Below, one piece after another: positions 1 through 64,000 of a stretch of DNA of 64,000 bases. The notes below the pieces were generated by a model. That model was not told the DNA's origin and searched no databases. It saw only the letters and a program-made list of their open reading frames with translations. The position numbers and the translations under genes were made by a program. The stretch comes from Plumapathes pennacea (Eukaryota; Cnidaria; Anthozoa; Antipatharia; Myriopathidae), in the NCBI GenBank assembly GCA_964036295.1, contig OZ038472.1, forward strand, positions 6,966,001 to 7,030,000. Reading direction: 5' to 3'. Within the stretch, counting starts at the first letter, position 1. Each line of letters begins with the position of its first letter.

Positions 1-1487
1 CAGTCACAAGCAAGGAAACCGATTAAAATAAATTGGCGCGCACAGAAATAGCGCCCATCAAAAATTTTATCCTACTGCGGCTGTTGGATAACATCCAGAG
101 TGGTAACTTAAGTATCAGGTCATCCTAAGGGGAAGGGGAAGGGAAGAAAACGAACAAAATATGGAACTTAGGGGGAATAAGAGAGAGTGGCATCTGGGGT
201 GCAAAATAAAATTTTGTCAAAGCCATTGGAAAGAACCGAAGTTAGACGTTTTTCTTTCGCTGTGTTTTTTTCGACAATTTCAAGACAAAGCTCACGGAGT
301 TCCGCACCTGAGCACTACTGGTTCTCTACTTAAATCGGGAATGTCGCTTTCGCACGAACTGAGGCAAAATTGAAGTTGAATTCACATTCAACTTCCAAGC
401 CACTGGCGTCGGCGCTTCTATGAGTCTGTTTTTCTATTGATAATGAAACTAGCTTATCACAAAGCGAGAAACTGACGTGTTATTGTAAAACAATTAATTA
501 CAATAGCAAAATTAATTCACAGTTGGACCAGAACTTTTGGTCCCTTTCTTATATTTCGGTCGTAAGTTCTTTTATCTTTATTTTGGAGCCAAACGTGTTG
601 CAGAAGAACAGAAATGACCAGGGTTTGAGCCATACACTCATTCTACCAGTCACAGAAGCCCAAATAATATCAGACTCAGTCGCAAATTATGTGAGCAAAA
701 CCGATTGGAGATAAATCGGCACGCCCAGAATTAGTGCACCTCACAAATTTATTGGTCCTACCGCTGTTGGATGGTGTTCGGCTTGGCTATACTCAATCTC
801 ATTTTGTATAAACAAGGAATTATTCTGCATTTAATATTTGTAATTATTGTTTCAGATGCACTGCCAAGGTTTTCAAAGTAATTATCTACAAATTTTAACC
901 GCTTGCATTTCATGAATATTAAAGTTAGATATATCGCAAACAGATGCGATGCAGGCTAACATATTGCATTTCAACGAGAAATAAGAAAGAAATTGTGGAC
1001 ACCATATGTGCTGGAAAGCGATGGGCGTGCCGTACAGTGATTAGTCAGGAACTTGACTTACGGATCTAAGAAAAAAAGGTTTTCATAAATGCGCTAAAAC
1101 TCAAGGTATTGATAAGAAACACTGCTATACTCTGTGTTTACAAGAATAAATACGTTCATAATATTTGAGGGTTTAGTTAAATCCCATATCACAGTTTTAT
1201 CACACAAGATGAAACGGCAACAGAGGGTGTTAATCGACATAAAGCCTTCTTAGTCCACATAGGGTATTACGAAGAAGCCGAGCCACAGTAGATCAAAATT
1301 AGCAGATAAACATGATAGTGAGTAAAAGAAAGGCCATGTCAAAATAAAGGTATTTAAACATTAACGGAGTATCTATATAAATGATAACAAGCACTCTTTG
1401 GAGTTGCGTTTTATTGTTCTCTAAAGTTTCGGACGGAACGAAGAAGAATTAATGGTTAAAATGCAGAGACAAAACGGAGCCTGGCCC
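1..1487. other. AT-rich noncoding DNA
   Basis: I see only short open frames without family resemblance and no convincing splice-linked coding sequence. No tandem repeat or terminal inverted repeat was recognised here. Confidence 0.5.
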
Positions 1488-2290
1488 ACTCAAAAATAAT
1501 CAGCAACATAATCCTGGATTAGGCAAATAGTAAATGTATTTCTTCCTCGGGTGAAGATAGGCGTCACAAGAGCAGAAGGGATTAAAAGAAATCATCACAA
1601 ATACTCACTATTTCCACACGAATCTGATCAGCTTGAATTGTGGTATTTCTTGCTTCTCCGAGAAGTGAAGAAAACTGATGTTTTTCCATCGATTTATGTC
1701 AATTATGAAAGTGCTTGTGTCACGTGTGGTCCACGTTGGTGCTAAAGTCCAGAATCCAACAACCAATGATGATACTCAATTTATTGAATGCATAACAAAT
1801 AACAAATAATAGTTACTTTGTAAATGGTAGAGAAACAGATAATCAGCTAGACATAAATTTTTATTTCAATCCGTTTCTTGAATTCTTTACGTGGGACCTC
1901 GATAGGGACTACAAAACTGTAGACTTACCGAGAGTCAAACCCTAAGAAAAGCCTTTAATAATTTCCGTGCGTCGTGAAGGGTCGCTATTTTTGTCTTGTT
2001 GACGTTTTTACTCTTTGTTGGTATCAGACAATCATCTCGGGGTGGAAAGCCGGCCGTGTGGCCTTTCCTTGACAACCAAAGGCGATAGAGTGGCGCGGCG
2101 TAAAGCACGAAATATTCGAAACATACTTTTTGCCCTTCTGGACCCCTCTCTGTTAATGTTGCTAGTTTATTTCAATCAATCATCAAAAAATAGTTATAGA
2201 TAGAATTTTCAGTTAAAATATCTCATTTTGCATTAGCATATATTGTGATTTCAGTGGGAGAAGTCAAGATATGCTTCAAATCCCTCTTTA
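1488..2290 (+). repeat. Dispersed repeat shared with 57399-57624
   Basis: The stretch from about 1488 to 1700 matches 57399-57590 closely (shared blocks include GTGAAGATAGGCGTCACAAG). Positions 2252-2290 match 57590-57625 (shared ATATGCTTCAA). The two blocks adjoin near 57590 but are separated by about 550 bp here, so this copy carries extra sequence. The 2252-2290 block also supplies the uninterrupted version of the site into which Helitron B inserted at 57625. Family unknown; no coding capacity seen. Confidence 0.6.
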
Positions 2291-2399
2291 TTTTTCACTC
2301 ACGCAGACGATCTTTGGCAAAAAAAAAAAAGAGGAACTGGCACAATCTACCCGATTTCATCTTGCACGCATTCAGTACTACTAACAGAATTTCAAAGAA

Positions 2400-3040
2400 A
2401 ACGACAAACAAAAAGTTTCAGTCTAATTATATTACTTCACAGACAATAACACCGCGTGAATTAATGTGACTGAAATTTTTATCCGCGGTTTTTCCGATAC
2501 TGTACTTGTTGGAGAAGTTTACCAAAACTTCTTAATTTCATCCTACACGCTTATGTTCACTACTAATAACAACGTATTGAAAAATCTTCGAAGAAAAATT
2601 TTCGGTCCAATTAAACTATCTGGCATACAATAACACCGCGTGGGTTATGACTGAATATTTGATCTGCGGTTTGTCCGATATTGTATTCGTTGGAGAAGTT
2701 TAACAAACTTCCTAATTTCAACCTGCACGTTTACGCTCACTACCAATAACAAAATATCGGAAAACCGTTCAAGAAAAAGTTTGAGTCAAATTGACCTACT
2801 TGGCGTACAATAATGCCGCGTGAATTAATTAGACTCAACATTTGATCCGCGGTGTTTCCGATATTGTACCATTTGGAGAAATTTAACAAACTTCTTAATT
2901 TCAACCTGCACGTTTACGTTCACTACTAATAACAAACTATCGGAAAACCTTTCAAGAAAAATTTTCAGTCAAATTGACCTACTTGGCGTACAATAATACC
3001 ACGTGGATTAGTTTGACTGAAATTTGATTCACATCGTGGT
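2400..3040 (+). repeat. ~182-bp tandem repeat array
   Basis: About 3.5 diverged units are visible. The marker CAATAA(C/T)(A/G)CC(G/A)CGTG recurs near 2444, 2627, 2809 and 2991, a spacing of 182-183 bp. Each unit also contains a TCCGCGGT-like block and a TTTAACAAACTTC-like block. A further unit edge occurs near 4489 inside the downstream duplication. Satellite-like; no protein-coding potential recognised. Confidence 0.75.
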
Positions 3041-5940
3041 GGTGTTTCCACAGTTCAATTACAGAGAAACAAGTCAAAATTGGCAAGGACCAAATCTGCA
3101 TGCTGTCCGCATCAGAGAGATGTCCGCTTTAGAGAGAGTTGACTGTATTGGAACCCTGCAACAAAACTTTCAGTCAAATAATCCCACTTGGCGTTCTTGT
3201 AATTACCTGGTACACATATAGTTTTTCCCCTTTTCGTCAAAGCTTGCGTCATCCTCTTTGGAGAGTAAATCAAGAAATTCCTACTCAAAATAGAACTCTC
3301 TACCGCACATAAGAATATGGTCAATACGAAGAGAGAGGTGGACATCATTCGGCCAACTAAAGACTTGATTATCTAGTGTTTTATTCAACGTGCGGATTGA
3401 AAACCCATACATTGTCTGCAAACTGTATGATGAATTCATAATGAACGGAATTGACATTGTCTCGAGCAAGTCAGGTTCTTTCAGCTGTAGAGCTTAAGAA
3501 CTAGAGAAACTTTACAGCTTTTATATATGCTTGGGTTCTTAACTTCTAGACAGCATTTTGTTCCAGCCTCGAGTTTCTGTATATTTAGCGCTCGTTTAGT
3601 TGAGATTATTCTGGAATAAGAAATTGTTCTAGAATATTCGGGATTATATACACATTCAAGTCTCATTTTTCAAACAAACCATTAATCTAACGAGCTTGCG
3701 GTCTGTGGCACAAAGGGCTTCGTGCTTTTTAAGCGTCGCATTTGGTCTTACGCATCGCATAATGGTGTTTTTACTGCACACAAGAGAAAAGTTGCACAAA
3801 GGGCACTGGATGTTTTGTCAAAGCCTAAACTGAGTGTTTTCTGTGAACAAACATATATTCATGGTAGCAAAAATATAGCTATGCATACTACACCAAAGTA
3901 TAACCGCTCATTTACCTTCATTCCCAGATTCAAAGCGATGTACGCATGTTGCTTTCCTTTGCGACGCCATGATTCGGCACATCGTTGAGCAGAGAATAAC
4001 GTGTGCAATTTCCTATTATGGAAAATAACACAATTTAGTAACATGGCAAATGGTTTGTACCCAGGAGTGTGAACAATAGGTTGGTTATGATCACTTTAAC
4101 GACCAGAGACTTAAATACCGCCATCTGACGAATCCTTTCACTTGACTCTGAAGATGACTTCCACTGAAGGCGTCGAAACGTCAGTCACCAACAACAGTCT
4201 TTCTGGAGACTACTCTAACCCGGATGATCATAACTAGCCTACAGTTTAGTAGGCTGGTCTTTATTCCTTCATTTCAAATGGTTGAAGCAAACCGCTGCAT
4301 TTAATGACTTAAATAAGTACTTTCTCTCTCCCACAATTTCTGTACGCAAGCGTGCTGAAAGTGCCTGACCGGAAAATCTGGTGAAGAGTCCGCACAAAGG
4401 TGCCATGCGTCGCTTCCGAAACCGCGGATCGTTCATGAGGTCACTTCCGTCCTTCAAAAATTTTAGTCGAATCGACCTACTTGGCGTACAATAATACCGC
4501 GTGGATTAATTTGACTGAAAATTTGATCCGCGGTGCTTCCAAAGTTCAGTTACAGAGAAACAAATAAAAATTGGCAAGGACCAAATCTGCATGCTGTCCG
4601 CTTTAGCTGGGTGTCTGCTTTAGAGAGAGTTGACTGTATTGGAACACTGTGACAAAACATTCGGTCGAATGATCCCACTTGGCGTTCTTCTAATTACCTG
4701 GTACACATATAGTTTTTCCCCTTTCGGTCAAAGCTTGCGTCAACCTTTATGGAGAGTAAATCAAGAAATTCCCACTCAAAATAGAACTCTTTAGCGCACA
4801 TAATATGGTTAATACGAAGAATATGGCCAACTAAAGACTCGATTATCTATGTTTTATTCACCGTGCGGTTTGAAAACCCATACATTGTCTGCAAACTGTC
4901 TCATTAATTCATAATGAGCAGAATTTGACATTGTCTTGAGCAAGTCAGGCTCTTTCAATTGTAAAGCTTAAGAACAAGAAACACTTTGCAGCTTTTATGT
5001 ATGCTTGGGTTCTTAACTTCTAGACAGCATTTTATTCCAGCCTCGGGTGTCTGGATATTTTAGCGCTTGTTTGGTTGGGGCTATTTCGGAATAAAAAATC
5101 GCTCCAGAATATTTGGGATTATATACACATCCAGATTTTCATTTCCCAAACGAACCATTGTTCTGACGAGCTTGCGGTCTGTGGCACAAAGGGCCTCGAG
5201 TTTCCTAAACGTCGAATTCAGTCACACGCATCGTACAATGGTGTTTTTACTGCACACAAGAGAAAAGCTGCACGAAAGGCAATGGATGTTGCGTCAAAGC
5301 CTAAACCGAGTCTTTTCCGTGACCAAACATATATCCACAGTAGCAAAAATATATAGCTCTGCATAATGCATCAAAATATAACCACTCATTTGCTTTCATT
5401 CTCAGATTCAAAACGGTGTAGGCATGTTGCTCTCCTTTGCGACGCCATCATCCGGCATCGTTGAGCTGAGAATAACGTGTGCTATTTCCCATTATGGAAA
5501 ATAACACAATTTAGTTATATGGCAAATGGTTTGAACCCAGGAGTGTGAACAGTAGGTTGGATTGGTTACGATCACTTCAACAGCCAGAGATACCGCCATC
5601 TGACGAATCCTTTCACTTGACTCTAAAGATGACTTCCGCTCTGGGAGTCGGAACGTCAGTCACCAACAAAAGTCTTCCCGGAGACCACTCTAACCCGGAC
5701 GATCATAACTAGCCTACAATTTAGTAAGTTGGTCTCTATTCCCTCATTTCGGCCAATTGGACCGTTTAAGCATAACCGCTGCATTTAATGGCGGAAATAA
5801 TTGCTCTCCCCCACAATTTCGGTACGGAAGCGTGGTGGAAGTGCCTGACCGGGATATTTGGTGACGAGTCCGCACGAAGGTGCCACGTGTTGCTCCGGAA
5901 ACCGCGGATACGTTCATGACGTCACTTCCGTCAGTCAACG
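3000..5940 (+). repeat. ~1.48-kb tandem duplication
   Basis: The block at about 3000-4460 is repeated at about 4490-5940. Paired markers include CCTGGTACACATATAG near 3207 and 4697, GACTTCC(A/G)CT near 4155 and 5630, and GTGCCTGACCGG near 4368 and 5845. Copies are diverged by substitutions and small indels. Both contain a stretch with ACGTCAGTCACCAACAA that looks like decayed transposon-derived sequence. No intact reading frame was found. Confidence 0.7.
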
Positions 5941-6142
5941 TTCGTCGCCATGGCTGTCTAACTTCTCATAATTGCTCGTGGCCGACGAGCTTAGGATTGC
6001 ACCGTGTGTCTTAATCGTCATGTTAGTTTTCTGGGTTACGAATCAGCACATGGTGATTGGTTTATATTATCACGTGATTTTAGATGACGTTTTGTGATCA
6101 CATGACTTGCCGGGCGAGCAGTTTCGCCATTTTGAAGAAGCG

Positions 6143-6880
6143 ATGTGGACGATTGATTTGTGTGTTGCGTGCCTTAGTTGGCTTTGTGGATTCTTCTATG
6201 GACCGCTCATCCTACTTACAAACGCATACGCCGGCTGCGGTAGACCCACACTAAATTTCATTGAGCGGTTTTGGCTTGGGTCGGTCCGTTCAGCCTCGAA
6301 AGCTTTGAAAAAAGCCACAAATGAAGCAATGAATATATCAATTAATATATCAATGAACATATTAATGTTCTTATCAATGAACTGCATAACTATGCACAAC
6401 TGTACAGAAATGTACGAAGATCCTGATATCCAGAATGTTGAGAACTGGAAGGAACAAGCTGAAAAAAAGCGCTCCAGATGCGAAGATCAGAACCCGAGTG
6501 ATATTAACGGCGAAGCAACTTCGACATTTCTTGGCAATCGCTTGATAGTGGAGTTTACGGAACTGTTTAGTGTGAAGGTGGACTTAAAGGTACTTTGTAT
6601 TCTTTTTCTTTGTATTATTCATGCTGATACAAGTAAAGCGTCAGAAAATCTGACTTTTGTTTGGAACCAAAGCTTTTATACTCTGCTGTGCATTTTTGTT
6701 GTTGCGACATTTTGGCTCGGTGTCATGAAGATCAAACAAGCAGCAGAACACGTTGCGTTATTATTTGAAAATTGGAACATGATTGAAGAAGAAGTGGTCG
6801 TTGGTAGATCTCGCTTTGAGCAGTTTTATTGTATTTCCAGTAATGTTTATGTGAAAGAAAATCGAAGTCGTCCAAGATGA
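6143..6880 (+). CDS. Putative multi-pass membrane protein encoded at the 5' end of Helentron 1
   Basis: I do not recognise a family. The frame from the ATG at 6143 gives 245 residues; it stays open upstream to about 6107, but there is no earlier ATG. Residues ~5-28 are hydrophobic (Leu/Cys/Trp-rich). Two further hydrophobic segments lie near residues 148-160 and 178-200, separated by a short loop with an NLT glycosylation-type site. It ends at a TGA, after which the same frame stays open to about 7040 and encodes a very basic stretch. That suggests the protein once ran on, via a frameshift, into the 2A-containing frame at 6978. If so, it would be the upstream product released by 2A. Membership of the element is inferred from position and strand only. 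Confidence 0.5.
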   Translation: MWTIDLCVACLSWLCGFFYGPLILLTNAYAGCGRPTLNFIERFWLGSVRSASKALKKATNEAMNISINISMNILMFLSMNCITMHNCTEMYEDPDIQNVENWKEQAEKKRSRCEDQNPSDINGEATSTFLGNRLIVEFTELFSVKVDLKVLCILFLCIIHADTSKASENLTFVWNQSFYTLLCIFVVATFWLGVMKIKQAAEHVALLFENWNMIEEEVVVGRSRFEQFYCISSNVYVKENRSRPR

Positions 6881-6977
6881 AGTCGTGCGCCAAGCCGAGT
6901 GCCTTTGAATGAACTTTCGCGCATTTTGAACAAGGACAGGAAAAGCAGGCGACTATTACGAGAATACATTTCAAAGA

Positions 6978-8354
6978 ATGTCCCAAAATCGTCAAAAGTT
7001 CATGATTATACGCGGGCTTATGTACTTCACAATGCTAATCCGTGAACGTGCACGTAAACAACATCGGAACAATAGAAAGCCACACAAATGTAAAGAGAAA
7101 ATTAGGATCGATAAACCATCGCTGCGAGAAAGCTATAAGTTCAAAAAGAAGATCGTCAAAAGTAATCGAGGTGCCAAGGTACGTTCGTATTTTAGAATGA
7201 CTTCAAAAACAGGCATTTCGAGACCAGCTGTGTTCAGATATCGAAACCACAGAAGGAATTACTATGCGTTTTCTCTGTCAAGGGATATAGAAAAAAATCC
7301 CGGTCCTTCAGTTGTTGATCCAAACAAAACGATCATTGCACCGTACAGTCAAGGTAATGCTACAATATTTGGAGATAATGCTTGGCGACAATGTGTAGCT
7401 ATGTCTCTAGCAGCTCTCATATTTAACCACACGAATTTTATTTGTTTATCAGAGGATTTAAGCGAAATTATGAATGCTGGGAACAATCTGTATTCCACTC
7501 TTTCTCAATCGTCTGAGGGCTATTTTTTACTGCTGACAGATCTACCTGGAATGGTCACAATGTATGAAACTCAGTATGAGCTGCAATACAGCGAAAGTTA
7601 CGTGGGTAATTTGTTTGGAACTTGCTTTCCCATTGAAGGCTTTGCTTACTGCACAACACTGACTGGGGCTTTTAATTCTTTGTTCAGACAGGACTTCAGG
7701 TGCTTTATTCTGACAATAGGCTGTAGTACTGTAGCTGTATTTTGTTTGCCAGGTGGCAGGTTCAAAGTATTTGATTCTCACAGTAGAGATAATTTTGGCA
7801 TGGAACATCCTGAAGGAAAATGTGTATTAATTGAAATCCGTTCAGTTGGTAATTTATTGGAATATTTTCAGACTTTATATGTACACATGCCTACCATTAC
7901 ATTTGAAATTAAAGGAGTACACATCTGTCTAACAGAAGATATACACCACAATAGTTGTGAAGAGCCCATAACTGTTCAACAAAGAAGTAATGCAATTATT
8001 TGCAAATGTAAGCAGTGCTGTGCAATTTCTTTCTATAGCATTTGTTTTTCTGTAATTAAGTCTTGCAGCTATTGGAATTCTGATACATTACATGCTGTAA
8101 TTGAAAAAGGTAACACATTTTACACGAACATGAATGTTGAGAAACACCTTGTAGTAAATGATTTACCAAATAAACTAGAGATATGTGCAGGTGCTGATGT
8201 TAATGTTGTCTTCACTGCTAAAAGCCAAGGAGTTCTGTCCAAGGACATAAGTTTGAGCAAGCAGAAGCTTCACCAACTTATTACACAAAACAATATGAAG
8301 AATACTGGCTTTCTATTATGGATTTCAACATACTGCCTAAGTTGTATTTTTTAA
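6978..8354 (+). CDS. Basic leader, 2A motif and C76-like cysteine peptidase (Helentron 1)
   Basis: 458 residues. Residues 20-100 are strongly basic. Residues 103-110 are the 2A motif DIEKNPGP. From residue ~120 the protein resembles the peptidase C76 family, the herpesvirus large-tegument deubiquitinase fold that is also found in animal Helitron proteins. Visible features are SQG (124-126), the presumptive catalytic Cys139 in RQCVAMSL, and VFDSHSRD (264-271) with Asp266/His268. The predicted role is deubiquitination or polyprotein processing by a protein separated from its leader at the 2A. The reading frame appears to shift near 8290: the other frame stays open to about 8390 and then, in a further frame, up to the foldback insertion at 8568, so the 3' end at 8354 is probably not original. 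Confidence 0.75.
   Translation: MSQNRQKFMIIRGLMYFTMLIRERARKQHRNNRKPHKCKEKIRIDKPSLRESYKFKKKIVKSNRGAKVRSYFRMTSKTGISRPAVFRYRNHRRNYYAFSLSRDIEKNPGPSVVDPNKTIIAPYSQGNATIFGDNAWRQCVAMSLAALIFNHTNFICLSEDLSEIMNAGNNLYSTLSQSSEGYFLLLTDLPGMVTMYETQYELQYSESYVGNLFGTCFPIEGFAYCTTLTGAFNSLFRQDFRCFILTIGCSTVAVFCLPGGRFKVFDSHSRDNFGMEHPEGKCVLIEIRSVGNLLEYFQTLYVHMPTITFEIKGVHICLTEDIHHNSCEEPITVQQRSNAIICKCKQCCAISFYSICFSVIKSCSYWNSDTLHAVIEKGNTFYTNMNVEKHLVVNDLPNKLEICAGADVNVVFTAKSQGVLSKDISLSKQKLHQLITQNNMKNTGFLLWISTYCLSCIF
7284..7307 (+). promoter_or_regulatory. 2A translational recoding (ribosome-skipping) site
   Basis: The codons at 7284-7307 encode DIEKNPGP, matching the 2A consensus D(V/I)ExNPGP exactly. 2A peptides make the ribosome skip the Gly-Pro bond, here between codons 7302-7304 and 7305-7307, giving two proteins from one frame. 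The motif sits between a basic leader and a peptidase domain, a boundary where separation would make sense. It is preceded by an aromatic/hydrophobic stretch (YYAFSLSR), as is common upstream of 2A. Activity is not shown by sequence alone. Confidence 0.8.
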
Positions 8355-8858
8355 CAACAAGCAAAAAGCAGAACAAAATTTATTGTATTAGCATTTGATC
8401 AAAGTGAATCACCACATTTATTTGAGAAAGTACATGATATAGATTCCCTCATTGACATAATATGCTCTACCGTTCTTGACAAGTTTGCGTGTGATAAAGT
8501 GCACTATCAAATACAGTTTCTTTCATGCTCATGTTGTTTGACAAAAAGTGAAAAGCACAAAATAACACATCCTCGGAGACCCAGGGGCAGATCGTGGAGC
8601 AGCGGTGAAAAGAACGGCGGGCAAAAAGCGGCGGAGGGGGAGGGGGAGGGGGGAGAAACGAAGAGGAGGAAAAGAGCCCCTGGGAACACAGTCTGTTCAG
8701 ACCAGTATTGAAGGCGTGAGACGAGCACGCCGCCGATTGGGCGAAAAAATTTATCAATTGTATTTTTTCGCCCAATCAGCGATTGTCGTCAAATGCCGCC
8801 TGTCAAAACTCCATCAAAAGATTAAGAGATTAAGCGCGTTTACGTTTCGTTCGGCAAG

Positions 8859-9260
8859 ATGGAAGAAGCTATTAAATTTTCTGTGTGGTTATTTCCAAAT
8901 GCCAAGGAGTTAAAAGCCGAGCAATTGATCGTGGAGAATGTTGTCAAGGGAAGAGATGTGTTTGGGGAGCTGCTAACGGGATTTGGCAAGAGTTTGACCT
9001 TTCAAGTTTTGCCAGTCGTTTCGAAAGCGATGAATACTGCGGGCCAGAACTTCCCCGCTTCTCCGCTGGTCGTTGTTCTGTCTCCGCTGTCGTCGATCAT
9101 ACAAGACCAGGTCGCATACCTTCGATCAATTAATTTCAAAGCTGCGTTTGTGGGGGAGAACGCAGACGAAGACCGACGTATCCTTGAAGGAAAAGGACGC
9201 TTCGACTTCTTGTACGGAAGTCCTGAAACGTTTGTCGGCAACCAAAAGTACCGTGAAATT
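8859..9260 (+). pseudogene. RecQ-like DNA helicase N-terminal fragment (left arm plus loop)
   Basis: About 134 codons from an ATG near 8859. They include a P-loop-like motif I (LLTGFGKSLTFQVLP, compare RecQ TGGGKSLCYQ), a motif Ia-like LSPLSSIIQDQV, and an LYGSPE segment resembling the RecQ region after motif Ib. The fragment ends where the right arm begins (9261), beyond which the frame reads inverted-arm sequence. It lacks the DEAH box, the rest of the helicase core and the RQC domain, so it cannot be a working helicase. It is either a captured host exon or cargo from an amplified transposon-borne RecQ-like gene; the sequence here cannot separate these. Confidence 0.75.
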
Positions 9261-9501
9261 ATGATCGACGACAGCGGAGACAGAACAACGACCAGCGGAG
9301 AAGCGGGAAGTTCTGGCCCGCAGCATTCATCGCTTTCGCAACGACTGGCAAAACTTGAAAGGTCAAACTCTTGCCAAATCCCGTTAGCAGCTCCCCAAAC
9401 ACATCTCTTCCCTTGACAACATTCTCCACGATCAATTGCTCGGCTTTCAACTCCTTGGCATTTGGAAATAACCACACAGAAAATTTAATAGCTTCTTCCA
9501 T
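9259..9501 (-). pseudogene. RecQ-like helicase fragment, inverted duplicate (right arm)
   Basis: The right arm of the foldback element repeats the first ~65 codons of the RecQ-like frame in the opposite orientation, with the same start and motif I (TGFGKSLTFQVLP). Only a handful of residues differ from the left copy (for example SKAMNTAG against AKAMNAAG), so the duplication is recent or has been homogenised. Not functional on its own. Confidence 0.75.
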
Positions 9502-9868
9502 CTTGCCGAACGAAACGTAAACGCGCTTAATCTCTTAATCTTTTGATGGAGTTTTGACAGGCGGCATTTGACGACAATCGCTGATTGGGCGAAAAAATAC
9601 AATTGATAAATTTTTTCGCCCAATCGGCGGCGTGCTCGTCTCACGCCTTCAATACTGGTCTGAACAGACTGTGTTCCCAGGGGCTCTTTTCCTCCTCTTC
9701 GTTTCTCCCCCCTCCCCCTCCCCCTCCGCCGCTTTTTGCCCGCCGTTCTTTTCACCGCTGCTCCACGATCTGCCCCTGGGTCTCCGAGGATGAAAATAAC
9801 AAGGAAACACATTTCTTCTAGAGGATATTCTAAAACGGAAAAGAGAACAAGAAAAAGAAAAATATAGA

Positions 9869-10324
9869 ATGATGGAACCTTCTAAAAAAAGATGCTTTGT
9901 GAATAATATGGTTGGGAAATATAGATCAATGAATCATGAACAAAAACAGGACCTTCTTGCTAAAAAAGCTGAAAAATACAAATCAATGGAATCTGAACAA
10001 AAAAGGGACCTTTTGTCTAAAAAAGTTGAAAAGTACAAGGCAATGGAACCTAAACAAAAGAAAGACCTTTTGTCTATAAATGTTGAGAAATACAAATCAA
10101 TGGAACCTAAACAAAAACAAGACTTTCTATTCAAAAAAGCAAAAAAGTACAGACTTGTGGAGTCTAACAAGAAAAGTGCACTTATTCACAATATGGCACA
10201 AAGATATCATAACATGGAACCATCAGCTAAAAGATATTGGCTTGAATGTAATAAAAGTAAATATCACAGCATGGATCAAGACAAAAAGGATATTGTACAT
10301 GCAAAAAAAAAGAGAAGCAAGTAA
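9869..10324 (+). CDS. Helentron 1: basic ~19-residue repeat region
   Basis: About seven tandem units of the form KYxSMExxQKxDLLxKKxE make a charged, probably helical region. Comparable Lys/Arg-rich repeat leaders precede the zinc region in other metazoan Helitron proteins. The same frame is open a little upstream of the ATG pair at 9869-9874 (to about 9824), so the original protein probably began further 5', before the foldback insertion. The frame ends at TAA 10322-10324, and coding continues in another frame from about 10314, so a small indel is likely here. Function unknown; possibly nucleic-acid or protein binding. Confidence 0.65.
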   Translation: MMEPSKKRCFVNNMVGKYRSMNHEQKQDLLAKKAEKYKSMESEQKRDLLSKKVEKYKAMEPKQKKDLLSINVEKYKSMEPKQKQDFLFKKAKKYRLVESNKKSALIHNMAQRYHNMEPSAKRYWLECNKSKYHSMDQDKKDIVHAKKKRSK

Positions 10325-10697
10325 AAAGAGAAGATCTAAAAGTATAATACATAATTTAGAGTACCATCTTGCAGAATTTAAAAACAAAATAAAAGATGGT
10401 CCTTACTTTATATGCTCTGTCTGTAATCGAATACTTTACAGAAAGTCAGTTGTAGAACTGAAGAGAACAAAGTACACTATGCAAGATTTTTTTACCGGTC
10501 AAAAATCATTTGATGAAAAGGAATATATTTGTAATACCTGCCACTCAAAGATTTTAAAAGGGAAAGTTCCATGCCAAGCTGTTAAAAACAACCTGTATTT
10601 AGATGAAGTCCCTCCAGAATTGACTCTGTTAGAGAAACTTGAACAGATACTCATAGCACAGCGTATCATTTTTGAAAAAATAGTGGTAAAAAAATAG
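10314..10697 (+). CDS. Helentron 1: zinc-binding DUF6570-like region
   Basis: The frame encodes a CSVC...CNTC pair of CxxC motifs ~50 residues apart, then a PPELTLLEKLEQILIAQRIIFEKI-type segment split here as PPELTLLEKLEQ and ILIAQRIIFEK. This is characteristic of the zinc region N-terminal to Rep in many animal Helitrons. It terminates at TAG 10695-10697 just after an A7 run, and the downstream Rep frame continues through the same run in another phase, so a 1-nt slippage indel explains the break. It probably binds DNA or structures the Rep N-terminus. Confidence 0.7.
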   Translation, partial: EASKKRRSKSIIHNLEYHLAEFKNKIKDGPYFICSVCNRILYRKSVVELKRTKYTMQDFFTGQKSFDEKEYICNTCHSKILKGKVPCQAVKNNLYLDEVPPELTLLEKLEQILIAQRIIFEKIVVKK

Positions 10698-12892
10698 TGC
10701 CTAAAGGACAACAAAGAAAGATTAAAGGTGCAATCTGCAATGTGCCTGTTGACTGTGACCAGACTTGTAGAATTTTACCCCGTCCTCCTGAAAGGTCAGG
10801 TATAATAATGTTGAAACTCAAAAGAAAGTTAGAATTTAGAGGTCATGTCTATTTTCAAGCTGTGCGTCCACAGATAATTTCTTCTGCCCTTACTTGGCTT
10901 AAAATGAATAATCCATTGTATACCAACATAGCAATTGACATTAAAAATATTGACAACAATTTGACAAGTCTAGCTGACCAAAATGCATCAGAAGATATGA
11001 ATTCAAGTTCACTCGATGAAGAAAGTTCCACTGCTGATAGAATATCTGATGATACTGATGTAATAAATGACAAATCAGAGGAAAATGATGACCCATTGAA
11101 TGAGCATAGAGCACCAACTAATGAAACCTGCTTACAGTCTGTAATTCCGGAGTACCCTGTAATTTTGGAGGAGCAAGATGAAAGCAATGTTTCATTAGGA
11201 AATGAAGTTTATTACAATGTTGCACCTGGAGAAAATAAGCATCCTGTGTCATTAATGACTGACAAGCAGTGTGAAGAACTGGCATTTCCAATATTATTTC
11301 CAAAAGGGAGATTTGGTTATCAAGCTCAACGGGAAATTAAATTGACACCAGTGAAATATTTTAATGCACGGTTATTACATTATAGTGGGCGATTTGCAAC
11401 AAATCCAGAGTACCTGTTTTATGCACAATTTGTGATGGAGCAAAAGAAAGTATCTGACAGTATTAACATCGCTCTCAAAAAGGTCCATGGGCAGTCTATG
11501 AAAGCCTCGGAATTGAGATCAAATGTACAAAACTTACAAAATCTTATTTCAAAAGATCAAGCATATTTGTTTCTGAGGCAAATTCCAGGCTCTTCACCAT
11601 ACTGGCAAAGATTTATGTATGAAGTTGTAGGTATGGTTCGCCAACTGGGAATTCCAACATGGTTCATGACATTATCATGTGCTGATCTTAGATGGCCTGA
11701 ACTATTTCAAATTATTGCAAGGACAAAAGGACAAAATATGATTGATGAACAAGTCCAAGCTTTGTCATACAATGAAAGATGTTCTATGTTGAATCTTAAT
11801 CCTGTTGTTGTAGCAAAACACTTCCAGTACAGAGTTGAAACATTCTTCAAGGAAGTCTTGCTTAACAGAGCCAACCCCATAGGGAAGATAATCTACTATG
11901 CTCTTCGAATTGAGTTCCAAATGAGGGGGTCTCCACACTTACATGCACTGATATGGACTTCAGATTGTCCAAAACTAACACATGACAGCAAAGAGGAATA
12001 TATTATAGAATATCTAGACAAGCATGTACAAGGTTGCCTTCCAAACAAAGAGAATGATCCCGACTTGTATGAATTAGTTAAAACTTATCAAAAACATACT
12101 CACTCTAAAACATGTAGAAAATATAGAAACATTCCATGCAGATTTAATTTTGGTCAGTTTTTCACAGAAAAAACAGTTGTAGCAGAACCTTTGTCAGATG
12201 ACCTTAGTGAAGTTGCAAAAGCTGAAGTCCTCTCTAAGCAAAGTGCAATTCTAACTTCTGTCAAAAAGAAAATTAATGAGGTCTTGGACCCAAGTAAATC
12301 AGATTATGATCCTAACCTTACTCAAAAACAAGTTTTGAACTTAGCAGGTATCTCTCAAAAAGATTATGAGTGGGCATTGTCAATTTCTACTGATTCTTAT
12401 CATGAGTTGCATCTCAAAAGACCAGTAGACAGTTGCTTCATTAACAATTATTTTATAGCAGGAGTAAAAGATTTTGCAGCAAATGTTGACTTACAACCTG
12501 TTTTTAACCACTACAAGTGCTTAACATATGTTTGTTCCTATTTTTCAAAAGATGAAACTGAGTGTTCACAGGCAATAACAAATGCAGCAAAAGAAGCAAG
12601 GAATTCAAATTTGACTGTTAAGGAAAGCTTGAGAAAAATAGGTGCTGCTTTTCTGTCTACTAGAGAAGTTAGTTCACAAGAATGTGTCTACAGATGCATG
12701 CCTGAACTTTGGTTGAGAAAAACATTTCCTGCAACAATTTTTGTTAGCACAAACTTACCAGAAAACAGATTGCGTTTAGCAAAAAGTCAAGATGAGCTTG
12801 ATGCATTAGATGAAGACAGTACAGATATTTTTAAATCTAATATCATTGAACGTTACACCTATTGGCCAAAAACAATTATTGCTGTTGATTGA
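10697..12892 (+). CDS. Helentron 1: Rep (HUH endonuclease) domain
   Basis: 731 residues counted from the first in-frame position after the break, so this is not a true start. The Helitron-like N domain is clear. Residues 321-333 read TWFMTLSCADLRW. The HUH metal-binding motif is GSPHLHALIW (His414/His416). A zinc-type pair lies at Cys473/Cys481. The catalytic tyrosine motif YVCSYFSK carries Tyr611 and Tyr615 with Lys618. Rep nicks and joins ssDNA during rolling-circle transposition. Unlike Helitrons A and B, the HUH motif is intact here. The frame stops at TGA 12890-12892 in the middle of the conserved region; the same frame stays open afterwards with matching sequence, so this is a point nonsense change. 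Confidence 0.85.
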   Translation: MPKGQQRKIKGAICNVPVDCDQTCRILPRPPERSGIIMLKLKRKLEFRGHVYFQAVRPQIISSALTWLKMNNPLYTNIAIDIKNIDNNLTSLADQNASEDMNSSSLDEESSTADRISDDTDVINDKSEENDDPLNEHRAPTNETCLQSVIPEYPVILEEQDESNVSLGNEVYYNVAPGENKHPVSLMTDKQCEELAFPILFPKGRFGYQAQREIKLTPVKYFNARLLHYSGRFATNPEYLFYAQFVMEQKKVSDSINIALKKVHGQSMKASELRSNVQNLQNLISKDQAYLFLRQIPGSSPYWQRFMYEVVGMVRQLGIPTWFMTLSCADLRWPELFQIIARTKGQNMIDEQVQALSYNERCSMLNLNPVVVAKHFQYRVETFFKEVLLNRANPIGKIIYYALRIEFQMRGSPHLHALIWTSDCPKLTHDSKEEYIIEYLDKHVQGCLPNKENDPDLYELVKTYQKHTHSKTCRKYRNIPCRFNFGQFFTEKTVVAEPLSDDLSEVAKAEVLSKQSAILTSVKKKINEVLDPSKSDYDPNLTQKQVLNLAGISQKDYEWALSISTDSYHELHLKRPVDSCFINNYFIAGVKDFAANVDLQPVFNHYKCLTYVCSYFSKDETECSQAITNAAKEARNSNLTVKESLRKIGAAFLSTREVSSQECVYRCMPELWLRKTFPATIFVSTNLPENRLRLAKSQDELDALDEDSTDIFKSNIIERYTYWPKTIIAVD

Positions 12893-13699
12893 CTTTGTTT
12901 AGCTGAGTTTGCAGCACATTACTACAAAGATTATTACAGTGAACATAATGAAACAAATGATGCTCAACCAGATGTCCTAACTGATGATGTGATTGAATCA
13001 CAGCACACACAGTCTTCTATTGATGGCACAGACTTTCGACTACTTCCTAATAAAATAAGACTGCTAATTACCAATGAAGTTATGAAATGCAGAAAAGTCA
13101 AGGCTGTTATACGGTTTCATACTCCAAGCAAAAGAAAGGAACCTGAAAAATATTTTCATCATCTACTTATGCTCTATTTTCCATGGCGAGAAGAAGGTGA
13201 CCTGCTTGGCACAGAGCAAACATACATGTCAAAGTTTTATGAGCCTGATGTGCAACCCATTGTTGAGCACAATCGAGAATTATTTCAACCCGATGCTGAA
13301 GCTGTAGAAGAGGGTTTAGAATTCTTAAGAAATAACCCAGGAGCTATACCTCACTCATATGACTCTATAAATGATCAAGAAAATGAAGATATCCGGTGTG
13401 AACCAGAAGACAACAATTCAATGTCATATGAGCAATCACCTGATGATCTTGCTCCAAATTCTGATCAGCCTCAGCAACCATCTTCAGGACTTATAGTTCA
13501 CAACCAGCCTTCAGATGTATCTGATGACTTGCTCTGTGAATCTGTTCGATCCTTGAACAACAAGCAACGCTATGCATACAATATTCTTCTTGCTTGGTGC
13601 AGAACTAAAATGAAGAATTTTAATAGCTTGAAACCAGAGAAAGTAGAACCAATATATCTGTTCATAACAGGAGGTGCTGGTGCAGGAAAAGCCACTTAA
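12893..13699 (+). CDS. Helentron 1: Rep-helicase linker and helicase motif I
   Basis: This continues the Rep frame after the TGA at 12890. Conserved Helitron linker features are visible: LLPNKIRLL, then a YFHHLLMLYFPWREE block typical of the region between Rep and helicase, then an acidic stretch. It ends in the Walker A segment GGAGAGK, which runs into a stop two codons later because of an apparent 1-nt loss in the A run at 13687-13690. The next frame resumes immediately with the rest of motif I. Confidence 0.8.
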   Translation, partial: LCLAEFAAHYYKDYYSEHNETNDAQPDVLTDDVIESQHTQSSIDGTDFRLLPNKIRLLITNEVMKCRKVKAVIRFHTPSKRKEPEKYFHHLLMLYFPWREEGDLLGTEQTYMSKFYEPDVQPIVEHNRELFQPDAEAVEEGLEFLRNNPGAIPHSYDSINDQENEDIRCEPEDNNSMSYEQSPDDLAPNSDQPQQPSSGLIVHNQPSDVSDDLLCESVRSLNNKQRYAYNILLAWCRTKMKNFNSLKPEKVEPIYLFITGGAGAGKAT

Positions 13700-14859
13700 T
13701 AAAAACCATTTACCATACTGCAGTGAAAACTTTCAAACATGCTCCTTTAAATCCAGAGCTACCCACAGTCCTATTAATGGCCCCCACTGGTGTTGCAGCT
13801 ATAAACATCAATGGCACTACAATTAACACTGCCTTATCAATCCCTAAAGAAACAGGAGATAGTGTACCTCCACTGTCAGACCAAAAGAAAACACAACTAC
13901 GAATGTCATTATCTGAACTCAAGTTGATAATTATAGATGAGATTTCAATGGTTTCAAACAGTGCATTACTCCATGTACACCAAAGACTACAGCATATTTT
14001 TGTCACTCCAAACTCTCAGTTGTTTGCTGGCATAAGCATAATTGCTGTTGGAGATTTGTACCAGCTCCCACCAATACGTAGGAAACCTGTTTTTTCATGT
14101 TTCAAAAATGATGCCTACAATTTATGTCATCCATGGGAAGCTTTCAAAATGATAGAGCTCACAGAAATAATGAGACAAAAAGATGACCACAAATTCGCTG
14201 AGCTTTTGAACAGAATCAGGACAGCATCACAAACTGAAGATGACATCAGATGTATTCAGACCACGTCCATAACCCCTTCAGATGAAAATTATCCATCAGA
14301 TGCACTCCATATATGGGCTGAAAATAATCCTGTTAATGTGTACAACAACCAATGTTTGCAACAGATATCCTCACCACTTTTTGTACTTAGAGCAATTGAT
14401 CAGTATCCACAGAATGTCACAAGACAAGACATTGAAAGAGTTCTTTCTAAAGGATGCTCTGAAACAGGTGGACTTGATTCTGAAATATTTATAAAAGAAA
14501 GTGCCAGAGTCATGCTTACAACAAACATTGATATTGCAGACAGACTTATAAATGGACAAATGGGCACTGTTGTTCACATTGCTACCAATCAAAACACCCA
14601 CAAACCAACTATTGTCTATATAAAATTTGATGACCATAATGCTGGTAACATGCTAATCAACAAATCGACAATCCCTTTGATCCGACAAACGAAAGTTGTC
14701 CCTATTATACCAGTCCTAGCTAAAATTAAAATAAGGTCAAACAAGGCTTCATCACCAGAAATACAAAGAGTACAGTTTCCACTAACACTAGCATGGGCAT
14801 GTACTGTTCACAAGGTCCAAGGATTAACACTCAATGATGTTGTAATCAGTTTAAATTAG
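13690..14859 (+). CDS. Helentron 1: PIF1-like helicase core
   Basis: SF1B helicase of the PIF1/Helitron type. Motif I completes at the start of this frame. Motif Ia is APTGVAA (codons near 13780). Walker B is IIIDEISMVS (13930-13960). Motif III is GDLYQLPP (14050-14073). Near the end is WACTVHKVQGLTL (motif V/VI region). The helicase would unwind the donor strand 5' to 3' during rolling-circle replication. It ends at TAG 14857-14859, and the last motif continues in another frame. Confidence 0.85.
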   Translation, partial: SHLIKTIYHTAVKTFKHAPLNPELPTVLLMAPTGVAAININGTTINTALSIPKETGDSVPPLSDQKKTQLRMSLSELKLIIIDEISMVSNSALLHVHQRLQHIFVTPNSQLFAGISIIAVGDLYQLPPIRRKPVFSCFKNDAYNLCHPWEAFKMIELTEIMRQKDDHKFAELLNRIRTASQTEDDIRCIQTTSITPSDENYPSDALHIWAENNPVNVYNNQCLQQISSPLFVLRAIDQYPQNVTRQDIERVLSKGCSETGGLDSEIFIKESARVMLTTNIDIADRLINGQMGTVVHIATNQNTHKPTIVYIKFDDHNAGNMLINKSTIPLIRQTKVVPIIPVLAKIKIRSNKASSPEIQRVQFPLTLAWACTVHKVQGLTLNDVVISLN

Positions 14860-15707
14860 AAAGACAAAGATCTTTCAATTACGGACAAATCTATGTGGCT
14901 CTTAGTCGTGCAACATCTTTTAAAGGCTTACACATCATTGGAAACATTGAAACCGAACAGATACGAGCAGATCCAAGATTACATGAAGAATATCAACGAC
15001 TAAGAACACTTCTACCTTTACGAATGGAACCAACACAAGATTTACTAAATGCATCTGGCAACAATGAACTATCTCTATGTCTATTAAATATCAGATCTCT
15101 AAGAAAACACAGCATTGACCTTAACTTTGACCACACCATTTTCAATTCCGATGTCCTTCTACTGACAGAAACTCATCTGCAACCACATGATTTGGACACT
15201 GAAATTAGAGATAACCTTCATCCTTTTCAACTGTACAGACAAGACAATCCTGATAAATATTCCAGTTTAGCTGTCTGTTCTAGAAACAGTGTTGAAACAA
15301 GCGAGCATCACTACTTTCATTCCCTGAATGCACTTAAATTGGTCATCACGTCTAGTAATTGTACAAAAAACAAAATATCATTAATTCTCCTTTATCGAAA
15401 ACATGGAACAAATATACAGCAATATATAAATAGCATTGAAAGTATTCTTAATCAACATCTTGTTGATATAATTCTAGGAGATTTTAACATTAACTACTTG
15501 AATGACACTGAAAATAGACCATTGAAAATTTTAATGAATTCTCTAAACTATGAACAAATTGTACAAAGTCCTACATTTGTTTCTGCTGGAAGTTTGCTAG
15601 ACCATGTTTACGTAAATCCAACAATGTTCAATATTGTCCAGAATTCCATAACGAGTGTTTACTATTCTGATCACGATGCTGTTACAATAACTGTAAAGCT
15701 AGCATAA
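14856..15707 (+). CDS. Helentron 1: helicase motif VI fused to AP-type endonuclease
   Basis: The frame opens with FNYGQIYVALSRATS, the terminal helicase motif. It then runs directly into an exonuclease-endonuclease-phosphatase domain: LLNIRSLR (Asn65, counting from codon 14895), LLTETHL (Glu92), GDFNIN (Asp196/Asn198), SLLDHVYV (235-240 region) and a terminal SDHDAV (Asp259-His260). These are the metal- and phosphate-binding positions of APE-type nucleases of non-LTR retrotransposons. The helicase-endonuclease fusion assigns the element to Helentrons. The end at 15707 looks natural, shortly after SDHD. Confidence 0.85.
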   Translation, partial: LERQRSFNYGQIYVALSRATSFKGLHIIGNIETEQIRADPRLHEEYQRLRTLLPLRMEPTQDLLNASGNNELSLCLLNIRSLRKHSIDLNFDHTIFNSDVLLLTETHLQPHDLDTEIRDNLHPFQLYRQDNPDKYSSLAVCSRNSVETSEHHYFHSLNALKLVITSSNCTKNKISLILLYRKHGTNIQQYINSIESILNQHLVDIILGDFNINYLNDTENRPLKILMNSLNYEQIVQSPTFVSAGSLLDHVYVNPTMFNIVQNSITSVYYSDHDAVTITVKLA

Positions 15708-17128
15708 CATCAGCTGCTATATGCATCCCTACACTGTACATTTTCTAAACAACAGATATATGTACATCAAGGAGTTCATTTAGGAAATCATTGAAATAAA
15801 TATATTATAATATTGTGTACACAACACTGCTCAGAGAAGTTACATTTGTGGACAGTTTATGTTTATGGACACAACTGGATAAACATTGCATGTTCAGCGG
15901 ATCCTACTTGCTAGCACCATGGTGCCAGCTTCCCACACTGACTTCCTGACAAAGGTAAATCACCTTCATTTTTAGGATAGTGGGGTGGGTATAGTATACA
16001 AACATTTCATTCAACTACATTAATGAATCGATCACTCTCTCCGCAGACCCTCTATTACTTGATGACTGACTCAAACTACAATAACATTGCCACTGTGGGA
16101 TCCATTACTTCCAGCCAGTGCAGTGTACCTACAATCAAGTGCTGCTGCCTGAATACAATAATTATTCTGCCTGCAGCTATGACTACACAAGAAATAATAT
16201 CCTGCTCACTTGGAAAAGTTTCATATCATTCATCAGAAGAAACTAAATGCTAGACTTGTATACACCTGCAGCCAAAGGCATTCATGGATATTTGTAGTCT
16301 CTGGTGGACACCAAAACTTATTCCTAATGCTGCATATCAATATACTTCATCAGAAGAAACTGGATGTATAGAACCTCAATGTGCAACCATCAAAGACATT
16401 CATGGAGCTATCACATTGGCCACTGTCAACTGGTGGACATGAAAAACTATTCTATAAACTTCATCAGAAAAAACTGATGCTGGACTTGTATGCACAGCCA
16501 AAGATATTTATAATATTGTGGTCACTCGGTGCATGGACATGAAAAACTATTCCTGCTGCACAATAAACTTGCTGTCCGAGACCATGGGCCACAAAGAGAA
16601 AGAACGCCCTTTGATTTTGAACAACATTTCAACCCAGCTATCATGTAAATCCAACGAACATGACATTCTTTATACTGAAGTTTCATGATTTGCTGCTATG
16701 AGAAATATAGGCTCACAGAGGTGCAAGTACAGTCTAAATTTTACTGTATTAATAGTACATCAGACACAGTTGTTTAATATCAATAAATTATACGGGTCGT
16801 TGTCACGTTATATGCTCGTGGTTTTAATTCATAATTGATAAATACAATAATTCCAAAAATTCTTCATGCACGATGGTGCAATTTTCCGTTGGCCAAGTAC
16901 CGATACAAAATCTTTTGTGGAAGCACATTATAGCTGTTAAATACAACTTATCAACCACTTAAAAATTCAAATCGTACCTTTTCTTTCCTGCCTCATTCTA
17001 CTAAGCGCTCCAACAAACACACAAAAACAATCCAAGTTTATAGCTCGCTTCTGGAACACGGATAGGCCTGGGGCGAGACCAGAAAAAGATTGATACCACA
17101 ACCTCGTCACCAGGAACATCTTGCACAT
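15708..17128. other. Noncoding, probably Helentron 1 3' region and flank
   Basis: No coding sequence recognised. A near-palindrome (GCACCATGGTGC) lies near 15916. Positions 16200-16560 contain three diverged repeats of a ~110-120-bp block marked by CATCAGAAGAAACT. The 3' end of Helentron 1 may be in here, but I could not fix it. Confidence 0.45.
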
Positions 17129-17390
17129 ACACGCATCAGGAGTTCTGGCTTTTGGTTGGATCGCACTGTATTCTGGGTAGGTTTAGCTCGGAAAAGTGAG
17201 CACCAGCTCTACAATATCTGCCATTTTGCACTTCACGCTTGGAGCTCAGTCAACTTCTATCCGTTCTAAAACGTACACATTTACCAAGCTCCAAGCTTGA
17301 AATGGCAGTAAAGTTGGTGCTAACTTTTTGAGCCAAACCTACCCAGAACACAGTGCGATCCAACCAAAAGTCAAAACTCTTGATGCGTGT
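17129..17390. repeat. Foldback (inverted-repeat) MITE-like element
   Basis: Imperfect inverted arms of about 115 bp face each other: ACACGCATCA at 17129 against TGATGCGTGT ending at 17390, with further pairs such as CACTGTATTCTGGGTAGGTT against AACCTACCCAGAACACAGTG. A short spacer (~17246-17275) separates them. No clear target duplication was found at the ends and no coding capacity. Confidence 0.65.
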
Positions 17391-17895
17391 ATTCACTCGA
17401 ACGCCACGAGCTCACTGGCCATTCCAGTCTTGTTCGAGGTAAAATCGTGTGCAAGCCCTTTCTTGTGCACAACCTATGTTATAGAAAATGCATTGGACTG
17501 ACTCAAATGCACAGTGAACGCACGGCCAGGAAACGTATTTCCGAAAATGTCGTTGCTTCCGCGTTTTTCAAATTCTCAAAGTGCCACGCTAGGGAACGAT
17601 ATATCTTCTCCTGTAGCGAGATTGCACGTTAGTTGGGATAGCATCCCTCATTCTAGTGTTTTCCTGGTCAGTGTTGCGTCAAGTTGTTGGCAAATAATGA
17701 GAAAAGTTGTCAGGTTTATGAGTGAGTTGTGTCACTGTGCGGAACAGCTTACACATTTCAGACTCGGCTCCTTAAAAAATTACATTCAACTCAATTTATC
17801 TCAGTAACATTACAGTAACCCCTTTTTTCTCTTTTTAAATTAAAGTTGACGAAAACAGGGAAGCTACATTATTAGGATTTAGTTATACATAGAAA
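17391..17895. other. Unassigned noncoding DNA
   Basis: Only short frames without recognisable motifs. No repeat structure was noticed between the two inverted-repeat features. Confidence 0.4.
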
Positions 17896-17996
17896 CGGCG
17901 GCGCTTAAGCGAGTGGATTCATTGAAGTGCGTACTTGATAATAAAAGTGACCCTTGCAAGTACGCACTTCGTTAGACCCACTCACGTAAACGCCGG
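17896..17996. repeat. Imperfect palindrome / hairpin
   Basis: The arm 17896-17937 pairs with 17957-17996. The inner 14 bp (GAAGTGCGTACTTG / CAAGTACGCACTTC) match perfectly around a 19-nt loop, and the outer part pairs with mismatches (CGGCG...GAGTGG / CCACTC...CGCCGG). It could be a small foldback element or a transposon terminus; no target duplication recognised. Confidence 0.65.
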
Positions 17997-19429
17997 CTCC
18001 ACCAAAGCTTCTGCACCCCAATTGTAAAATCCAGCGGTGTCAATAGCAACTTAGCTGGTGATACCTACACGAAGTATTGAACAGAAAAACAATCACTTCT
18101 CCGCCATATTGAAAGTCGGACCGATCACAGACAAGTTAACTCTCAGCCTTATCTTCCGCATACGAGCCTTATCTCCCTCATAATTACGTATTTCTTCCAG
18201 ATACTTTTCTCAGTCCACGAAATCTTCTGTTCTAAAGAGCTAGTTCAAACTTTTTCGAGGATAAAAAATTGTGTCATAAAGTTGTTATAAACAGACAGGG
18301 GTATAGTGATAATCATTGTTTAACAACATTTAATTTGTTATTGTAATTTTTCCAACCGTGAAACAAAAGAACTCTTTCTTTTAACAGCCAATAGATCTCT
18401 GGTTGGCACATTAATAACAATAGGTGTTGTCAGCGTGCATGACTATAAACGAGAGGCGTTTGTGACCATCCAATCGCTTTGCTTCAAGTTTTCTGGGGAA
18501 TGCAGATTCGAATCTTGATAGAATTGCAGTTTTTAAGGTCGTCCACTCCACGAAGTGGAGAGGCGACCTTTATGGGATTGAGTTGTCCCCCATTCACTCT
18601 GCGTCCACAATGGAAATCCATATAAAGATGTGCTCTTTTGTGTTCTATCCAAATTTGGGCATTCCAAATTTGGGCGTGACGAACGGGTTAACTTGTCGAA
18701 GGTAGTTTCTTCTGATATATTTATCATGGTTGTCAAGCATTTGAAGCTTGCTGTTTGGCCATTGAGCCTGAGTGTTCCTACAGGGGTAGGGCACTCACTG
18801 TACTGTGATTACGAAGCATACCGAAATTGAGCGAGAATGTTCGGTCGAACGAAGATGATGAAATTGCATGGCTATTATGCTGTGATCATGAAATGCAGCC
18901 ATTGTGCCGCTCTTTTGTAACGAGGGTGCTTCTACAACTGTAAAGCATATCGAGGTTGACACAGCGAGGCAATTATGCTCGAAACTCAACACCGTTTGGT
19001 TCTGTGGAAGATGTACGGATAAACTGGTGTTGGCTTGCGTTCTGAAGTTCACCGCGGAAATTTCGTGGATTCGATATTTGATGGGTACCGCTACGCGATT
19101 GCAAATAACTCTGTCGCCGCTAATTATTTAGTCCCGACGAAACTTTCTGTGGCGACACGAAATACTTCTGGGAAGATAACAGGCCGAAATCGGAAACCAA
19201 AGCTACGATGAACTTTAGCCGTAAAACAATAGCGTTTATGCTTCACATTGTATATGACATTTGTTGCCTAACAAAATGCTTCTGCTTATCATACATTGCC
19301 TGCTGAAATGTTTCTTCCATTCGATCATGTAGCTTTTGTTTCGCAATGGTCAATGTGTACTAGAAATGAACAATACACCGAAATAGTCCTGAGCATTGAG
19401 TTTGCAGTCACAAATGGACTGAACACGCA
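17997..19429. other. Unassigned noncoding DNA with one tight hairpin
   Basis: A hairpin lies at 18535-18570: AAGGTCG and TCCACT pair with AGTGGA and CGACCTT, a two-part stem of 13 paired bases. A direct repeat of ATTCCAAATTTGGGC-type sequence lies near 18655-18680. No gene recognised. The hairpin resembles a transposon terminus, but no partner end was found. Confidence 0.4.
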
Positions 19430-19764
19430 TCAAGAATGTATTAAAATCTGTATGCTGATCATTTTCCCTCGAAGTATTGTTTTACTACGCTTCTGTCGCT
19501 AGTTTCGGCTACCGTATTCGCTCAGAGCAATCGGAACTTGGAGTCTTGAATGATTTAGTTAGATGTCTTATTTTTCTGTAATCTGGCACGCGGTGATTGC
19601 AGCGAGAATCGTTCACAAGCCCTTAGAAGTATTACTGGGTCTGAAGCCCGTGTATAATTTGAAGTAAACTGTTCAAGTTTTGCTTTGATTCTGGGAGAAA
19701 TCTTGCTGTTTTGAGTCAGTTCACATACAAATATGCATGCCTGAGTCTGGTGCATGCAGTAGTA
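19430..19764 (+). repeat. Target repeat of Helitron A, left half
   Basis: This segment matches 41725-42078 nearly base for base (for example GCGAGAATCGTTCACAAGCC in both), with a ~20-bp indel near 19733. The match stops exactly at the Helitron A boundary and resumes at 39076. It is therefore half of a ~740-bp dispersed repeat split by the Helitron insertion. Confidence 0.9.
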
Positions 19765-19772
19765 ACAAGTAT

Positions 19773-19792
19773 TGTCGCGGGAAAACGCGACA
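19773..19792 (-). other. Helitron A 3'-terminal hairpin
   Basis: The 7-bp perfect stem TGTCGCG/CGCGACA has a 6-nt loop and lies 8 nt from the element end at 19765. Position and GC-rich stem fit the transposition-termination hairpin of Helitrons. The terminal bases are not the canonical CTRRT, which fits the Helentron/Helitron2 type rather than classical Helitrons. Confidence 0.7.
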
Positions 19793-21839
19793 GATGCTGG
19801 GATTCAAGGATGTTTTGGGCTTTTGAGACTTCATAACAGGGCTTGCGATCTCTTGTGGCGAAGGGCGTGGGATCGAGGGCCTTGGCCTCGGTTTAGTGTC
19901 TTTGAATCAACTGGGCCGAAAGCAGGGAACATTTTTGTTTGGGGTTTTGCTTTATTTGTTTGCCCGGTGCATCGAATTTGTGTCAGAAAAACGTAGGTAA
20001 GTGTGTTCCTTTTTCGTTTAATCGTGTTACGTGTGCGTCCTTATTTGCAGTTTTCAAAAGACGGTGTGTATTATAAATAACTGGGCAGAGTTTATAGCAG
20101 CATCAGAATGAAGTTTCTAGGAACGAGGCTGTTGGAAAGTTGAAAGATCGCAACCGTTTTGATAATACTCGATGGACATCATGTAGTTTTCTGTATTTCG
20201 AAATGATGTGCGAAGATGTCCCGCAAAGAAATGTGCGCTCGAAGGGAGATGAATCGAAAATATTGTATGTAGCGAGTTGCGTTCAGTCTATATTTCTCAT
20301 GTGTGTTCGAGATGCCTAGTGTTTCGAGATGGGAGGTTAAACTTGGCGGTACTTATTGTATAGACATGAGTGTTTTACTAGAAAATATACCGTGCGTAAA
20401 ATCCATACTAAACTACATCCGGGACCCGAATGGCGTATTTTCGATATCGATATGATGGCATACATTCCCGCTTTTGCACGGTAGTTTGTGGGTTTATACC
20501 TCGTAAAACTCGTGTCTATATATAACGAAAAGATAATTTTACCACTCGAAAATGAAATAAAATATCGTTTCCTCCAGGAAAAAAGCACAAAATAATATGC
20601 GTGAAACAACAACTTTTTATTTAGAAGTTTTTTTGTCAATTTATAAAGTACATGTACATTGATTGCAGTACAATTGGTCAAGTCAACATGCTGAATTTAT
20701 TTAAAATTCAGAGGGAGGAAGGAGCAAATGTACAGTAGGATGTATAAGGGATAAATTTCAATTCAAAATCCCGTAAAAAGCAGAATACCACTTACCATCT
20801 TGAAGATTGGACTTGATTGACAAATTTTTAAAAGATGGTGAGGAAATGCTAAGTGGGTGATTCATAACTACAATATGTCCTTGCTGCTTTACCCCATCTG
20901 TTTCTATGTATAGTGTAGTATTTGCAAAACAACATTTCCTGGTTTCTCAGACCTAACTAAACGTACATTAGTATATGGGTTAACTACTAGAAAGTTGCAT
21001 GGAAGTATTAAACACAACAGAGTACTATGGGGCTTTAGGGAAAATCTTCCTTGCAAAAATAACAAAGAATGGGTCTAGTTTACCACTGTTCCTGTTACTT
21101 TTTCCCCCATGAAAATAGGATAGCGATATGATATTTTATGTGATATCAAAATAATGCTAGTTACTTTAATTATTTTATAATGGAAACAATATGCAGTTGG
21201 AAAAGAATATTTGACTTAACAAAACTGAATGGTAGTCACAATAGTTTAACATTAGGTGGTATGCATAGTTATATGTTACTTTGATCAAAACATTCAATAC
21301 TGCACAATAGAACTTGAACATGGCTCTGATAATACATTAAATGTAGAATTTAGTGTGATGGAGACTTGAGCTACTTTCACCATCATGCATAGCTCACAAG
21401 GTCAAGATGTTTTGGTGGGTCACATTATCATAAAACTTTGTGGTGAGAGTGGACAACTGCTTTTTTTTAGCCATAGTACAATATTGTAATAAAACAAACC
21501 CAAGCTCAGCAGGGATTTACTTCACAGACATTTGAGGGAAGAAAAAAGTACTATTTGTTGAAGTGCATGATCGTGAAAGTGGCTTGTACTGAGAACATTT
21601 CTATTAAGAGGGATTTATACAGTTTTAAGGAATGAAGCAAAGATAAATGTACTGGTGTCCTTTGCTTTGTTTCATGTTTTCCATGTAGAAAAAGTACTAA
21701 TGGCTTTTGGTCGATACTCGTGGTAGTTACATTACATTCATGTATAAAGGACTTCCTGTTTTGCATCTGTTATGACATATTTTGTCCTTTGGCATTTTTG
21801 TTGTGTTGCCAAGAAACAGTGTTTTGCTGGGCAATGTTC
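19793..21839 (-). other. Helitron A 3' noncoding region
   Basis: AT-rich sequence between the RPA-like exon and the element's 3' hairpin. No open frame with recognisable motifs on either strand. Confidence 0.5.
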
Positions 21840-22617
21840 TCAAAGCTCAATATCAATGGCCACGTATTCAGTCTCTCCATGTTTTGCTGTGCGCTTTGTG
21901 AGCAGAAGTGACATGTCCCTATTTAGGAGTTTCTGAAGTGTTGCTTTCTTGTTTTCAGGAGACAGTGGGACAAATGTGCCAATGTTGATCAGAGAGGGAG
22001 CATTATCATGGTAAAGCTTTACTTGTTCATCTATGCCATGGAGTTTCAAAAGAAAGATGATCCTGTCTGATGCTGTAACTTCTTTGTTGCATTTGGGGCA
22101 AAAGGATTCTCGACCCATGGACACTACTCCAGAGCGACACATTTGGCATGCTGTGTAGGAGGTGTGGTCAATGTTGGTGATCTTTGTCACAAGCTTCACA
22201 GTTTGGCCAGGTTCTACAGCTGGCAGATTTTTTGGTTCAACAGTGGCATAGTCTTTATTTCCAAGGAGGCGTTTGGATGCTCTCAGGGTGACCAGGTCAT
22301 TTGGATCCACTTCAAAATCGACAGGAATGAGGCCTGCTTTTTGGAATCGTTGAGGAGTTTTCTTTACATTGAGGTTTTTGAATGTGTAAGTTTGTCCTGG
22401 TGCAAGTTTGTTGTTGAAGTATTTTGCAGTGTTATTCCAGGAAATCAGCCTTGCCCTTTGTGATCCATCCGTAACAAAAACTTCCAATAGTACTCCTCCT
22501 GAAATATCTCGAGTGCTTTTGTTTTCAATCAAGCATGTGATATTAACTGAAAGGTCATCTTCAGTTATTTCTGCCAGTGGGGTGGTATCTGGTGCAGATG
22601 TTGATGCAGATGGCACT
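21840..22617 (-). CDS. RPA-like single-stranded DNA-binding protein, terminal exon
   Basis: About 258 codons with an OB-fold core resembling RPA DNA-binding domain repeats (residues ~24-110, containing VTDGSQRARLISWN and LAPGQTYTFKNLNVKKT). A zinc ribbon CQMC...CPKC follows (Cys157/160/173/176), within a second OB-like region. There is no ATG: the frame opens at an apparent splice acceptor (TTTACAG then TGCC) at 22618, so this is a 3' exon. RPA coats ssDNA, and RPA-like genes are known Helitron cargo. It lies inside the Helitron A boundaries, same strand, downstream of the helicase, which supports a role protecting the displaced strand. The frame itself shows no lesion. Confidence 0.75.
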
Positions 22618-24307
22618 GTAAATTAATGGGAAGTAAATGTGAATGTGAATTTGAAAAAAAAGTTACTAAATACTTTTTTACAGTACAGTATATGTAAATT
22701 CTTCTCAGTTATATTTTTTGATAAGTTTAGGAACAGGAGTTGGTGGTATTGTGGCAGTTTTCTTCAAGTTCATGAGATTTGTTTCTGCTAAGACATAAAT
22801 TTATATTTATTGATAGGGCATAGCTTACAAGGGTGGTAATTTTGTGCCTTGTGAGAATGTTTTCTGAATATTTATGCTCAACTTCTTTGTAGGCTTATGT
22901 CAAGTAAAATGAGTATGTTTTTTTTTTAGAAGTTTTAGTTTGTTGTGCTAAATTTTGATTGAAAAGCTGCAGCTTTGTGTTGAAATGAAATAACAGGAAC
23001 AAGCTGCTTTTTGCCTTTTTAGCAGTAACTGTTGCATGAAACTTTTTTTGGATGTTATTCCACTGAGTCTAACTAGGTACACTATTTTTAGTTCAATTGA
23101 TCAATGAGTGAATTGTGAGTAGATAAATATAAAGAACATGAATGTTGCAACACTATAATGTCATGCATTAGGTTACATGTACAATAAACTATTTGATTGT
23201 CAAGTCTATTGCAGTGGTACATAATGATATTATACTAACCCTCATTGTTTTTTTTTGCCTTCTGGTGGAGGTAATGTGGTGGCAAAAGCTGTAGTTGCTT
23301 GTTTTGATGTAGATTTTACTAAATGAGAGAATCATAAGTATTTATTAGGTACTAATACTTATGAAATTATATGGTTTTGTGGTTACAGTATTAAAACTAC
23401 TTAACCCTTCCAAGAGTGATCAAGTTCAATTTTTTCCTTCAGTTTCAGCAGCACAAATATATCATTCAGTTAAAGGAGAAATTGGCTTTTGGTACCGTGC
23501 TCATAGAGCCGTTTTCGGATGACTGTCGAAAACCAAAACCAAAGTAATCACACAGGCCAATCACAGAGACTGAGAGAAAACAGTTCAGTGAATCAGAAGC
23601 CAAAGTAATTCATGTTTGGTCTTGCGTTTGGTTTTACTTTCCAATCAGCAATGCCAGTACACGCCATCGCTTGCGTGAGAAGTGTTTAGTTTTGGTTTTG
23701 GTTTTGTTCCTGATTGGTTGAGAATGCTGCCAAACTTGTGTGGACCAATCAGGAAGCGTAGCAAATGCAAAACCAAAGCAATCACACGATTACTTTCGAC
23801 AGTCATCCGAAAACAGCTCTATCATAACTGGTTAAACTATCAATTCTCTCTGCACTACTCATACAATTTCCTCTTAAAAGGTGGGGAGAATCTGCATTTT
23901 GAACGAGTTGAAAGGGTCAAGAGGATGCAGTGGATTTGTGCATGCATGTATAAAAAATATATATCTAGTTTATTACCTTTTGTTGAAGTGGCTAGCTTTG
24001 ATGTTGGTTTTACTAGAATCAGAAAAGAATAGCAATATTAATTTAGTGGTAGCAAGTAGATAATTGAAGATAAACAGGTTGTTTTATCATATACATGGAT
24101 GAGGTATGACATGAGTTGTTACTTGCTGCTACACATCAAGTGATTTTATCAATAGGTATTTTGTGCATTGGTTGTGGTTTAGGGTGTGGGAAAACCTGGA
24201 AAAGTATTCATACTCACTTTTTTGTGTTGATGGTTTTCTTGTTTCAGGTTTTTGTTGATTTCTGCAGTTGCAAAGTATTTCACATAAATTTCTACAGTTT
24301 TGATACA
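22618..24307 (-). other. Intronic region with possible short upstream exons of the RPA-like gene
   Basis: Small stretches flanked by splice-like signals encode similar Thr/Lys/Pro-rich peptides. One is a 36-nt unit near 23976-24012 (CTGATTCTAG before, GTAATA after), and one begins near 23318 (CTCATTTAG before). A third lies near 24215-24260, with a GTGAGT donor-like site. They resemble a low-complexity linker split into repeated mini-exons. Donor sites are not all convincing, so the exon structure is tentative. A TIR element (23504-23821) sits in this interval. Confidence 0.35.
23504..23821. mobile_element. 318-bp nonautonomous TIR element (MITE)
   Basis: The terminal inverted repeats are ~28 bp with one mismatch (TAGAGCCGTTTTCGGATG at the left, TAGAGCTGTTTTCGGATG inverted at the right, both continuing ACTGTCGAAA). 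A 3-bp direct TCA flanks the ends (23501-23503 and 23822-23824). A 3-bp duplication would suit a PIF/Harbinger-like family, but the assignment is weak. No coding capacity. Inserted inside Helitron A. Confidence 0.75.
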
Positions 24308-24429
24308 TCATGACATATGTGGGTTGTAATATTCCAAAACGTTTTTAGATGCAAACAATTTTGATGGCACAAAGTCTACCAGCGATAGTCCATTTAATGT
24401 TTTAATTCTACTCAGTGCTACATAAGCCA
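24308..24429 (-). CDS. Helitron A helicase, C-terminal segment beyond the solo LTR
   Basis: Read on the minus strand after removing the LTR at 24430-25340 and one AGCCA copy, the helicase frame resumes with YVALSR, the conserved last helicase motif. It runs ~35 codons to a TGA at 24308-24310. This identifies the natural C-terminus; unlike Helentron 1 there is no endonuclease domain after the helicase. Confidence 0.75.
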
Positions 24430-25340
24430 TGTAACGGCAGCAGGCGACTATCGAGAGTAATCAGGATTTGTCGTGGCTGACGCGGGGATAATTTACATAA
24501 GAAGCGAAAGATGAACGAGTGAAGGCGATGGAAGGCTCAAATGGGGTTTATTCCGTGCCAACACAATGATTCGGATTCGTACTTCTCGTAAACTGAAAAT
24601 AAGGATTACAACGTATAACTAATAAAACTACTACTAAATACTACAAATAGGAAAACTAGTTAGGCTAAGACAAGCGATCCATTCAAAGCAATGTAATCAT
24701 GTAACGCTAACAACGTGATATAAAATAACATGTGGTATCACGCAATGAAGTAACGAAGGATAAACTGAGCATAATTAGCATGTAAAAAGGGGCTAAATAG
24801 CAACACTAAAGAAATAATAACAATATAAGGCAAAAGCGATACTAAATTCCAAGTAAACAAGGTACTTGAATAACTAATAACAAAGTTCGTGACTCGGTGT
24901 GCTAGCCATACAAAAAGGGTAACAAAACGATAGCTAAATCACTTAAAAGGCGCTGATTACCAAGCTACAATAAAAACGGTAAGAAAACAAGCAAGGGTAC
25001 TTACATATCTAACCCACGCAGTAAAACCTCTGAGCAAGGATAACTTGATAATAAAACGATCTGCTTACTACGGAGTCCAGACTACAACTAACTAAATGAT
25101 ACAACGGTACGTGCAGATATCGGAAGACAAAATAAAGATCTATTGATTACAGAACCCATAAAGTATCATAGGCATTTCCTTAGTGTCTCCAACTAAAACA
25201 AAGAATAATAGAATCTTTACACTAATCAAAGGGACAAAGAATAATTGATGATGCAATACAAAATGAATCTGAGCTTGGTTGCGTGACAAGAAACAAACTG
25301 AAACTGTAATCCTATTTATAATCACGTGACAATCATAACA
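24430..25340. mobile_element. Solo LTR (911 bp) in the Helitron A helicase gene
   Basis: It begins TGTAACGGCAGC, ends ATCATAACA, and is flanked by the 5-bp duplication AGCCA (24425-24429 and 25341-25345). TG...CA ends with a 5-bp duplication and no internal region indicate a solo LTR left by recombination. Removing it plus one duplication restores the conserved helicase motif across the junction. The LTR family is not recognised. Confidence 0.8.
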
Positions 25341-25646
25341 AGCCATGCCAGGTTGTTTAATGTGTTGACCAAGATCAGTAACTGCTTTATCAAGAGTTAG
25401 TCCTTGTGCTTTATGAATAGTGCATGCCCAGCAAAGTTTTAATGGTAACTGCACTCTTTGCCATATTGTCCCACTGTGACCAAAAAACTTGACTGCCATA
25501 GGTGTAATTTCAACAGGTTCTCGTGGCATATCATTTAATACAGCGCCTACAGAACAATTGTCAAATAAGATAGACACTGATTGAGGTATTTCACCTAATA
25601 CAGTTTGTTTATCAGAATTCCAGTTGAATGCTACTACTGTACCCAT
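25341..25646 (-). CDS. Helitron A helicase, motif V region
   Basis: Contains LKLCWACTIHKAQGLTLDKAV, split here as LKLCWACTIHK and AQGLTLDKAV (PIF1-family motifs V/VI region), then GQHIKQPGMA, where the solo LTR interrupts the frame at 25345. The ~70 codons further 3' in this frame (to 25140) are LTR sequence, not protein. The upstream boundary has a small frameshift relative to 25612-26097. Confidence 0.75.
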
Positions 25647-26097
25647 GGCACCATTTACTAGACCATTTGGGACATTTGTTTCGAATCAGCATAACCTTAG
25701 CACCTGCACATAGTTGTAAAGTGCTTGGTAAACCAGATGATTTTGTGTCATCTGAATCTATCAACATTTCTGGTGAATTGGTTAGTAAATCCTCAGATTC
25801 AAAGCTTCTTTTGTTTAAGAGATGGTTTGAAGCTTGTATTGTGTACAGTTTGCAGTTACTTTTGTTTTGTAACATATTGATTTTGATTTTGTTAAAATGG
25901 TCACACTGCTTATTTAATGGAAACAATCGTATTGCATCATCAAATGATTGATCCTTCTCATGAATCAAATGCCTTTGCAGCAGGACACCAATGTCAGTTG
26001 GTGATGGGTTTCCAATGCGTACCCTGTTTAGAAGATCTGCAAATGTATCATCTGATGATTGCCTTTCATTTCTTTTCAGGTGTTTAATAAGAAACAA
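25612..26097 (-). CDS. Helitron A helicase, middle segment
   Basis: Encodes the conserved SSDDTFADLLNRVRIGNPS block (given as FADLLNRVRIG), a Cys-containing DHFN segment and LCAGAKVMLIRN. All are typical of PIF1-like Helitron helicases between motifs III and V. Its last ~15 codons are out of phase with the family, and the next segment picks up the correct frame, so a 1-nt frameshift lies near 25645-25680. Confidence 0.75.
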   Translation of the reverse strand: MFLIKHLKRNERQSSDDTFADLLNRVRIGNPSPTDIGVLLQRHLIHEKDQSFDDAIRLFPLNKQCDHFNKIKINMLQNKSNCKLYTIQASNHLLNKRSFESEDLLTNSPEMLIDSDDTKSSGLPSTLQLCAGAKVMLIRNKCPKWSSKWCHGYSSSIQLEF

Positions 26098-26162
26098 GTC
26101 ATTCCAAAGATGAAAAGGACAGTGTGATTGTGGTGAGAAAATGTAAGATCCACAGACAGGTT

Positions 26163-27134
26163 TTAATTGTAAGAAAAATCCCCAAATGCAATGATGTTTA
26201 CTCCACCAAAAAAGGAACCAACAGGTGCATCTTTGATTTCATTCAGCCTTTGGTTAATTTGGTTCAGTGTACGATAGCTGACCATGCTTATTTCATCTAC
26301 AATGACATTTTGCAAGTTTCTGTGCATTTTTCTAAGTTCATGTAGTTTTTCATTGGTGAGTGCTGTGCATTCAGTTGTAAACATGCCTGCACGTTCTACT
26401 GGAAGGTAAAATGCACGATGAAGAGTAATGCCACCAATATTATGTGCAGCAACACCAGTTGGAGCAGTTTTAATGACAGATGGCAGCAATGAATTGGCAT
26501 GTCTGAGCAAATATTCATAAATTACAGATATTAGGAAAGATTTACCAGTACCTCCTGCCCCTGTAACAAACATGAAGAGTGGTTTAGGCTTATCTAGAAT
26601 TTCTCCAGTTGCATTAAATGACATTTGATTTTTGATATGTGATACAACACAATCAAACACTTCTTTTTGATCTGTGTTAAGTTTTTTAAGTTTGTCTACA
26701 AATTCAGTATCTGTCATTGTGAATGTGTTCAGCATTTTCCATGCATAGTCATTATGAGAAGGCAAAAGATCTTTTAGGTCTTCTGTGGTCCTTGAATCAT
26801 CAGGGTTGTGTGTAGTATCTTCTGGTAGAAGTATGTTTTGCCAAAGTGACTCAGTTGAATCTATTTTACATTTTTCATTAGCTATTTGATGTGTTGTGTT
26901 AGGTAGTAGAGATGAAATGATGTCATCAGCTTTGTCAGCCATTAAGACTCTAAGTTGCTGGACTGCTCTTTCAACATCATCTGTAAACGACTTAAACATT
27001 GCAGAGCTCATTTCAAATTCTTTTGTTTTGTGAAAAAAAGCTTGCTGTGCAGATGTGAATGGCAGTAGTAGTTTGTTTTCATCACGCCATGGTAAAAACA
27101 AAAGGAGCATTTGGTAGTAAGTAGTCTTCACCAT
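26163..27134 (-). CDS. Helitron A PIF1-like helicase, N-terminal core
   Basis: 323 residues, starting in the Rep-helicase linker (TYYQMLLLFLPWRDE). Walker A is GAGGTGKS (192-199), motif Ia is TAPTGVAA (223-230) and Walker B is VIVDEISMVS (277-286). The frame breaks at AFGDF, at the start of motif III, by an apparent 1-nt insertion near 26190; the next phase continues with the family sequence. The start shown is only the first in-frame Met: conserved linker residues lie upstream in another phase. Confidence 0.8.
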   Translation of the reverse strand: MVKTTYYQMLLLFLPWRDENKLLLPFTSAQQAFFHKTKEFEMSSAMFKSFTDDVERAVQQLRVLMADKADDIISSLLPNTTHQIANEKCKIDSTESLWQNILLPEDTTHNPDDSRTTEDLKDLLPSHNDYAWKMLNTFTMTDTEFVDKLKKLNTDQKEVFDCVVSHIKNQMSFNATGEILDKPKPLFMFVTGAGGTGKSFLISVIYEYLLRHANSLLPSVIKTAPTGVAAHNIGGITLHRAFYLPVERAGMFTTECTALTNEKLHELRKMHRNLQNVIVDEISMVSYRTLNQINQRLNEIKDAPVGSFFGGVNIIAFGDFSYN

Positions 27135-27191
27135 CCTTGTATGGGGTGATGTATGGAAGTCTTAAGCAAGCAAGCTTTGTCCTTTTGTAAA

Positions 27192-27818
27192 TCATTTTCC
27201 CATTTGACAGCAGCCATGATGTTGCTTTTTTGGATGTAGAGCTTGTTTTAAAGTTATAGTAGCAAATGATGCAAGTGACATTGTTTCAAATTCTTTTGTT
27301 TCAGGTCGTTTTGGGTACATTTGAAGAATACCATCTATAAACACTTCTGTACTGTTTGGTGGAAGCTCATCTAGTTCACTTTTTGGTTTTAGTATTCTAA
27401 CTCGCTTAGGTGGTGGTTTACAATTGATAGATACTGTGTCTCGAGAAGAATCTACTAGTGGTAGACCAGTTATTCTGAAGACTGCTTCTTGTGCACTGAG
27501 TTCTCTTTCACTTAGGATTCGAGATCCAAGTTGAGAAAGTTGTTTACGGAAACTCATGCTTTGAGATTGTTTAAGTTGCTGAATTGTTTCATAGATTGCA
27601 AGCCTTAGTTGTGCTGGTTCTGATTTGCATATGTAAGAACATACATAAACAGCTATGCCATAGGTACAACCAACAAACTGAATATCCATGTTGGCCTTCC
27701 ATACCTTTAACACAGTTGGATTATAAGCATTGACACAAGTAGCATTAACACTTCTTTTTGTTTCATAGAAATTTGCAGAAGATGGGGGATGTTTGGTTTC
27801 ATACGAGTTTCTGAACAA
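27192..27818 (-). CDS. Helitron A Rep, tyrosine-motif segment
   Basis: 208 residues containing the catalytic pair YVCSYICK (Tyr58 and Tyr62 in this frame), followed by SMSFRKQLSQLGSRILSERELSAQEAVFR, typical of Helitron Rep C-termini (quoted in part as LSERELSAQEAVFR). The first ~20 residues overlap the preceding segment in another phase, marking a frameshift near 27780. This is the region that in Helitron B is lost behind the repeat element at 63489. Confidence 0.8.
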   Translation of the reverse strand: MFRNSYETKHPPSSANFYETKRSVNATCVNAYNPTVLKVWKANMDIQFVGCTYGIAVYVCSYICKSEPAQLRLAIYETIQQLKQSQSMSFRKQLSQLGSRILSERELSAQEAVFRITGLPLVDSSRDTVSINCKPPPKRVRILKPKSELDELPPNSTEVFIDGILQMYPKRPETKEFETMSLASFATITLKQALHPKKQHHGCCQMGK

Positions 27819-28235
27819 GGTTTTCTTGGGTAATTGAATCTACATAATTTTGGTCCTTTCTTGCAGGTTGTGGTGTGTCTGTGTATTTGAAGTTGTTCCA
27901 CAAGGTTTTTCAGTTCATTGTCATTGTCTGGTATTTCAGTACATACATACTTGTCAATGAATTCTGGTAGTTTTCTTCTTCCTTCAGCTTGTGCTATATT
28001 AGGTGCTTGTTTTATCCACAGAAAAATATGCATTCCCACTACCTCTGGCCTGAAACTCTACTCTAGTGAAATAGTCTGTAATTTCACCAAGTGGTTTTGA
28101 TTTACCTTTTAGAACATATCTGAAAAATGCTTTCCATTGTTTAACAAAGTGATGTGCTGTCATTACTGGGTTTGATCTTACAAAGTCATTGTTTGATGCA
28201 GAGGTCTTTACATCTCCTGTGTTATCTAATTTCAA
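27707..28235 (-). pseudogene. Helitron A Rep, HUH region with lesion
   Basis: Two overlapping phases are needed. One (28235-27999) carries VKQWKAFFRYVLKG and RVEFQARGSG; the other (28039-27707) carries MHIFLWIKQAPNIAQAEGRRK and a zinc-type TTCKKGPKLCRF. Where other Helitrons have SPHxH, both Helitron A and B read AGTGGGAATGCAT, which shifts frame and removes the first His of HUH. Nicking should be abolished. Confidence 0.8.
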
Positions 28236-28995
28236 GAATGCAAGAAGATCTTCCCAGTGACAGTCATTTGCACTGAGTGTTACAAACCATGTAGGTGGGC
28301 CAAGAGTTCTGAACTTTGCAAAAAGATCAAATAGAATATTTTTCCAGTAGGCACTTGTGCCTCATATCTGTTTCATGTAGGAAAATGAACTGTCGTTAAT
28401 GAAAGGTTCTACTTTACCACTTTGAAAGTTTGACGCTGTAACATTGCCATTATGATGGTTTGGAGACTTATCAAGTGGTGGAAAAGACAATCTTAATGCT
28501 ATGGATATTTGACTTTGGAGCTTGTGCTGTTCAAAGACATTTACTGCCCAAAAAAGATAACTTATATCTTTTCGCCAAATAGGATTTTCATTCAAAAGCT
28601 TGGCTTTAAAGTAAGTTTGTTCCGTAAGTTTTATAGGTCTTTCTGTTTTTAAGCCATTTTTTCCATATGGATAAAGCCATGGAAAAGAGAGTTCTTCAGT
28701 CTTTTCATGGTTGAATATGTTTACAGGTTTAGAAGTTGCTTTTGGTAATTGAACCGTAGGAGTTTTATTGATTTTGTAGTATTTGTTCTACATTTTTGTC
28801 TGGTAATACATAATCTTTTGGCACAAAAGATATCTCAGTATCAATATCTAAACTTGTGGAAACTGTATTTTCGTCAGACTGGCTAACTTGAGGGATTACC
28901 TTTATGTCACTGTAGAGTGGATTGTTCAATTTTAACCACTGCAATGCTTGTTCGATTTTTATTTTGTTAACCACATTATCAATTGATATTTCCAT
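28236..28995 (-). pseudogene. Helitron A Rep N-terminal region, broken
   Basis: Fragments in sequence order are ALQWLKLNNPLYSDI (28995-28765), an out-of-phase PTVQL...EHSFPWLYPYGK region, LSFPPLDKSPNHHNG (28595-28362) and GPPTWFVTLSANDCHWEDLL (upstream of 28235). Breaks seen are a 1-nt change at ILQNQ (28768) and a TGA at 28362-28364, where Helitron B has CGA. Motif order matches Helentron 1 and Helitron B. Confidence 0.75.
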
Positions 28996-29097
28996 AGGGT
29001 TGCCTGAATGTGAAAATGGCAGTACAATGATGTTATCACTTGCTGTGTTTGGTAGTTGTCCATACAGTTGTTGAACATCAACCGGAAAGTTTATTAC

Positions 29098-29242
29098 TGT
29101 TATGTCTCACGATGAGGCTTTAGCTCAACAACATAACTTTAATATACAAACTGTAACGGCGGTTGAAAAACAAGAGAACGCACATGGCATGCTTGCGCAT
29201 ACAACCATACGTAGGCCGCTGGCCAACTAATACGATGTAACA
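29098..29242 (-). repeat. Gypsy 3' LTR (145 bp)
   Basis: Starts TGTTATGTCTCACGATG and ends ACGATGTAACA on the plus strand. Identical to 33356-33500 except for one base (CATGCTTGCG here, CATGCGTGCG there). Confidence 0.92.
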
Positions 29243-29256
29243 CTCCTCCCCCCTAA
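29243..29256 (-). other. Gypsy polypurine tract
   Basis: On the minus strand AGGGGGGAGGAG abuts the 3' LTR directly, the expected place and composition for plus-strand priming. Confidence 0.75.
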
Positions 29257-29269
29257 ATTTCCCTAAATT

Positions 29270-32161
29270 TTACAAGTTCAGTCTTTCAGGCGGCTTCCGC
29301 TGTCGCACTGGGTTGCGCCTGGGTGCCTCCACTGATGGTGTTGCGGGTTGCGCCTGGGTGTCTCCACTAGTGACTCCACTGCCGATATCCGGTTGTAGTA
29401 TAGCATGCTTGTCCGTGGTGTCGCTAATGTCACTCTCAGTGGTTGGGGTTTCTGCATGGGCACTGGTCTCTGGTTCCCGTGACATGGTGTCTTCAATGTT
29501 CCCCGCTGTTGGTCCTGGTGTGTTCACCATCAGGTAGGGTTCGAGTCTTGGAGGTTCCTTGTCCAGTTTTGGTGTCAGCAATGACTCCTTCAGTTGGTCA
29601 ATGTGTCGTCGCCAAACAGTGTTTGGTGCAACTTTAACTTCATAGGACAGGGGTCCAGTTTGGGCTGTGATGACTCCTGGTGTCCATTTGCTGTCCCCTC
29701 GGTAGTTCCGTGCAATGACGCTTTGTCCCACATGTAGCTTGCGTGTGTGGTTGTTCACCACTTGATTATTTTGTCTGTCATTTACCCTCCTCCTGATATC
29801 TGGCTTTAGTAGGTCCAACCTTGTGCGAAGGTTTCTGCCCATGAACAGCATGGCTGGTGACTCGCCTGTTGTGGAGTGTGGTGCTGTCCGGTATGCCAAC
29901 AGAAAGTTTGCTAGCTTGTTTGGGAGGGACTTCTTATCACTGTTTGATGCACGTAGGCCTTGTTTGAATGTTTGAACGAAACGTTCAGCTAACCCATTTG
30001 TTGCCGGGTGGTAAGGAGCAGACTTGATATGTTTGATACCATTGCTCTTCATGAATGCAGTGAATTCTTCTGCTCTGAACTGAGGGCCATTGTCGCTGAC
30101 GAGTTGTTCAGGTATTCCGTTCTTTGCAAACATTGTTCTCAGTGTCTCAATGGTTCTGATGGCACTTGTAGTGGTCATCGGTACAACTTCCGGCCATTTT
30201 GAGTGGGCATCTACTGTAATCAGGAACATTGTTCCTAGGAAGGGACCAGCAAAATCAATGTGTATGCGTTGCCATGGGCGTGCTGGCCACTCCCATGGGT
30301 GAAGTGGGGCTACACTGGGGTTGTTCTGGATGAGTTGACAGCCTGAGCAACTTTTGGTCAGCTGCTCAATCGCCTTGTCCATCGTCGGCCACCATATGTA
30401 GCTTCTTGCCAATGCTTTCATCTTTACTATTCCAAGATGGCCCTCGTGGAGTTCGTCTAACACTCGGGTTTGTAGCTTGGGAGGTACTACCACTCGCAGG
30501 CCCCACATCAGACAGCCATCTTGTATGGTAAGTTCATCCTTCCGTCTGTAGAATGGCTCCAGCTCTTTGTCGTAGACGGGTGTCCACCCTCGTCTTGTAT
30601 GCTCCAGTGCTTGGGCCAGAGTTGGGTCTCTGTGTGTTTCTCGGCGGATCATGTCAATATTGACTGGTAGCGTTTGTATCTGTGATACTTGGAAGATCTC
30701 GGCTGGGTCTACTATCTCTTGGTCACTATCACGTTGTAGGGGCAAGCGTGACAGTCCATCAGCATTTCCATGTTGGGTTGTGTTCTTGTAGACAATGTTG
30801 TACTCAAAACCAGCGAGGAATAGGGCATATCGTTGCAGTCGGGCTGCTGTCATTGCTGGTATGCCTTTCTGTGGGTTGAAAATTGAGGTAAGGGGCTCGT
30901 GGTCTGTGATTAGGGTGAACTGACGGCCAAACAGGTACAGATGGAATTTCTTCACTCCCCAGACCAAGGCTACTGCTTCCTTATCAATTTGCGCATACTT
31001 CCTCTCTGTCTTGCTTAGGGTGCGTGATGCATATGCTATTGGCCGTTCCGTTCCATCATCCATGATGTGTGATAGGACTGCTCCAACTCCGACAGGTGAG
31101 GCATCACAAGCTAGCCTCAGGGGAAGCTTTGGGTCGTAGTGTGTGAGGACCATGTCTGATGTGATGAGTTGTTTCACTTTGGTGAATGCTGCGTCACACT
31201 CTTTGGTCCACTGCCATTTGTGTCCATGCTCCAATAGCCGATTTAAAGGGTTTAGGACAGTGGCCAGGTTTGGTAGGAACTTGTGGTAGTAGTTGATGAG
31301 GCCCAGAAATGAACGTACTTGCTGGGTGTTCTCTGGTTGTGGAGCATTCACTACAGCATCAATCTTGTCTTGGGTCTTGTGTAGGCCATGTCTGTCCACT
31401 TCATGTCCACAGTAGGAAATCTTCTCCTGGAAGAATTGGCACTTTTCTAGCCTTGCTCTCAGGCCATGTTCCTTCAGCCTCTTTAACACTTCCTCCAGGT
31501 TTTTCAAGTGTTCCTCATCGTCTTCGCCTGTGGTGATCATGTCATCTAGAATGCAGCTTGTTCTCTCAGCCCCCTCTAGGACCTGATCCATGGAGCGTTG
31601 CCAGATAGCTGGGGCAGAGGTGATTCCAAACACCAGGCGGTTATACCGATACAGGCCTTGATGTGTATTAATCGTCAGGTATTCTTGGGACTCTTCCTCA
31701 ACTTCCATTTGGTGGTAGGCCTGTCTGAGGTCAATCTTGGTGAATTTCTGGCCGCCCGCCAACTTTGCAAATATGTCATCAATGCGTGGCAGTGGGTACT
31801 GTTCAGTTTCCAGTTGAGGGTTCACTGTGACTTTGAAATCACCACAGATTCTAACTTCTCCATTTGGTTTTACCACTGGTACAATGGGGGTCGCCCAGTC
31901 GCTGTATTTGACTTTGTGTAGTATGCCCTCTCTTTCTAGGCGTTTTAGTTCCACATCAACCTTTGGTCTCAAGGCATAAGGAACTGGGCGTGCTTTGTGA
32001 AATTTTGGCTGACTGCCTTCCTTTAAGGAAAGTTTTGCCTTTGTCGACTTGAGTGTGCCAATTTCCTCCTCAAAGACTTCACTGTACTTGTCTAAGAGTT
32101 CCTCAAGTTTCTTCTTTGTACTTTGTGTTGATGGTTTCTTCGTTATGGACTTGATGAGTTT
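29270..32161 (-). CDS. pol: Gypsy Pol: reverse transcriptase, RNase H, integrase
   Basis: 900 residues from the first Met at 31972; the frame is open back to the TAG at 32162-32164. RT shows KIDLRQAYHQMEV (79-91) and the catalytic ILDDM (141-145). RNase H follows (DASPVGVGAVLSH; TDHEPL). The integrase zinc domain is HLGIVKMKALARSYIWWP...CSGCQ. The integrase core carries IHIDFAGPF, SDNGPQF and NGLAERFVQTFK, supplying the D,D,E residues. A GPLSYEV segment near the end is GPY/F-like. The C-terminal tail is Pro/Thr-rich and ends RKPPERLNL. Apart from the upstream TAG no lesion is seen. Confidence 0.9.
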   Translation of the reverse strand, partial: KLIKSITKKPSTQSTKKKLEELLDKYSEVFEEEIGTLKSTKAKLSLKEGSQPKFHKARPVPYALRPKVDVELKRLEREGILHKVKYSDWATPIVPVVKPNGEVRICGDFKVTVNPQLETEQYPLPRIDDIFAKLAGGQKFTKIDLRQAYHQMEVEEESQEYLTINTHQGLYRYNRLVFGITSAPAIWQRSMDQVLEGAERTSCILDDMITTGEDDEEHLKNLEEVLKRLKEHGLRARLEKCQFFQEKISYCGHEVDRHGLHKTQDKIDAVVNAPQPENTQQVRSFLGLINYYHKFLPNLATVLNPLNRLLEHGHKWQWTKECDAAFTKVKQLITSDMVLTHYDPKLPLRLACDASPVGVGAVLSHIMDDGTERPIAYASRTLSKTERKYAQIDKEAVALVWGVKKFHLYLFGRQFTLITDHEPLTSIFNPQKGIPAMTAARLQRYALFLAGFEYNIVYKNTTQHGNADGLSRLPLQRDSDQEIVDPAEIFQVSQIQTLPVNIDMIRRETHRDPTLAQALEHTRRGWTPVYDKELEPFYRRKDELTIQDGCLMWGLRVVVPPKLQTRVLDELHEGHLGIVKMKALARSYIWWPTMDKAIEQLTKSCSGCQLIQNNPSVAPLHPWEWPARPWQRIHIDFAGPFLGTMFLITVDAHSKWPEVVPMTTTSAIRTIETLRTMFAKNGIPEQLVSDNGPQFRAEEFTAFMKSNGIKHIKSAPYHPATNGLAERFVQTFKQGLRASNSDKKSLPNKLANFLLAYRTAPHSTTGESPAMLFMGRNLRTRLDLLKPDIRRRVNDRQNNQVVNNHTRKLHVGQSVIARNYRGDSKWTPGVITAQTGPLSYEVKVAPNTVWRRHIDQLKESLLTPKLDKEPPRLEPYLMVNTPGPTAGNIEDTMSREPETSAHAETPTTESDISDTTDKHAILQPDIGSGVTSGDTQAQPATPSVEAPRRNPVRQRKPPERLNL

Positions 32162-33307
32162 CTAGTCAAGCTGTATTTGCTTTAACCAGTCTCTTCCCAA
32201 CAAGGGTGGTCCCTGTGTCTGTACCACATACAATGTCAGGTCCTTGATCTGGTTTCTGTACTCGACGTGGGCATTTAATGAGCCTTCTGGTGTTATCTTT
32301 TCCCCTGAATACGTCTTCAAGAGGATTTCCGTCTCCATTAGGGGTTTACTTGTAAACTTTTCCTTGTACATGTGCAATGGGAGTATGGATACAGCTGACC
32401 CGGTATCCAATTCCATTCTTAGGTTCTGGCCATTTACCTTCAGTGTCACCCAGATGATGTCACTATTGTGTTTATTAATCTCGTTGATTTCCAAGGCTCC
32501 GACCCAGGGGTAAAGTTCCTCTAGATCTTCCTCCATCTCGCAGGCGTGTACCTTCTGGTTTGGTTTCCATGGTCGCCTCATCTGCTGTTGACCTTTACCA
32601 GAATGGCAAACCCGTTGAATGTGTCCCATCTTTCCACAGTTTCGGCACTTCTCATTTTTGAAGCGGCACTCGGACGAATGGTGGGAGTCACCACCACACC
32701 GGTAACAGTTAGGCTTGCATTTCATGCAATTATCTTTTGAGCCCTCCGCCTTGTTTTTATCCAATTTGTGTACCTCTAGCTCTTTCTTCCCCCTCATCTC
32801 TAGGGTATCTCTCGCTGCAACTTCCATAGCAAGTGCAATTTCAATGGCTTTGGCAAGGGATAAATCTGCTTCGGACAGCAGTCGTTTCTGGATGAGTTCA
32901 TTGCTCAATCCGCAAACAAGTCGATCTCTCAGCGAGTCATTTAAGTTCGTTCCGAACTCGCAGTGTTCTGATAATTTCTTCAGTTCAGCTAGGTATGCAC
33001 TGATACTCTCACCTTCGAGTTGATTTCGCTTGTGAAATCGGAATCGCTCTGCTATCACCAACGGTTTCGGTGACAAATGGTTTTGCAGAATTTCCACAAT
33101 TTCCGCGAAGGTTTTGCTCGCAGGTTTAGCTGGTGCACACAGATTTCGCAAAAGGCCATACGTCTTACTGCCCATTAGGCTCAGGATTGTCGGGACTTTC
33201 TTCTCGTCCTTGATTCCATTTGCGATGAAATATTGCTCGACTCGTTCTGCGTATGTATTCCAGTCTTCGTTCGCTTCGTCAAAAGCTTCAATCTTTCCGA
33301 TAGGCAT
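32162..33307 (-). CDS. gag: Gypsy Gag with zinc knuckles and aspartic protease
   Basis: 381 residues. A capsid-like region (~15-165) contains WNTYAERVEQYF and ESISAYLAELKKL. Two CCHC knuckles follow (CYRCGGDSHHSSEC, 201-214; CRNCGKMGHIQRVC, 221-234). A retropepsin-type active site is MELDTGSAVSILP (Asp301) and the end is LLGRDWLKQIQLD. The TAG at 32162-32164 is in phase with Pol downstream, so one point change, or less likely programmed readthrough, separates Gag-Pro from Pol. The ATG at 33307 lies just inside the PBS. Confidence 0.9.
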   Translation of the reverse strand: MPIGKIEAFDEANEDWNTYAERVEQYFIANGIKDEKKVPTILSLMGSKTYGLLRNLCAPAKPASKTFAEIVEILQNHLSPKPLVIAERFRFHKRNQLEGESISAYLAELKKLSEHCEFGTNLNDSLRDRLVCGLSNELIQKRLLSEADLSLAKAIEIALAMEVAARDTLEMRGKKELEVHKLDKNKAEGSKDNCMKCKPNCYRCGGDSHHSSECRFKNEKCRNCGKMGHIQRVCHSGKGQQQMRRPWKPNQKVHACEMEEDLEELYPWVGALEINEINKHNSDIIWVTLKVNGQNLRMELDTGSAVSILPLHMYKEKFTSKPLMETEILLKTYSGEKITPEGSLNAHVEYRNQIKDLTLYVVQTQGPPLLGRDWLKQIQLD

Positions 33308-33341
33308 CGTAGCGGTGGTTCGTTCTTTTTGCTTGAAGAAT

Positions 33342-33355
33342 CCTCGTCGCCAATT
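33342..33355 (-). other. Gypsy primer-binding site
   Basis: On the minus strand, just after the 5' LTR and two spacer bases, the sequence reads TGGCGACGAGGAT. This is complementary to a tRNA 3' end ATCCTCGTCGCCA, which agrees with my knowledge of animal tRNA-Ser(GCT). The tRNA assignment is from memory and should be treated as tentative. Confidence 0.65.
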
Positions 33356-33500
33356 TGTTATGTCTCACGATGAGGCTTTAGCTCAACAACATAACTTTAA
33401 TATACAAACTGTAACGGCGGTTGAAAAACAAGAGAACGCACATGGCATGCGTGCGCATACAACCATACGTAGGCCGCTGGCCAACTAATACGATGTAACA
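33356..33500 (-). repeat. Gypsy 5' LTR (145 bp)
   Basis: TG...CA ends, one mismatch to the LTR at 29098-29242. Followed on the right by ATTAC (33501-33505), matching the base pairs before the other LTR. Confidence 0.92.
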
Positions 33501-33643
33501 ATTACCATACCCTTTTCACCATATTGTCCACCTGCTGGAAGACTGATGATGGTCAAAAATGGGTGGATGCGACAAATAAATCTTTTCTCCAGAAAGTTTA
33601 GTTTAGTTAAACATGCTGGTGCTTCACCAGCAGCCATATTGTT
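33501..33643 (-). pseudogene. Helitron A segment between the foldback element and Gypsy
   Basis: On the minus strand this matches Helitron B at about 61960-62098 (AAGCACCAGCATG and GGTGGACAATATGGTGAAAA). It links the zinc region to the Rep N-terminus. It is flanked on both sides by insertions and cannot be read as protein without them removed. Confidence 0.8.
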
Positions 33644-33759
33644 ACAGCAAAGGTTTCATGCTAGTTGCTAGTTGCTAGTTGCTAGTTGCTAGTTGCTAGT
33701 TGTGATTTGCTAGTTGCTAGTTACTAGTTGCGATAATAATAATAATGAATAATGAATAA

Positions 33760-33826
<67 letters not shown>

Positions 33827-34411
33827 AGTCAAATGGAAATGGAAAATATTACCTAAGTAGAGCGGTGGCAACTGTCCATCTGTAATGGGAGCTAAGTGTT
33901 ATCTAAGAATTTGCACAAGGCGATTGTGAATTAGACTGTAAAAGAGACAAAGAAACTAAGCTGTCAATAAGCAGGACTGGTACACAATCCTCGATTGTTC
34001 CTTTTTCTCCTCTCCCCTCCCCCCTCAACTACATTTTTGCGCTCGCCCCAATTCTCGCGCAGTCATAAATCGAAAAAGTCCCAGCAGCTCTAACGCTTGC
34101 TACGCAGGCTAGGATCAACTGAGTTTCTAGCTTATATAGTTTGAGTAGTTTCTAGTTTATGGGAAAAGGTCTCTGGTACTAGACAGTTCAAGAGTCTGTC
34201 GCACCTGTCAAAAGTCCATTAAAGAGGTGACAACGGGGGCGTTTATGTTCGATTCGTGAATTGCGCCACCGTATTCAGGTTAAAGGACTAGCAACTAGCA
34301 ACTAGCAAATCGCAACTAGCAACTAGCAAATTGCAACTAGCAACTAGCAAATTGCAACTAGCAACTAGCAAATTGCAACTAGCAACTAGCAACTAGCACG
34401 TTAACTTCTCT
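33644..34411. mobile_element. Foldback-type element with CTAGTTG satellite arms
   Basis: The left arm is a GCTAGTT 7-bp tandem array (33662-33730) and the right arm is its inverted form (34286-34397, GCAACTAGCAACTAGCAAAT units). The termini AGCAAAGGTTTCATG and (inverted) AGAGAAGTTAACGTG agree at 9 of 15 positions. A 9-bp duplication CATATTGTT flanks it (33635-33643 and 34412-34420; 10 bp if the next base is counted). Helitron B at ~61965 shows the empty site. Long tandem-repeat inverted arms with a 9-bp duplication recall Drosophila FB elements. The middle part (33826-34285) has no coding frame. Confidence 0.8.
33733..33823 (+). repeat. AAT/ATA microsatellite inside the foldback element
   Basis: About 90 bp of (AAT)n interrupted three times by GAATAATG-type units, directly after the left CTAGTTG array. 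Confidence 0.9.
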
Positions 34412-34420
34412 CATATTGTT

Positions 34421-34680
34421 ATGGTTACTTTTTGCAATAGGCTTTCTATTTTGTAGTTTTTTATGGCATGTTGAACAAACATTCTGCAGGGTATACTTAG
34501 TAGCATCACTTTCATTCAAATTAAAGTGCCTCATATTCTCTGCAGATACAATGCAATGACAGCATGCACAATAATTAAGTTTTGGCACATTGACATTGTT
34601 GAAGAAGGCTTTGAATTTTTCTTTGACTGAAGCTGGACATGTAGTTTTGTTATTTAGGTCTTTTTCACGAGATGTATCTG
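34421..34680 (-). pseudogene. Helitron A zinc-binding (DUF6570-like) segment
   Basis: The minus strand encodes KLNYCACCHCIVSAENMRHF and VCSTCHKK, the CxxC pairs of the zinc region, matching Helitron B at 61790-61920 almost exactly. It is cut off from its neighbours by the foldback element on one side and the 1146-bp LTR on the other. Confidence 0.8.
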
Positions 34681-34684
34681 TATG

Positions 34685-35830
34685 TGTGACAGGGTCAGAG
34701 TGCTTATTTTTTTGTATTTTTATATTTCTATTTCAATCTATACTCTAAACCTGCAGTTAATTATTATCACTTTGAAGGCTCTAGAATGTTCTAGAGTATT
34801 GAGCAATGCAGCAGTTTCAGTTGTTTTAGCTTTGTTTCAGCACTTGCTAGGACCGTATTTGGATATGTTTAGTCGCCATGTGCTGGGAATTTCGTAATCA
34901 CTAGCTATCACAAGGCCAGCACATGTAGCTCTTAGTCAGTGTTCGATCAGCTCTCTGTGGAGGAGGTTCACTCCTGGGTGTACTGTGCAAGACATGGAAT
35001 TATAAATTGTTAAGCAAGCATATTGGAGCACAAGGTACAATTTAGTTTATTCTCTCTTACTGCTAGGTTTATATAATATTATAGAATTATTTAGGTTCAG
35101 TTTCTAGCTCAGTTAATGTGCACGTTTTTCAGTTCAGTATAGTTATTGCCTTCAGCAATACTATTTCTCAATCTGCATAAGCACATGGTCCAAATTCAAG
35201 TTGTATCAAGCTCAGTTGTTATTTAGTTGTGTTTCACTTAACCTTTGCCCTTGGTGAAGCAAGTATTTCAGTGCACAGATTTTACATCTATTGATTCATC
35301 CAAATTGATTTGCTCACCTTTGCTGTGTTAGCATCCTGTGCATTTCTTAGTCGAGTACTTTCATCTTTGTGCCCTTATTCTGTTTAGTTTAGTCCATTCA
35401 ATGCTACAATCACTAGCCATGCTTTTCAGTATTTCACAGCATGGATTTGCATATCAGCTTTCTGTTTAGTCAATGATTACTTAATAGTCATTAAGTCATT
35501 TCCTGTCAATTAGCAATTTCTATTGTTGCAAGGTTTCCATTGTTTATCCTTTGCTGTCAACAAGTTAAACAGTAGTTTTTAGTATCAGTGCTACTTTTAT
35601 GGCTAGGATAATCAAGTTAGATTATATTCTTATAGTATTTTGTTGTACTTGCTTTGTTTCCTAGCACTGTTACTCGTTTCCGTTTTAGATCGTTTTACCT
35701 ACCATTTATACCGTTTTTATACACCGTTTGGTACTGTTTTTATCTGTTTCATTAAAGTGTTTTGTCAGTCCACTCGCTGCATCCCTATTTAATTTATTCA
35801 CGGCGAAACCGCTCGCGCCGTCCGGTTACA
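34685..35830. mobile_element. Solo LTR (1146 bp) in Helitron A
   Basis: Begins TGTGACAGGGTCAG and ends CCGTCCGGTTACA, flanked by the 4-bp duplication TATG (34681-34684 and 35831-35834). Helitron B at ~61700 has the uninterrupted site (CCCATACAGATAC). No internal region or coding frame; family not recognised. A 4-bp duplication fits some Gypsy or BEL/Pao groups. Confidence 0.78.
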
Positions 35831-35834
35831 TATG

Positions 35835-36863
35835 GGTTTGGCAAGGTTTTTTTCTCTTTGATAACCGAGCTTCTTTTGCTTCATTTGATTCATGTTTTCG
35901 TTTTTCGTGTGCCTTTTCTCTTCGTTTCTTATTTTTCAATTGTCTTTTCAAGATGTGCTTTGATTTTTGATTAACATCATTGCTTTGTGGTACTTTAACA
36001 CTTTTTTCATTAAACTCAGTGATGAAAGTTGAATTATCATCAACAAATGTAATTACAGGAGGTGTATCTTGACTAAAATGTGTCTCTTCAGGCAGGCATG
36101 GAACAAAATGATTTGGTTGCCAAAAGCGAGGAACCTGGCCATCACATCTTGTCCACATGATGTGCAGTTGATTATGATTAAATTCATTTACTCTTGGGAA
36201 AATAGCTCTGTTCAAGACATGTCGTACAATTGAATTGCAATGTATGCCAACTTTTTCATCTGGATAAATGCTTAATACCTTTGTTTTTAATACAGATGAA
36301 AGAGCACAAATGTGCCAAACACCAACCCAAGAATGGTTTCTGAGAGACTCTAAAGCACATTGTAGTAATACCTGCTGGCAATTTGTTTTATCAGTCATGT
36401 CCAAATATGATAATTGTTCTCCACATGAGTAGTATGCTATGTATGAGATAATGGATGGGTCATGAACTTGGCAAATGTTGTATTCATTAAGATAATACTC
36501 AGTAAAAAGTATTAGTTCTAAAAAACTCCGTACTCTTAGCTCTAAGTGATAGTTTTCTGTTCCAAATGCAAGTATGCTAAAAGATCTAAAACAGCAGTTA
36601 CCATCACCCACAACTTTTAGGGGAACATAACCAAGAGGAGCATCAAGAGGAAAAATTCTTTGTGATACATGGTCAACATTACACATATAGTTGCGTGACC
36701 TGTGTAAGTTTGATGTATAGTCTGGAATTACATAGTTTTTGTTTTCAATAGCTTGCCATTCTTGCAAAGCAACCGCTCTTAATTCGTGAAGTCTGAGATG
36801 CAATTTGTTTTGTAATCTGGAATGGCAATTTTTAAAATAGTCTTGCCTGTTTTTGTCTGCCAT
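35835..36863 (-). CDS. Helitron A OTU-family cysteine peptidase
   Basis: The frame runs 345 codons to 35826, the last two or three inside the solo LTR. The OTU core is clear: GDGNCCFRSFSILAFG with Asp87/Cys90 as the catalytic-loop residues, and the catalytic His in QPNHFVPCL (His252). OTU enzymes remove ubiquitin, and an OTU N-terminal to Rep is known in animal Helitrons. A Lys/Arg-rich tail (KRREKAHEKRKHESNEAKEA) follows the fold. The ATG at 36863 (MADKNRQ) matches the start in Helitron B. This frame shows no internal lesion; the stop is created by the LTR. Confidence 0.85.
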
Positions 36864-39049
36864 TGTACATTGACAACTGCAAAACCCCTGTCAAAGAAAA
36901 GATATAACTTCATTAGCTTTATTAACTTTAATCTTCTCAGTTTCTTGCAGCTATATTAGTGTATATTTATGGAGAATTTGAAATTAATAACATGAGATAA
37001 AACCTGATTTAAGTACAAGTAGCAATTCTCATTCCATCACTTATACATTTCATTCTCAAGTGTTAGGAGAATCTATATTCTGAGCTCAAATTAACAGCAC
37101 TAAATCAATATCGAGTTGAGACCTTGGTTAATTATTACTATCAAATACTTCACATTGTTTAAATTAATACAAGATGTGATTTGATTGGCTGTTAATCTAG
37201 CAACAAAACCTTTCAAGATAAGCCATTTGGTGAGTGAAATATACAAGCTGATCGAGGGAAACTGTGTGCAGCAGCAGAACTAAAGAAGACGTTTTTACGC
37301 AAGTTATCCTAAGGTAGTTGTTATTTTGTGCTGTGTTTACACAAAGCAATCGAAGCACATAGACAGCGGTGTAACATTTTGCTACGGTATTTCTTCTGAA
37401 GAGCAATTACCGAGGTTTCTATAACGATTATCGTCACGTGCTTGGTATGTTTGCTGTAGTAAACTTTAATTATGCTTTCGACGAGGCAAACGTTTTTCGT
37501 GAAAACACGGGCTGGTATAAGTGCGCTTCTTTCTCAGGGTTCGAATTTCAAAGGTTTTTGAGCGCTGACTCTTTCAGAAGATCGAAAAAACAACTGCATC
37601 GATTTGTGCCACAATAATTCCGTCTTGTATCGCAAGTTGAACAATAAGAGGCATTATTTATCGATTTCGCCCTTCGCTGCATGTGGATATGAAAATCTGT
37701 AAATACTCTCGTGGGTTCTATTATTGCATCATGCGTTCTAGTAAATGACGTTTGTAAAAGCTGTGCTTGAAGTTTTTGTTTATTAAGTTATGTATATCTT
37801 TTTATGCTTCTATTTACCCTGTAGTCCACGGCTTCTTGGCGTGTTTTCATAAACTACGTCATCCCGCGCTCAATCCAAGGTATAAATTCCCTTCATCACT
37901 ACAATTGTGCGCACAGTTTTCGTAATCAACTCGCGGCCACCTACTGAAGTTGTTTTTCTATTTCTACTGCACATAGCATTTTGCGGATGGAACGCTAACA
38001 TTGAATTCGCTTGTCGATGAGATAAAAAGCGCGAACTGCGAATTCTTTGTGTAAACAACCATTCGCGAAGTGTCCCTTTTTTATACTGTTTAGTGCTACC
38101 CGTCCTTATTTACTTTCATCGGTACAATTTTTAATGCAAAAATCGTGAACGGCTCATAAAAAGCATGAATTTTACATCACGAAAACGAAAAATGTACAGA
38201 GGCCCTACGCACGTAATTTGGATCTATATCAAGCACGCAACTAAAATTTGACGCGAACATGATTTCAAACAGTACAGAGTCAGCAACAGACAAAAAAGTA
38301 ACAACAATATACCACCTGACTGCATTTGTTCTGTTTCCTAGGCTAATACACTGTAAGTACAATTACCACGGCGAAAGGCATGCTTTATTCATTGGCTTGA
38401 AAAATTAAACGCTTACCTTCAAGTCCTTTACAGAGCAATAGCGATTGTATCTAAAAGAAACGTTTTAGAATTAATTGTGCACATCGCCAAATAGGTATTT
38501 AAGCTAAAAGTATCTAGGCCGTTTTGTCAAGTTCACGCTGGTCCCAATTCAGGTTAAAAACAAACAAAATGTATTAAACGAATGACCAAAAATAACCTTA
38601 ATACAAAGATAAGCCACACTGAATCAAGCCTGAATACCGGTAGACGACTTATTTTTCAAGCGAGTGAATTTGTAAGTGCGTCATTAGCCATTGAAGTTAG
38701 GAGGTGAATGTCGTTACTGTCCATAAAACTATAATGTGCGCGCCACACATAAAACCGCTAAAGCCCCCCTCCAAACCTTAAATCTCACAAAAGCTTGTCA
38801 TTTAATCAAAAACATTCAACTTAAAAAGCATTCACTCACCTTTCTTCAATTTTACGCCCGCGCTTTATGCCCCACAAACTAATCTTCACTTGCTGCGCTC
38901 CGACGCCACCCTTTTTTCACGTGACCATAAGCCAATCAAATTACAGCTTTATGCTTATTCCGTCAATCAAACTTTAAAATCCTAGAGGGGGAGTTTCTTT
39001 TGCCAATTGCAGGGTTACCTACGCCGTGGCTTTCGGGTGAAAACAATAA
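36864..39049 (-). other. Helitron A 5' noncoding region
   Basis: Matches Helitron B 57651-60665 in the same relative orientation along its length, for example AATTTGATTGGCTTATGG near 57757 and its complement near 38927. Helitron B has an extra ~770 bp (58114-58881). No coding frame is recognised; it presumably holds the promoter and leader. Confidence 0.7.
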
Positions 39050-39075
39050 TATGCTGGGCCCTTAGGCCCAGCATA
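39050..39075 (-). other. Helitron A 5'-terminal palindrome
   Basis: The stem TATGCTGGGCC pairs perfectly with GGCCCAGCATA around a 4-nt loop, and its outer base is the element boundary. An identical palindrome starts Helitron B at 57625. Terminal stem-loops at both ends are reported for Helitron2-type elements. Confidence 0.8.
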
Positions 39076-39467
39076 AAAACAAATCGCACAGGAAGCCTAT
39101 TTAATTGTACTGCCTATGGATTCAAAATTGGAAAATCAGTGTTCCTTTTATCCCGTACTACGACGGCCGACCAACTTCAAACTTTGAGTATTAAATTTCG
39201 AGAACGTGCTTGGCAGACTGTATGAATTAATTTGACGTGCCGACCGTGGGAAATACGTACTTCGTCACGCAATCGATTCTTTTTTCAACGCAAAAGTATA
39301 ACACACACCATTCTTTTTCTCCTTCCTTTGCGTGTAGCACTTGAGTTCGAAGAAAAGATTGAGTCAACATTTCGGTAAAACAAAGGCTACTCTTGTTGGG
39401 AGTTACCAAAGTAAAAGTCCCATCAATGGCAGAGTGAGGAGGTATATGCGATTATCGTATTTCTAGT
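39076..39467 (+). repeat. Target repeat of Helitron A, right half
   Basis: Matches 42079-42472 almost perfectly (AAATCGCACAGGAAGCC onward), ending GCGATTATCGTATTTCTAGT. Continues the half at 19430-19764. Confidence 0.9.
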
Positions 39468-40940
39468 AATTTATAGTTTAGTCAGGTTTCACTGGAGCAA
39501 GGTGTCAAAAGCCAAGTTCCATACTGTGTGATATTTTTCTGGTGAGAAACAAGTCTCTCTTGAGAGTTCCGCTCTTGTCCCCTCTGTCCATTTTAGTATA
39601 TTCTGGTCTCCACGCAACTCACGCCGCGAGCTCTCCGGCAACGCCAAATCAACTGGGTCCCTGCAACTTCATCGTTCTAGAAAGCTCGCCATTTCTGGCC
39701 GTTGGTACTTTTCCCGGTCGTCTTTGCACTACAGAGATCTATTTAAAACTAGATTACCCTTGGCGGGTTCAACTAGCGATCCATTTCTTAAAACGTCTTC
39801 CCAGCCTTCGAGTTTCGTGCACATTGGAGGGTCTGGGTACCAGATTGCTCAGATTTCGCGCAAACAAATTTCTCTTACTTTGGCGCAAAAAATTAATTCC
39901 GATCAGGCAGTATAACATATATGGGCGACCTTACAGCGGCCACGCAGCTTTGATTTCCTCAATCAAGTAAAAAGATAATACAATAACAGCTATTATAATG
40001 AATGATTGTACGGGAACCAGTTCATGTCCCTTTACAGGAGACTGGAGAATTCTTCTTGGACGGTTTGCCGATATTTCTTTAGCAGTAATGCGTGCAGGAT
40101 AAAGTTAGGAAGTTCGTTAAATTTCTCCAACTGATACATTATTCCGCTTACTAGTTCGCATTGTCAATCAATTGCAGGACGCCAATGTCCCTACCGAGTT
40201 GCATGCTTGCTTCAAGAAGAAGGGTTGCAATTAGTCCGCGGGAGACTGGGTCCTTATCGGGCATGTTCATTACTGTATCGTGTAGGGTTTATAAAGCCTT
40301 TTAAAATCAAAACTCAAGTGGACTTCACAAGGACTTCTAAGGCCAATTTTCATTTTTTTCAAGGACTTAAAATTACCTGTTGGTCGGAGTATAATTTTTA
40401 GCATCCTTTTAATAAAGACTTTCAGTTTTCCTTTGAGCTTCTTCTCAACTGACTGCATATGAACAGTTTTCTCCCTTTCCTCCCAGCTGCTCTGATTGAT
40501 TTATTAGTCAGAAATATCTGAACTTTTCGAGGATTGTTGTCTAAATTAAAAGATTTCTCAAGGCACCATACGGATTTATGGACTTTAAGACAAGCAGTCA
40601 AATTCAAGGGCTTGTCAAGATTGTACAAACTCTAATCGTGCCAAGGGGTAGTTTTAGTTTTAATCGTTCTTTAAAAAACTGACTACCAAAGATTAGCTGT
40701 ACTCCTTAAACTACGGAGTGAACTTCTTTAGTTAAGCAATATAACACACGTTTCCATGTCTTTGTACTCCAATATAAACACGCGGTATGCTGTGAGAACA
40801 CAACAAAAGTTCAAATTCACGAGTCGCTTTGGCGATTTTATAAAATTAACTAATGTTAACACCTGTAAGAACACAAAACTATGTCTTTGTACTTATTTAT
40901 GAAATGGTTTTTAGCCAATTAGAACGCGCGTAGTATCATG
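39468..40940. other. Unassigned noncoding DNA
   Basis: Several open frames (longest 39542-39970, 142 codons) but none with motifs, splice context or composition that I can tie to a family. No repeats noticed. Confidence 0.35.
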
Positions 40941-41710
40941 GTTATCCCCGAACGAAGTGAGGGAAATACTCATGACACTAATGCAGTAATATTATACCGC
41001 CTACTTGGGGCCTCCAAGCCTGTCGCCATCTCGAAATTTAACGTTGTCTGTCAGTCAGTCAGTTTGTCAGTCAGTCTGTCGTACGACTTTAGGCGCGGTT
41101 ACCCTGCTAACCAATAAGAAAGGCCGGATCGATCACGTGTGCCCTGGCCTGCAGTTTTACTCAGCAATGTTGTTTTACTCCGAAATAAGAGAAATTAGAT
41201 TTGAACGAAGCATTTAGATTTGAACGAAGCAACAATATATCGAAGCTGCGTTCACGAAAATGGAAAACTTAAAAACTGAAAAACTTGAAACACAACAGTC
41301 TCGCGAAGCTCGTCTTCAAATGAAAAGGGAACAGGCACGAGCAAGGCGAAATCGTGAAACGAGCGAACAACAACGCATGAATGCCGATCGAAAGCGACAT
41401 GAACGGAAACGGGTAACGCAGACAACTCCGCAAAGAGAACAGCACTTGAACGCAAATCGGAAACTTCAGGAGAAAAAGCGGGCCGAAGAGAAGACTCCGC
41501 AAGTTAAGACAACAGCGCATGAATGCCGACCAAAAGCAACATGAACAGAAGCGGGTAACACAGACAACTCCGCAAAGGGAACAGCGCTTGAAAGCAAATC
41601 GGGAGCTTCAGACGCCGTTTTGTGTTAAACTCAAATACTTATTTAGAAAGGACAAGCAACAAAGGTTAGTCAGTGGAAATCGAACAATCACCGTGACAAA
41701 TATATATTTT
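40941..41710 (+). repeat. Dispersed repeat (pair with 46296-46810)
   Basis: Starts ATCCCCGAACGAAGTGAGG (46300: ATCCCCGAGCGAAGCGAGG) and shares TCGCCATCTCGAAATTTAA, a GTCTGTCAGTCAGTC-type run, and a later AAATCGAACAA block. The copies differ in the middle, where this one carries the basic-repeat frame at 41260-41617. Confidence 0.7.
41260..41617 (+). pseudogene. Basic tandem-repeat peptide fragment, Helitron-leader-like
   Basis: From the ATG at 41260 the frame gives a Lys/Arg/Glu-rich helical protein with internal repeats of RMNADRKRHERKRVTQTTPQ and REQHLNANRKLQEKKR type. A second copy of the repeat continues in another phase from 41519 (MNADQKQHEQKRVTQTTPQ). Such basic repeats precede the zinc region of many animal Helitron proteins, so this may be a stranded fragment. 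That link is by resemblance only. Confidence 0.45.
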
Positions 41711-41724
41711 GTAACTCGATCACT

Positions 41725-42472
41725 TCAAGAATGTATTAAAATCTGTATGCTGATCATTTTCCCTTGAAGTATTGTTTTACTACGCTTCTGTTGCCAGTTT
41801 CGGCTACCGTATTTGCTCAGAGCAATCGGAACTTGGAGTCTTGAATGATTTAGTCAGATGTCTTATTTTTCTGTAATCTGACACGCGGTGATTGCAGCGA
41901 GAATCGTTCACAAGCCCTTAGAAGTATTACTGGGTCTGAAGCCCGTGTATAATTTGAAGTAAACTGTTCAAGTTTTGCTTTGATTCTGGGAGAAATTTTG
42001 CTGTTTTGAGTGGGTTCACATACAAAACAATTCGAGCCTATTAAATATGCATGCCTGAGTCTGGTGCATGCGGTAGTAAAAACAAATCGCACAGGAAGCC
42101 TATTTAATTGTACTGCCTATGAATTCAAAATTGGAAAATCAGTGTTTCTTTCAGTTCCCGTACTACGACGGCCGACCAACTTCAAACTTTGAGTATTAAA
42201 TTTCGAGAACGTGCTTGGCAGACTGTATGAATTAATTTGACGTGCCGACCGTGGGAAATACGTACTTCGTCACGCAATCGATTCTTTTTTCAACGCAAAA
42301 GTATAACACACACCATTCTTTTTCTCCTTCCTTTGCGTGTAGCACTTGAGTTCGAAGAAAAGATTGAGTCAACATTTCGGTAAAACAAAGGCTACTCTTA
42401 TTGGGAGTTACCAAAGTAAAAGTCCCATCAATGGCAGAGTGAGGGGGTATATGCGATTATCGTATTTCTAGT
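41725..42472 (+). repeat. Unsplit copy of the ~740-bp target repeat
   Basis: Contains in one piece both halves found at 19430-19764 and 39076-39467. The junction at 42078/42079 (GGTAGTAAAAAC) is the empty site for Helitron A. Ends GCGATTATCGTATTTCTAGT at 42472. No coding sequence recognised; nature of the repeat unknown. Confidence 0.88.
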
Positions 42473-42689
42473 TTTATGATGTTTTTTTAAACTGCTGTTA
42501 GTGTTTATAAAAACTTTGTGTTGGCAAATTTGCCGAACTGAATTTCGTAATCCACTGTAAAGTAGCCCACTGATTTTTAGGAACTTTATGGTGACTGAAT
42601 TTTGGCGGTCTTTTAACTTTCCTCTGGCTAGGATTTGCTCCCAATCACCTAAGTTTAATGACAAACAAGATAAAATCTATCACGCTTTA

Positions 42690-42850
42690 TGACAATGTGC
42701 GTGTTTGTGTCATGACATTTCCTTGTCAGGTGGTCACAATCGTTGTTGCGTCCCAGTCGCACATGTTAAATACGTTCGCGTTTGTGTGATTACTATGGTT
42801 CGTGTTCTTGTGATTACCAATGTTCGTGTGATTATCTGTGTTTGTGTGCG
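42690..42850 (-). repeat. Degenerate minisatellite, inverse of 55034-55420
   Basis: Contains GTGTGATTACTATGGTTCGTG and GATTACCAATGTTCGTGTG-type units, the reverse complement of the CACACGAACATTGGTAATC units at 55034-55420. Units are ~18-24 bp and poorly conserved. Confidence 0.65.
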
Positions 42851-45800
42851 CAGCTTCATAGACTGAGCTAGAAAACTTTTTACTGCTGAGCATTTAACCA
42901 ACTTTTTCTGGTTCGATCAACCTCCAGCAACTTTGCCATTTGAGAAGCAAATTCAAATAAGTTTATCGGAAAACTCATCCAACTTTTTAACCATTTTGTT
43001 GTATAATCATGCCAATGGAAAAAGATTCGGAAAGCAAAAGCTTCATCCTTTCTGATAGCGACAAACCAGGCGTGAGCTTCGTTCACTTACTTTTGCCTTG
43101 GGAGCAACATTTCAATTTTTTGGCAACTTTTAGCATATTTTAAGCATTTTGCCGAGCAACTATTTCAGCTTTCCGTTTTCTGTGTTAGAACAAAGCCATT
43201 CTTTGTCCAAACGTTGCAAAATAGCTCCTTCCGCCATCACAAGAGACTTGCAGAAAACACGGGATAATGTACTAAGCACCCTTGCCCCTCCCCTGACGGG
43301 CATTTATGTTCCCTAGTGTGAATGCACGCTCAGATCAATCTCAGTACCCAGTAAACGGGCCCCAAGGTTAGTTTTAACCTTCTGTTAAACAAAAGGTCCC
43401 GTTGTTTTACTTCAGAATATTTTGAGAATCTCTTTAAATATAAGCTGGTGTATGACGTGCTATCCAAGAAAGGTATTGGATCAGGACCGAAGATCCTGTG
43501 GAGTCGTCCATCGCGCCCACGTTTTATGCTGCTGACCAGTTGCAGCTGAGCAATGCGATAGTCAGCACTGCCGATTAACGAAGAATTAGGGGTTTCCTAC
43601 AAGACATGTCAAACTTATTCCCTGTTAGCTGTAACATTTGCTCTAATTAGCGTCCAGGCTCGCGCGGACAACATTTTTTTACTGCGCTTATTATTCGGCT
43701 GTTTACAATAATGCCGCGAATTTCCGTCTCACGCAAGATTTTCTCCACGACCGCAGCAAATGCAGAGTCGGCCGTGTCTTATCCGTTCTGTTTGACAATT
43801 GTGTAGAGAAAATAGCTGAAAGTTCGCAAAAACAACTGGCACCAGGCATATTCGTTGCTTACGAGTAACGACAATATATATGAAAGGCGGACTTTTGAGC
43901 TATTCTATTGTTTTTACCACGAGAAAATAAAATCCATATCTTTAAGCCGCATATGAAACTCACTCTTAACAAAAGGTCTTATGACGTATCTACTGCCACG
44001 CCCATAGCAATGGCTCACTCAGAATCATCGCGTTTTTCGCACTTTTTCTTCTCGCGCTCGTTTCTCGTTTAAAAATCCGTCGATGCACCTCCGGATTTGA
44101 AAAATGTAATCTTCATGCTTTCCAAGTATATATTTTTTAGCCCTTATAACAACATTTTAGGTGCGGGTTTTTTAGGTTGTTTTCGATCAGTTGGACGAAA
44201 TTAACAAGGCATCTTGGCGTTTTGAGACAACTGGCCGCAAACATTGGGTTCTAGTTCTTCTGCGCAAACGTGTATCTCAAATGCACCAACGGATTGCGAA
44301 AGACGGTTAAATTTCCCGCATTTTGGTATATAAAACTTGCACATTCGGTAAAATTTAGGTGCGGGAAAACGACATTCAAATCTCCAGATGTGCTCGATGT
44401 TGAGATAGCGGCCAGCGTCGTGTACGGTCAGCTGAAGAGGATTTATCAAGGTTCGGAAGGCCCCTTTGGAGCACAACTTTGGTCACTTGGCTACAAAATG
44501 AGAAAGTAAATGAATTTCGTATTCCTGTTTTGTGATTTGGAGAGTCTCGAACGATAACAGTAACTTTTTAATACAGTATTTATACGCCGAAAATGCTCTC
44601 GCCGGCATATTTCGCGGGGAACCATTTTAGCTTTGATTTCTCAGATGTATAGTTTTGTAAAGCACATGAAATAGGAAAATGGCTGGTTCATTAAAAAAAA
44701 AAAAAAAAAAAAAACTCGTTCCTCTTTGCATTTTATGTGAAAAGGGCTCTAAAAGAACACATATAAAGCTGTCTCGATGGGTATATTTTTAGAATGAGGC
44801 ATATATCACAAATCAGAAGATTGAGTGTATTTGCATGGTTTGAACAAGAGTTTGAACAGCATGCAGATTGTGGTTGTCTGGGTAAGAGTAGTCTTCAGGA
44901 AAATTGTCACTCGGACAATCACAACCCACATTTTAGTGTATTTCTTGTCATATATTCCAGTCAAAAATTGATATAGCTCTGTATATCAACAACTGCATAC
45001 ACTTCGAACTTAAGCTTAGAATGTACAGTATACTTCCAACTAGTGAATACACTAATACTAAAAGATTGAATTGCAGGTGCAGTGCTATACTAATAGATTG
45101 TACATACTAAAAAATTATATCTTAGTTAATATAGTATTAATTATGGTGCAGGTGATATAAAAAAAACTTAAAGTTAAAATACTCATGTTTTATAGCCAAC
45201 AGTTAAAATCTCAGAGTGCAGATTTCAGGTAGCACTAGTTTAAAATGGAATGACTTTGTACACATCAATTTATCCTCAAAATACTGTTGGCTGAGATAAA
45301 CAGTTTAGAAGCACACTTTAGACCTATAAATCATAAGGAAGTTAATTGTCTTCTAACAGGTTTTTGTAAACAGGAAATTTAGTTTCTTGAAGCAGCAGCT
45401 GACAAATGGGTAAACTGTATATCTGTCGATAGTTTCCACTTTTTTTATGTGCAAAGCATTTAATCTCTGGCCACATTATAGAATAGGATGGCACATGGAA
45501 GCCATGTGCAATGTGAAACATTGGAGGATGTGCTACATTTCTGTTTTCAAACAGCTGCAATTTATTGTTATTCAAGTTAAAACATTGGAAGGAGGGGAAA
45601 ATAGGTAGAATAAATCAGGTGCCTCACATTTTGTGTGGACAGTTTGCGAGCCAGCGTGAAAAGCATTCTTTAAATATAAACTCCTTGTAAAATTCAGAGA
45701 GGAAACATGATCAGTATGAATGCAGATAACAGCCATGCATGTCATGTTTGAATCTACATGGCGTCGTAGGCCACAGCTTTATTTTAGTTTCACGGGAAGT

Positions 45801-46295
45801 CTGACCAAAGAGTCATATTGCTTGATCATTAAACGGCTCACTGCTCAGGACAAACATTTTTGCACGCGCTGGAACGGGAAACAGTAAAGAACCTCCACAT
45901 CGAACCGCCACCAATCATCGAATTTCGAAGTTCAGTCTTTATGGTGGAACTCCAACTGCTGCCGAACCTTGTCGACATAAATTACTTCAATCTCACAAGG
46001 TTTTCTGATATTTTTATCCGATTTTGTCTTCTAAACAAACAAATTCGGTTATTCAGTCCTCTTGAATCTATCCGCCATTTTGAAATCTATCGTAGCCGTT
46101 TTCGGCTGCGGGAGATTGGGACTAGAAAATAACAAATGTTCCCATTTGTATGGGAAGAGTTTGATATAGTAATTTCCTTTTTATTATATTAGACACGAGT
46201 GTCTTACGAGAAATTGCACAAACAACTATGCAAAATCCACACGAAAGGGGCTGATCTGAGCCACATCAGTATCTCTAAGGCAAGGGCTAACATTG
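42851..46295. other. Unassigned noncoding DNA with a 22-nt A tract
   Basis: A22 lies at 44693-44714 and may be the tail of a short retroposed sequence to its left, but I could not define a 5' end. A frame on the minus strand at 45342-45575 (77 codons) is not recognised. Otherwise nothing supportable. Confidence 0.35.
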
Positions 46296-46810
46296 GCACT
46301 GTTCATCCCCGAGCGAAGCGAGGAAAATAATCACAACGCTAATGCAGTAGTATCGCCTCATTCGGAGACTCCAAGCGTGTCGCCATCTCGAAATTTAATG
46401 TTCGTCTGTCAGTCAGTCTGTCTGGCGTACGACTTCGTCCCCAGGGCCATCTGCGTCGAGCGACCACTAGAGGCGAGGTTACATCGGCAGCTTAACTGTA
46501 AACCGCCATTTTCTTTGTAACATGCGGTAGAGTACGAATGGAAGTGATTTTGTACTACAAGATGCAGATACAAGGCCAAGTAGTTCGACGGACGGCTGTA
46601 AACTGCCCGGATATTTTGCCAGTGTATGGGAAGCAAGCTTCTGCTAGCCGTAAAACGGATTCTTTAAAGGGCATCGACTCCGACCTGAACACAATTTCAG
46701 ACGCCAGTATTGTGTTAAAACGCAGATCTTCTTCAGAAAGGAATAGCAAAATACAGCTGGTGAAAATCGAACAACCACCGCGGCAATTTTCACCTTTTAC
46801 AAAAACAGGA
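46296..46810 (+). repeat. Dispersed repeat (pair with 40941-41710)
   Basis: See the partner for shared markers. This copy lacks the basic-repeat insert. No intact frame. Confidence 0.65.
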
Positions 46811-47588
46811 ATGTAGTTTTCAGAATCCAAGTTTGACAAGATGACGACACACAACACATGGAAAGTGGAATTTTTGTACTGTATAAAGACTGCTCTATAC
46901 AGTGTATTTTGAAATCATTGAAGACGTAAACATTAGAGTTTTGGTTTTTGTTTCCTGTTTGCTGAAAAGAGCTAAAGCTATGGCTTTCAGGAACCGATAA
47001 GTTTTGAAAAATTACATCAGTTAACGCACCGTACGCGTTTTCTATTTTTAAGTCGTGTTATCATTATGGTATTTCAACAGTCGCCGAATATTTTGTCGTT
47101 TGACGCCCCGGGAACTGTGATGAAGACCAAGTAGAATTATATTGTGATCTTTTCGCCAGTTTTCAAAGCTACTTCAGAGTGCCTTCGTGCAAGATTGTGT
47201 CATCCGATTTCTGACATAGTTGCATAATTTCGCTGACAGTCTGACATATGGAAATGCAGTAAAGTTTTCTCGCCGTGCTTGTTGGCAAACTGTATTCAAG
47301 GATGAACTGTAACCGGGTTGAGGTGCTCTTGCTTTCTGAAGGCTATTAAAGTAGAAAATACCCGGCCAGGGGCCACTGCTTTCTAAATTTGACAATTACA
47401 GTCTATTGTATATTATTGTCTATGGGTGGCCGAATTTACTCGCTTAACACAATCGGGCCTTGTATTATTTAGTGACCGGGTTTGCTCGCTCAATACAATC
47501 GAAACTTGTATTTTTTTACTATTTACTAACATACATACATATTTAGATACTTACTTACAGATTTACTACATACCTACATAGCTACTAT
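46811..47588. other. Unassigned noncoding DNA
   Basis: No gene recognised. Short ACATAC-type runs near 47530-47585 border the LINE's 3' end. Confidence 0.4.
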
Positions 47589-47831
47589 ACATTTTTTTTT
47601 TGATATTTAAGTTTGTTCTTTAAAGTACAGCTAACATTATTACAATGTTTCTAACAAGCTTCTAAGAAGCGAAAAGGCTCTCATAACAATGTATGTATAA
47701 TAATACTTGCAAAACAAGGACTTCACACAAAACATTTCATATTGATTGAAACTACAGTGACAGACATTGACGCTCAATAACTCAGAGGATAAATTCCTCT
47801 TGAGAGAGGTACATAGTATTACAAAAGTATA

Positions 47832-48143
47832 TCAGGCGCAAACTAAATCTAGTGTGCAGGTAGAAAAGCTGGGAACAGTCCAAAAGTTGCAATTTGAAAG
47901 CGTGGTCCATTTATTTTTTAAAGTTTTGCAGGCATTATTTCTGACGGCGATTTCTTTTTCTGATTGAATCTTGTTTTGAAGTAGTGCGAGGAAAACGTTT
48001 ATATTCAAAAGTTCAGACTTGATTCGCGCAAGGTGTATGTAATATTTCGCTATCAGCAGGAAGTGGTTAAACACGTAATAGTGTGGGTATTCTGGCTTGT
48101 AGCCGTAAAGTATTTCATTTCGGTTTGGGTTCATGTTCTCCAA
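47832..48143 (-). pseudogene. LINE ORF2 C-terminal end
   Basis: Contains EILYGYKPEYPHYYVFNHFLLIAKYYIHLARI and ending CKTLKNKW (quoted in part: NHFLLIAKYYIHLARI). This resembles the region at the extreme C-terminus of L1/Tx1 ORF2 proteins. It is out of phase with the preceding segment, and a Cys-rich stretch between the two (near 48180-48280) is also broken. Confidence 0.6.
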
Positions 48144-48338
48144 TCACTTTTTGTTCCACCATTGGATAACTAGTTTCTATAAAGCACTGACTTTGCAGCA
48201 GTCGTAGAAAATATGTGAAATTGTTTCATTCGGGCTCTCACAGCGCTTACAATTGTGTAAGCCGGGTTTTGATTTTTATTTTGAAGAGCAGCTGATTTGA
48301 CAGTATTAGATTATGTGTTAGCTTAAACTGGAAGCTCC

Positions 48339-49210
48339 TTAGCTTATTTTTATAGTAATCTTGAAAGGGAGTTCATAAATCTCTTTTGGTTTCAGTTTTT
48401 GTTCTTCCAGGTAGCGTTCTACAACGGGCGGAAAAAAAGACTTCTCAGCAAGCAGTAGGCAGATCTTTTTGGGGGTTACGACCTTATTAATTGCCGCGCG
48501 TTCCTGATTATTGGTGAACGAAGTACCACTACGAATCGTGTCTTTCCGAAGTTTGGGAATGGCCGCAATTGTACCAGCATAATCTAAAAAAGTCGTACTT
48601 ATACAGAATTTGTCCGTAAAGTCCTTAAATGTCAAAAATTGATTGTGCGAGTCCAAGAGGTCTTGAGCTCTTAAAATTCTTTTGTCGTACCATGACTTGA
48701 AAAAGAAAGACTTTCCATCAATTTGTAAGAAGGGGTTGTTCCATATGATCTCTTGCCTAGTATATTCTTCCGCGAGGTGTGATTTTTTTTAAGTACAATT
48801 CTTGCCACGTCGTCAATATTTTTTTAGTAAAAGACTGGAAGATCTTTTAACTCTAATAATTTTGTATCGAAATTACATTGAAACAGGAGAGTACCTCCAA
48901 ACTTGCTTAATTTTGGCATGACCAGGGCCGACCACGTGCTGCAGGCTGCGTTGCAGGTGCGGCGCATCCAAGCAGCTTTTAGAGACCTTTCCACATCGTG
49001 AAAGTTGACCATATTTAGGCCGCCCTTACTAATAGGAGCAACCAGCGTTCCTCTTTTAATTTTGTTGGGCTTAAAATTCCAAATGAAAGAAAAAATGCTC
49101 TTGTTGGCCTCCTTGATGTAGTTGTCTGGAACATCCAGAACGGAGGAGACATAAATAAATTTAGACAGCGCCAAGGTCTTAACAATAGTTATTCTCCCTA
49201 CAATAGACAC
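48339..49210 (-). pseudogene. LINE ORF2 post-RT region, broken
   Basis: The segment 49210-48824 carries MSIVGRITIVKTLALSKFIYV (thumb region, quoted within the family pattern GRI.I.K) and GGLNMVNFHDVERSLKAAWMRR, both standard after L1-type RTs. The segment 48656-48339 continues with FLTFKDFTDKFCI and TPKKICLLLAEK. At least one frameshift lies between them (a T run near 48785). Confidence 0.7.
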
Positions 49211-49307
49211 AGGTGTCTTGGAGACAAATGAGTAAGAACTTTCTGAAGTTTCAAAATGTGCTGGTCAAAGTTAATTTTGTTGGCGGAGCTGGGATCGTGT
49301 GCGAACG

Positions 49308-49832
49308 CTATCCCAAGGGATATAATGTAATTCTGGGGCCATAATATTCCATAGGGGTTAACCATTCCTGTCTTCTTTTATAAGGTCCAAGCCATAAACC
49401 CTCCGTTTTTCCTTTGTTGATTTTGAGGCCCGAAAAAATACTAAAATGATCAAGGAGGCGAAATAATACAATTGCTGAGTGATCATCACGAACAAAGGTT
49501 GTAGTATCGTCCGCATACATTGCTGTTTTTGCAGTCTTTTGCCCAATTTCAAGTCCTGTGATCTCTTTGCATGTCCTGATTTGAATGGCGAGAGGTTCTA
49601 CTGCCAAAACAAAAAGTAACCCCGAGAGGGAACATCCCTGTCTGACTCCTGTGCGTAAGGAGAAGAACTCGGAAGTAAAGCCGTTGTTGATGACGCAGCT
49701 CGATATGTCAGTGTAAAAAGTTTGGATCCATCTGCAGAAACTTGGCCCAAAATTCATTTTTCTGAGTACGCTAAAGAGGTAGTTCCATTCCAACGAGTCA
49801 AAAGCTTTTTCGAAATCAAGAAAGAATATCAT
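49308..49832 (-). CDS. LINE reverse transcriptase palm fragment
   Basis: 174 residues with RT blocks in order: FLDFEKAFDSLEWNYL (block A, catalytic Asp), GVRQGCSLSGLLF (block B), MYADDTTTF (block C, catalytic Asp-Asp) and GLKINKGKTEGLWLG (block D). RT copies the element's RNA onto nicked target DNA. Blocks before this (near 49860-50000) are in other phases. Confidence 0.85.
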   Translation of the reverse strand: MIFFLDFEKAFDSLEWNYLFSVLRKMNFGPSFCRWIQTFYTDISSCVINNGFTSEFFSLRTGVRQGCSLSGLLFVLAVEPLAIQIRTCKEITGLEIGQKTAKTAMYADDTTTFVRDDHSAIVLFRLLDHFSIFSGLKINKGKTEGLWLGPYKRRQEWLTPMEYYGPRITLYPLG

Positions 49833-50282
49833 TCCATGCTTATTCTCGTTTCATGCGCTTTAATTATATCCGAGATTAGTCGTATGTTTTCTCCAATAAA
49901 TCTACCTTTAACGTAGCCGGTTTGGTCATGAGAAATTAAGAGCGGAAGCACCTTCTCTAGCCGTTTGGCGATAAACTTTGTGGCCAGCTTTTAATTGACT
50001 TTTAGTAGAGAGATGGGACGCCAGTTTTTGAGGTTAAGAGGGTCTTTGTTCTTTTTGGGGATCAAGGAGATGATACCTTGCTTTTGTGATATCCACAGTT
50101 CGCCGGCTGTACCAGACGCGTTAAGGCTTTCAACCAGAGTGTTGAGATCTCGTTCCAGAAGTGTAGCTAGAATTCAGCTGTTAACCCGTCAATGCCCGGT
50201 GTTTTGCGCATGATTTTAGCGCTGATAAGCACTCTCCTTCGGCTAGGAGACCTTCACCTAAGACAGGGATGTTTTGCAATTC

Positions 50283-51170
50283 TTAGAAAGAAGTAGATGC
50301 CTCCGGTGATGGAACATGTGAAGTATACAAGTCGTTATAAAAGTTCTTCATTTCGGTTCGAATGATTTTAGAATCATCAGTAATGATACCGTTCGATAAT
50401 TTGAGTTTTACGATATGACGCTTGTAACTTCTTTTTTCCATAATCAGAAAATATTTGTTGCTTTTTTCTCCGAGTTCATACCATCTCGCTCTGCTTTTTA
50501 CAATGGAACGTCTTGTGTTTTGAATAGCTATTTTGTCTAGCTTAATTCTTAGTTCTTCCGATTCCTTAAAGAGTGCGTCATTATTCGGGTCTTGGTCAAT
50601 ACGAACTTTTAGATGATTTAACTTTTGGAGGAGATCCAATTCCCGTGTCCACTTCTTTTTTGCTTTTTCTTTGGCGTATCGAATTGTGAAGGTACGAATT
50701 TCCATTTTAAGCATTTCCCAATATAATCTTTTATCAGGGGTGCTTTTATGCTTTTCTCTGGCATAACTTATAATAAAGCATAACTTAGTGACAAAATCAT
50801 TATCTTCCAAAAGTGACTTGTTGAACTTCCAAAATCCTGGCCCTCTGTTCTCCTTTAATTCTTCGTGCCTAATTTTGATCGTTATGGGACAGTGGTCTAA
50901 ATCATAATATGCTTTTATATTGGAACCTTGTACAGCGTGTAAAAGCTGTTTTGAAATTAGCCAATAGTCTAATCTACATTTTATTTTTCCCGAGCTATCA
51001 TTCCAGGTGAATCTTATTTCCGCTTGATGTTGTTCTCGCCAAACATCGATTAGATCGAGAGTATTGCAAAGATTTTGAATCGCTTGGATGACGTTTTTTT
51101 TTTTACTTTCTACGCTCTTTCCTCCAAATTTATCGATAGCTGAGAGAGGACAGTTAAAATCTTCCACCAA
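50283..51170 (-). CDS. LINE endonuclease C-terminal half and linker
   Basis: 295 residues. VEDFNCPLSAIDKFGG corresponds to the GDFN metal-site motif, with the Gly changed to Glu here. RLDYWLIS (SRLDY-type) and LDHCPITI (usual SDHxxI) complete the APE-type nuclease. A charged linker (MEIRTFTIRYAKEKAKKKW) leads toward the RT and ends near 50283. The nuclease makes the target nick for priming. Confidence 0.8.
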   Translation of the reverse strand: MVEDFNCPLSAIDKFGGKSVESKKKNVIQAIQNLCNTLDLIDVWREQHQAEIRFTWNDSSGKIKCRLDYWLISKQLLHAVQGSNIKAYYDLDHCPITIKIRHEELKENRGPGFWKFNKSLLEDNDFVTKLCFIISYAREKHKSTPDKRLYWEMLKMEIRTFTIRYAKEKAKKKWTRELDLLQKLNHLKVRIDQDPNNDALFKESEELRIKLDKIAIQNTRRSIVKSRARWYELGEKSNKYFLIMEKRSYKRHIVKLKLSNGIITDDSKIIRTEMKNFYNDLYTSHVPSPEASTSF

Positions 51171-51219
51171 TCAGGGTTTTATGGGCGGAGAATTGTCGTA
51201 GGGTTGGTAGCAGCTGGTT

Positions 51220-51240
51220 AAAAAAAAAAAAAAAAAAAAA
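51220..51240 (+). repeat. A21 homopolymer inside the LINE endonuclease
   Basis: 21 A residues on plus (T on the coding strand) sit between the N- and C-terminal halves of the endonuclease, changing the phase and adding a Phe run. Expansion of a shorter T tract is the simplest explanation. Confidence 0.9.
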
Positions 51241-51359
51241 TGATTTGTTGATTTTGGTCATTTGGTGCATAGATGTTAACCAGGCATAATTCTTCATGGT
51301 TGACGGTTGCATTTACAATCTGCCATTTTTATCTGTGATACTGCTGATGGAAATCACAT

Positions 51360-51560
51360 CTAGCTGTGTTTAGAACCGTGAGAAAACAGGATGGAACCTC
51401 CCCATTTATTTCGCCATAAATTTCCTATGCTTTCATCGCTGTAGGTTTTTTGCAGAAAAATAATGTCATACTTGCCTTGGTGAAGCCACCTGAACAATTT
51501 TCTTCTTTTAACTTGGTTTTTGAGACCTCTAATATTCAGAGATAGGGCGTTTAGCGTCAT
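51360..51560 (-). pseudogene. LINE endonuclease N-terminal fragment
   Basis: 66 residues opening with LSLNIRGLKNQVKRRKLF (N-terminal Asn motif) and IIFLQKTYSDE (where LQET is usual, so the catalytic Glu is replaced by Lys). The frame then ends. The region up to 51240 continues in another phase. Confidence 0.7.
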
Positions 51561-51960
51561 ACTGGGAGTTTTTCAGGTGCACTGAAGCCACGCATTGCAA
51601 AGCCGACCATTAGACTGTTCCAGCTTAGTTTCAGAAAAGAGCCTGCAAAAAGTAAGACGTAACACATGCACATAATACGGGACCACAAACAATGTTGACG
51701 GAATTTGCACATGATAAAACCTTAACAATTAAGGTTGTGTATAAGAGAATGCCAAAAATGTGCGAGAGGCAAATGAGTCGTAATTGCTTCTTTTACAATT
51801 CCCCAAATGGTGTGTTAGCGGGATGGAATTTATTGCGCAGGGAAAAAAAGGGCAGAATTTATGATTTTGCGGTATGCCGTTATGATGGCCTCAACGGGGC
51901 TTGGCTCGTAATAAAGTAGAATTATTTAAGATCATGAAGTCTCAAAATGCGAATTGGGGG

Positions 51961-52781
51961 CTAATTCATGGTTTTTCGGGCAAAAATCTTGCCATCAATA
52001 GTCCATACACTGTGCCACAGCTTCTCTTTCTTGTGCTTCCACACATTAGCAAACAGCTGGTGGCGCCAGCGCGTCAAGTTTTCGTTGATGTACACAACGC
52101 TGGTGTTACTAAATACCTGATTTAAATCCGTCCCTTTCAAATGCTTTCGGACTGCATAGAGTTCCTTTTTAGGTTGATAAGATCTAAATCTGACTATTAT
52201 CGGTCTCTCTTGGCTACTGTTTTTACCCTTTGGCAACCTGTGGCAGATTTCGATGTCGTTGTTGGAGATTTTAACGTTAATAATGTTCCCAAGCTTGATG
52301 ATATGTTCGTTGATGTTCTCGTCTTGTTCGGCAATGCCATAATTTTCTAGATTAAATTTGCGGGTATACTGCTCCAAGTCGTCGATATGATTGATTGCTG
52401 TATTTAAATCATCGTGGACGAATCCTACCTCTTCTCTGTCGTCTGTAGCGGCTTTTTTCAGCGAGGCGATTTCTTCCTTGAGCGCTTTGTTTTCTTGTTG
52501 GAGAGTTTCGATCTGGCTACCTTGAAATTCCACGGACTGTGTAAGCTCGTTGTATAGATTTTGTTTTCTTTGTTTTCTTCAAGGAGTTTGTCAGTGTTCG
52601 CTTGTATCCTGATGAGCGCTTTCCATATATCAGTCACGGCTCGGGCACCTCGGTGAGTTCCTCGTGTTGACTGGCTTCTGCTTCGTCTTCGGCACGTGTT
52701 TTACCAAGTTTCGCCGGAGCTTGTAGAGCTTCCCCTTTCGTTTCGTTTCCTTCTGTTGTTGGTCGAAGGTGTTCCACTCAT
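51961..52781 (-). pseudogene. LINE ORF1: coiled-coil and RRM-like nucleic-acid-binding protein
   Basis: The ATG at ~52781 opens a short Ser/Arg-rich leader that is frameshifted. From 52533 the frame is open for 190 residues: a coiled coil (residues ~5-60: QIETLQQENKALKEEIASLKK), then an RRM-like region (EICHRLPKG; RPIIVRFRS), then an L1-ORF1-type C-terminal domain (VYINENLTRWRHQLF). L1-type ORF1 forms trimers that bind element RNA. Confidence 0.75.
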
Positions 52782-52800
52782 GTTTATTGGTTCGGCTCAC

Positions 52801-52968
52801 CTTTTACATTCAGAATTGGGGAGATGAAGGCGGACTACAAAAATGCCCGACCGTTCGCCATGAGACTCGCCCCAGTGTCCGCTTGCTTTACCGTATGAAC
52901 CAGCCTTAAACAATCGCTTTGACAGTTCTAAGCTTCTTACACTCGAAGAAACGCATTAAATTGATAAA

Positions 52969-53006
<38 letters not shown>

Positions 53007-53318
53007 CATACACGTATGTGGTTAGGATACAGCGTTGGCTGGAGCAATCGCGGCTTTTCTTAAAATTTATAAAAAAATTTGGTGTCGAAGATCGACTTTG
53101 CTGAGTGTGCAAAACTGATCGAGTCGCGATTTTAGTTGCGCTGTTTTCGGCTTTCAAATCTCGGGAGTATTCTCTAGTTGCGTGTGAAAGTTGTCTCAGC
53201 AAATTTTGAAGTTCATGCAGCTAGTGTTCACGAAAATTGCAGACTGTGCAACGTTGTCTGACTCAAACCAGCGACAAAGATTTTTTTAGCGGCCGACTGG
53301 TGACGTCGCTACACAAGC
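52801..53318. other. Noncoding DNA with an AAAT microsatellite
   Basis: (AAAT)n occupies about 52972-53006. The rest shows no coding sequence. The LINE 5' edge lies near the left limit. Confidence 0.5.
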
Positions 53319-54280
53319 GTGGTTTGTAAAAAAGATTTTAAAATGATCTCCAAGCGGAAAACAAATAAAAACCTCGCATTCCGAAAACCCACTACAGAGC
53401 GAGGGGATATCTGCGGTTATCGTATTTCTAGTAGTTATATGCAAGAAACTGTGAAAAGAGCGAAGGACACTCTTAATCTTGATAACAAAGCAACTCATGG
53501 TCCCAAAGGAACTGTCTCAGGCCAGACTCAGGACTCCTTGGAAATTCTGAAGGAAGGCATGGAAGCACTAGAGAATGTATTTAAAGGGCACCCTGGATAT
53601 GATCTTGATCTCACAACTCTTCTAACCAACATGGTAGAAAACCTGCATGCGGTATCACATTTTAAGAAAGACACATTTAGTCTTTTGACATATGCCCTGG
53701 ACTTTGGCTTTAATGTCAAAGAATCTCTTAAAACGTGCTACCAAATGGACAGCTAATACTTCATAACCCATCCGTCGTCATACTGTCCAATACCAAAGTG
53801 CAACATGCGATTTGTTGACGTGGTGCACGTGACACCCCTTCCCTCAGGGGAGATGGCCAAAGAGAGCCAACAGCTTATGGGAGACTGATTGGAACCATTC
53901 AGGTCAGTGCGCCAACGCACCGTAAGGAGTGAAACCACAAAGGATAAAGGTGGAATCCTTCCTCCCAGTGTTTATGCGAGGGGTCGCAGTACCAGTCTAT
54001 TGACTTGGAAACATAGAGTCATGTCAGTCATGGAACCTCGGGATCTGAGGAGCCTGACATGATTAGTGCTGCAACTGAGAGTGGACAGAACTTGGCGACA
54101 GACAAGGGTCAGTTGGATCAGAACGATGAGTATGAAATAGACAGTGATGATAATACGGACACTGATGATGACAACAATGATTCTATCAACAAGGACGAAT
54201 TGGCTCTTCTCCGACTCCATCCAACGACAGTGTCGAGATCTGGACGAACTCTGAGAGCTGCTGTTAGGCTAGACCTTTGA
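53319..54280 (+). CDS. Unrecognised protein frame with acidic C-terminal part
   Basis: I do not recognise the family. The first frame (53319-53756, 145 codons, non-ATG upstream start) has LEILKEGMEALENVFKG, then a well-structured TTLLTNMVENLHAVSHFKKDTFSLLTYALDFG, then a stop. Other phases continue with IPKCNMRFVDVVHV, and from an ATG at 54059 with a strongly acidic run (DSDDNTDTDDDNN) ending SRSGRTLRAAVRLDL. The RSGR...RLDL ending resembles tails seen in transposon polyproteins of animals, so this is likely a decayed transposon ORF. The three pieces joining as one protein is inference. Confidence 0.4.
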
Positions 54281-55033
54281 GAGGCGTTATGTGTAATACT
54301 AAACATTGCAATTAGGTGTATATAAGAATGTTATTGCATTTGGACTATGTTCTTCAGAAATCTGATATACTTAATTTGAACTAATTCCAGAAAGAAATGA
54401 ACAAACTCAAAGTTTCCTGTTTCGTAACACAGTTTTGAAGTAAAAATAATTTCTAAAAGTATCATTATTTTGTCATTTTGTGGGGCTTCACTTTTTTACT
54501 GTTACGGCGAATATTTTAGTGTTAGCTGTGAAATGGGCCCATGCTGCACTTTCGGAAGAGGGCTGATGTGGTGAGGGAGGCAAGCATTTCAATCCAAAGA
54601 TCTTTACTCCCATTTAGACAACAGTTGTGGAATTTGCTGTTGATTGACATTTTTGGAATGTAAATCAAACGGAACCTGCGTTGCACTGCACCGAGTTATG
54701 CAAGAACGGGGCGGGAAAGTCAAGCCGATTGAAGCAGCAAGTCGATGCGTTCTCTGTAATACGTTGTTTTTATTTCCCTCTGGGTTCCCTTGTTTCCCTC
54801 TATGTCTCTCTGAGAACATTACGATAGTATATGAGTTAAAACGCAACTGACTGAATATCCTTAACTCGGGTAACTGATAAGTCACTGATTCTCGCAGACG
54901 CACCACTTTCGGCATGTCAAATATTTCACACACGAGACTGTGTAGTTTTTCGGTTTCAGTAAACGGTGTCGACCAATTTTGAGCTGAGCGAAAGTGGTGC
55001 AGGCTACTCTCGCTACTCTGCACACAAACGTTG
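54281..55033. other. Unassigned noncoding DNA
   Basis: A minus-strand frame (54604-55041, 145 codons) has no recognisable motif. Nothing else supportable. Confidence 0.35.
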
Positions 55034-55420
55034 GTAATCACACGAACATTTGTAATTAATCACACGAACATTGGTAATAATACCAACACAAACATTAGTA
55101 ATAACATTAGTAATCACACACACCGTTCTGCAACAGACCTGGTGAAACCCGACAAACATTAATAATCATACAACCACAAACTTTAGTAATCATACGAACA
55201 CGAACATTAGTAATCACACAAACACGACCTTTAGCATCACATGAACATTAGTAATTACACAAACACTGACAATCAAACATTGGTGCACACACAAAACGAA
55301 TGCAAACACGTGTGACTGTGACGCAACAACGGCCAAAAACGATCACGAACACACGCAACGGCACGGATGTAAACACACGAAAGCAATCACACAAGGAAGT
55401 GTCATCACGACACGAACACG
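55034..55420 (+). repeat. Degenerate ACACGAACATTAGTAATC minisatellite
   Basis: At least ten diverged units of (C)ACACGAACATT(A/G)GTAATC, ~18-24 bp each with indels, run from 55034 to about 55420. An inverted, shorter relative lies at 42690-42850. Confidence 0.75.
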
Positions 55421-56620
55421 CACATTGTTATAGTATAATAGATTTTACTAAGTATGTTTATATTGGAGATTCAATAAAGCAAGATTATTCCGAGAAGCTT
55501 TGATGCAATAACACATTTTTTTGTTAAACCGCTCAATGTGATGAACACAATTATACTGAGTTTTGTAGAACCGACCTAGACAAAATAAAGAGAGATAAGG
55601 AAGGGCAAATTTACACCCTATTTAAGAACGCCTAATATTTTTTTAATTCAGTGTTGAAAAGGCGCAGGGTTTGCAAAACTCTAGCAGTGACCATTAGATC
55701 GGTCAAGCACATTCTTTCCCACACCCCCTTATTGCTCCCTTGTTCACTCATTTTCTCGGTATGCATCTGTCTGTCTGTTTGTTTTTTTTCTTTTCCTCTC
55801 ATCTTCTTTTTACAGACAGATGAAAAAGTAATTCGGTAATGTTTTTTAACTATTGGCTGAGAGACAGAGAAAAGGAACAAGGCAGTCAGTAAAAAATAAA
55901 AACTTGCAGACACAAAACGATTGTTTTCTCCGGCTATTTTATTGGTCAGTGGTTCAAAATTATCCATATCGTGACATATTAATAAACATGCCCAATGAAT
56001 GCCGGCCCAGTCTCCCTCAGACTACTCGCTTATCAACTGGTCGGCGCAAGCATAGCACTCAGGAGGCACATATGTTGGCGTCCTACAATTAATAGAAAAT
56101 GCAAAGAAATGAGCGGAATATACTTCTTGTGCTAAAGTTTCATTTGGAAGCCGGAACTGACTACTGGAACTTGAAGCCGCCAACACAAAATAGATTTTAC
56201 AGACTAAGAAGAAATCCTAATATCTCTTTAGAGACCCACCTGTTCAACTTTGAAATAAAAAAGTTAGCATAAAAAGAGAACTGTGTTTTCATTTTTGCAT
56301 TTCACATTAAATAAAGATCTTTGATGAAAAGAACTTAAATAATGAGTTGAAGTTTGAGTTGTTTGGTTCTCCTGGAGCCCAACTGGTTTAGCTGGTGGAA
56401 CCAAATTATTTCTGTTAACTCACGAGCTGATTATGATTCATCAGAAAGCATGCAATAATGGACGAGGTAAAGAGGCCGGAATACACCATGCCCTATTAGT
56501 TGAACAGATACACTAAAGATAGTGAATTCTAACCTGTACTATTTAACAAGTTGCTAAAACAAACTTCTCTCCTCACGAGGTCCCTCTAGTTCTTACTAAG
56601 TTACTAAGCACATACATTAC
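55421..56620. other. Unassigned noncoding DNA, probably intron or 3' flank of the lectin gene
   Basis: I looked on the minus strand for the second half of a C-type lectin domain after the donor at 56619 and did not find it. No other gene recognised. Confidence 0.4.
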
Positions 56621-57227
56621 CTTGGTTTAGTTCCAGCAGTCCACCTGAATTCTTCTTCACTGTCCCTACGCAAACCAATGGCAAAAACCCCAGTGGTCGC
56701 CAAGCTACCAATGAAATCATTTTCTGCCTGGCTGTCAATCTTTACCAACCAAGCGCCTTTTTCATTGCATGTTGAGAATCCTTCATCTATCGTCACTGCT
56801 TCATTCAAGTACTGGTAGCATTTGACAGTGTAGTAGGACCAGCCATCATCGCACACTGAATATTATTGTGCAAGAAAAGGTAACTCTCTCTTAACTCGCT
56901 AGCTCTATCTCGAAATCGGATACAGGAAAACAAGTAAATAACGTTATGTTCCCAAGCTAGCAGTCTTGCAAAGCTGTGTGTTAGTCTGTGATATTTTGAA
57001 TTTAGAATGTTATTTATTGTAATATTCAAGATAACAAAGCTGAACTTTGTTGTGCTGTAGCAAACACTGCAGTTCAGGTCAGAATTTTGTACCAGTGACT
57101 AAAAAATGTGTATCAGTTAGCCGGTCATAGTATTACCTTGAGAAGAAATTCCAGAAAAGCCCACCATAATCATCAACAAAGCAACAGCGTATGTGGGAAA
57201 CCCTATAATTATCCTTAAAGCAGAAAA
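56621..57227 (-). CDS. C-type lectin-like gene, two exons (partial)
   Basis: Exon a (57137-57227) has a CTTACAG acceptor before it and a CAAG/GTAATA donor after. It encodes a hydrophobic segment, YAVALLMIMVGFSGIS, that looks like a signal peptide or membrane anchor. Exon b (56621-56855) has a TTCAG acceptor and CCAAG/GTAATG donor. It encodes the first half of a CTLD: CDDGWSYYTVKCYQYL, a disulphide Cys (STCNEKGAWLVKI), then SQAENDFI and FAIGLRRDSEEEFRW. The exons join in phase (CAA-G/TG). The Ca-binding EPN/WND half is not in view, and no start exon is seen. The only host-type gene here apart from the RecQ-like fragment. Confidence 0.7.
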
Positions 57228-57234
57228 CTGTAAG

Positions 57235-57277
<43 letters not shown>

Positions 57278-57329
57278 AACATCAATGTTCTTGTAATGAA
57301 GAAAGATAAAAAAAAAAAAAAAAAAAAAA
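57235..57329 (+). repeat. Two long A tracts in the lectin gene intron
   Basis: A41 at 57235-57275 and A22 at 57308-57329. On the minus (gene) strand these are T tracts immediately upstream of the acceptor at 57228, so the first may serve as an extreme polypyrimidine tract. Confidence 0.8.
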
Positions 57330-57398
57330 GATTTAGTAGTAATAGTAGTAGTAGTAAAAGAAGGGGGAGGTGGTGGGGGACAAAAAGGAGCCCTGCAG

Positions 57399-57624
57399 AC
57401 TCAAAAATAATCGGTAACAGTATTCCTGGATTGGTCAAACAGTAAATATATTTCTTACTTGGGTGAAGATAGGCGTCACAAGAGCAGAAGGGATTAAAAG
57501 AAATCATTATAATCACTATTTCCACACGAATGTGATCGGCTTGAATTGCGGTCTTTCTCAGCGATGTCTCTCAAATGTGAAAAACTTTAGTGGCAGAAGT
57601 CACAATATGCTTCAAACCCCTTTT
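57399..57624 (+). repeat. Dispersed repeat copy interrupted by Helitron B
   Basis: Matches 1488-1700 and then 2252-2287. The match stops at the Helitron B palindrome, giving an empty-site comparison (CCCTCTTTATTTTT at 2280) that places the insertion between two T residues. Confidence 0.7.
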
Positions 57625-58113
57625 TATGCTGGGCCTAAGGGCCCAGCATATTATTGTTTTCACCCAAAAGCCACGGCGTAGGTAACCCTGCAATTGGCAA
57701 AAGAAACCCCCCCTCTAGGATTTTAAAGTTTGATTGACGGAATAAGCATAAAGCTGTAATTTGATTGGCTTATGGTCACGTGAAAAAAGGGTGGCGTCGG
57801 AGCGCAACAAGTGAAAATTAGTTTGTAGGGCATAAAGCGCTGGCGTGAAATTGAAGAAAGGTGAGTGAATGCTTTTTAAGTTGAATGTTTTTGATTAAAT
57901 GACAAGCTTTTGTGAGATTTAAGGTTTGGAGGGGGGCTTTAGCCATTTTATCTGTGGCGCGCACATTATTTTATGGACAACAGTAACGACATTCACCCGC
58001 CTAACTTCAATAGCTAATGACGCACTTACAAATTCACTCGCTTGAAAAGTAAGTCGTCTACCGCTATTCAGGCCTGATTCAGTCTGGCTTATCTTTGTAT
58101 TATGCACGATAAG

Positions 58114-58881
58114 CATCGCCAGAAATTCCGGACATTTTGCGTCCACGATTGCTTCCGGTCTTTCCCAGCGGCGTGCGGTATGAGCATGCGCCATTCACAC
58201 ATTCAACATTGCTACGTACTTTGCCTCAGTGGGGTGGGGGAGGGATGGGTTTCTCCGATTCAAAAAGAGACTGCTACGTTTAGGAGACGTGCCGCTGAAC
58301 GACCTAGTTGAAATTAGCTTTCGTTTGGTGCAATTTTCATGCGATTTGGAGCTTCCCAGCCCAAAATATCAACATCCGAAGTCAGCGTATTTCACGGGAG
58401 GTATTCGCCATGGCTGGCTGTGAACTACAAATTCAAGCACAAAAAGTACACATCGAATTTGCTCCAGGGGACTGACTGAGGCTTCACAGGAGATGTTCAA
58501 TCCTTCGACAATCAGGTACGGGGTAGACATTTTGCGTTGTACCCAAGGTTCTTGTATTAAATGCAGCTTAAAAAGTGACAGTAGCCGGTTTTGAGCGTAT
58601 TCTGCTATCAATCCCTTCTTACGTCGGCCGAAATTTTAAATTCAAAAAAGTACACATCGAATTTTACCGGAGATAAATATGTTTTGTACTGTTGTGTTTA
58701 GGAAGCTTTCCTCTTCCGAATGCTGCCCAGACATTTTTACGAACGTGCTTCAGTTAAGCGAAAAGCGCAATTTATTATCAGATCCCATACATTTCTTTGT
58801 TATTTCTTGAGCAGCTGTCAGCGTGAAACCTGATGCCTCTTCCGAGATGGCGCAACCGGATGTCTGAAATTTCTGGCGATG
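58114..58881. mobile_element. 768-bp TIR element in the Helitron B 5' region
   Basis: Ends are inverted: CATCGCCAGAAATT at the left, and AATTTCTGGCGATG at the right, with partial further pairing (ACAT...CGG). Helitron A has no such insert (empty site at ~38611). Eleven extra bases lie to the left of the TIR and I found no clean target duplication. No transposase is encoded. Confidence 0.65.
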
Positions 58882-60665
58882 GGTTATTTTTGGCCATTCG
58901 TTTAATATATTTTGCTTATGTTTTTAACCTGAACTGGGACCAGCGTAAACTTGACAAAACGGCCTAGATATTTTTAGCTTAAATATCTATTTGGCTATAT
59001 GCACAATTAATTCAGAAACGTTTCTTTTAGGTACAATCGCTATTGCTCTCTGTTAGAGGACTTAAAGGTAAGCGATTAATTTTTCAAGCCAATGAATAAG
59101 GCATGCCTTTCGCCGTGGTAATTGTACTTATAGTGTACTTAGCCTAGGAAACAGAAAAAAAGCAGTCAGGTGGTATCTTGTTGTTACTTTTTTGTCTGTT
59201 GCTGACTCCATACTGTTTGAAATCATGTTCGAATTTTCAAATTTCGAATGTTCAAATTTTAGTTGCGTGCTTTAATATAGATCCAAATTACGTGCGTAGG
59301 GCCGCTATACATTTTTCGTTTTCGTGATGTAAATTTCATGCTTTTTATGAGCCGTTCACAATTTTTGCATCAAAAATTGTACCGATGAAATTAAATAAGG
59401 ACGGGTAGCACTAAACAGTATAAAAAAGGGACACTTCGCGAATGGCTGTTCACACACAGAATTCGCAGTTCGCGCTTTTTATCTCATCGACAAGCGAATT
59501 CAATGTTAGCGTTCCGTCCGCAAAATGCTTTGTGCAGTAGAAATAGAAAAACAACTTCAGTAGGTGGCCGCGAGTTGATTACAAAAACTGTGCGCATAAT
59601 TGTAGCGGTGAAAGGAATTTATACCTTGGATTGAGCGCGGGATGACGTAGTTTATGAAAACACGCCAAGAAGTTGTGGACTACAGGGTAAATAGAAGCAA
59701 AAAATAGATACACATAACTTAATTAACAAAAACTTCAAGCACAGCTTTTACAAACGTCATTTACTAGAACGCACGATGCAATAATAGAACCCAGGAGAGT
59801 GTTTTACAGATTTTCATATCCACATGCAGCGCGGGGCGAAATCGATAAATAATGCCTCTTGTTCAACTTGCGAAACACAACGGAATTGTCGCGCAAATCG
59901 ATGCAGTTGTTTTTTCGATCTTCTGAAGGAGTCAGCGCTCAAAAACCTTTGAAATTCGAACCCTGAGAAAGGAGCGCACTTATACCAGCCCGTGTTTTTA
60001 CGAAAAACGTTTGCCTCGTCGAAAGCATAAAGTTTACTGCAACAAACATACCAAGCACGTGACGATATTCGTTATAAAAACCTCGGTAATTGCTCTTCAG
60101 AAGAATACCGTAGCAAAATGTTGCACCGCTATGTCTATGTGCTTCGATTGCTTTGTGTAAATACAGCATAGAATAACAACTACCTTGGATAACTTGCGTA
60201 AAAACGTCTTTTTTAGTTCTGCTGCTGTACACAGAAGTTTTCCTCGATTAGTTTGTACATTTCACTCACCAAATGGCTTATCTTGAAAGTTTTTATTGCT
60301 AGATTAACAGCCAATCAAATCACGTCTTGTATTAATTTAAACAATGTGAAGTATTTGACAGTAATAATTAACCGAGGTCTCAGACACTTATTTGCCTGGA
60401 GTGTTATCTACCCGATATTGATTTATTAGTGCTGTCAATTTGAGCTCAGAATATAGATTCTCCTAACACTTGAGAATGAAATGTATAAGTGATGGAATGA
60501 GAATTGCTACTTGTACTTAAATTAGATTTTATCTCGTGTTATCAATTTCAAATTCTCCATAAATATAAACTAATATAGCTTCAAGAAACTGAGAAGATTA
60601 AAGTTAATAAAGCTAATGAAGTTATATATTTTCTTTGACAGGAGTTTTGCAGCTGTCAATGTACA

Positions 60666-61599
60666 ATGGCAGACAAAAACAGGCAAAAATATTTTAAAAA
60701 TTGCCATTCCAGATTACAAAACAAATTGCACCTCAGACTTCACCAATTAAGAGCGGTTGCTTTGCAAGAATGGCAAGCTATTGAAAACAAGAACTATGTA
60801 ATTCCAGACTATACATCAAACTTACACAGGTCACGCAACTATATGTGTAATGTCGACCATGTATCACAAAGAATTTTTCCCCTTGATGCTCCTCGTGGTT
60901 ATGTTCCCCAAAATGTTGTGAGTGATGGTAACTGCTGTTTTAGATATTTTAGCATACTTGCATTTGGAACAGAAAACTATCACTTAGAGCTAAGAGTACG
61001 GAGTTTTTTAGAACTAATACTTTTTACTGAGTATTATCTTAATGAATACAACATTTGCCAAGTTCATGACCCATCCATTATCTTATACATAGCACACTAC
61101 TCATGTGGAGAACAATTATCATATTTGGACATGACTGATAAGACAAATTGCCAGCAGGTATTACTACGATGTGCTTCGAGTCTCTCGCAAACCATTCTTG
61201 GGTTGGTGTTTGGCATATTTGTGCTCTTTCATCTGTATTACAAACAAAGGTATTAAGCATTTATCCAGATGAAAAAGTTGGCATACATTGAAATTCAATG
61301 GTACGACATGTCTTGAACAGAGCTATTTCCCAAGAGTAAATGAATTTAATCATAATCAACTGCATATCATGTGGACAAGATGTGATGGCCAGGTTCCTCG
61401 CCGTTGGCAACCAAATCATTTTGTTCCGTGCCTGCCTGAAGAGACATATTTTAGTCAAGATACACCTCCTGTGATTACATTTGTTGATGATAATTCAACT
61501 TTCATCACTGAGTTTAATAAAAAAAGTGTTAAAGTACCACAAAGCAATGATGTTAATCAAAAAATCGAAGCACATCTTAAAAAGACAGTTGAAAAATAA
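60666..61599 (+). pseudogene. Helitron B OTU peptidase, frameshifted
   Basis: Starts MADKNRQ like Helitron A. It retains SDGNCCFRYFSILAFG (catalytic Asp/Cys) in the first frame (60666-61260). The frame shifts near 61175, so the C-terminal half, with the catalytic His in QPNHFVPCL, is read in another phase (61288-61599). A further small shift precedes the Lys-rich tail. The peptidase should be inactive. Confidence 0.82.
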
Positions 61600-62597
61600 G
61601 AAACGAAGAGAAAAGGCACACGAAAAACGAAAACATGAATCAAATGAAGCAAAAGAAGCTCGGTTATCAAAGAGAAAAAAACCTTGCCAAACCCATACAG
61701 ATACATCTGGTGGAAAAGAGCTAAATAACAAAACTACATGTTCTTCAGTCAAAAAAAAATTCAAAGCCTTCTTCAACAATGTCAATGTGTCAAAACTTAA
61801 TTATTGTGCATGCTGTCATTGCATTGTATCTGCAGAGAATATGAGGCACTTTAATTTGAACGAAAGTGATGCTTCTAAGTATACCCTGCAGAATGTTTGT
61901 TCAACATGCCATAAAAAAACTACAAAATAGAAAGGCTATTGCAAAAAGTAACCATAACAATATGGCTGCTGGTGAAGCACCAGCATGTTTAACTAAACTA
62001 AACTTTCTGGAGAAAAGATTTATTTGTTGTATCCACCCATTTTTGACCATCATCAGTCTTCCAGCAGGTGGACAATATGGTGAAAAGGGTATGGTAATGA
62101 ACTTTCCAGTTGATGTTCAACAACTGTATGGACAACTACCAAACACAGCAAGTGATAACATCATTGTACTGCCATTTTCACATTCAAGCAACCCTATGGA
62201 AATATCAATTGATAATGTGGTTAACAAAACAAAAATCGAAAGAGCATTGCAGTGGTTAAAATTGAACAATCCACTCTACAGTGACATAAAGGTAATCCCT
62301 CAAGTTAGCCAGTCTGACGAAAATACAGTTTCCACGAGTTTAGATATTGATACTGAGATATCTTTTGTGCCAAAAGACTATGTATTACCAGACAAAAATG
62401 TAGAACAAATACTACAAAATCAAAAAACTCCTACTGTTCAATTACCAAAAGCAACTTCTAAACCTGTAAACATATTCAACCATGAAAAAACTGAAGAACA
62501 CTCTTTCCCATGGCTTTATCCATATGGAAAAAATGGCTTAAAAACAGAAAGACCTATAAAACTTACGGAACAAACTTACTTTAAAGCCGGCTTTTGA
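61600..62597 (+). pseudogene. Helitron B basic tail, zinc region and Rep N-terminus
   Basis: Contains KRREKAHEKRKHESNEAKEA, then VSKLNYCACCHCIVSAENMR and VCSTCHKK (zinc region; one frameshift near 61915). It continues as ALQWLKLNNPLYSDIK, then EEHSFPWLYPYGKNG and LTEQTYFKA. Where Helitron A carries the foldback element, Gypsy and a solo LTR, this copy is continuous, so it shows the original order. Confidence 0.8.
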
Positions 62598-63488
62598 ATG
62601 AAAATCCTATTGGCGAAAAGACATAAGTTATCTTTTTTGGGCAGTAAATGTCTTTGAACAACACAAGCTCCAAAGTCAAATATCCATAGCATTAAGATTG
62701 TCTTTTCCACCACTTGATAAGTCTCCAAACCATCATGATGACAATGTTACAGCATCAAACTTTCAAAGTGGTAAAGAGAACCTTTCATTAACGACAGTTC
62801 ATTTTCCTACATGAAACAGATACGAGGCACAAGTGCCTACTGGAAAAATATTCTATTTGATCTTTTTGCAAAGTTCAGAACTCTTGGCCCACCTACATGG
62901 TTTGTAATACTTAGTGCAAATGACTGTCACTGGGAAGATCTTCTTGAATTCTTGAAATTAGATAACACAGGAAATGTAAAGACCTCTGCATCAAACGATG
63001 ACTTTGTAAGATCAAACCCAGTAATGACAGCACATCACTTTGTTAAACAATGGAAAGCATTTTTCAGATATGTTCTAAAAGGTAAATCAAAACCACTTGG
63101 TGAAATTACAGACTATTTCACTAGAGTAGAGTTTCAGGCCAGAGGTAGTGGGAATGCATATTTTTCTGTGGATAAAACAAGCTCCTAATATAGCACAAGC
63201 TGAAGGAAGAAGAAAACTACCAGAATTCATTGACAAGTATGTATGTACTAAAATACCAGACAATTACAATGAACTGAAAAACCTTGTGGAACAACTTCAA
63301 ATACACAGACACACCACAACCTGCAAGAAAGGACCAAAATTGTGTAGATTCAATTATCCAAGAAAACCTTGTTCAGAAACTCGCATCAAACCAAACATTG
63401 ATTCCCTATCTTCCCTACCTGCAAATTTCTATGAAACGAAAAGAAGTGTTAATGCTACTTGTGTCAATGCTTGTAATCCAACTGTGTT
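62598..63488 (+). pseudogene. Helitron B Rep, HUH region with shared lesion
   Basis: Encodes GTSAYWKNILFDLF, GPPTWFVILSANDCHWEDLL, VKQWKAFFRYVLKGKSKPLG and RVEFQARGSG. It then has the same GTGGGAATGCAT lesion as Helitron A (63148-63160), a frame change and TTCKKGPKLCRF. Coding identity ends at GTGTTAAAGG (63488), where the CTAGTTG element begins. It lacks the TGA present in A at 28362-28364. Confidence 0.8.
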
Positions 63489-63843
63489 AAAGGAGAGAAG
63501 TTAACGTGCTAGTTGCTAGTTGCTAGTTGCGATTTGCTAGTTGCTATTTGCTAGTTGCGATTTGCTAGTTGCTAGTTGCAATTTGCTAGTTGCTAGTTGC
63601 GATTTGCTAGTTGCAATTTGCTAGTTGCTAGTTGCGATTTGCTAGTTGCTAGTTGCTAGTTGCTAGTTGCTAGTTGCGATTTGCTAGTTGCTAGTTGCAG
63701 TTTGCTAGTTGCTAGTTGCGATTTGCTAGTTGCTAGTTGCAATTTGCTAGTTGCTAGTTGCTAGTTGCGATTTGCTAGTTGCTAGTTGCAATTTGCTAGT
63801 TGCTAGTTGCTAGTTGCGATTTGCTAGTTGCTTGTTGCGATTT
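63489..63843 (+). repeat. CTAGTTG satellite-arm element inserted in Helitron B
   Basis: Begins AGAGAAGTTAACGTG, identical to the minus-strand end of the element at 33644-34411, then ~340 bp of GCTAGTT 7-bp units in a ~22-29-bp higher-order pattern (CTAGTTGCTAGTTGCGATTTG). The array here is longer than either arm of the Helitron A copy. The other end is outside the window or not recognised. Confidence 0.82.
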
Positions 63844-64000
63844 AACTAAGATGATACAGCGCTCAAAAGCTCACAAAATGGAAATTATTTATGACGTCAC
63901 GATGTATTTGAACAATGGCTACCATGGAGACGTACGAAAAGCAAATATGACTTTCAGTTCTTAGTAATCAAATACTAGAAATACGATAATCGCAGATACC
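63844..64000. other. Window end; carries an inverted copy of a recurring 20-bp motif
   Basis: The last 30 bp contain the reverse complement of GCGATTATCGTATTTCTAGT (63974-63993), also present at 39448-39467, 42453-42472 and (one mismatch) 53413-53432. Nothing else recognised. Confidence 0.6.

What the first reader, a model, noticed from the sequence alone, without database searches (positions are those of the whole stretch)
7284..7307. Virus-type 2A recoding motif inside a Helentron
The peptide DIEKNPGP is a perfect 2A consensus in the Helentron 1 frame, between a basic leader and a C76-like peptidase. 2A motifs are known in viruses and in some non-LTR retrotransposons. I am not aware of one described in a rolling-circle DNA transposon. 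It would let a single transcript make a leader/membrane product and the peptidase-Rep-helicase-nuclease product.
Basis: partly seen in the sequence, partly recalled or inferred. Interest (0 to 1): 0.92.

Follow-up and report, generated by a model that had tools for sequence, protein, structure and literature searches.

The report
2A ribosome-skipping signal in coral Helentrons
A family of jumping DNA elements, found in corals, carries a conserved virus-type "2A" peptide that probably makes ribosomes release a leader protein and then go on to make the transposition protein; the copy in this window is broken, and the peptide's activity has not been tested.

Summary
The motif is real: DIEKNPGP at 7284-7307 (+), the only D(V/I)ExNPGP in six frames; chance expects 2.5e-5. 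It lies between a basic leader and a herpes-tegument-like deubiquitinase (VTD, C76), upstream of Rep, PIF1 helicase and APE endonuclease. It is conserved: of 226 listed relatives 190 have letters at the site; two lack anything comparable; of the other 188, 172 keep D(V/I)ExNPGP and 178 NPGP. In 34 representatives below 60% identity L, D, E, N, P, P are invariant, slightly above the catalytic triad. Three predicted proteins hold 2A and the Rep HUH motif together.

VTD-Helentrons are known (Erven 2022). I found no report of a 2A in a Helitron, but the key survey (Rao 2025) was not readable. This copy is decayed (in-frame stops at 6878 and 8352, frameshift near 7040, insertion). Most likely: a genuine, old StopGo element of a VTD-Helentron lineage known here from anthozoans. 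Activity is untested, and the R before the core in this copy is atypical.

The parts
6143..7304 (+). Leader coding region (first product): hydrophobic N terminus, GRPTL motif, hydrophobic segments, basic PSRxP region, ending at the G of NPG. Broken in this copy: in-frame TGA 6878-6880 and a frame change near 7039-7041.
   Evidence: tblastn with P0048 (85% and 89% identity) and P0077 (from its Met40); start and GRPTL positions
7230..7307 (+). Extended 2A region, 26 residues: conserved upstream stretch with L at p9, then the core
   Evidence: mean column conservation 0.26-0.28 for residues 61-80, 0.79 for residues 101-110
7284..7307 (+). 2A core DIEKNPGP; predicted break between G (ends 7304) and P (starts 7305)
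7305..8015 (+). VTD / C76-like deubiquitinase domain; Cys codon 7392-7394, Asp 7773-7775, His 7779-7781
8016..8354 (+). Second VTD-like unit without the final D-x-H (my reading of the sequence; not separately tested), ending at an in-frame stop 8352-8354
8598..9820 (+). Insertion that interrupts the element relative to unbroken relatives (edges approximate)
   Evidence: P0002 aligns to 8597 and resumes at 9821; P0152 aligns to 8612 and resumes at 9845
9821..10294 (+). Short-repeat region (DUF3106-like)
10557..10951 (+). DUF6570, split over two ORFs near 10694
   Evidence: Pfam E 2.2e-05 and 3.2e-11 on the two ORFs
11357..11953 (+). Helitron_like_N (Rep) domain with HUH motif GSPHLH at 11927
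   Evidence: Pfam E 9.8e-36
12989..13699 (+). ORF ending in GGAGAGK, read as the start of the helicase (Walker-A-like, recalled); no Pfam family found
13723..14859 (+). PIF1-like helicase
   Evidence: Pfam PIF1 E 9e-22
14895..15707 (+). APE-type (Exo_endo_phos) endonuclease, the Helentron hallmark
   Evidence: Pfam E 5.3e-09

Best explanation
The motif is a genuine 2A (StopGo, ribosome-skipping) element of a VTD-type Helentron family. In intact copies one transcript carries one long ORF: basic, sometimes membrane-type leader, then 2A, VTD deubiquitinase, second VTD-like unit, repeats, DUF6570, Rep, and (inferred from order) helicase and APE endonuclease. When the ribosome reaches NPG|P it releases the leader with the 2A tail and continues from Pro. 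The deubiquitinase-Rep protein then starts with Pro, with the catalytic Cys 27-33 residues after it. Where the leader has hydrophobic segments, skipping would free the DNA-processing protein from a membrane-bound leader so that it can reach the nucleus. Shown here: the motif, its position, its conservation in predicted proteins, the joint architecture in relatives, and decay of this copy. Inferred: the skipping reaction, product ratio and leader targeting.
For: Chance is excluded (expected 2.5e-5 per window). 172 of 188 homologous sites match D(V/I)ExNPGP and 178 keep NPGP; after clustering, strict matches are 127 of 140 (90%), 51 of 57 (70%), 31 of 34 (60%) and 13 of 15 (50%). In the 34, D, E, N, P, P and L at p9 are invariant and G is 97%, against 94% for the catalytic C and 96% for D and H. 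The free positions fit 2A: mostly I/V at p13, any residue at p15. DIETNPGP and DIEKNPGP are cores of tested viral 2As (EMCV HDIETNPGP ~91%, Providence virus GDIEKNPGP ~94%; PMC8623073 Table 1, passages). 80 of 188 end in [ASC]G before the core, as the L-rich viral motifs 2 and 6 do (PMC12846837 section 10). AlphaFold puts a helix at 35-46 of P0002, ending just before its core, at modest confidence (pLDDT 61-63 there). P0153, P0156 and P0157 join 2A and Rep HUH motif in one predicted protein. The motif persists in P0145, 25% identical to P0002. The word-based candidate step did not need the motif: each of the 226 shares at least 3 non-motif 5-residue words with the queries of the search that first listed it.
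Against: No translation data. The residue before the core (p11) is G in only 83 of 188 and is R in the window, while viral D-type 2As strongly prefer G there. 10 of 188 sites have lost NPGP; I read them as decaying copies, which was not tested, and two related ones (P0005, P0038) share NPVP. Two of 190 aligned sites carry nothing like it: P0148, not homologous there, and P0200, a distant VTD+OTU Helentron. Some upstream proteins inhibit the 2A reaction when they are translocated into the ER (PMC2978324, abstract). DNA of relatives was not obtained, so selection at the codon level is untested, and predicted proteins may join exons.
Confidence: 0.86

Rival explanations
1. The stretch is conserved as part of the folded deubiquitinase (an N-terminal arm of VTD) or as a docking motif, and no skipping occurs.
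For: It lies at the border of VTD, 27-33 residues before the catalytic Cys in the 116 of 151 proteins in which this could be measured, and residues after it (TIxAPYSQ) are also conserved.
Against: The VTD+OTU Helentron P0200 has a VTD domain and no such motif. The fixed and variable positions reproduce the 2A consensus.
Confidence: 0.07
2. A sub-reading of the best explanation: the element works mainly as a regulated stop or dual-targeting switch, so that few ribosomes make the Rep protein, or unskipped protein goes to the membrane.
For: 26 of 59 leaders of 180 residues or more have a hydrophobic segment. A 2A-like sequence that is both signal sequence and recoding element is known (PMC4981915, start of abstract, one passage). 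p11 varies, which may tune efficiency.
Against: 33 of the 59 leaders have no such segment; 7 of 18 leaders with the GRPxL/GRSxL motif have no internal one. In the longer relatives the core lies 119-433 residues in, not at the N terminus.
Confidence: 0.25
3. A proteolytic site: the VTD protease cuts after Gly of NPG.
For: Viral deubiquitinases often process polyproteins at bonds typically flanked by di-glycine (PMC9741609, passage).
Against: There is no di-glycine here, Pro follows the Gly, and D, E and N upstream are fixed as in 2A.
Confidence: 0.03
4. Chance match in a decayed transposon.
For: This copy is broken.
Against: Expected 2.5e-5 per window, and 172 of 188 relatives share it.
Confidence: 0.005

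Closest known systems
2A/StopGo peptides of RNA viruses (FMDV, EMCV, Providence virus)
   Same: Core D(V/I)ExNPGP; L at p9 as in FMDV (FMDV letters recalled); G at p11 in 83 of 188; sits between products of one ORF
   Different: Lies in a rolling-circle DNA transposon; upstream stretch YKxxNHRxNxCKxxL is its own (consensus); p11 often T, N or R
2A in non-LTR retrotransposons (L1Tc; APE-type elements, Odon 2013)
   Same: 2A used by a mobile element (existence and titles seen; the papers themselves not read)
   Different: Those are RNA-copying elements; here the downstream proteins are a deubiquitinase and HUH Rep
VTD-containing Helentrons (Erven et al. 2022, PMC9741609)
   Same: VTD deubiquitinase in the Helitron ORF with APE endonuclease; cnidarians among hosts; one has two VTDs (passages)
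   Different: No NPGP, ribosome or skipping in the main text held (word search)
2A-like signal sequences (PMC4981915; sea urchin origin recalled)
   Same: 2A together with secretory-type N-terminal sequence
   Different: There the 2A itself is N-terminal (start of abstract); here a longer leader precedes it

Membership tests
2A/StopGo element | Core (D/G/C/N)(V/I)ExNPGP | tested here: met
   Exact in the window; 172 of 188 relatives
2A/StopGo element | In frame between two coding regions | tested here: met
   P0152, P0153, P0155, P0156 and P0157 hold leader, 2A and downstream domains in one predicted protein; in the window copy the leader frame is broken
2A/StopGo element | Permissive upstream context of about 25-30 residues | tested here: inconclusive
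   L at p9 in 186 of 188, [ASC]G in 80 of 188, R at p11 in the window; chimeric contexts are often inactive (PMC12846837, passage)
2A/StopGo element | Two products from one ORF without a stop codon | not testable with these tools
   Needs a translation assay
Helentron | HUH Rep plus PIF1 helicase plus C-terminal APE endonuclease | tested here: met
   Pfam PF14214, PF05970, PF03372 in order on + strand; GSPHLH at 11927
Helentron | Characteristic termini | tested here: inconclusive
   No shared 11-mers, direct or inverted, between 5301-6250 and 15601-16900; ends not defined
VTD / peptidase C76 | Fold and Cys-Asp-His triad | tested here: met
   8ADD E 6.2e-11; Foldseek 8ADD E 1.5e-13 and 2J7Q E 3.6e-11 for relative P0002; C139, D266, H268 present in the window ORF. 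Activity not tested

The most novel reading that the evidence does not exclude
An entire lineage of rolling-circle DNA transposons, at least in anthozoans, runs on a virus-type 2A: one transcript yields a leader (in part of the family membrane-type) and a Pro-started deubiquitinase-Rep-helicase-nuclease. It would be the first 2A described in a DNA transposon, kept as strictly as the deubiquitinase active site.
Probability: 0.5. Interest if true: 0.82.

Novelty: new variant of a known kind. Interest (0 to 1): 0.74.

Why it matters
2A recoding is described as largely confined to viruses and rare in cells (PMC12846837), with non-LTR retrotransposons and some NLR genes as the listed exceptions (PMC11512398, passage). 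A conserved 2A in rolling-circle DNA transposons would add a new class of user, give a large set of natural 2A variants with a distinct upstream stretch, and explain how one Helentron ORF yields both a leader and a nuclear protein. Helitron-type transposons have been proposed as the probable source of the herpesvirus tegument deubiquitinase (PMC9741609, passage), so how their polyprotein is split bears on that history.

Tried and rejected
Own-genome copies for DNA-level selection: the genome search was busy on all 11 tries, so no codon test was done. Viral contigs: three scans matched 11, 3 and 4 stretches by pattern, none confirmed as a relative; prokaryote contigs: 36 stretches, none confirmed. 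Element termini: shared 11-mer search empty. Considered and rejected: chance and protease site (no di-glycine). Considered but not claimed: P0200 carries FSGDLEIVDGQ near the aligned site, which might be a lost 2A or coincidence. Dropped before the count of 188: P0148 (not homologous at the site) and P0200 (no recognisable motif; aligned as DLEIVDGQ). If P0200 is counted, the figure is 172 of 189. Also not counted: 4 partial proteins (P0060, P0065, P0111, P0171) and 32 without letters at the site. The alignment used the first 900 residues of each protein; one search listed 120 of 225 hits and scored only the 7996 candidates sharing most words. The clusters took only proteins with letters in all eight core columns and at least 100 residues in the compared region. 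Earlier alignments gave 48 strict of 55 and 121 of 133, with one clearly misaligned row in each.

Full report
OBSERVATION. DIEKNPGP is present exactly where stated (7284-7307, +), in the ORF 6978-8354, and is the only 2A-core match in six frames of the window. A Markov model with the window's dinucleotides expects 2.5e-5 matches to D(V/I)ExNPGP.

SURROUNDINGS. Downstream on the same strand come a C76/VTD deubiquitinase, a short-repeat region, DUF6570, Helitron_like_N with the HUH motif GSPHLH, PIF1 helicase and an Exo_endo_phos endonuclease: the layout of a Helentron. The ORF 12989-13699 between Rep and helicase has no Pfam family. The peptidase assignment rests on a profile match to the crystal structure of a zebrafish Helitron VTD (8ADD, E 6.2e-11), weaker matches to herpesvirus tegument deneddylases (E 0.0013 to 0.86), and a predicted structure of relative P0002 that matches 8ADD (E 1.5e-13) and M48 (E 3.6e-11). 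Pfam alone does not call it on the window ORF. Cys, Asp and His of the triad are present.

THIS COPY IS DECAYED. Against P0048 (85-89% identical) the leader has an in-frame TGA at 6878-6880 and a frame change near 7040. There is an in-frame TAA at 8352-8354 and an insertion of about 1.2 kb after about 8597, and the Rep and helicase regions are split over several ORFs. The finding therefore concerns the family, not a working copy here.

CONSERVATION. Three protein searches gave 226 distinct relatives (65; one listed; 120 of 225 listed). In one alignment, 190 of 226 have letters in all eight columns, 4 are partial and 32 have none. Two of the 190 were set aside: P0148 is not homologous there, and P0200 has no recognisable motif. 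Of the remaining 188, 172 match D(V/I)ExNPGP and 178 keep NPGP. The 16 others differ by one residue each: NPVP three times; NPDP, NPRP, NPAP, NPSP, NPGL, NPGA and NSGP once each; and six with NPGP but a changed D/I/E part. I read these as decaying copies; that was not tested, and P0005 and P0038, which are alike, share NPVP. Strict matches after clustering: 127 of 140 (90%), 51 of 57 (70%), 31 of 34 (60%), 13 of 15 (50%). Among the 34, L at p9 and D, E, N, P, P are invariant and G is 97%, while the catalytic Cys is 94% and Asp and His are 96% (28 of the 34 have letters there). Position p13 is mostly I or V and p15 varies, as in viral 2A. Mean conservation is 0.26-0.28 for residues 61-80 and 0.79 for residues 101-110. 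The candidate step of the searches uses shared 5-residue words, which could favour motif carriers; each of the 226 shares at least 3 words outside the motif with the queries of the search that first listed it, though which 100 words were used is not known. P0145, 25% identical to P0002, still reads LLLLSNDIETNPGP; what kind of element it belongs to was not established.

ARCHITECTURE IN RELATIVES. P0152, P0153, P0155, P0156 and P0157 are single predicted proteins of 1399-1692 residues with the 2A starting at residues 119-433. P0153, P0156 and P0157 also hold the Rep HUH motif. Whether any was joined from exons is not known. P0156 matches the window Rep at 70% identity and the window 2A-VTD region at 39%. 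A protein that joins 2A with helicase and endonuclease was not seen; such long proteins were outside the search range, so that step is inferred from order in the window. The organisms named in the listings are four corals: Paramuricea clavata, Oculina patagonica, Desmophyllum pertusum, and Acropora digitifera, whose protein P0159 does not reach the site. Most sources are unnamed, so the host range is open; that the window is anthozoan is inferred.

LEADER. Of 59 leaders of at least 180 residues among the 226, 53 hold a PSR(I/V/L) motif, all 59 have net positive charge and 26 have a hydrophobic 19-residue stretch (on the 151 proteins held the figures are 29, 33 and 13 of 33). Of 18 proteins with GRPxL or GRSxL, 11 have hydrophobic stretches after it and 7 do not. 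So a membrane-type leader is not universal. The window's start ATG at 6143 coincides with Met40 of P0077.

MECHANISM. The nascent peptide would halt the ribosome at NPG|P, release the leader and continue with Pro. The deubiquitinase then has its catalytic Cys 27-33 residues after that Pro (measured in 116 of 151 proteins). Two published facts temper this: viral D-type 2As prefer G just before the core (PMC12846837 section 10), yet only 83 of 188 here have it and the window has R; and some upstream proteins inhibit 2A when translocated into the ER (PMC2978324, abstract). In favour, EMCV (HDIETNPGP, ~91%) and Providence virus (GDIEKNPGP, ~94%) use the same cores (PMC8623073, Table 1 passages); EMCV's H shows that G before the core is not obligatory.

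NOVELTY. Erven et al. 2022 describe VTD-Helentrons, including cnidarians; a word search of the held main text finds no NPGP, ribosome or skipping (passages). A 2024 review lists 2A outside viruses in non-LTR retrotransposons and NLR proteins (passage). In the open-licence library held, no paper has Helitron with 2A-like or with ribosome skipping; two have Helitron with 2A peptide, on other subjects by title and abstract; of 284 with Helentron or NPGP, none of the 40 listed, ranked by number of terms, has both; and the 17 listed for 2A-like sequences, transpos and NPGP show none on DNA transposons by title. Rao et al. 2025, which searched cellular proteomes for 2A by HMM (known here only from PMC12846837), could not be read and may already contain these proteins. 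Hence: a known device in a new kind of carrier.

Noticed in passing
window 26163-28745 and 35826-36863, minus strand: A second Helentron-like element (Rep/helicase pieces match P0156 and P0200) and an ORF that reads like an OTU protease (recalled, not tested); no 2A core there.
   Followed up: partly
window 61734-63429, plus strand: A third Helitron-type stretch (DUF6570/Rep matches), without a 2A core.
   Followed up: partly
window 8598-9820: Insertion inside the element; ORF 8859-9416 looks RecQ-helicase-like (recalled, not tested), and the same words appear on both strands, suggesting an inverted repeat.
   Followed up: no
window 29270-33307, minus strand: Two long ORFs that read as gag and pol of an LTR retrotransposon (recalled, not tested).
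   Followed up: no
window 50283-51170, minus strand: ORF that reads as a LINE endonuclease/RT fragment (recalled, not tested).
   Followed up: no
window 21840-22616, minus strand: 258-aa ORF that may be a single-strand-binding-like protein (impression only).
   Followed up: no
protein P0102 (source ncbi): Holds two NPGP motifs in one predicted protein (INIEINPGP and VDIEVNPGP), apparently a composite of two copies.
   Followed up: no
protein P0200: VTD+OTU Helentron of 1960 aa without 2A, but with FSGDLEIVDGQ just before VTD; may be a lost 2A or coincidence.
   Followed up: partly
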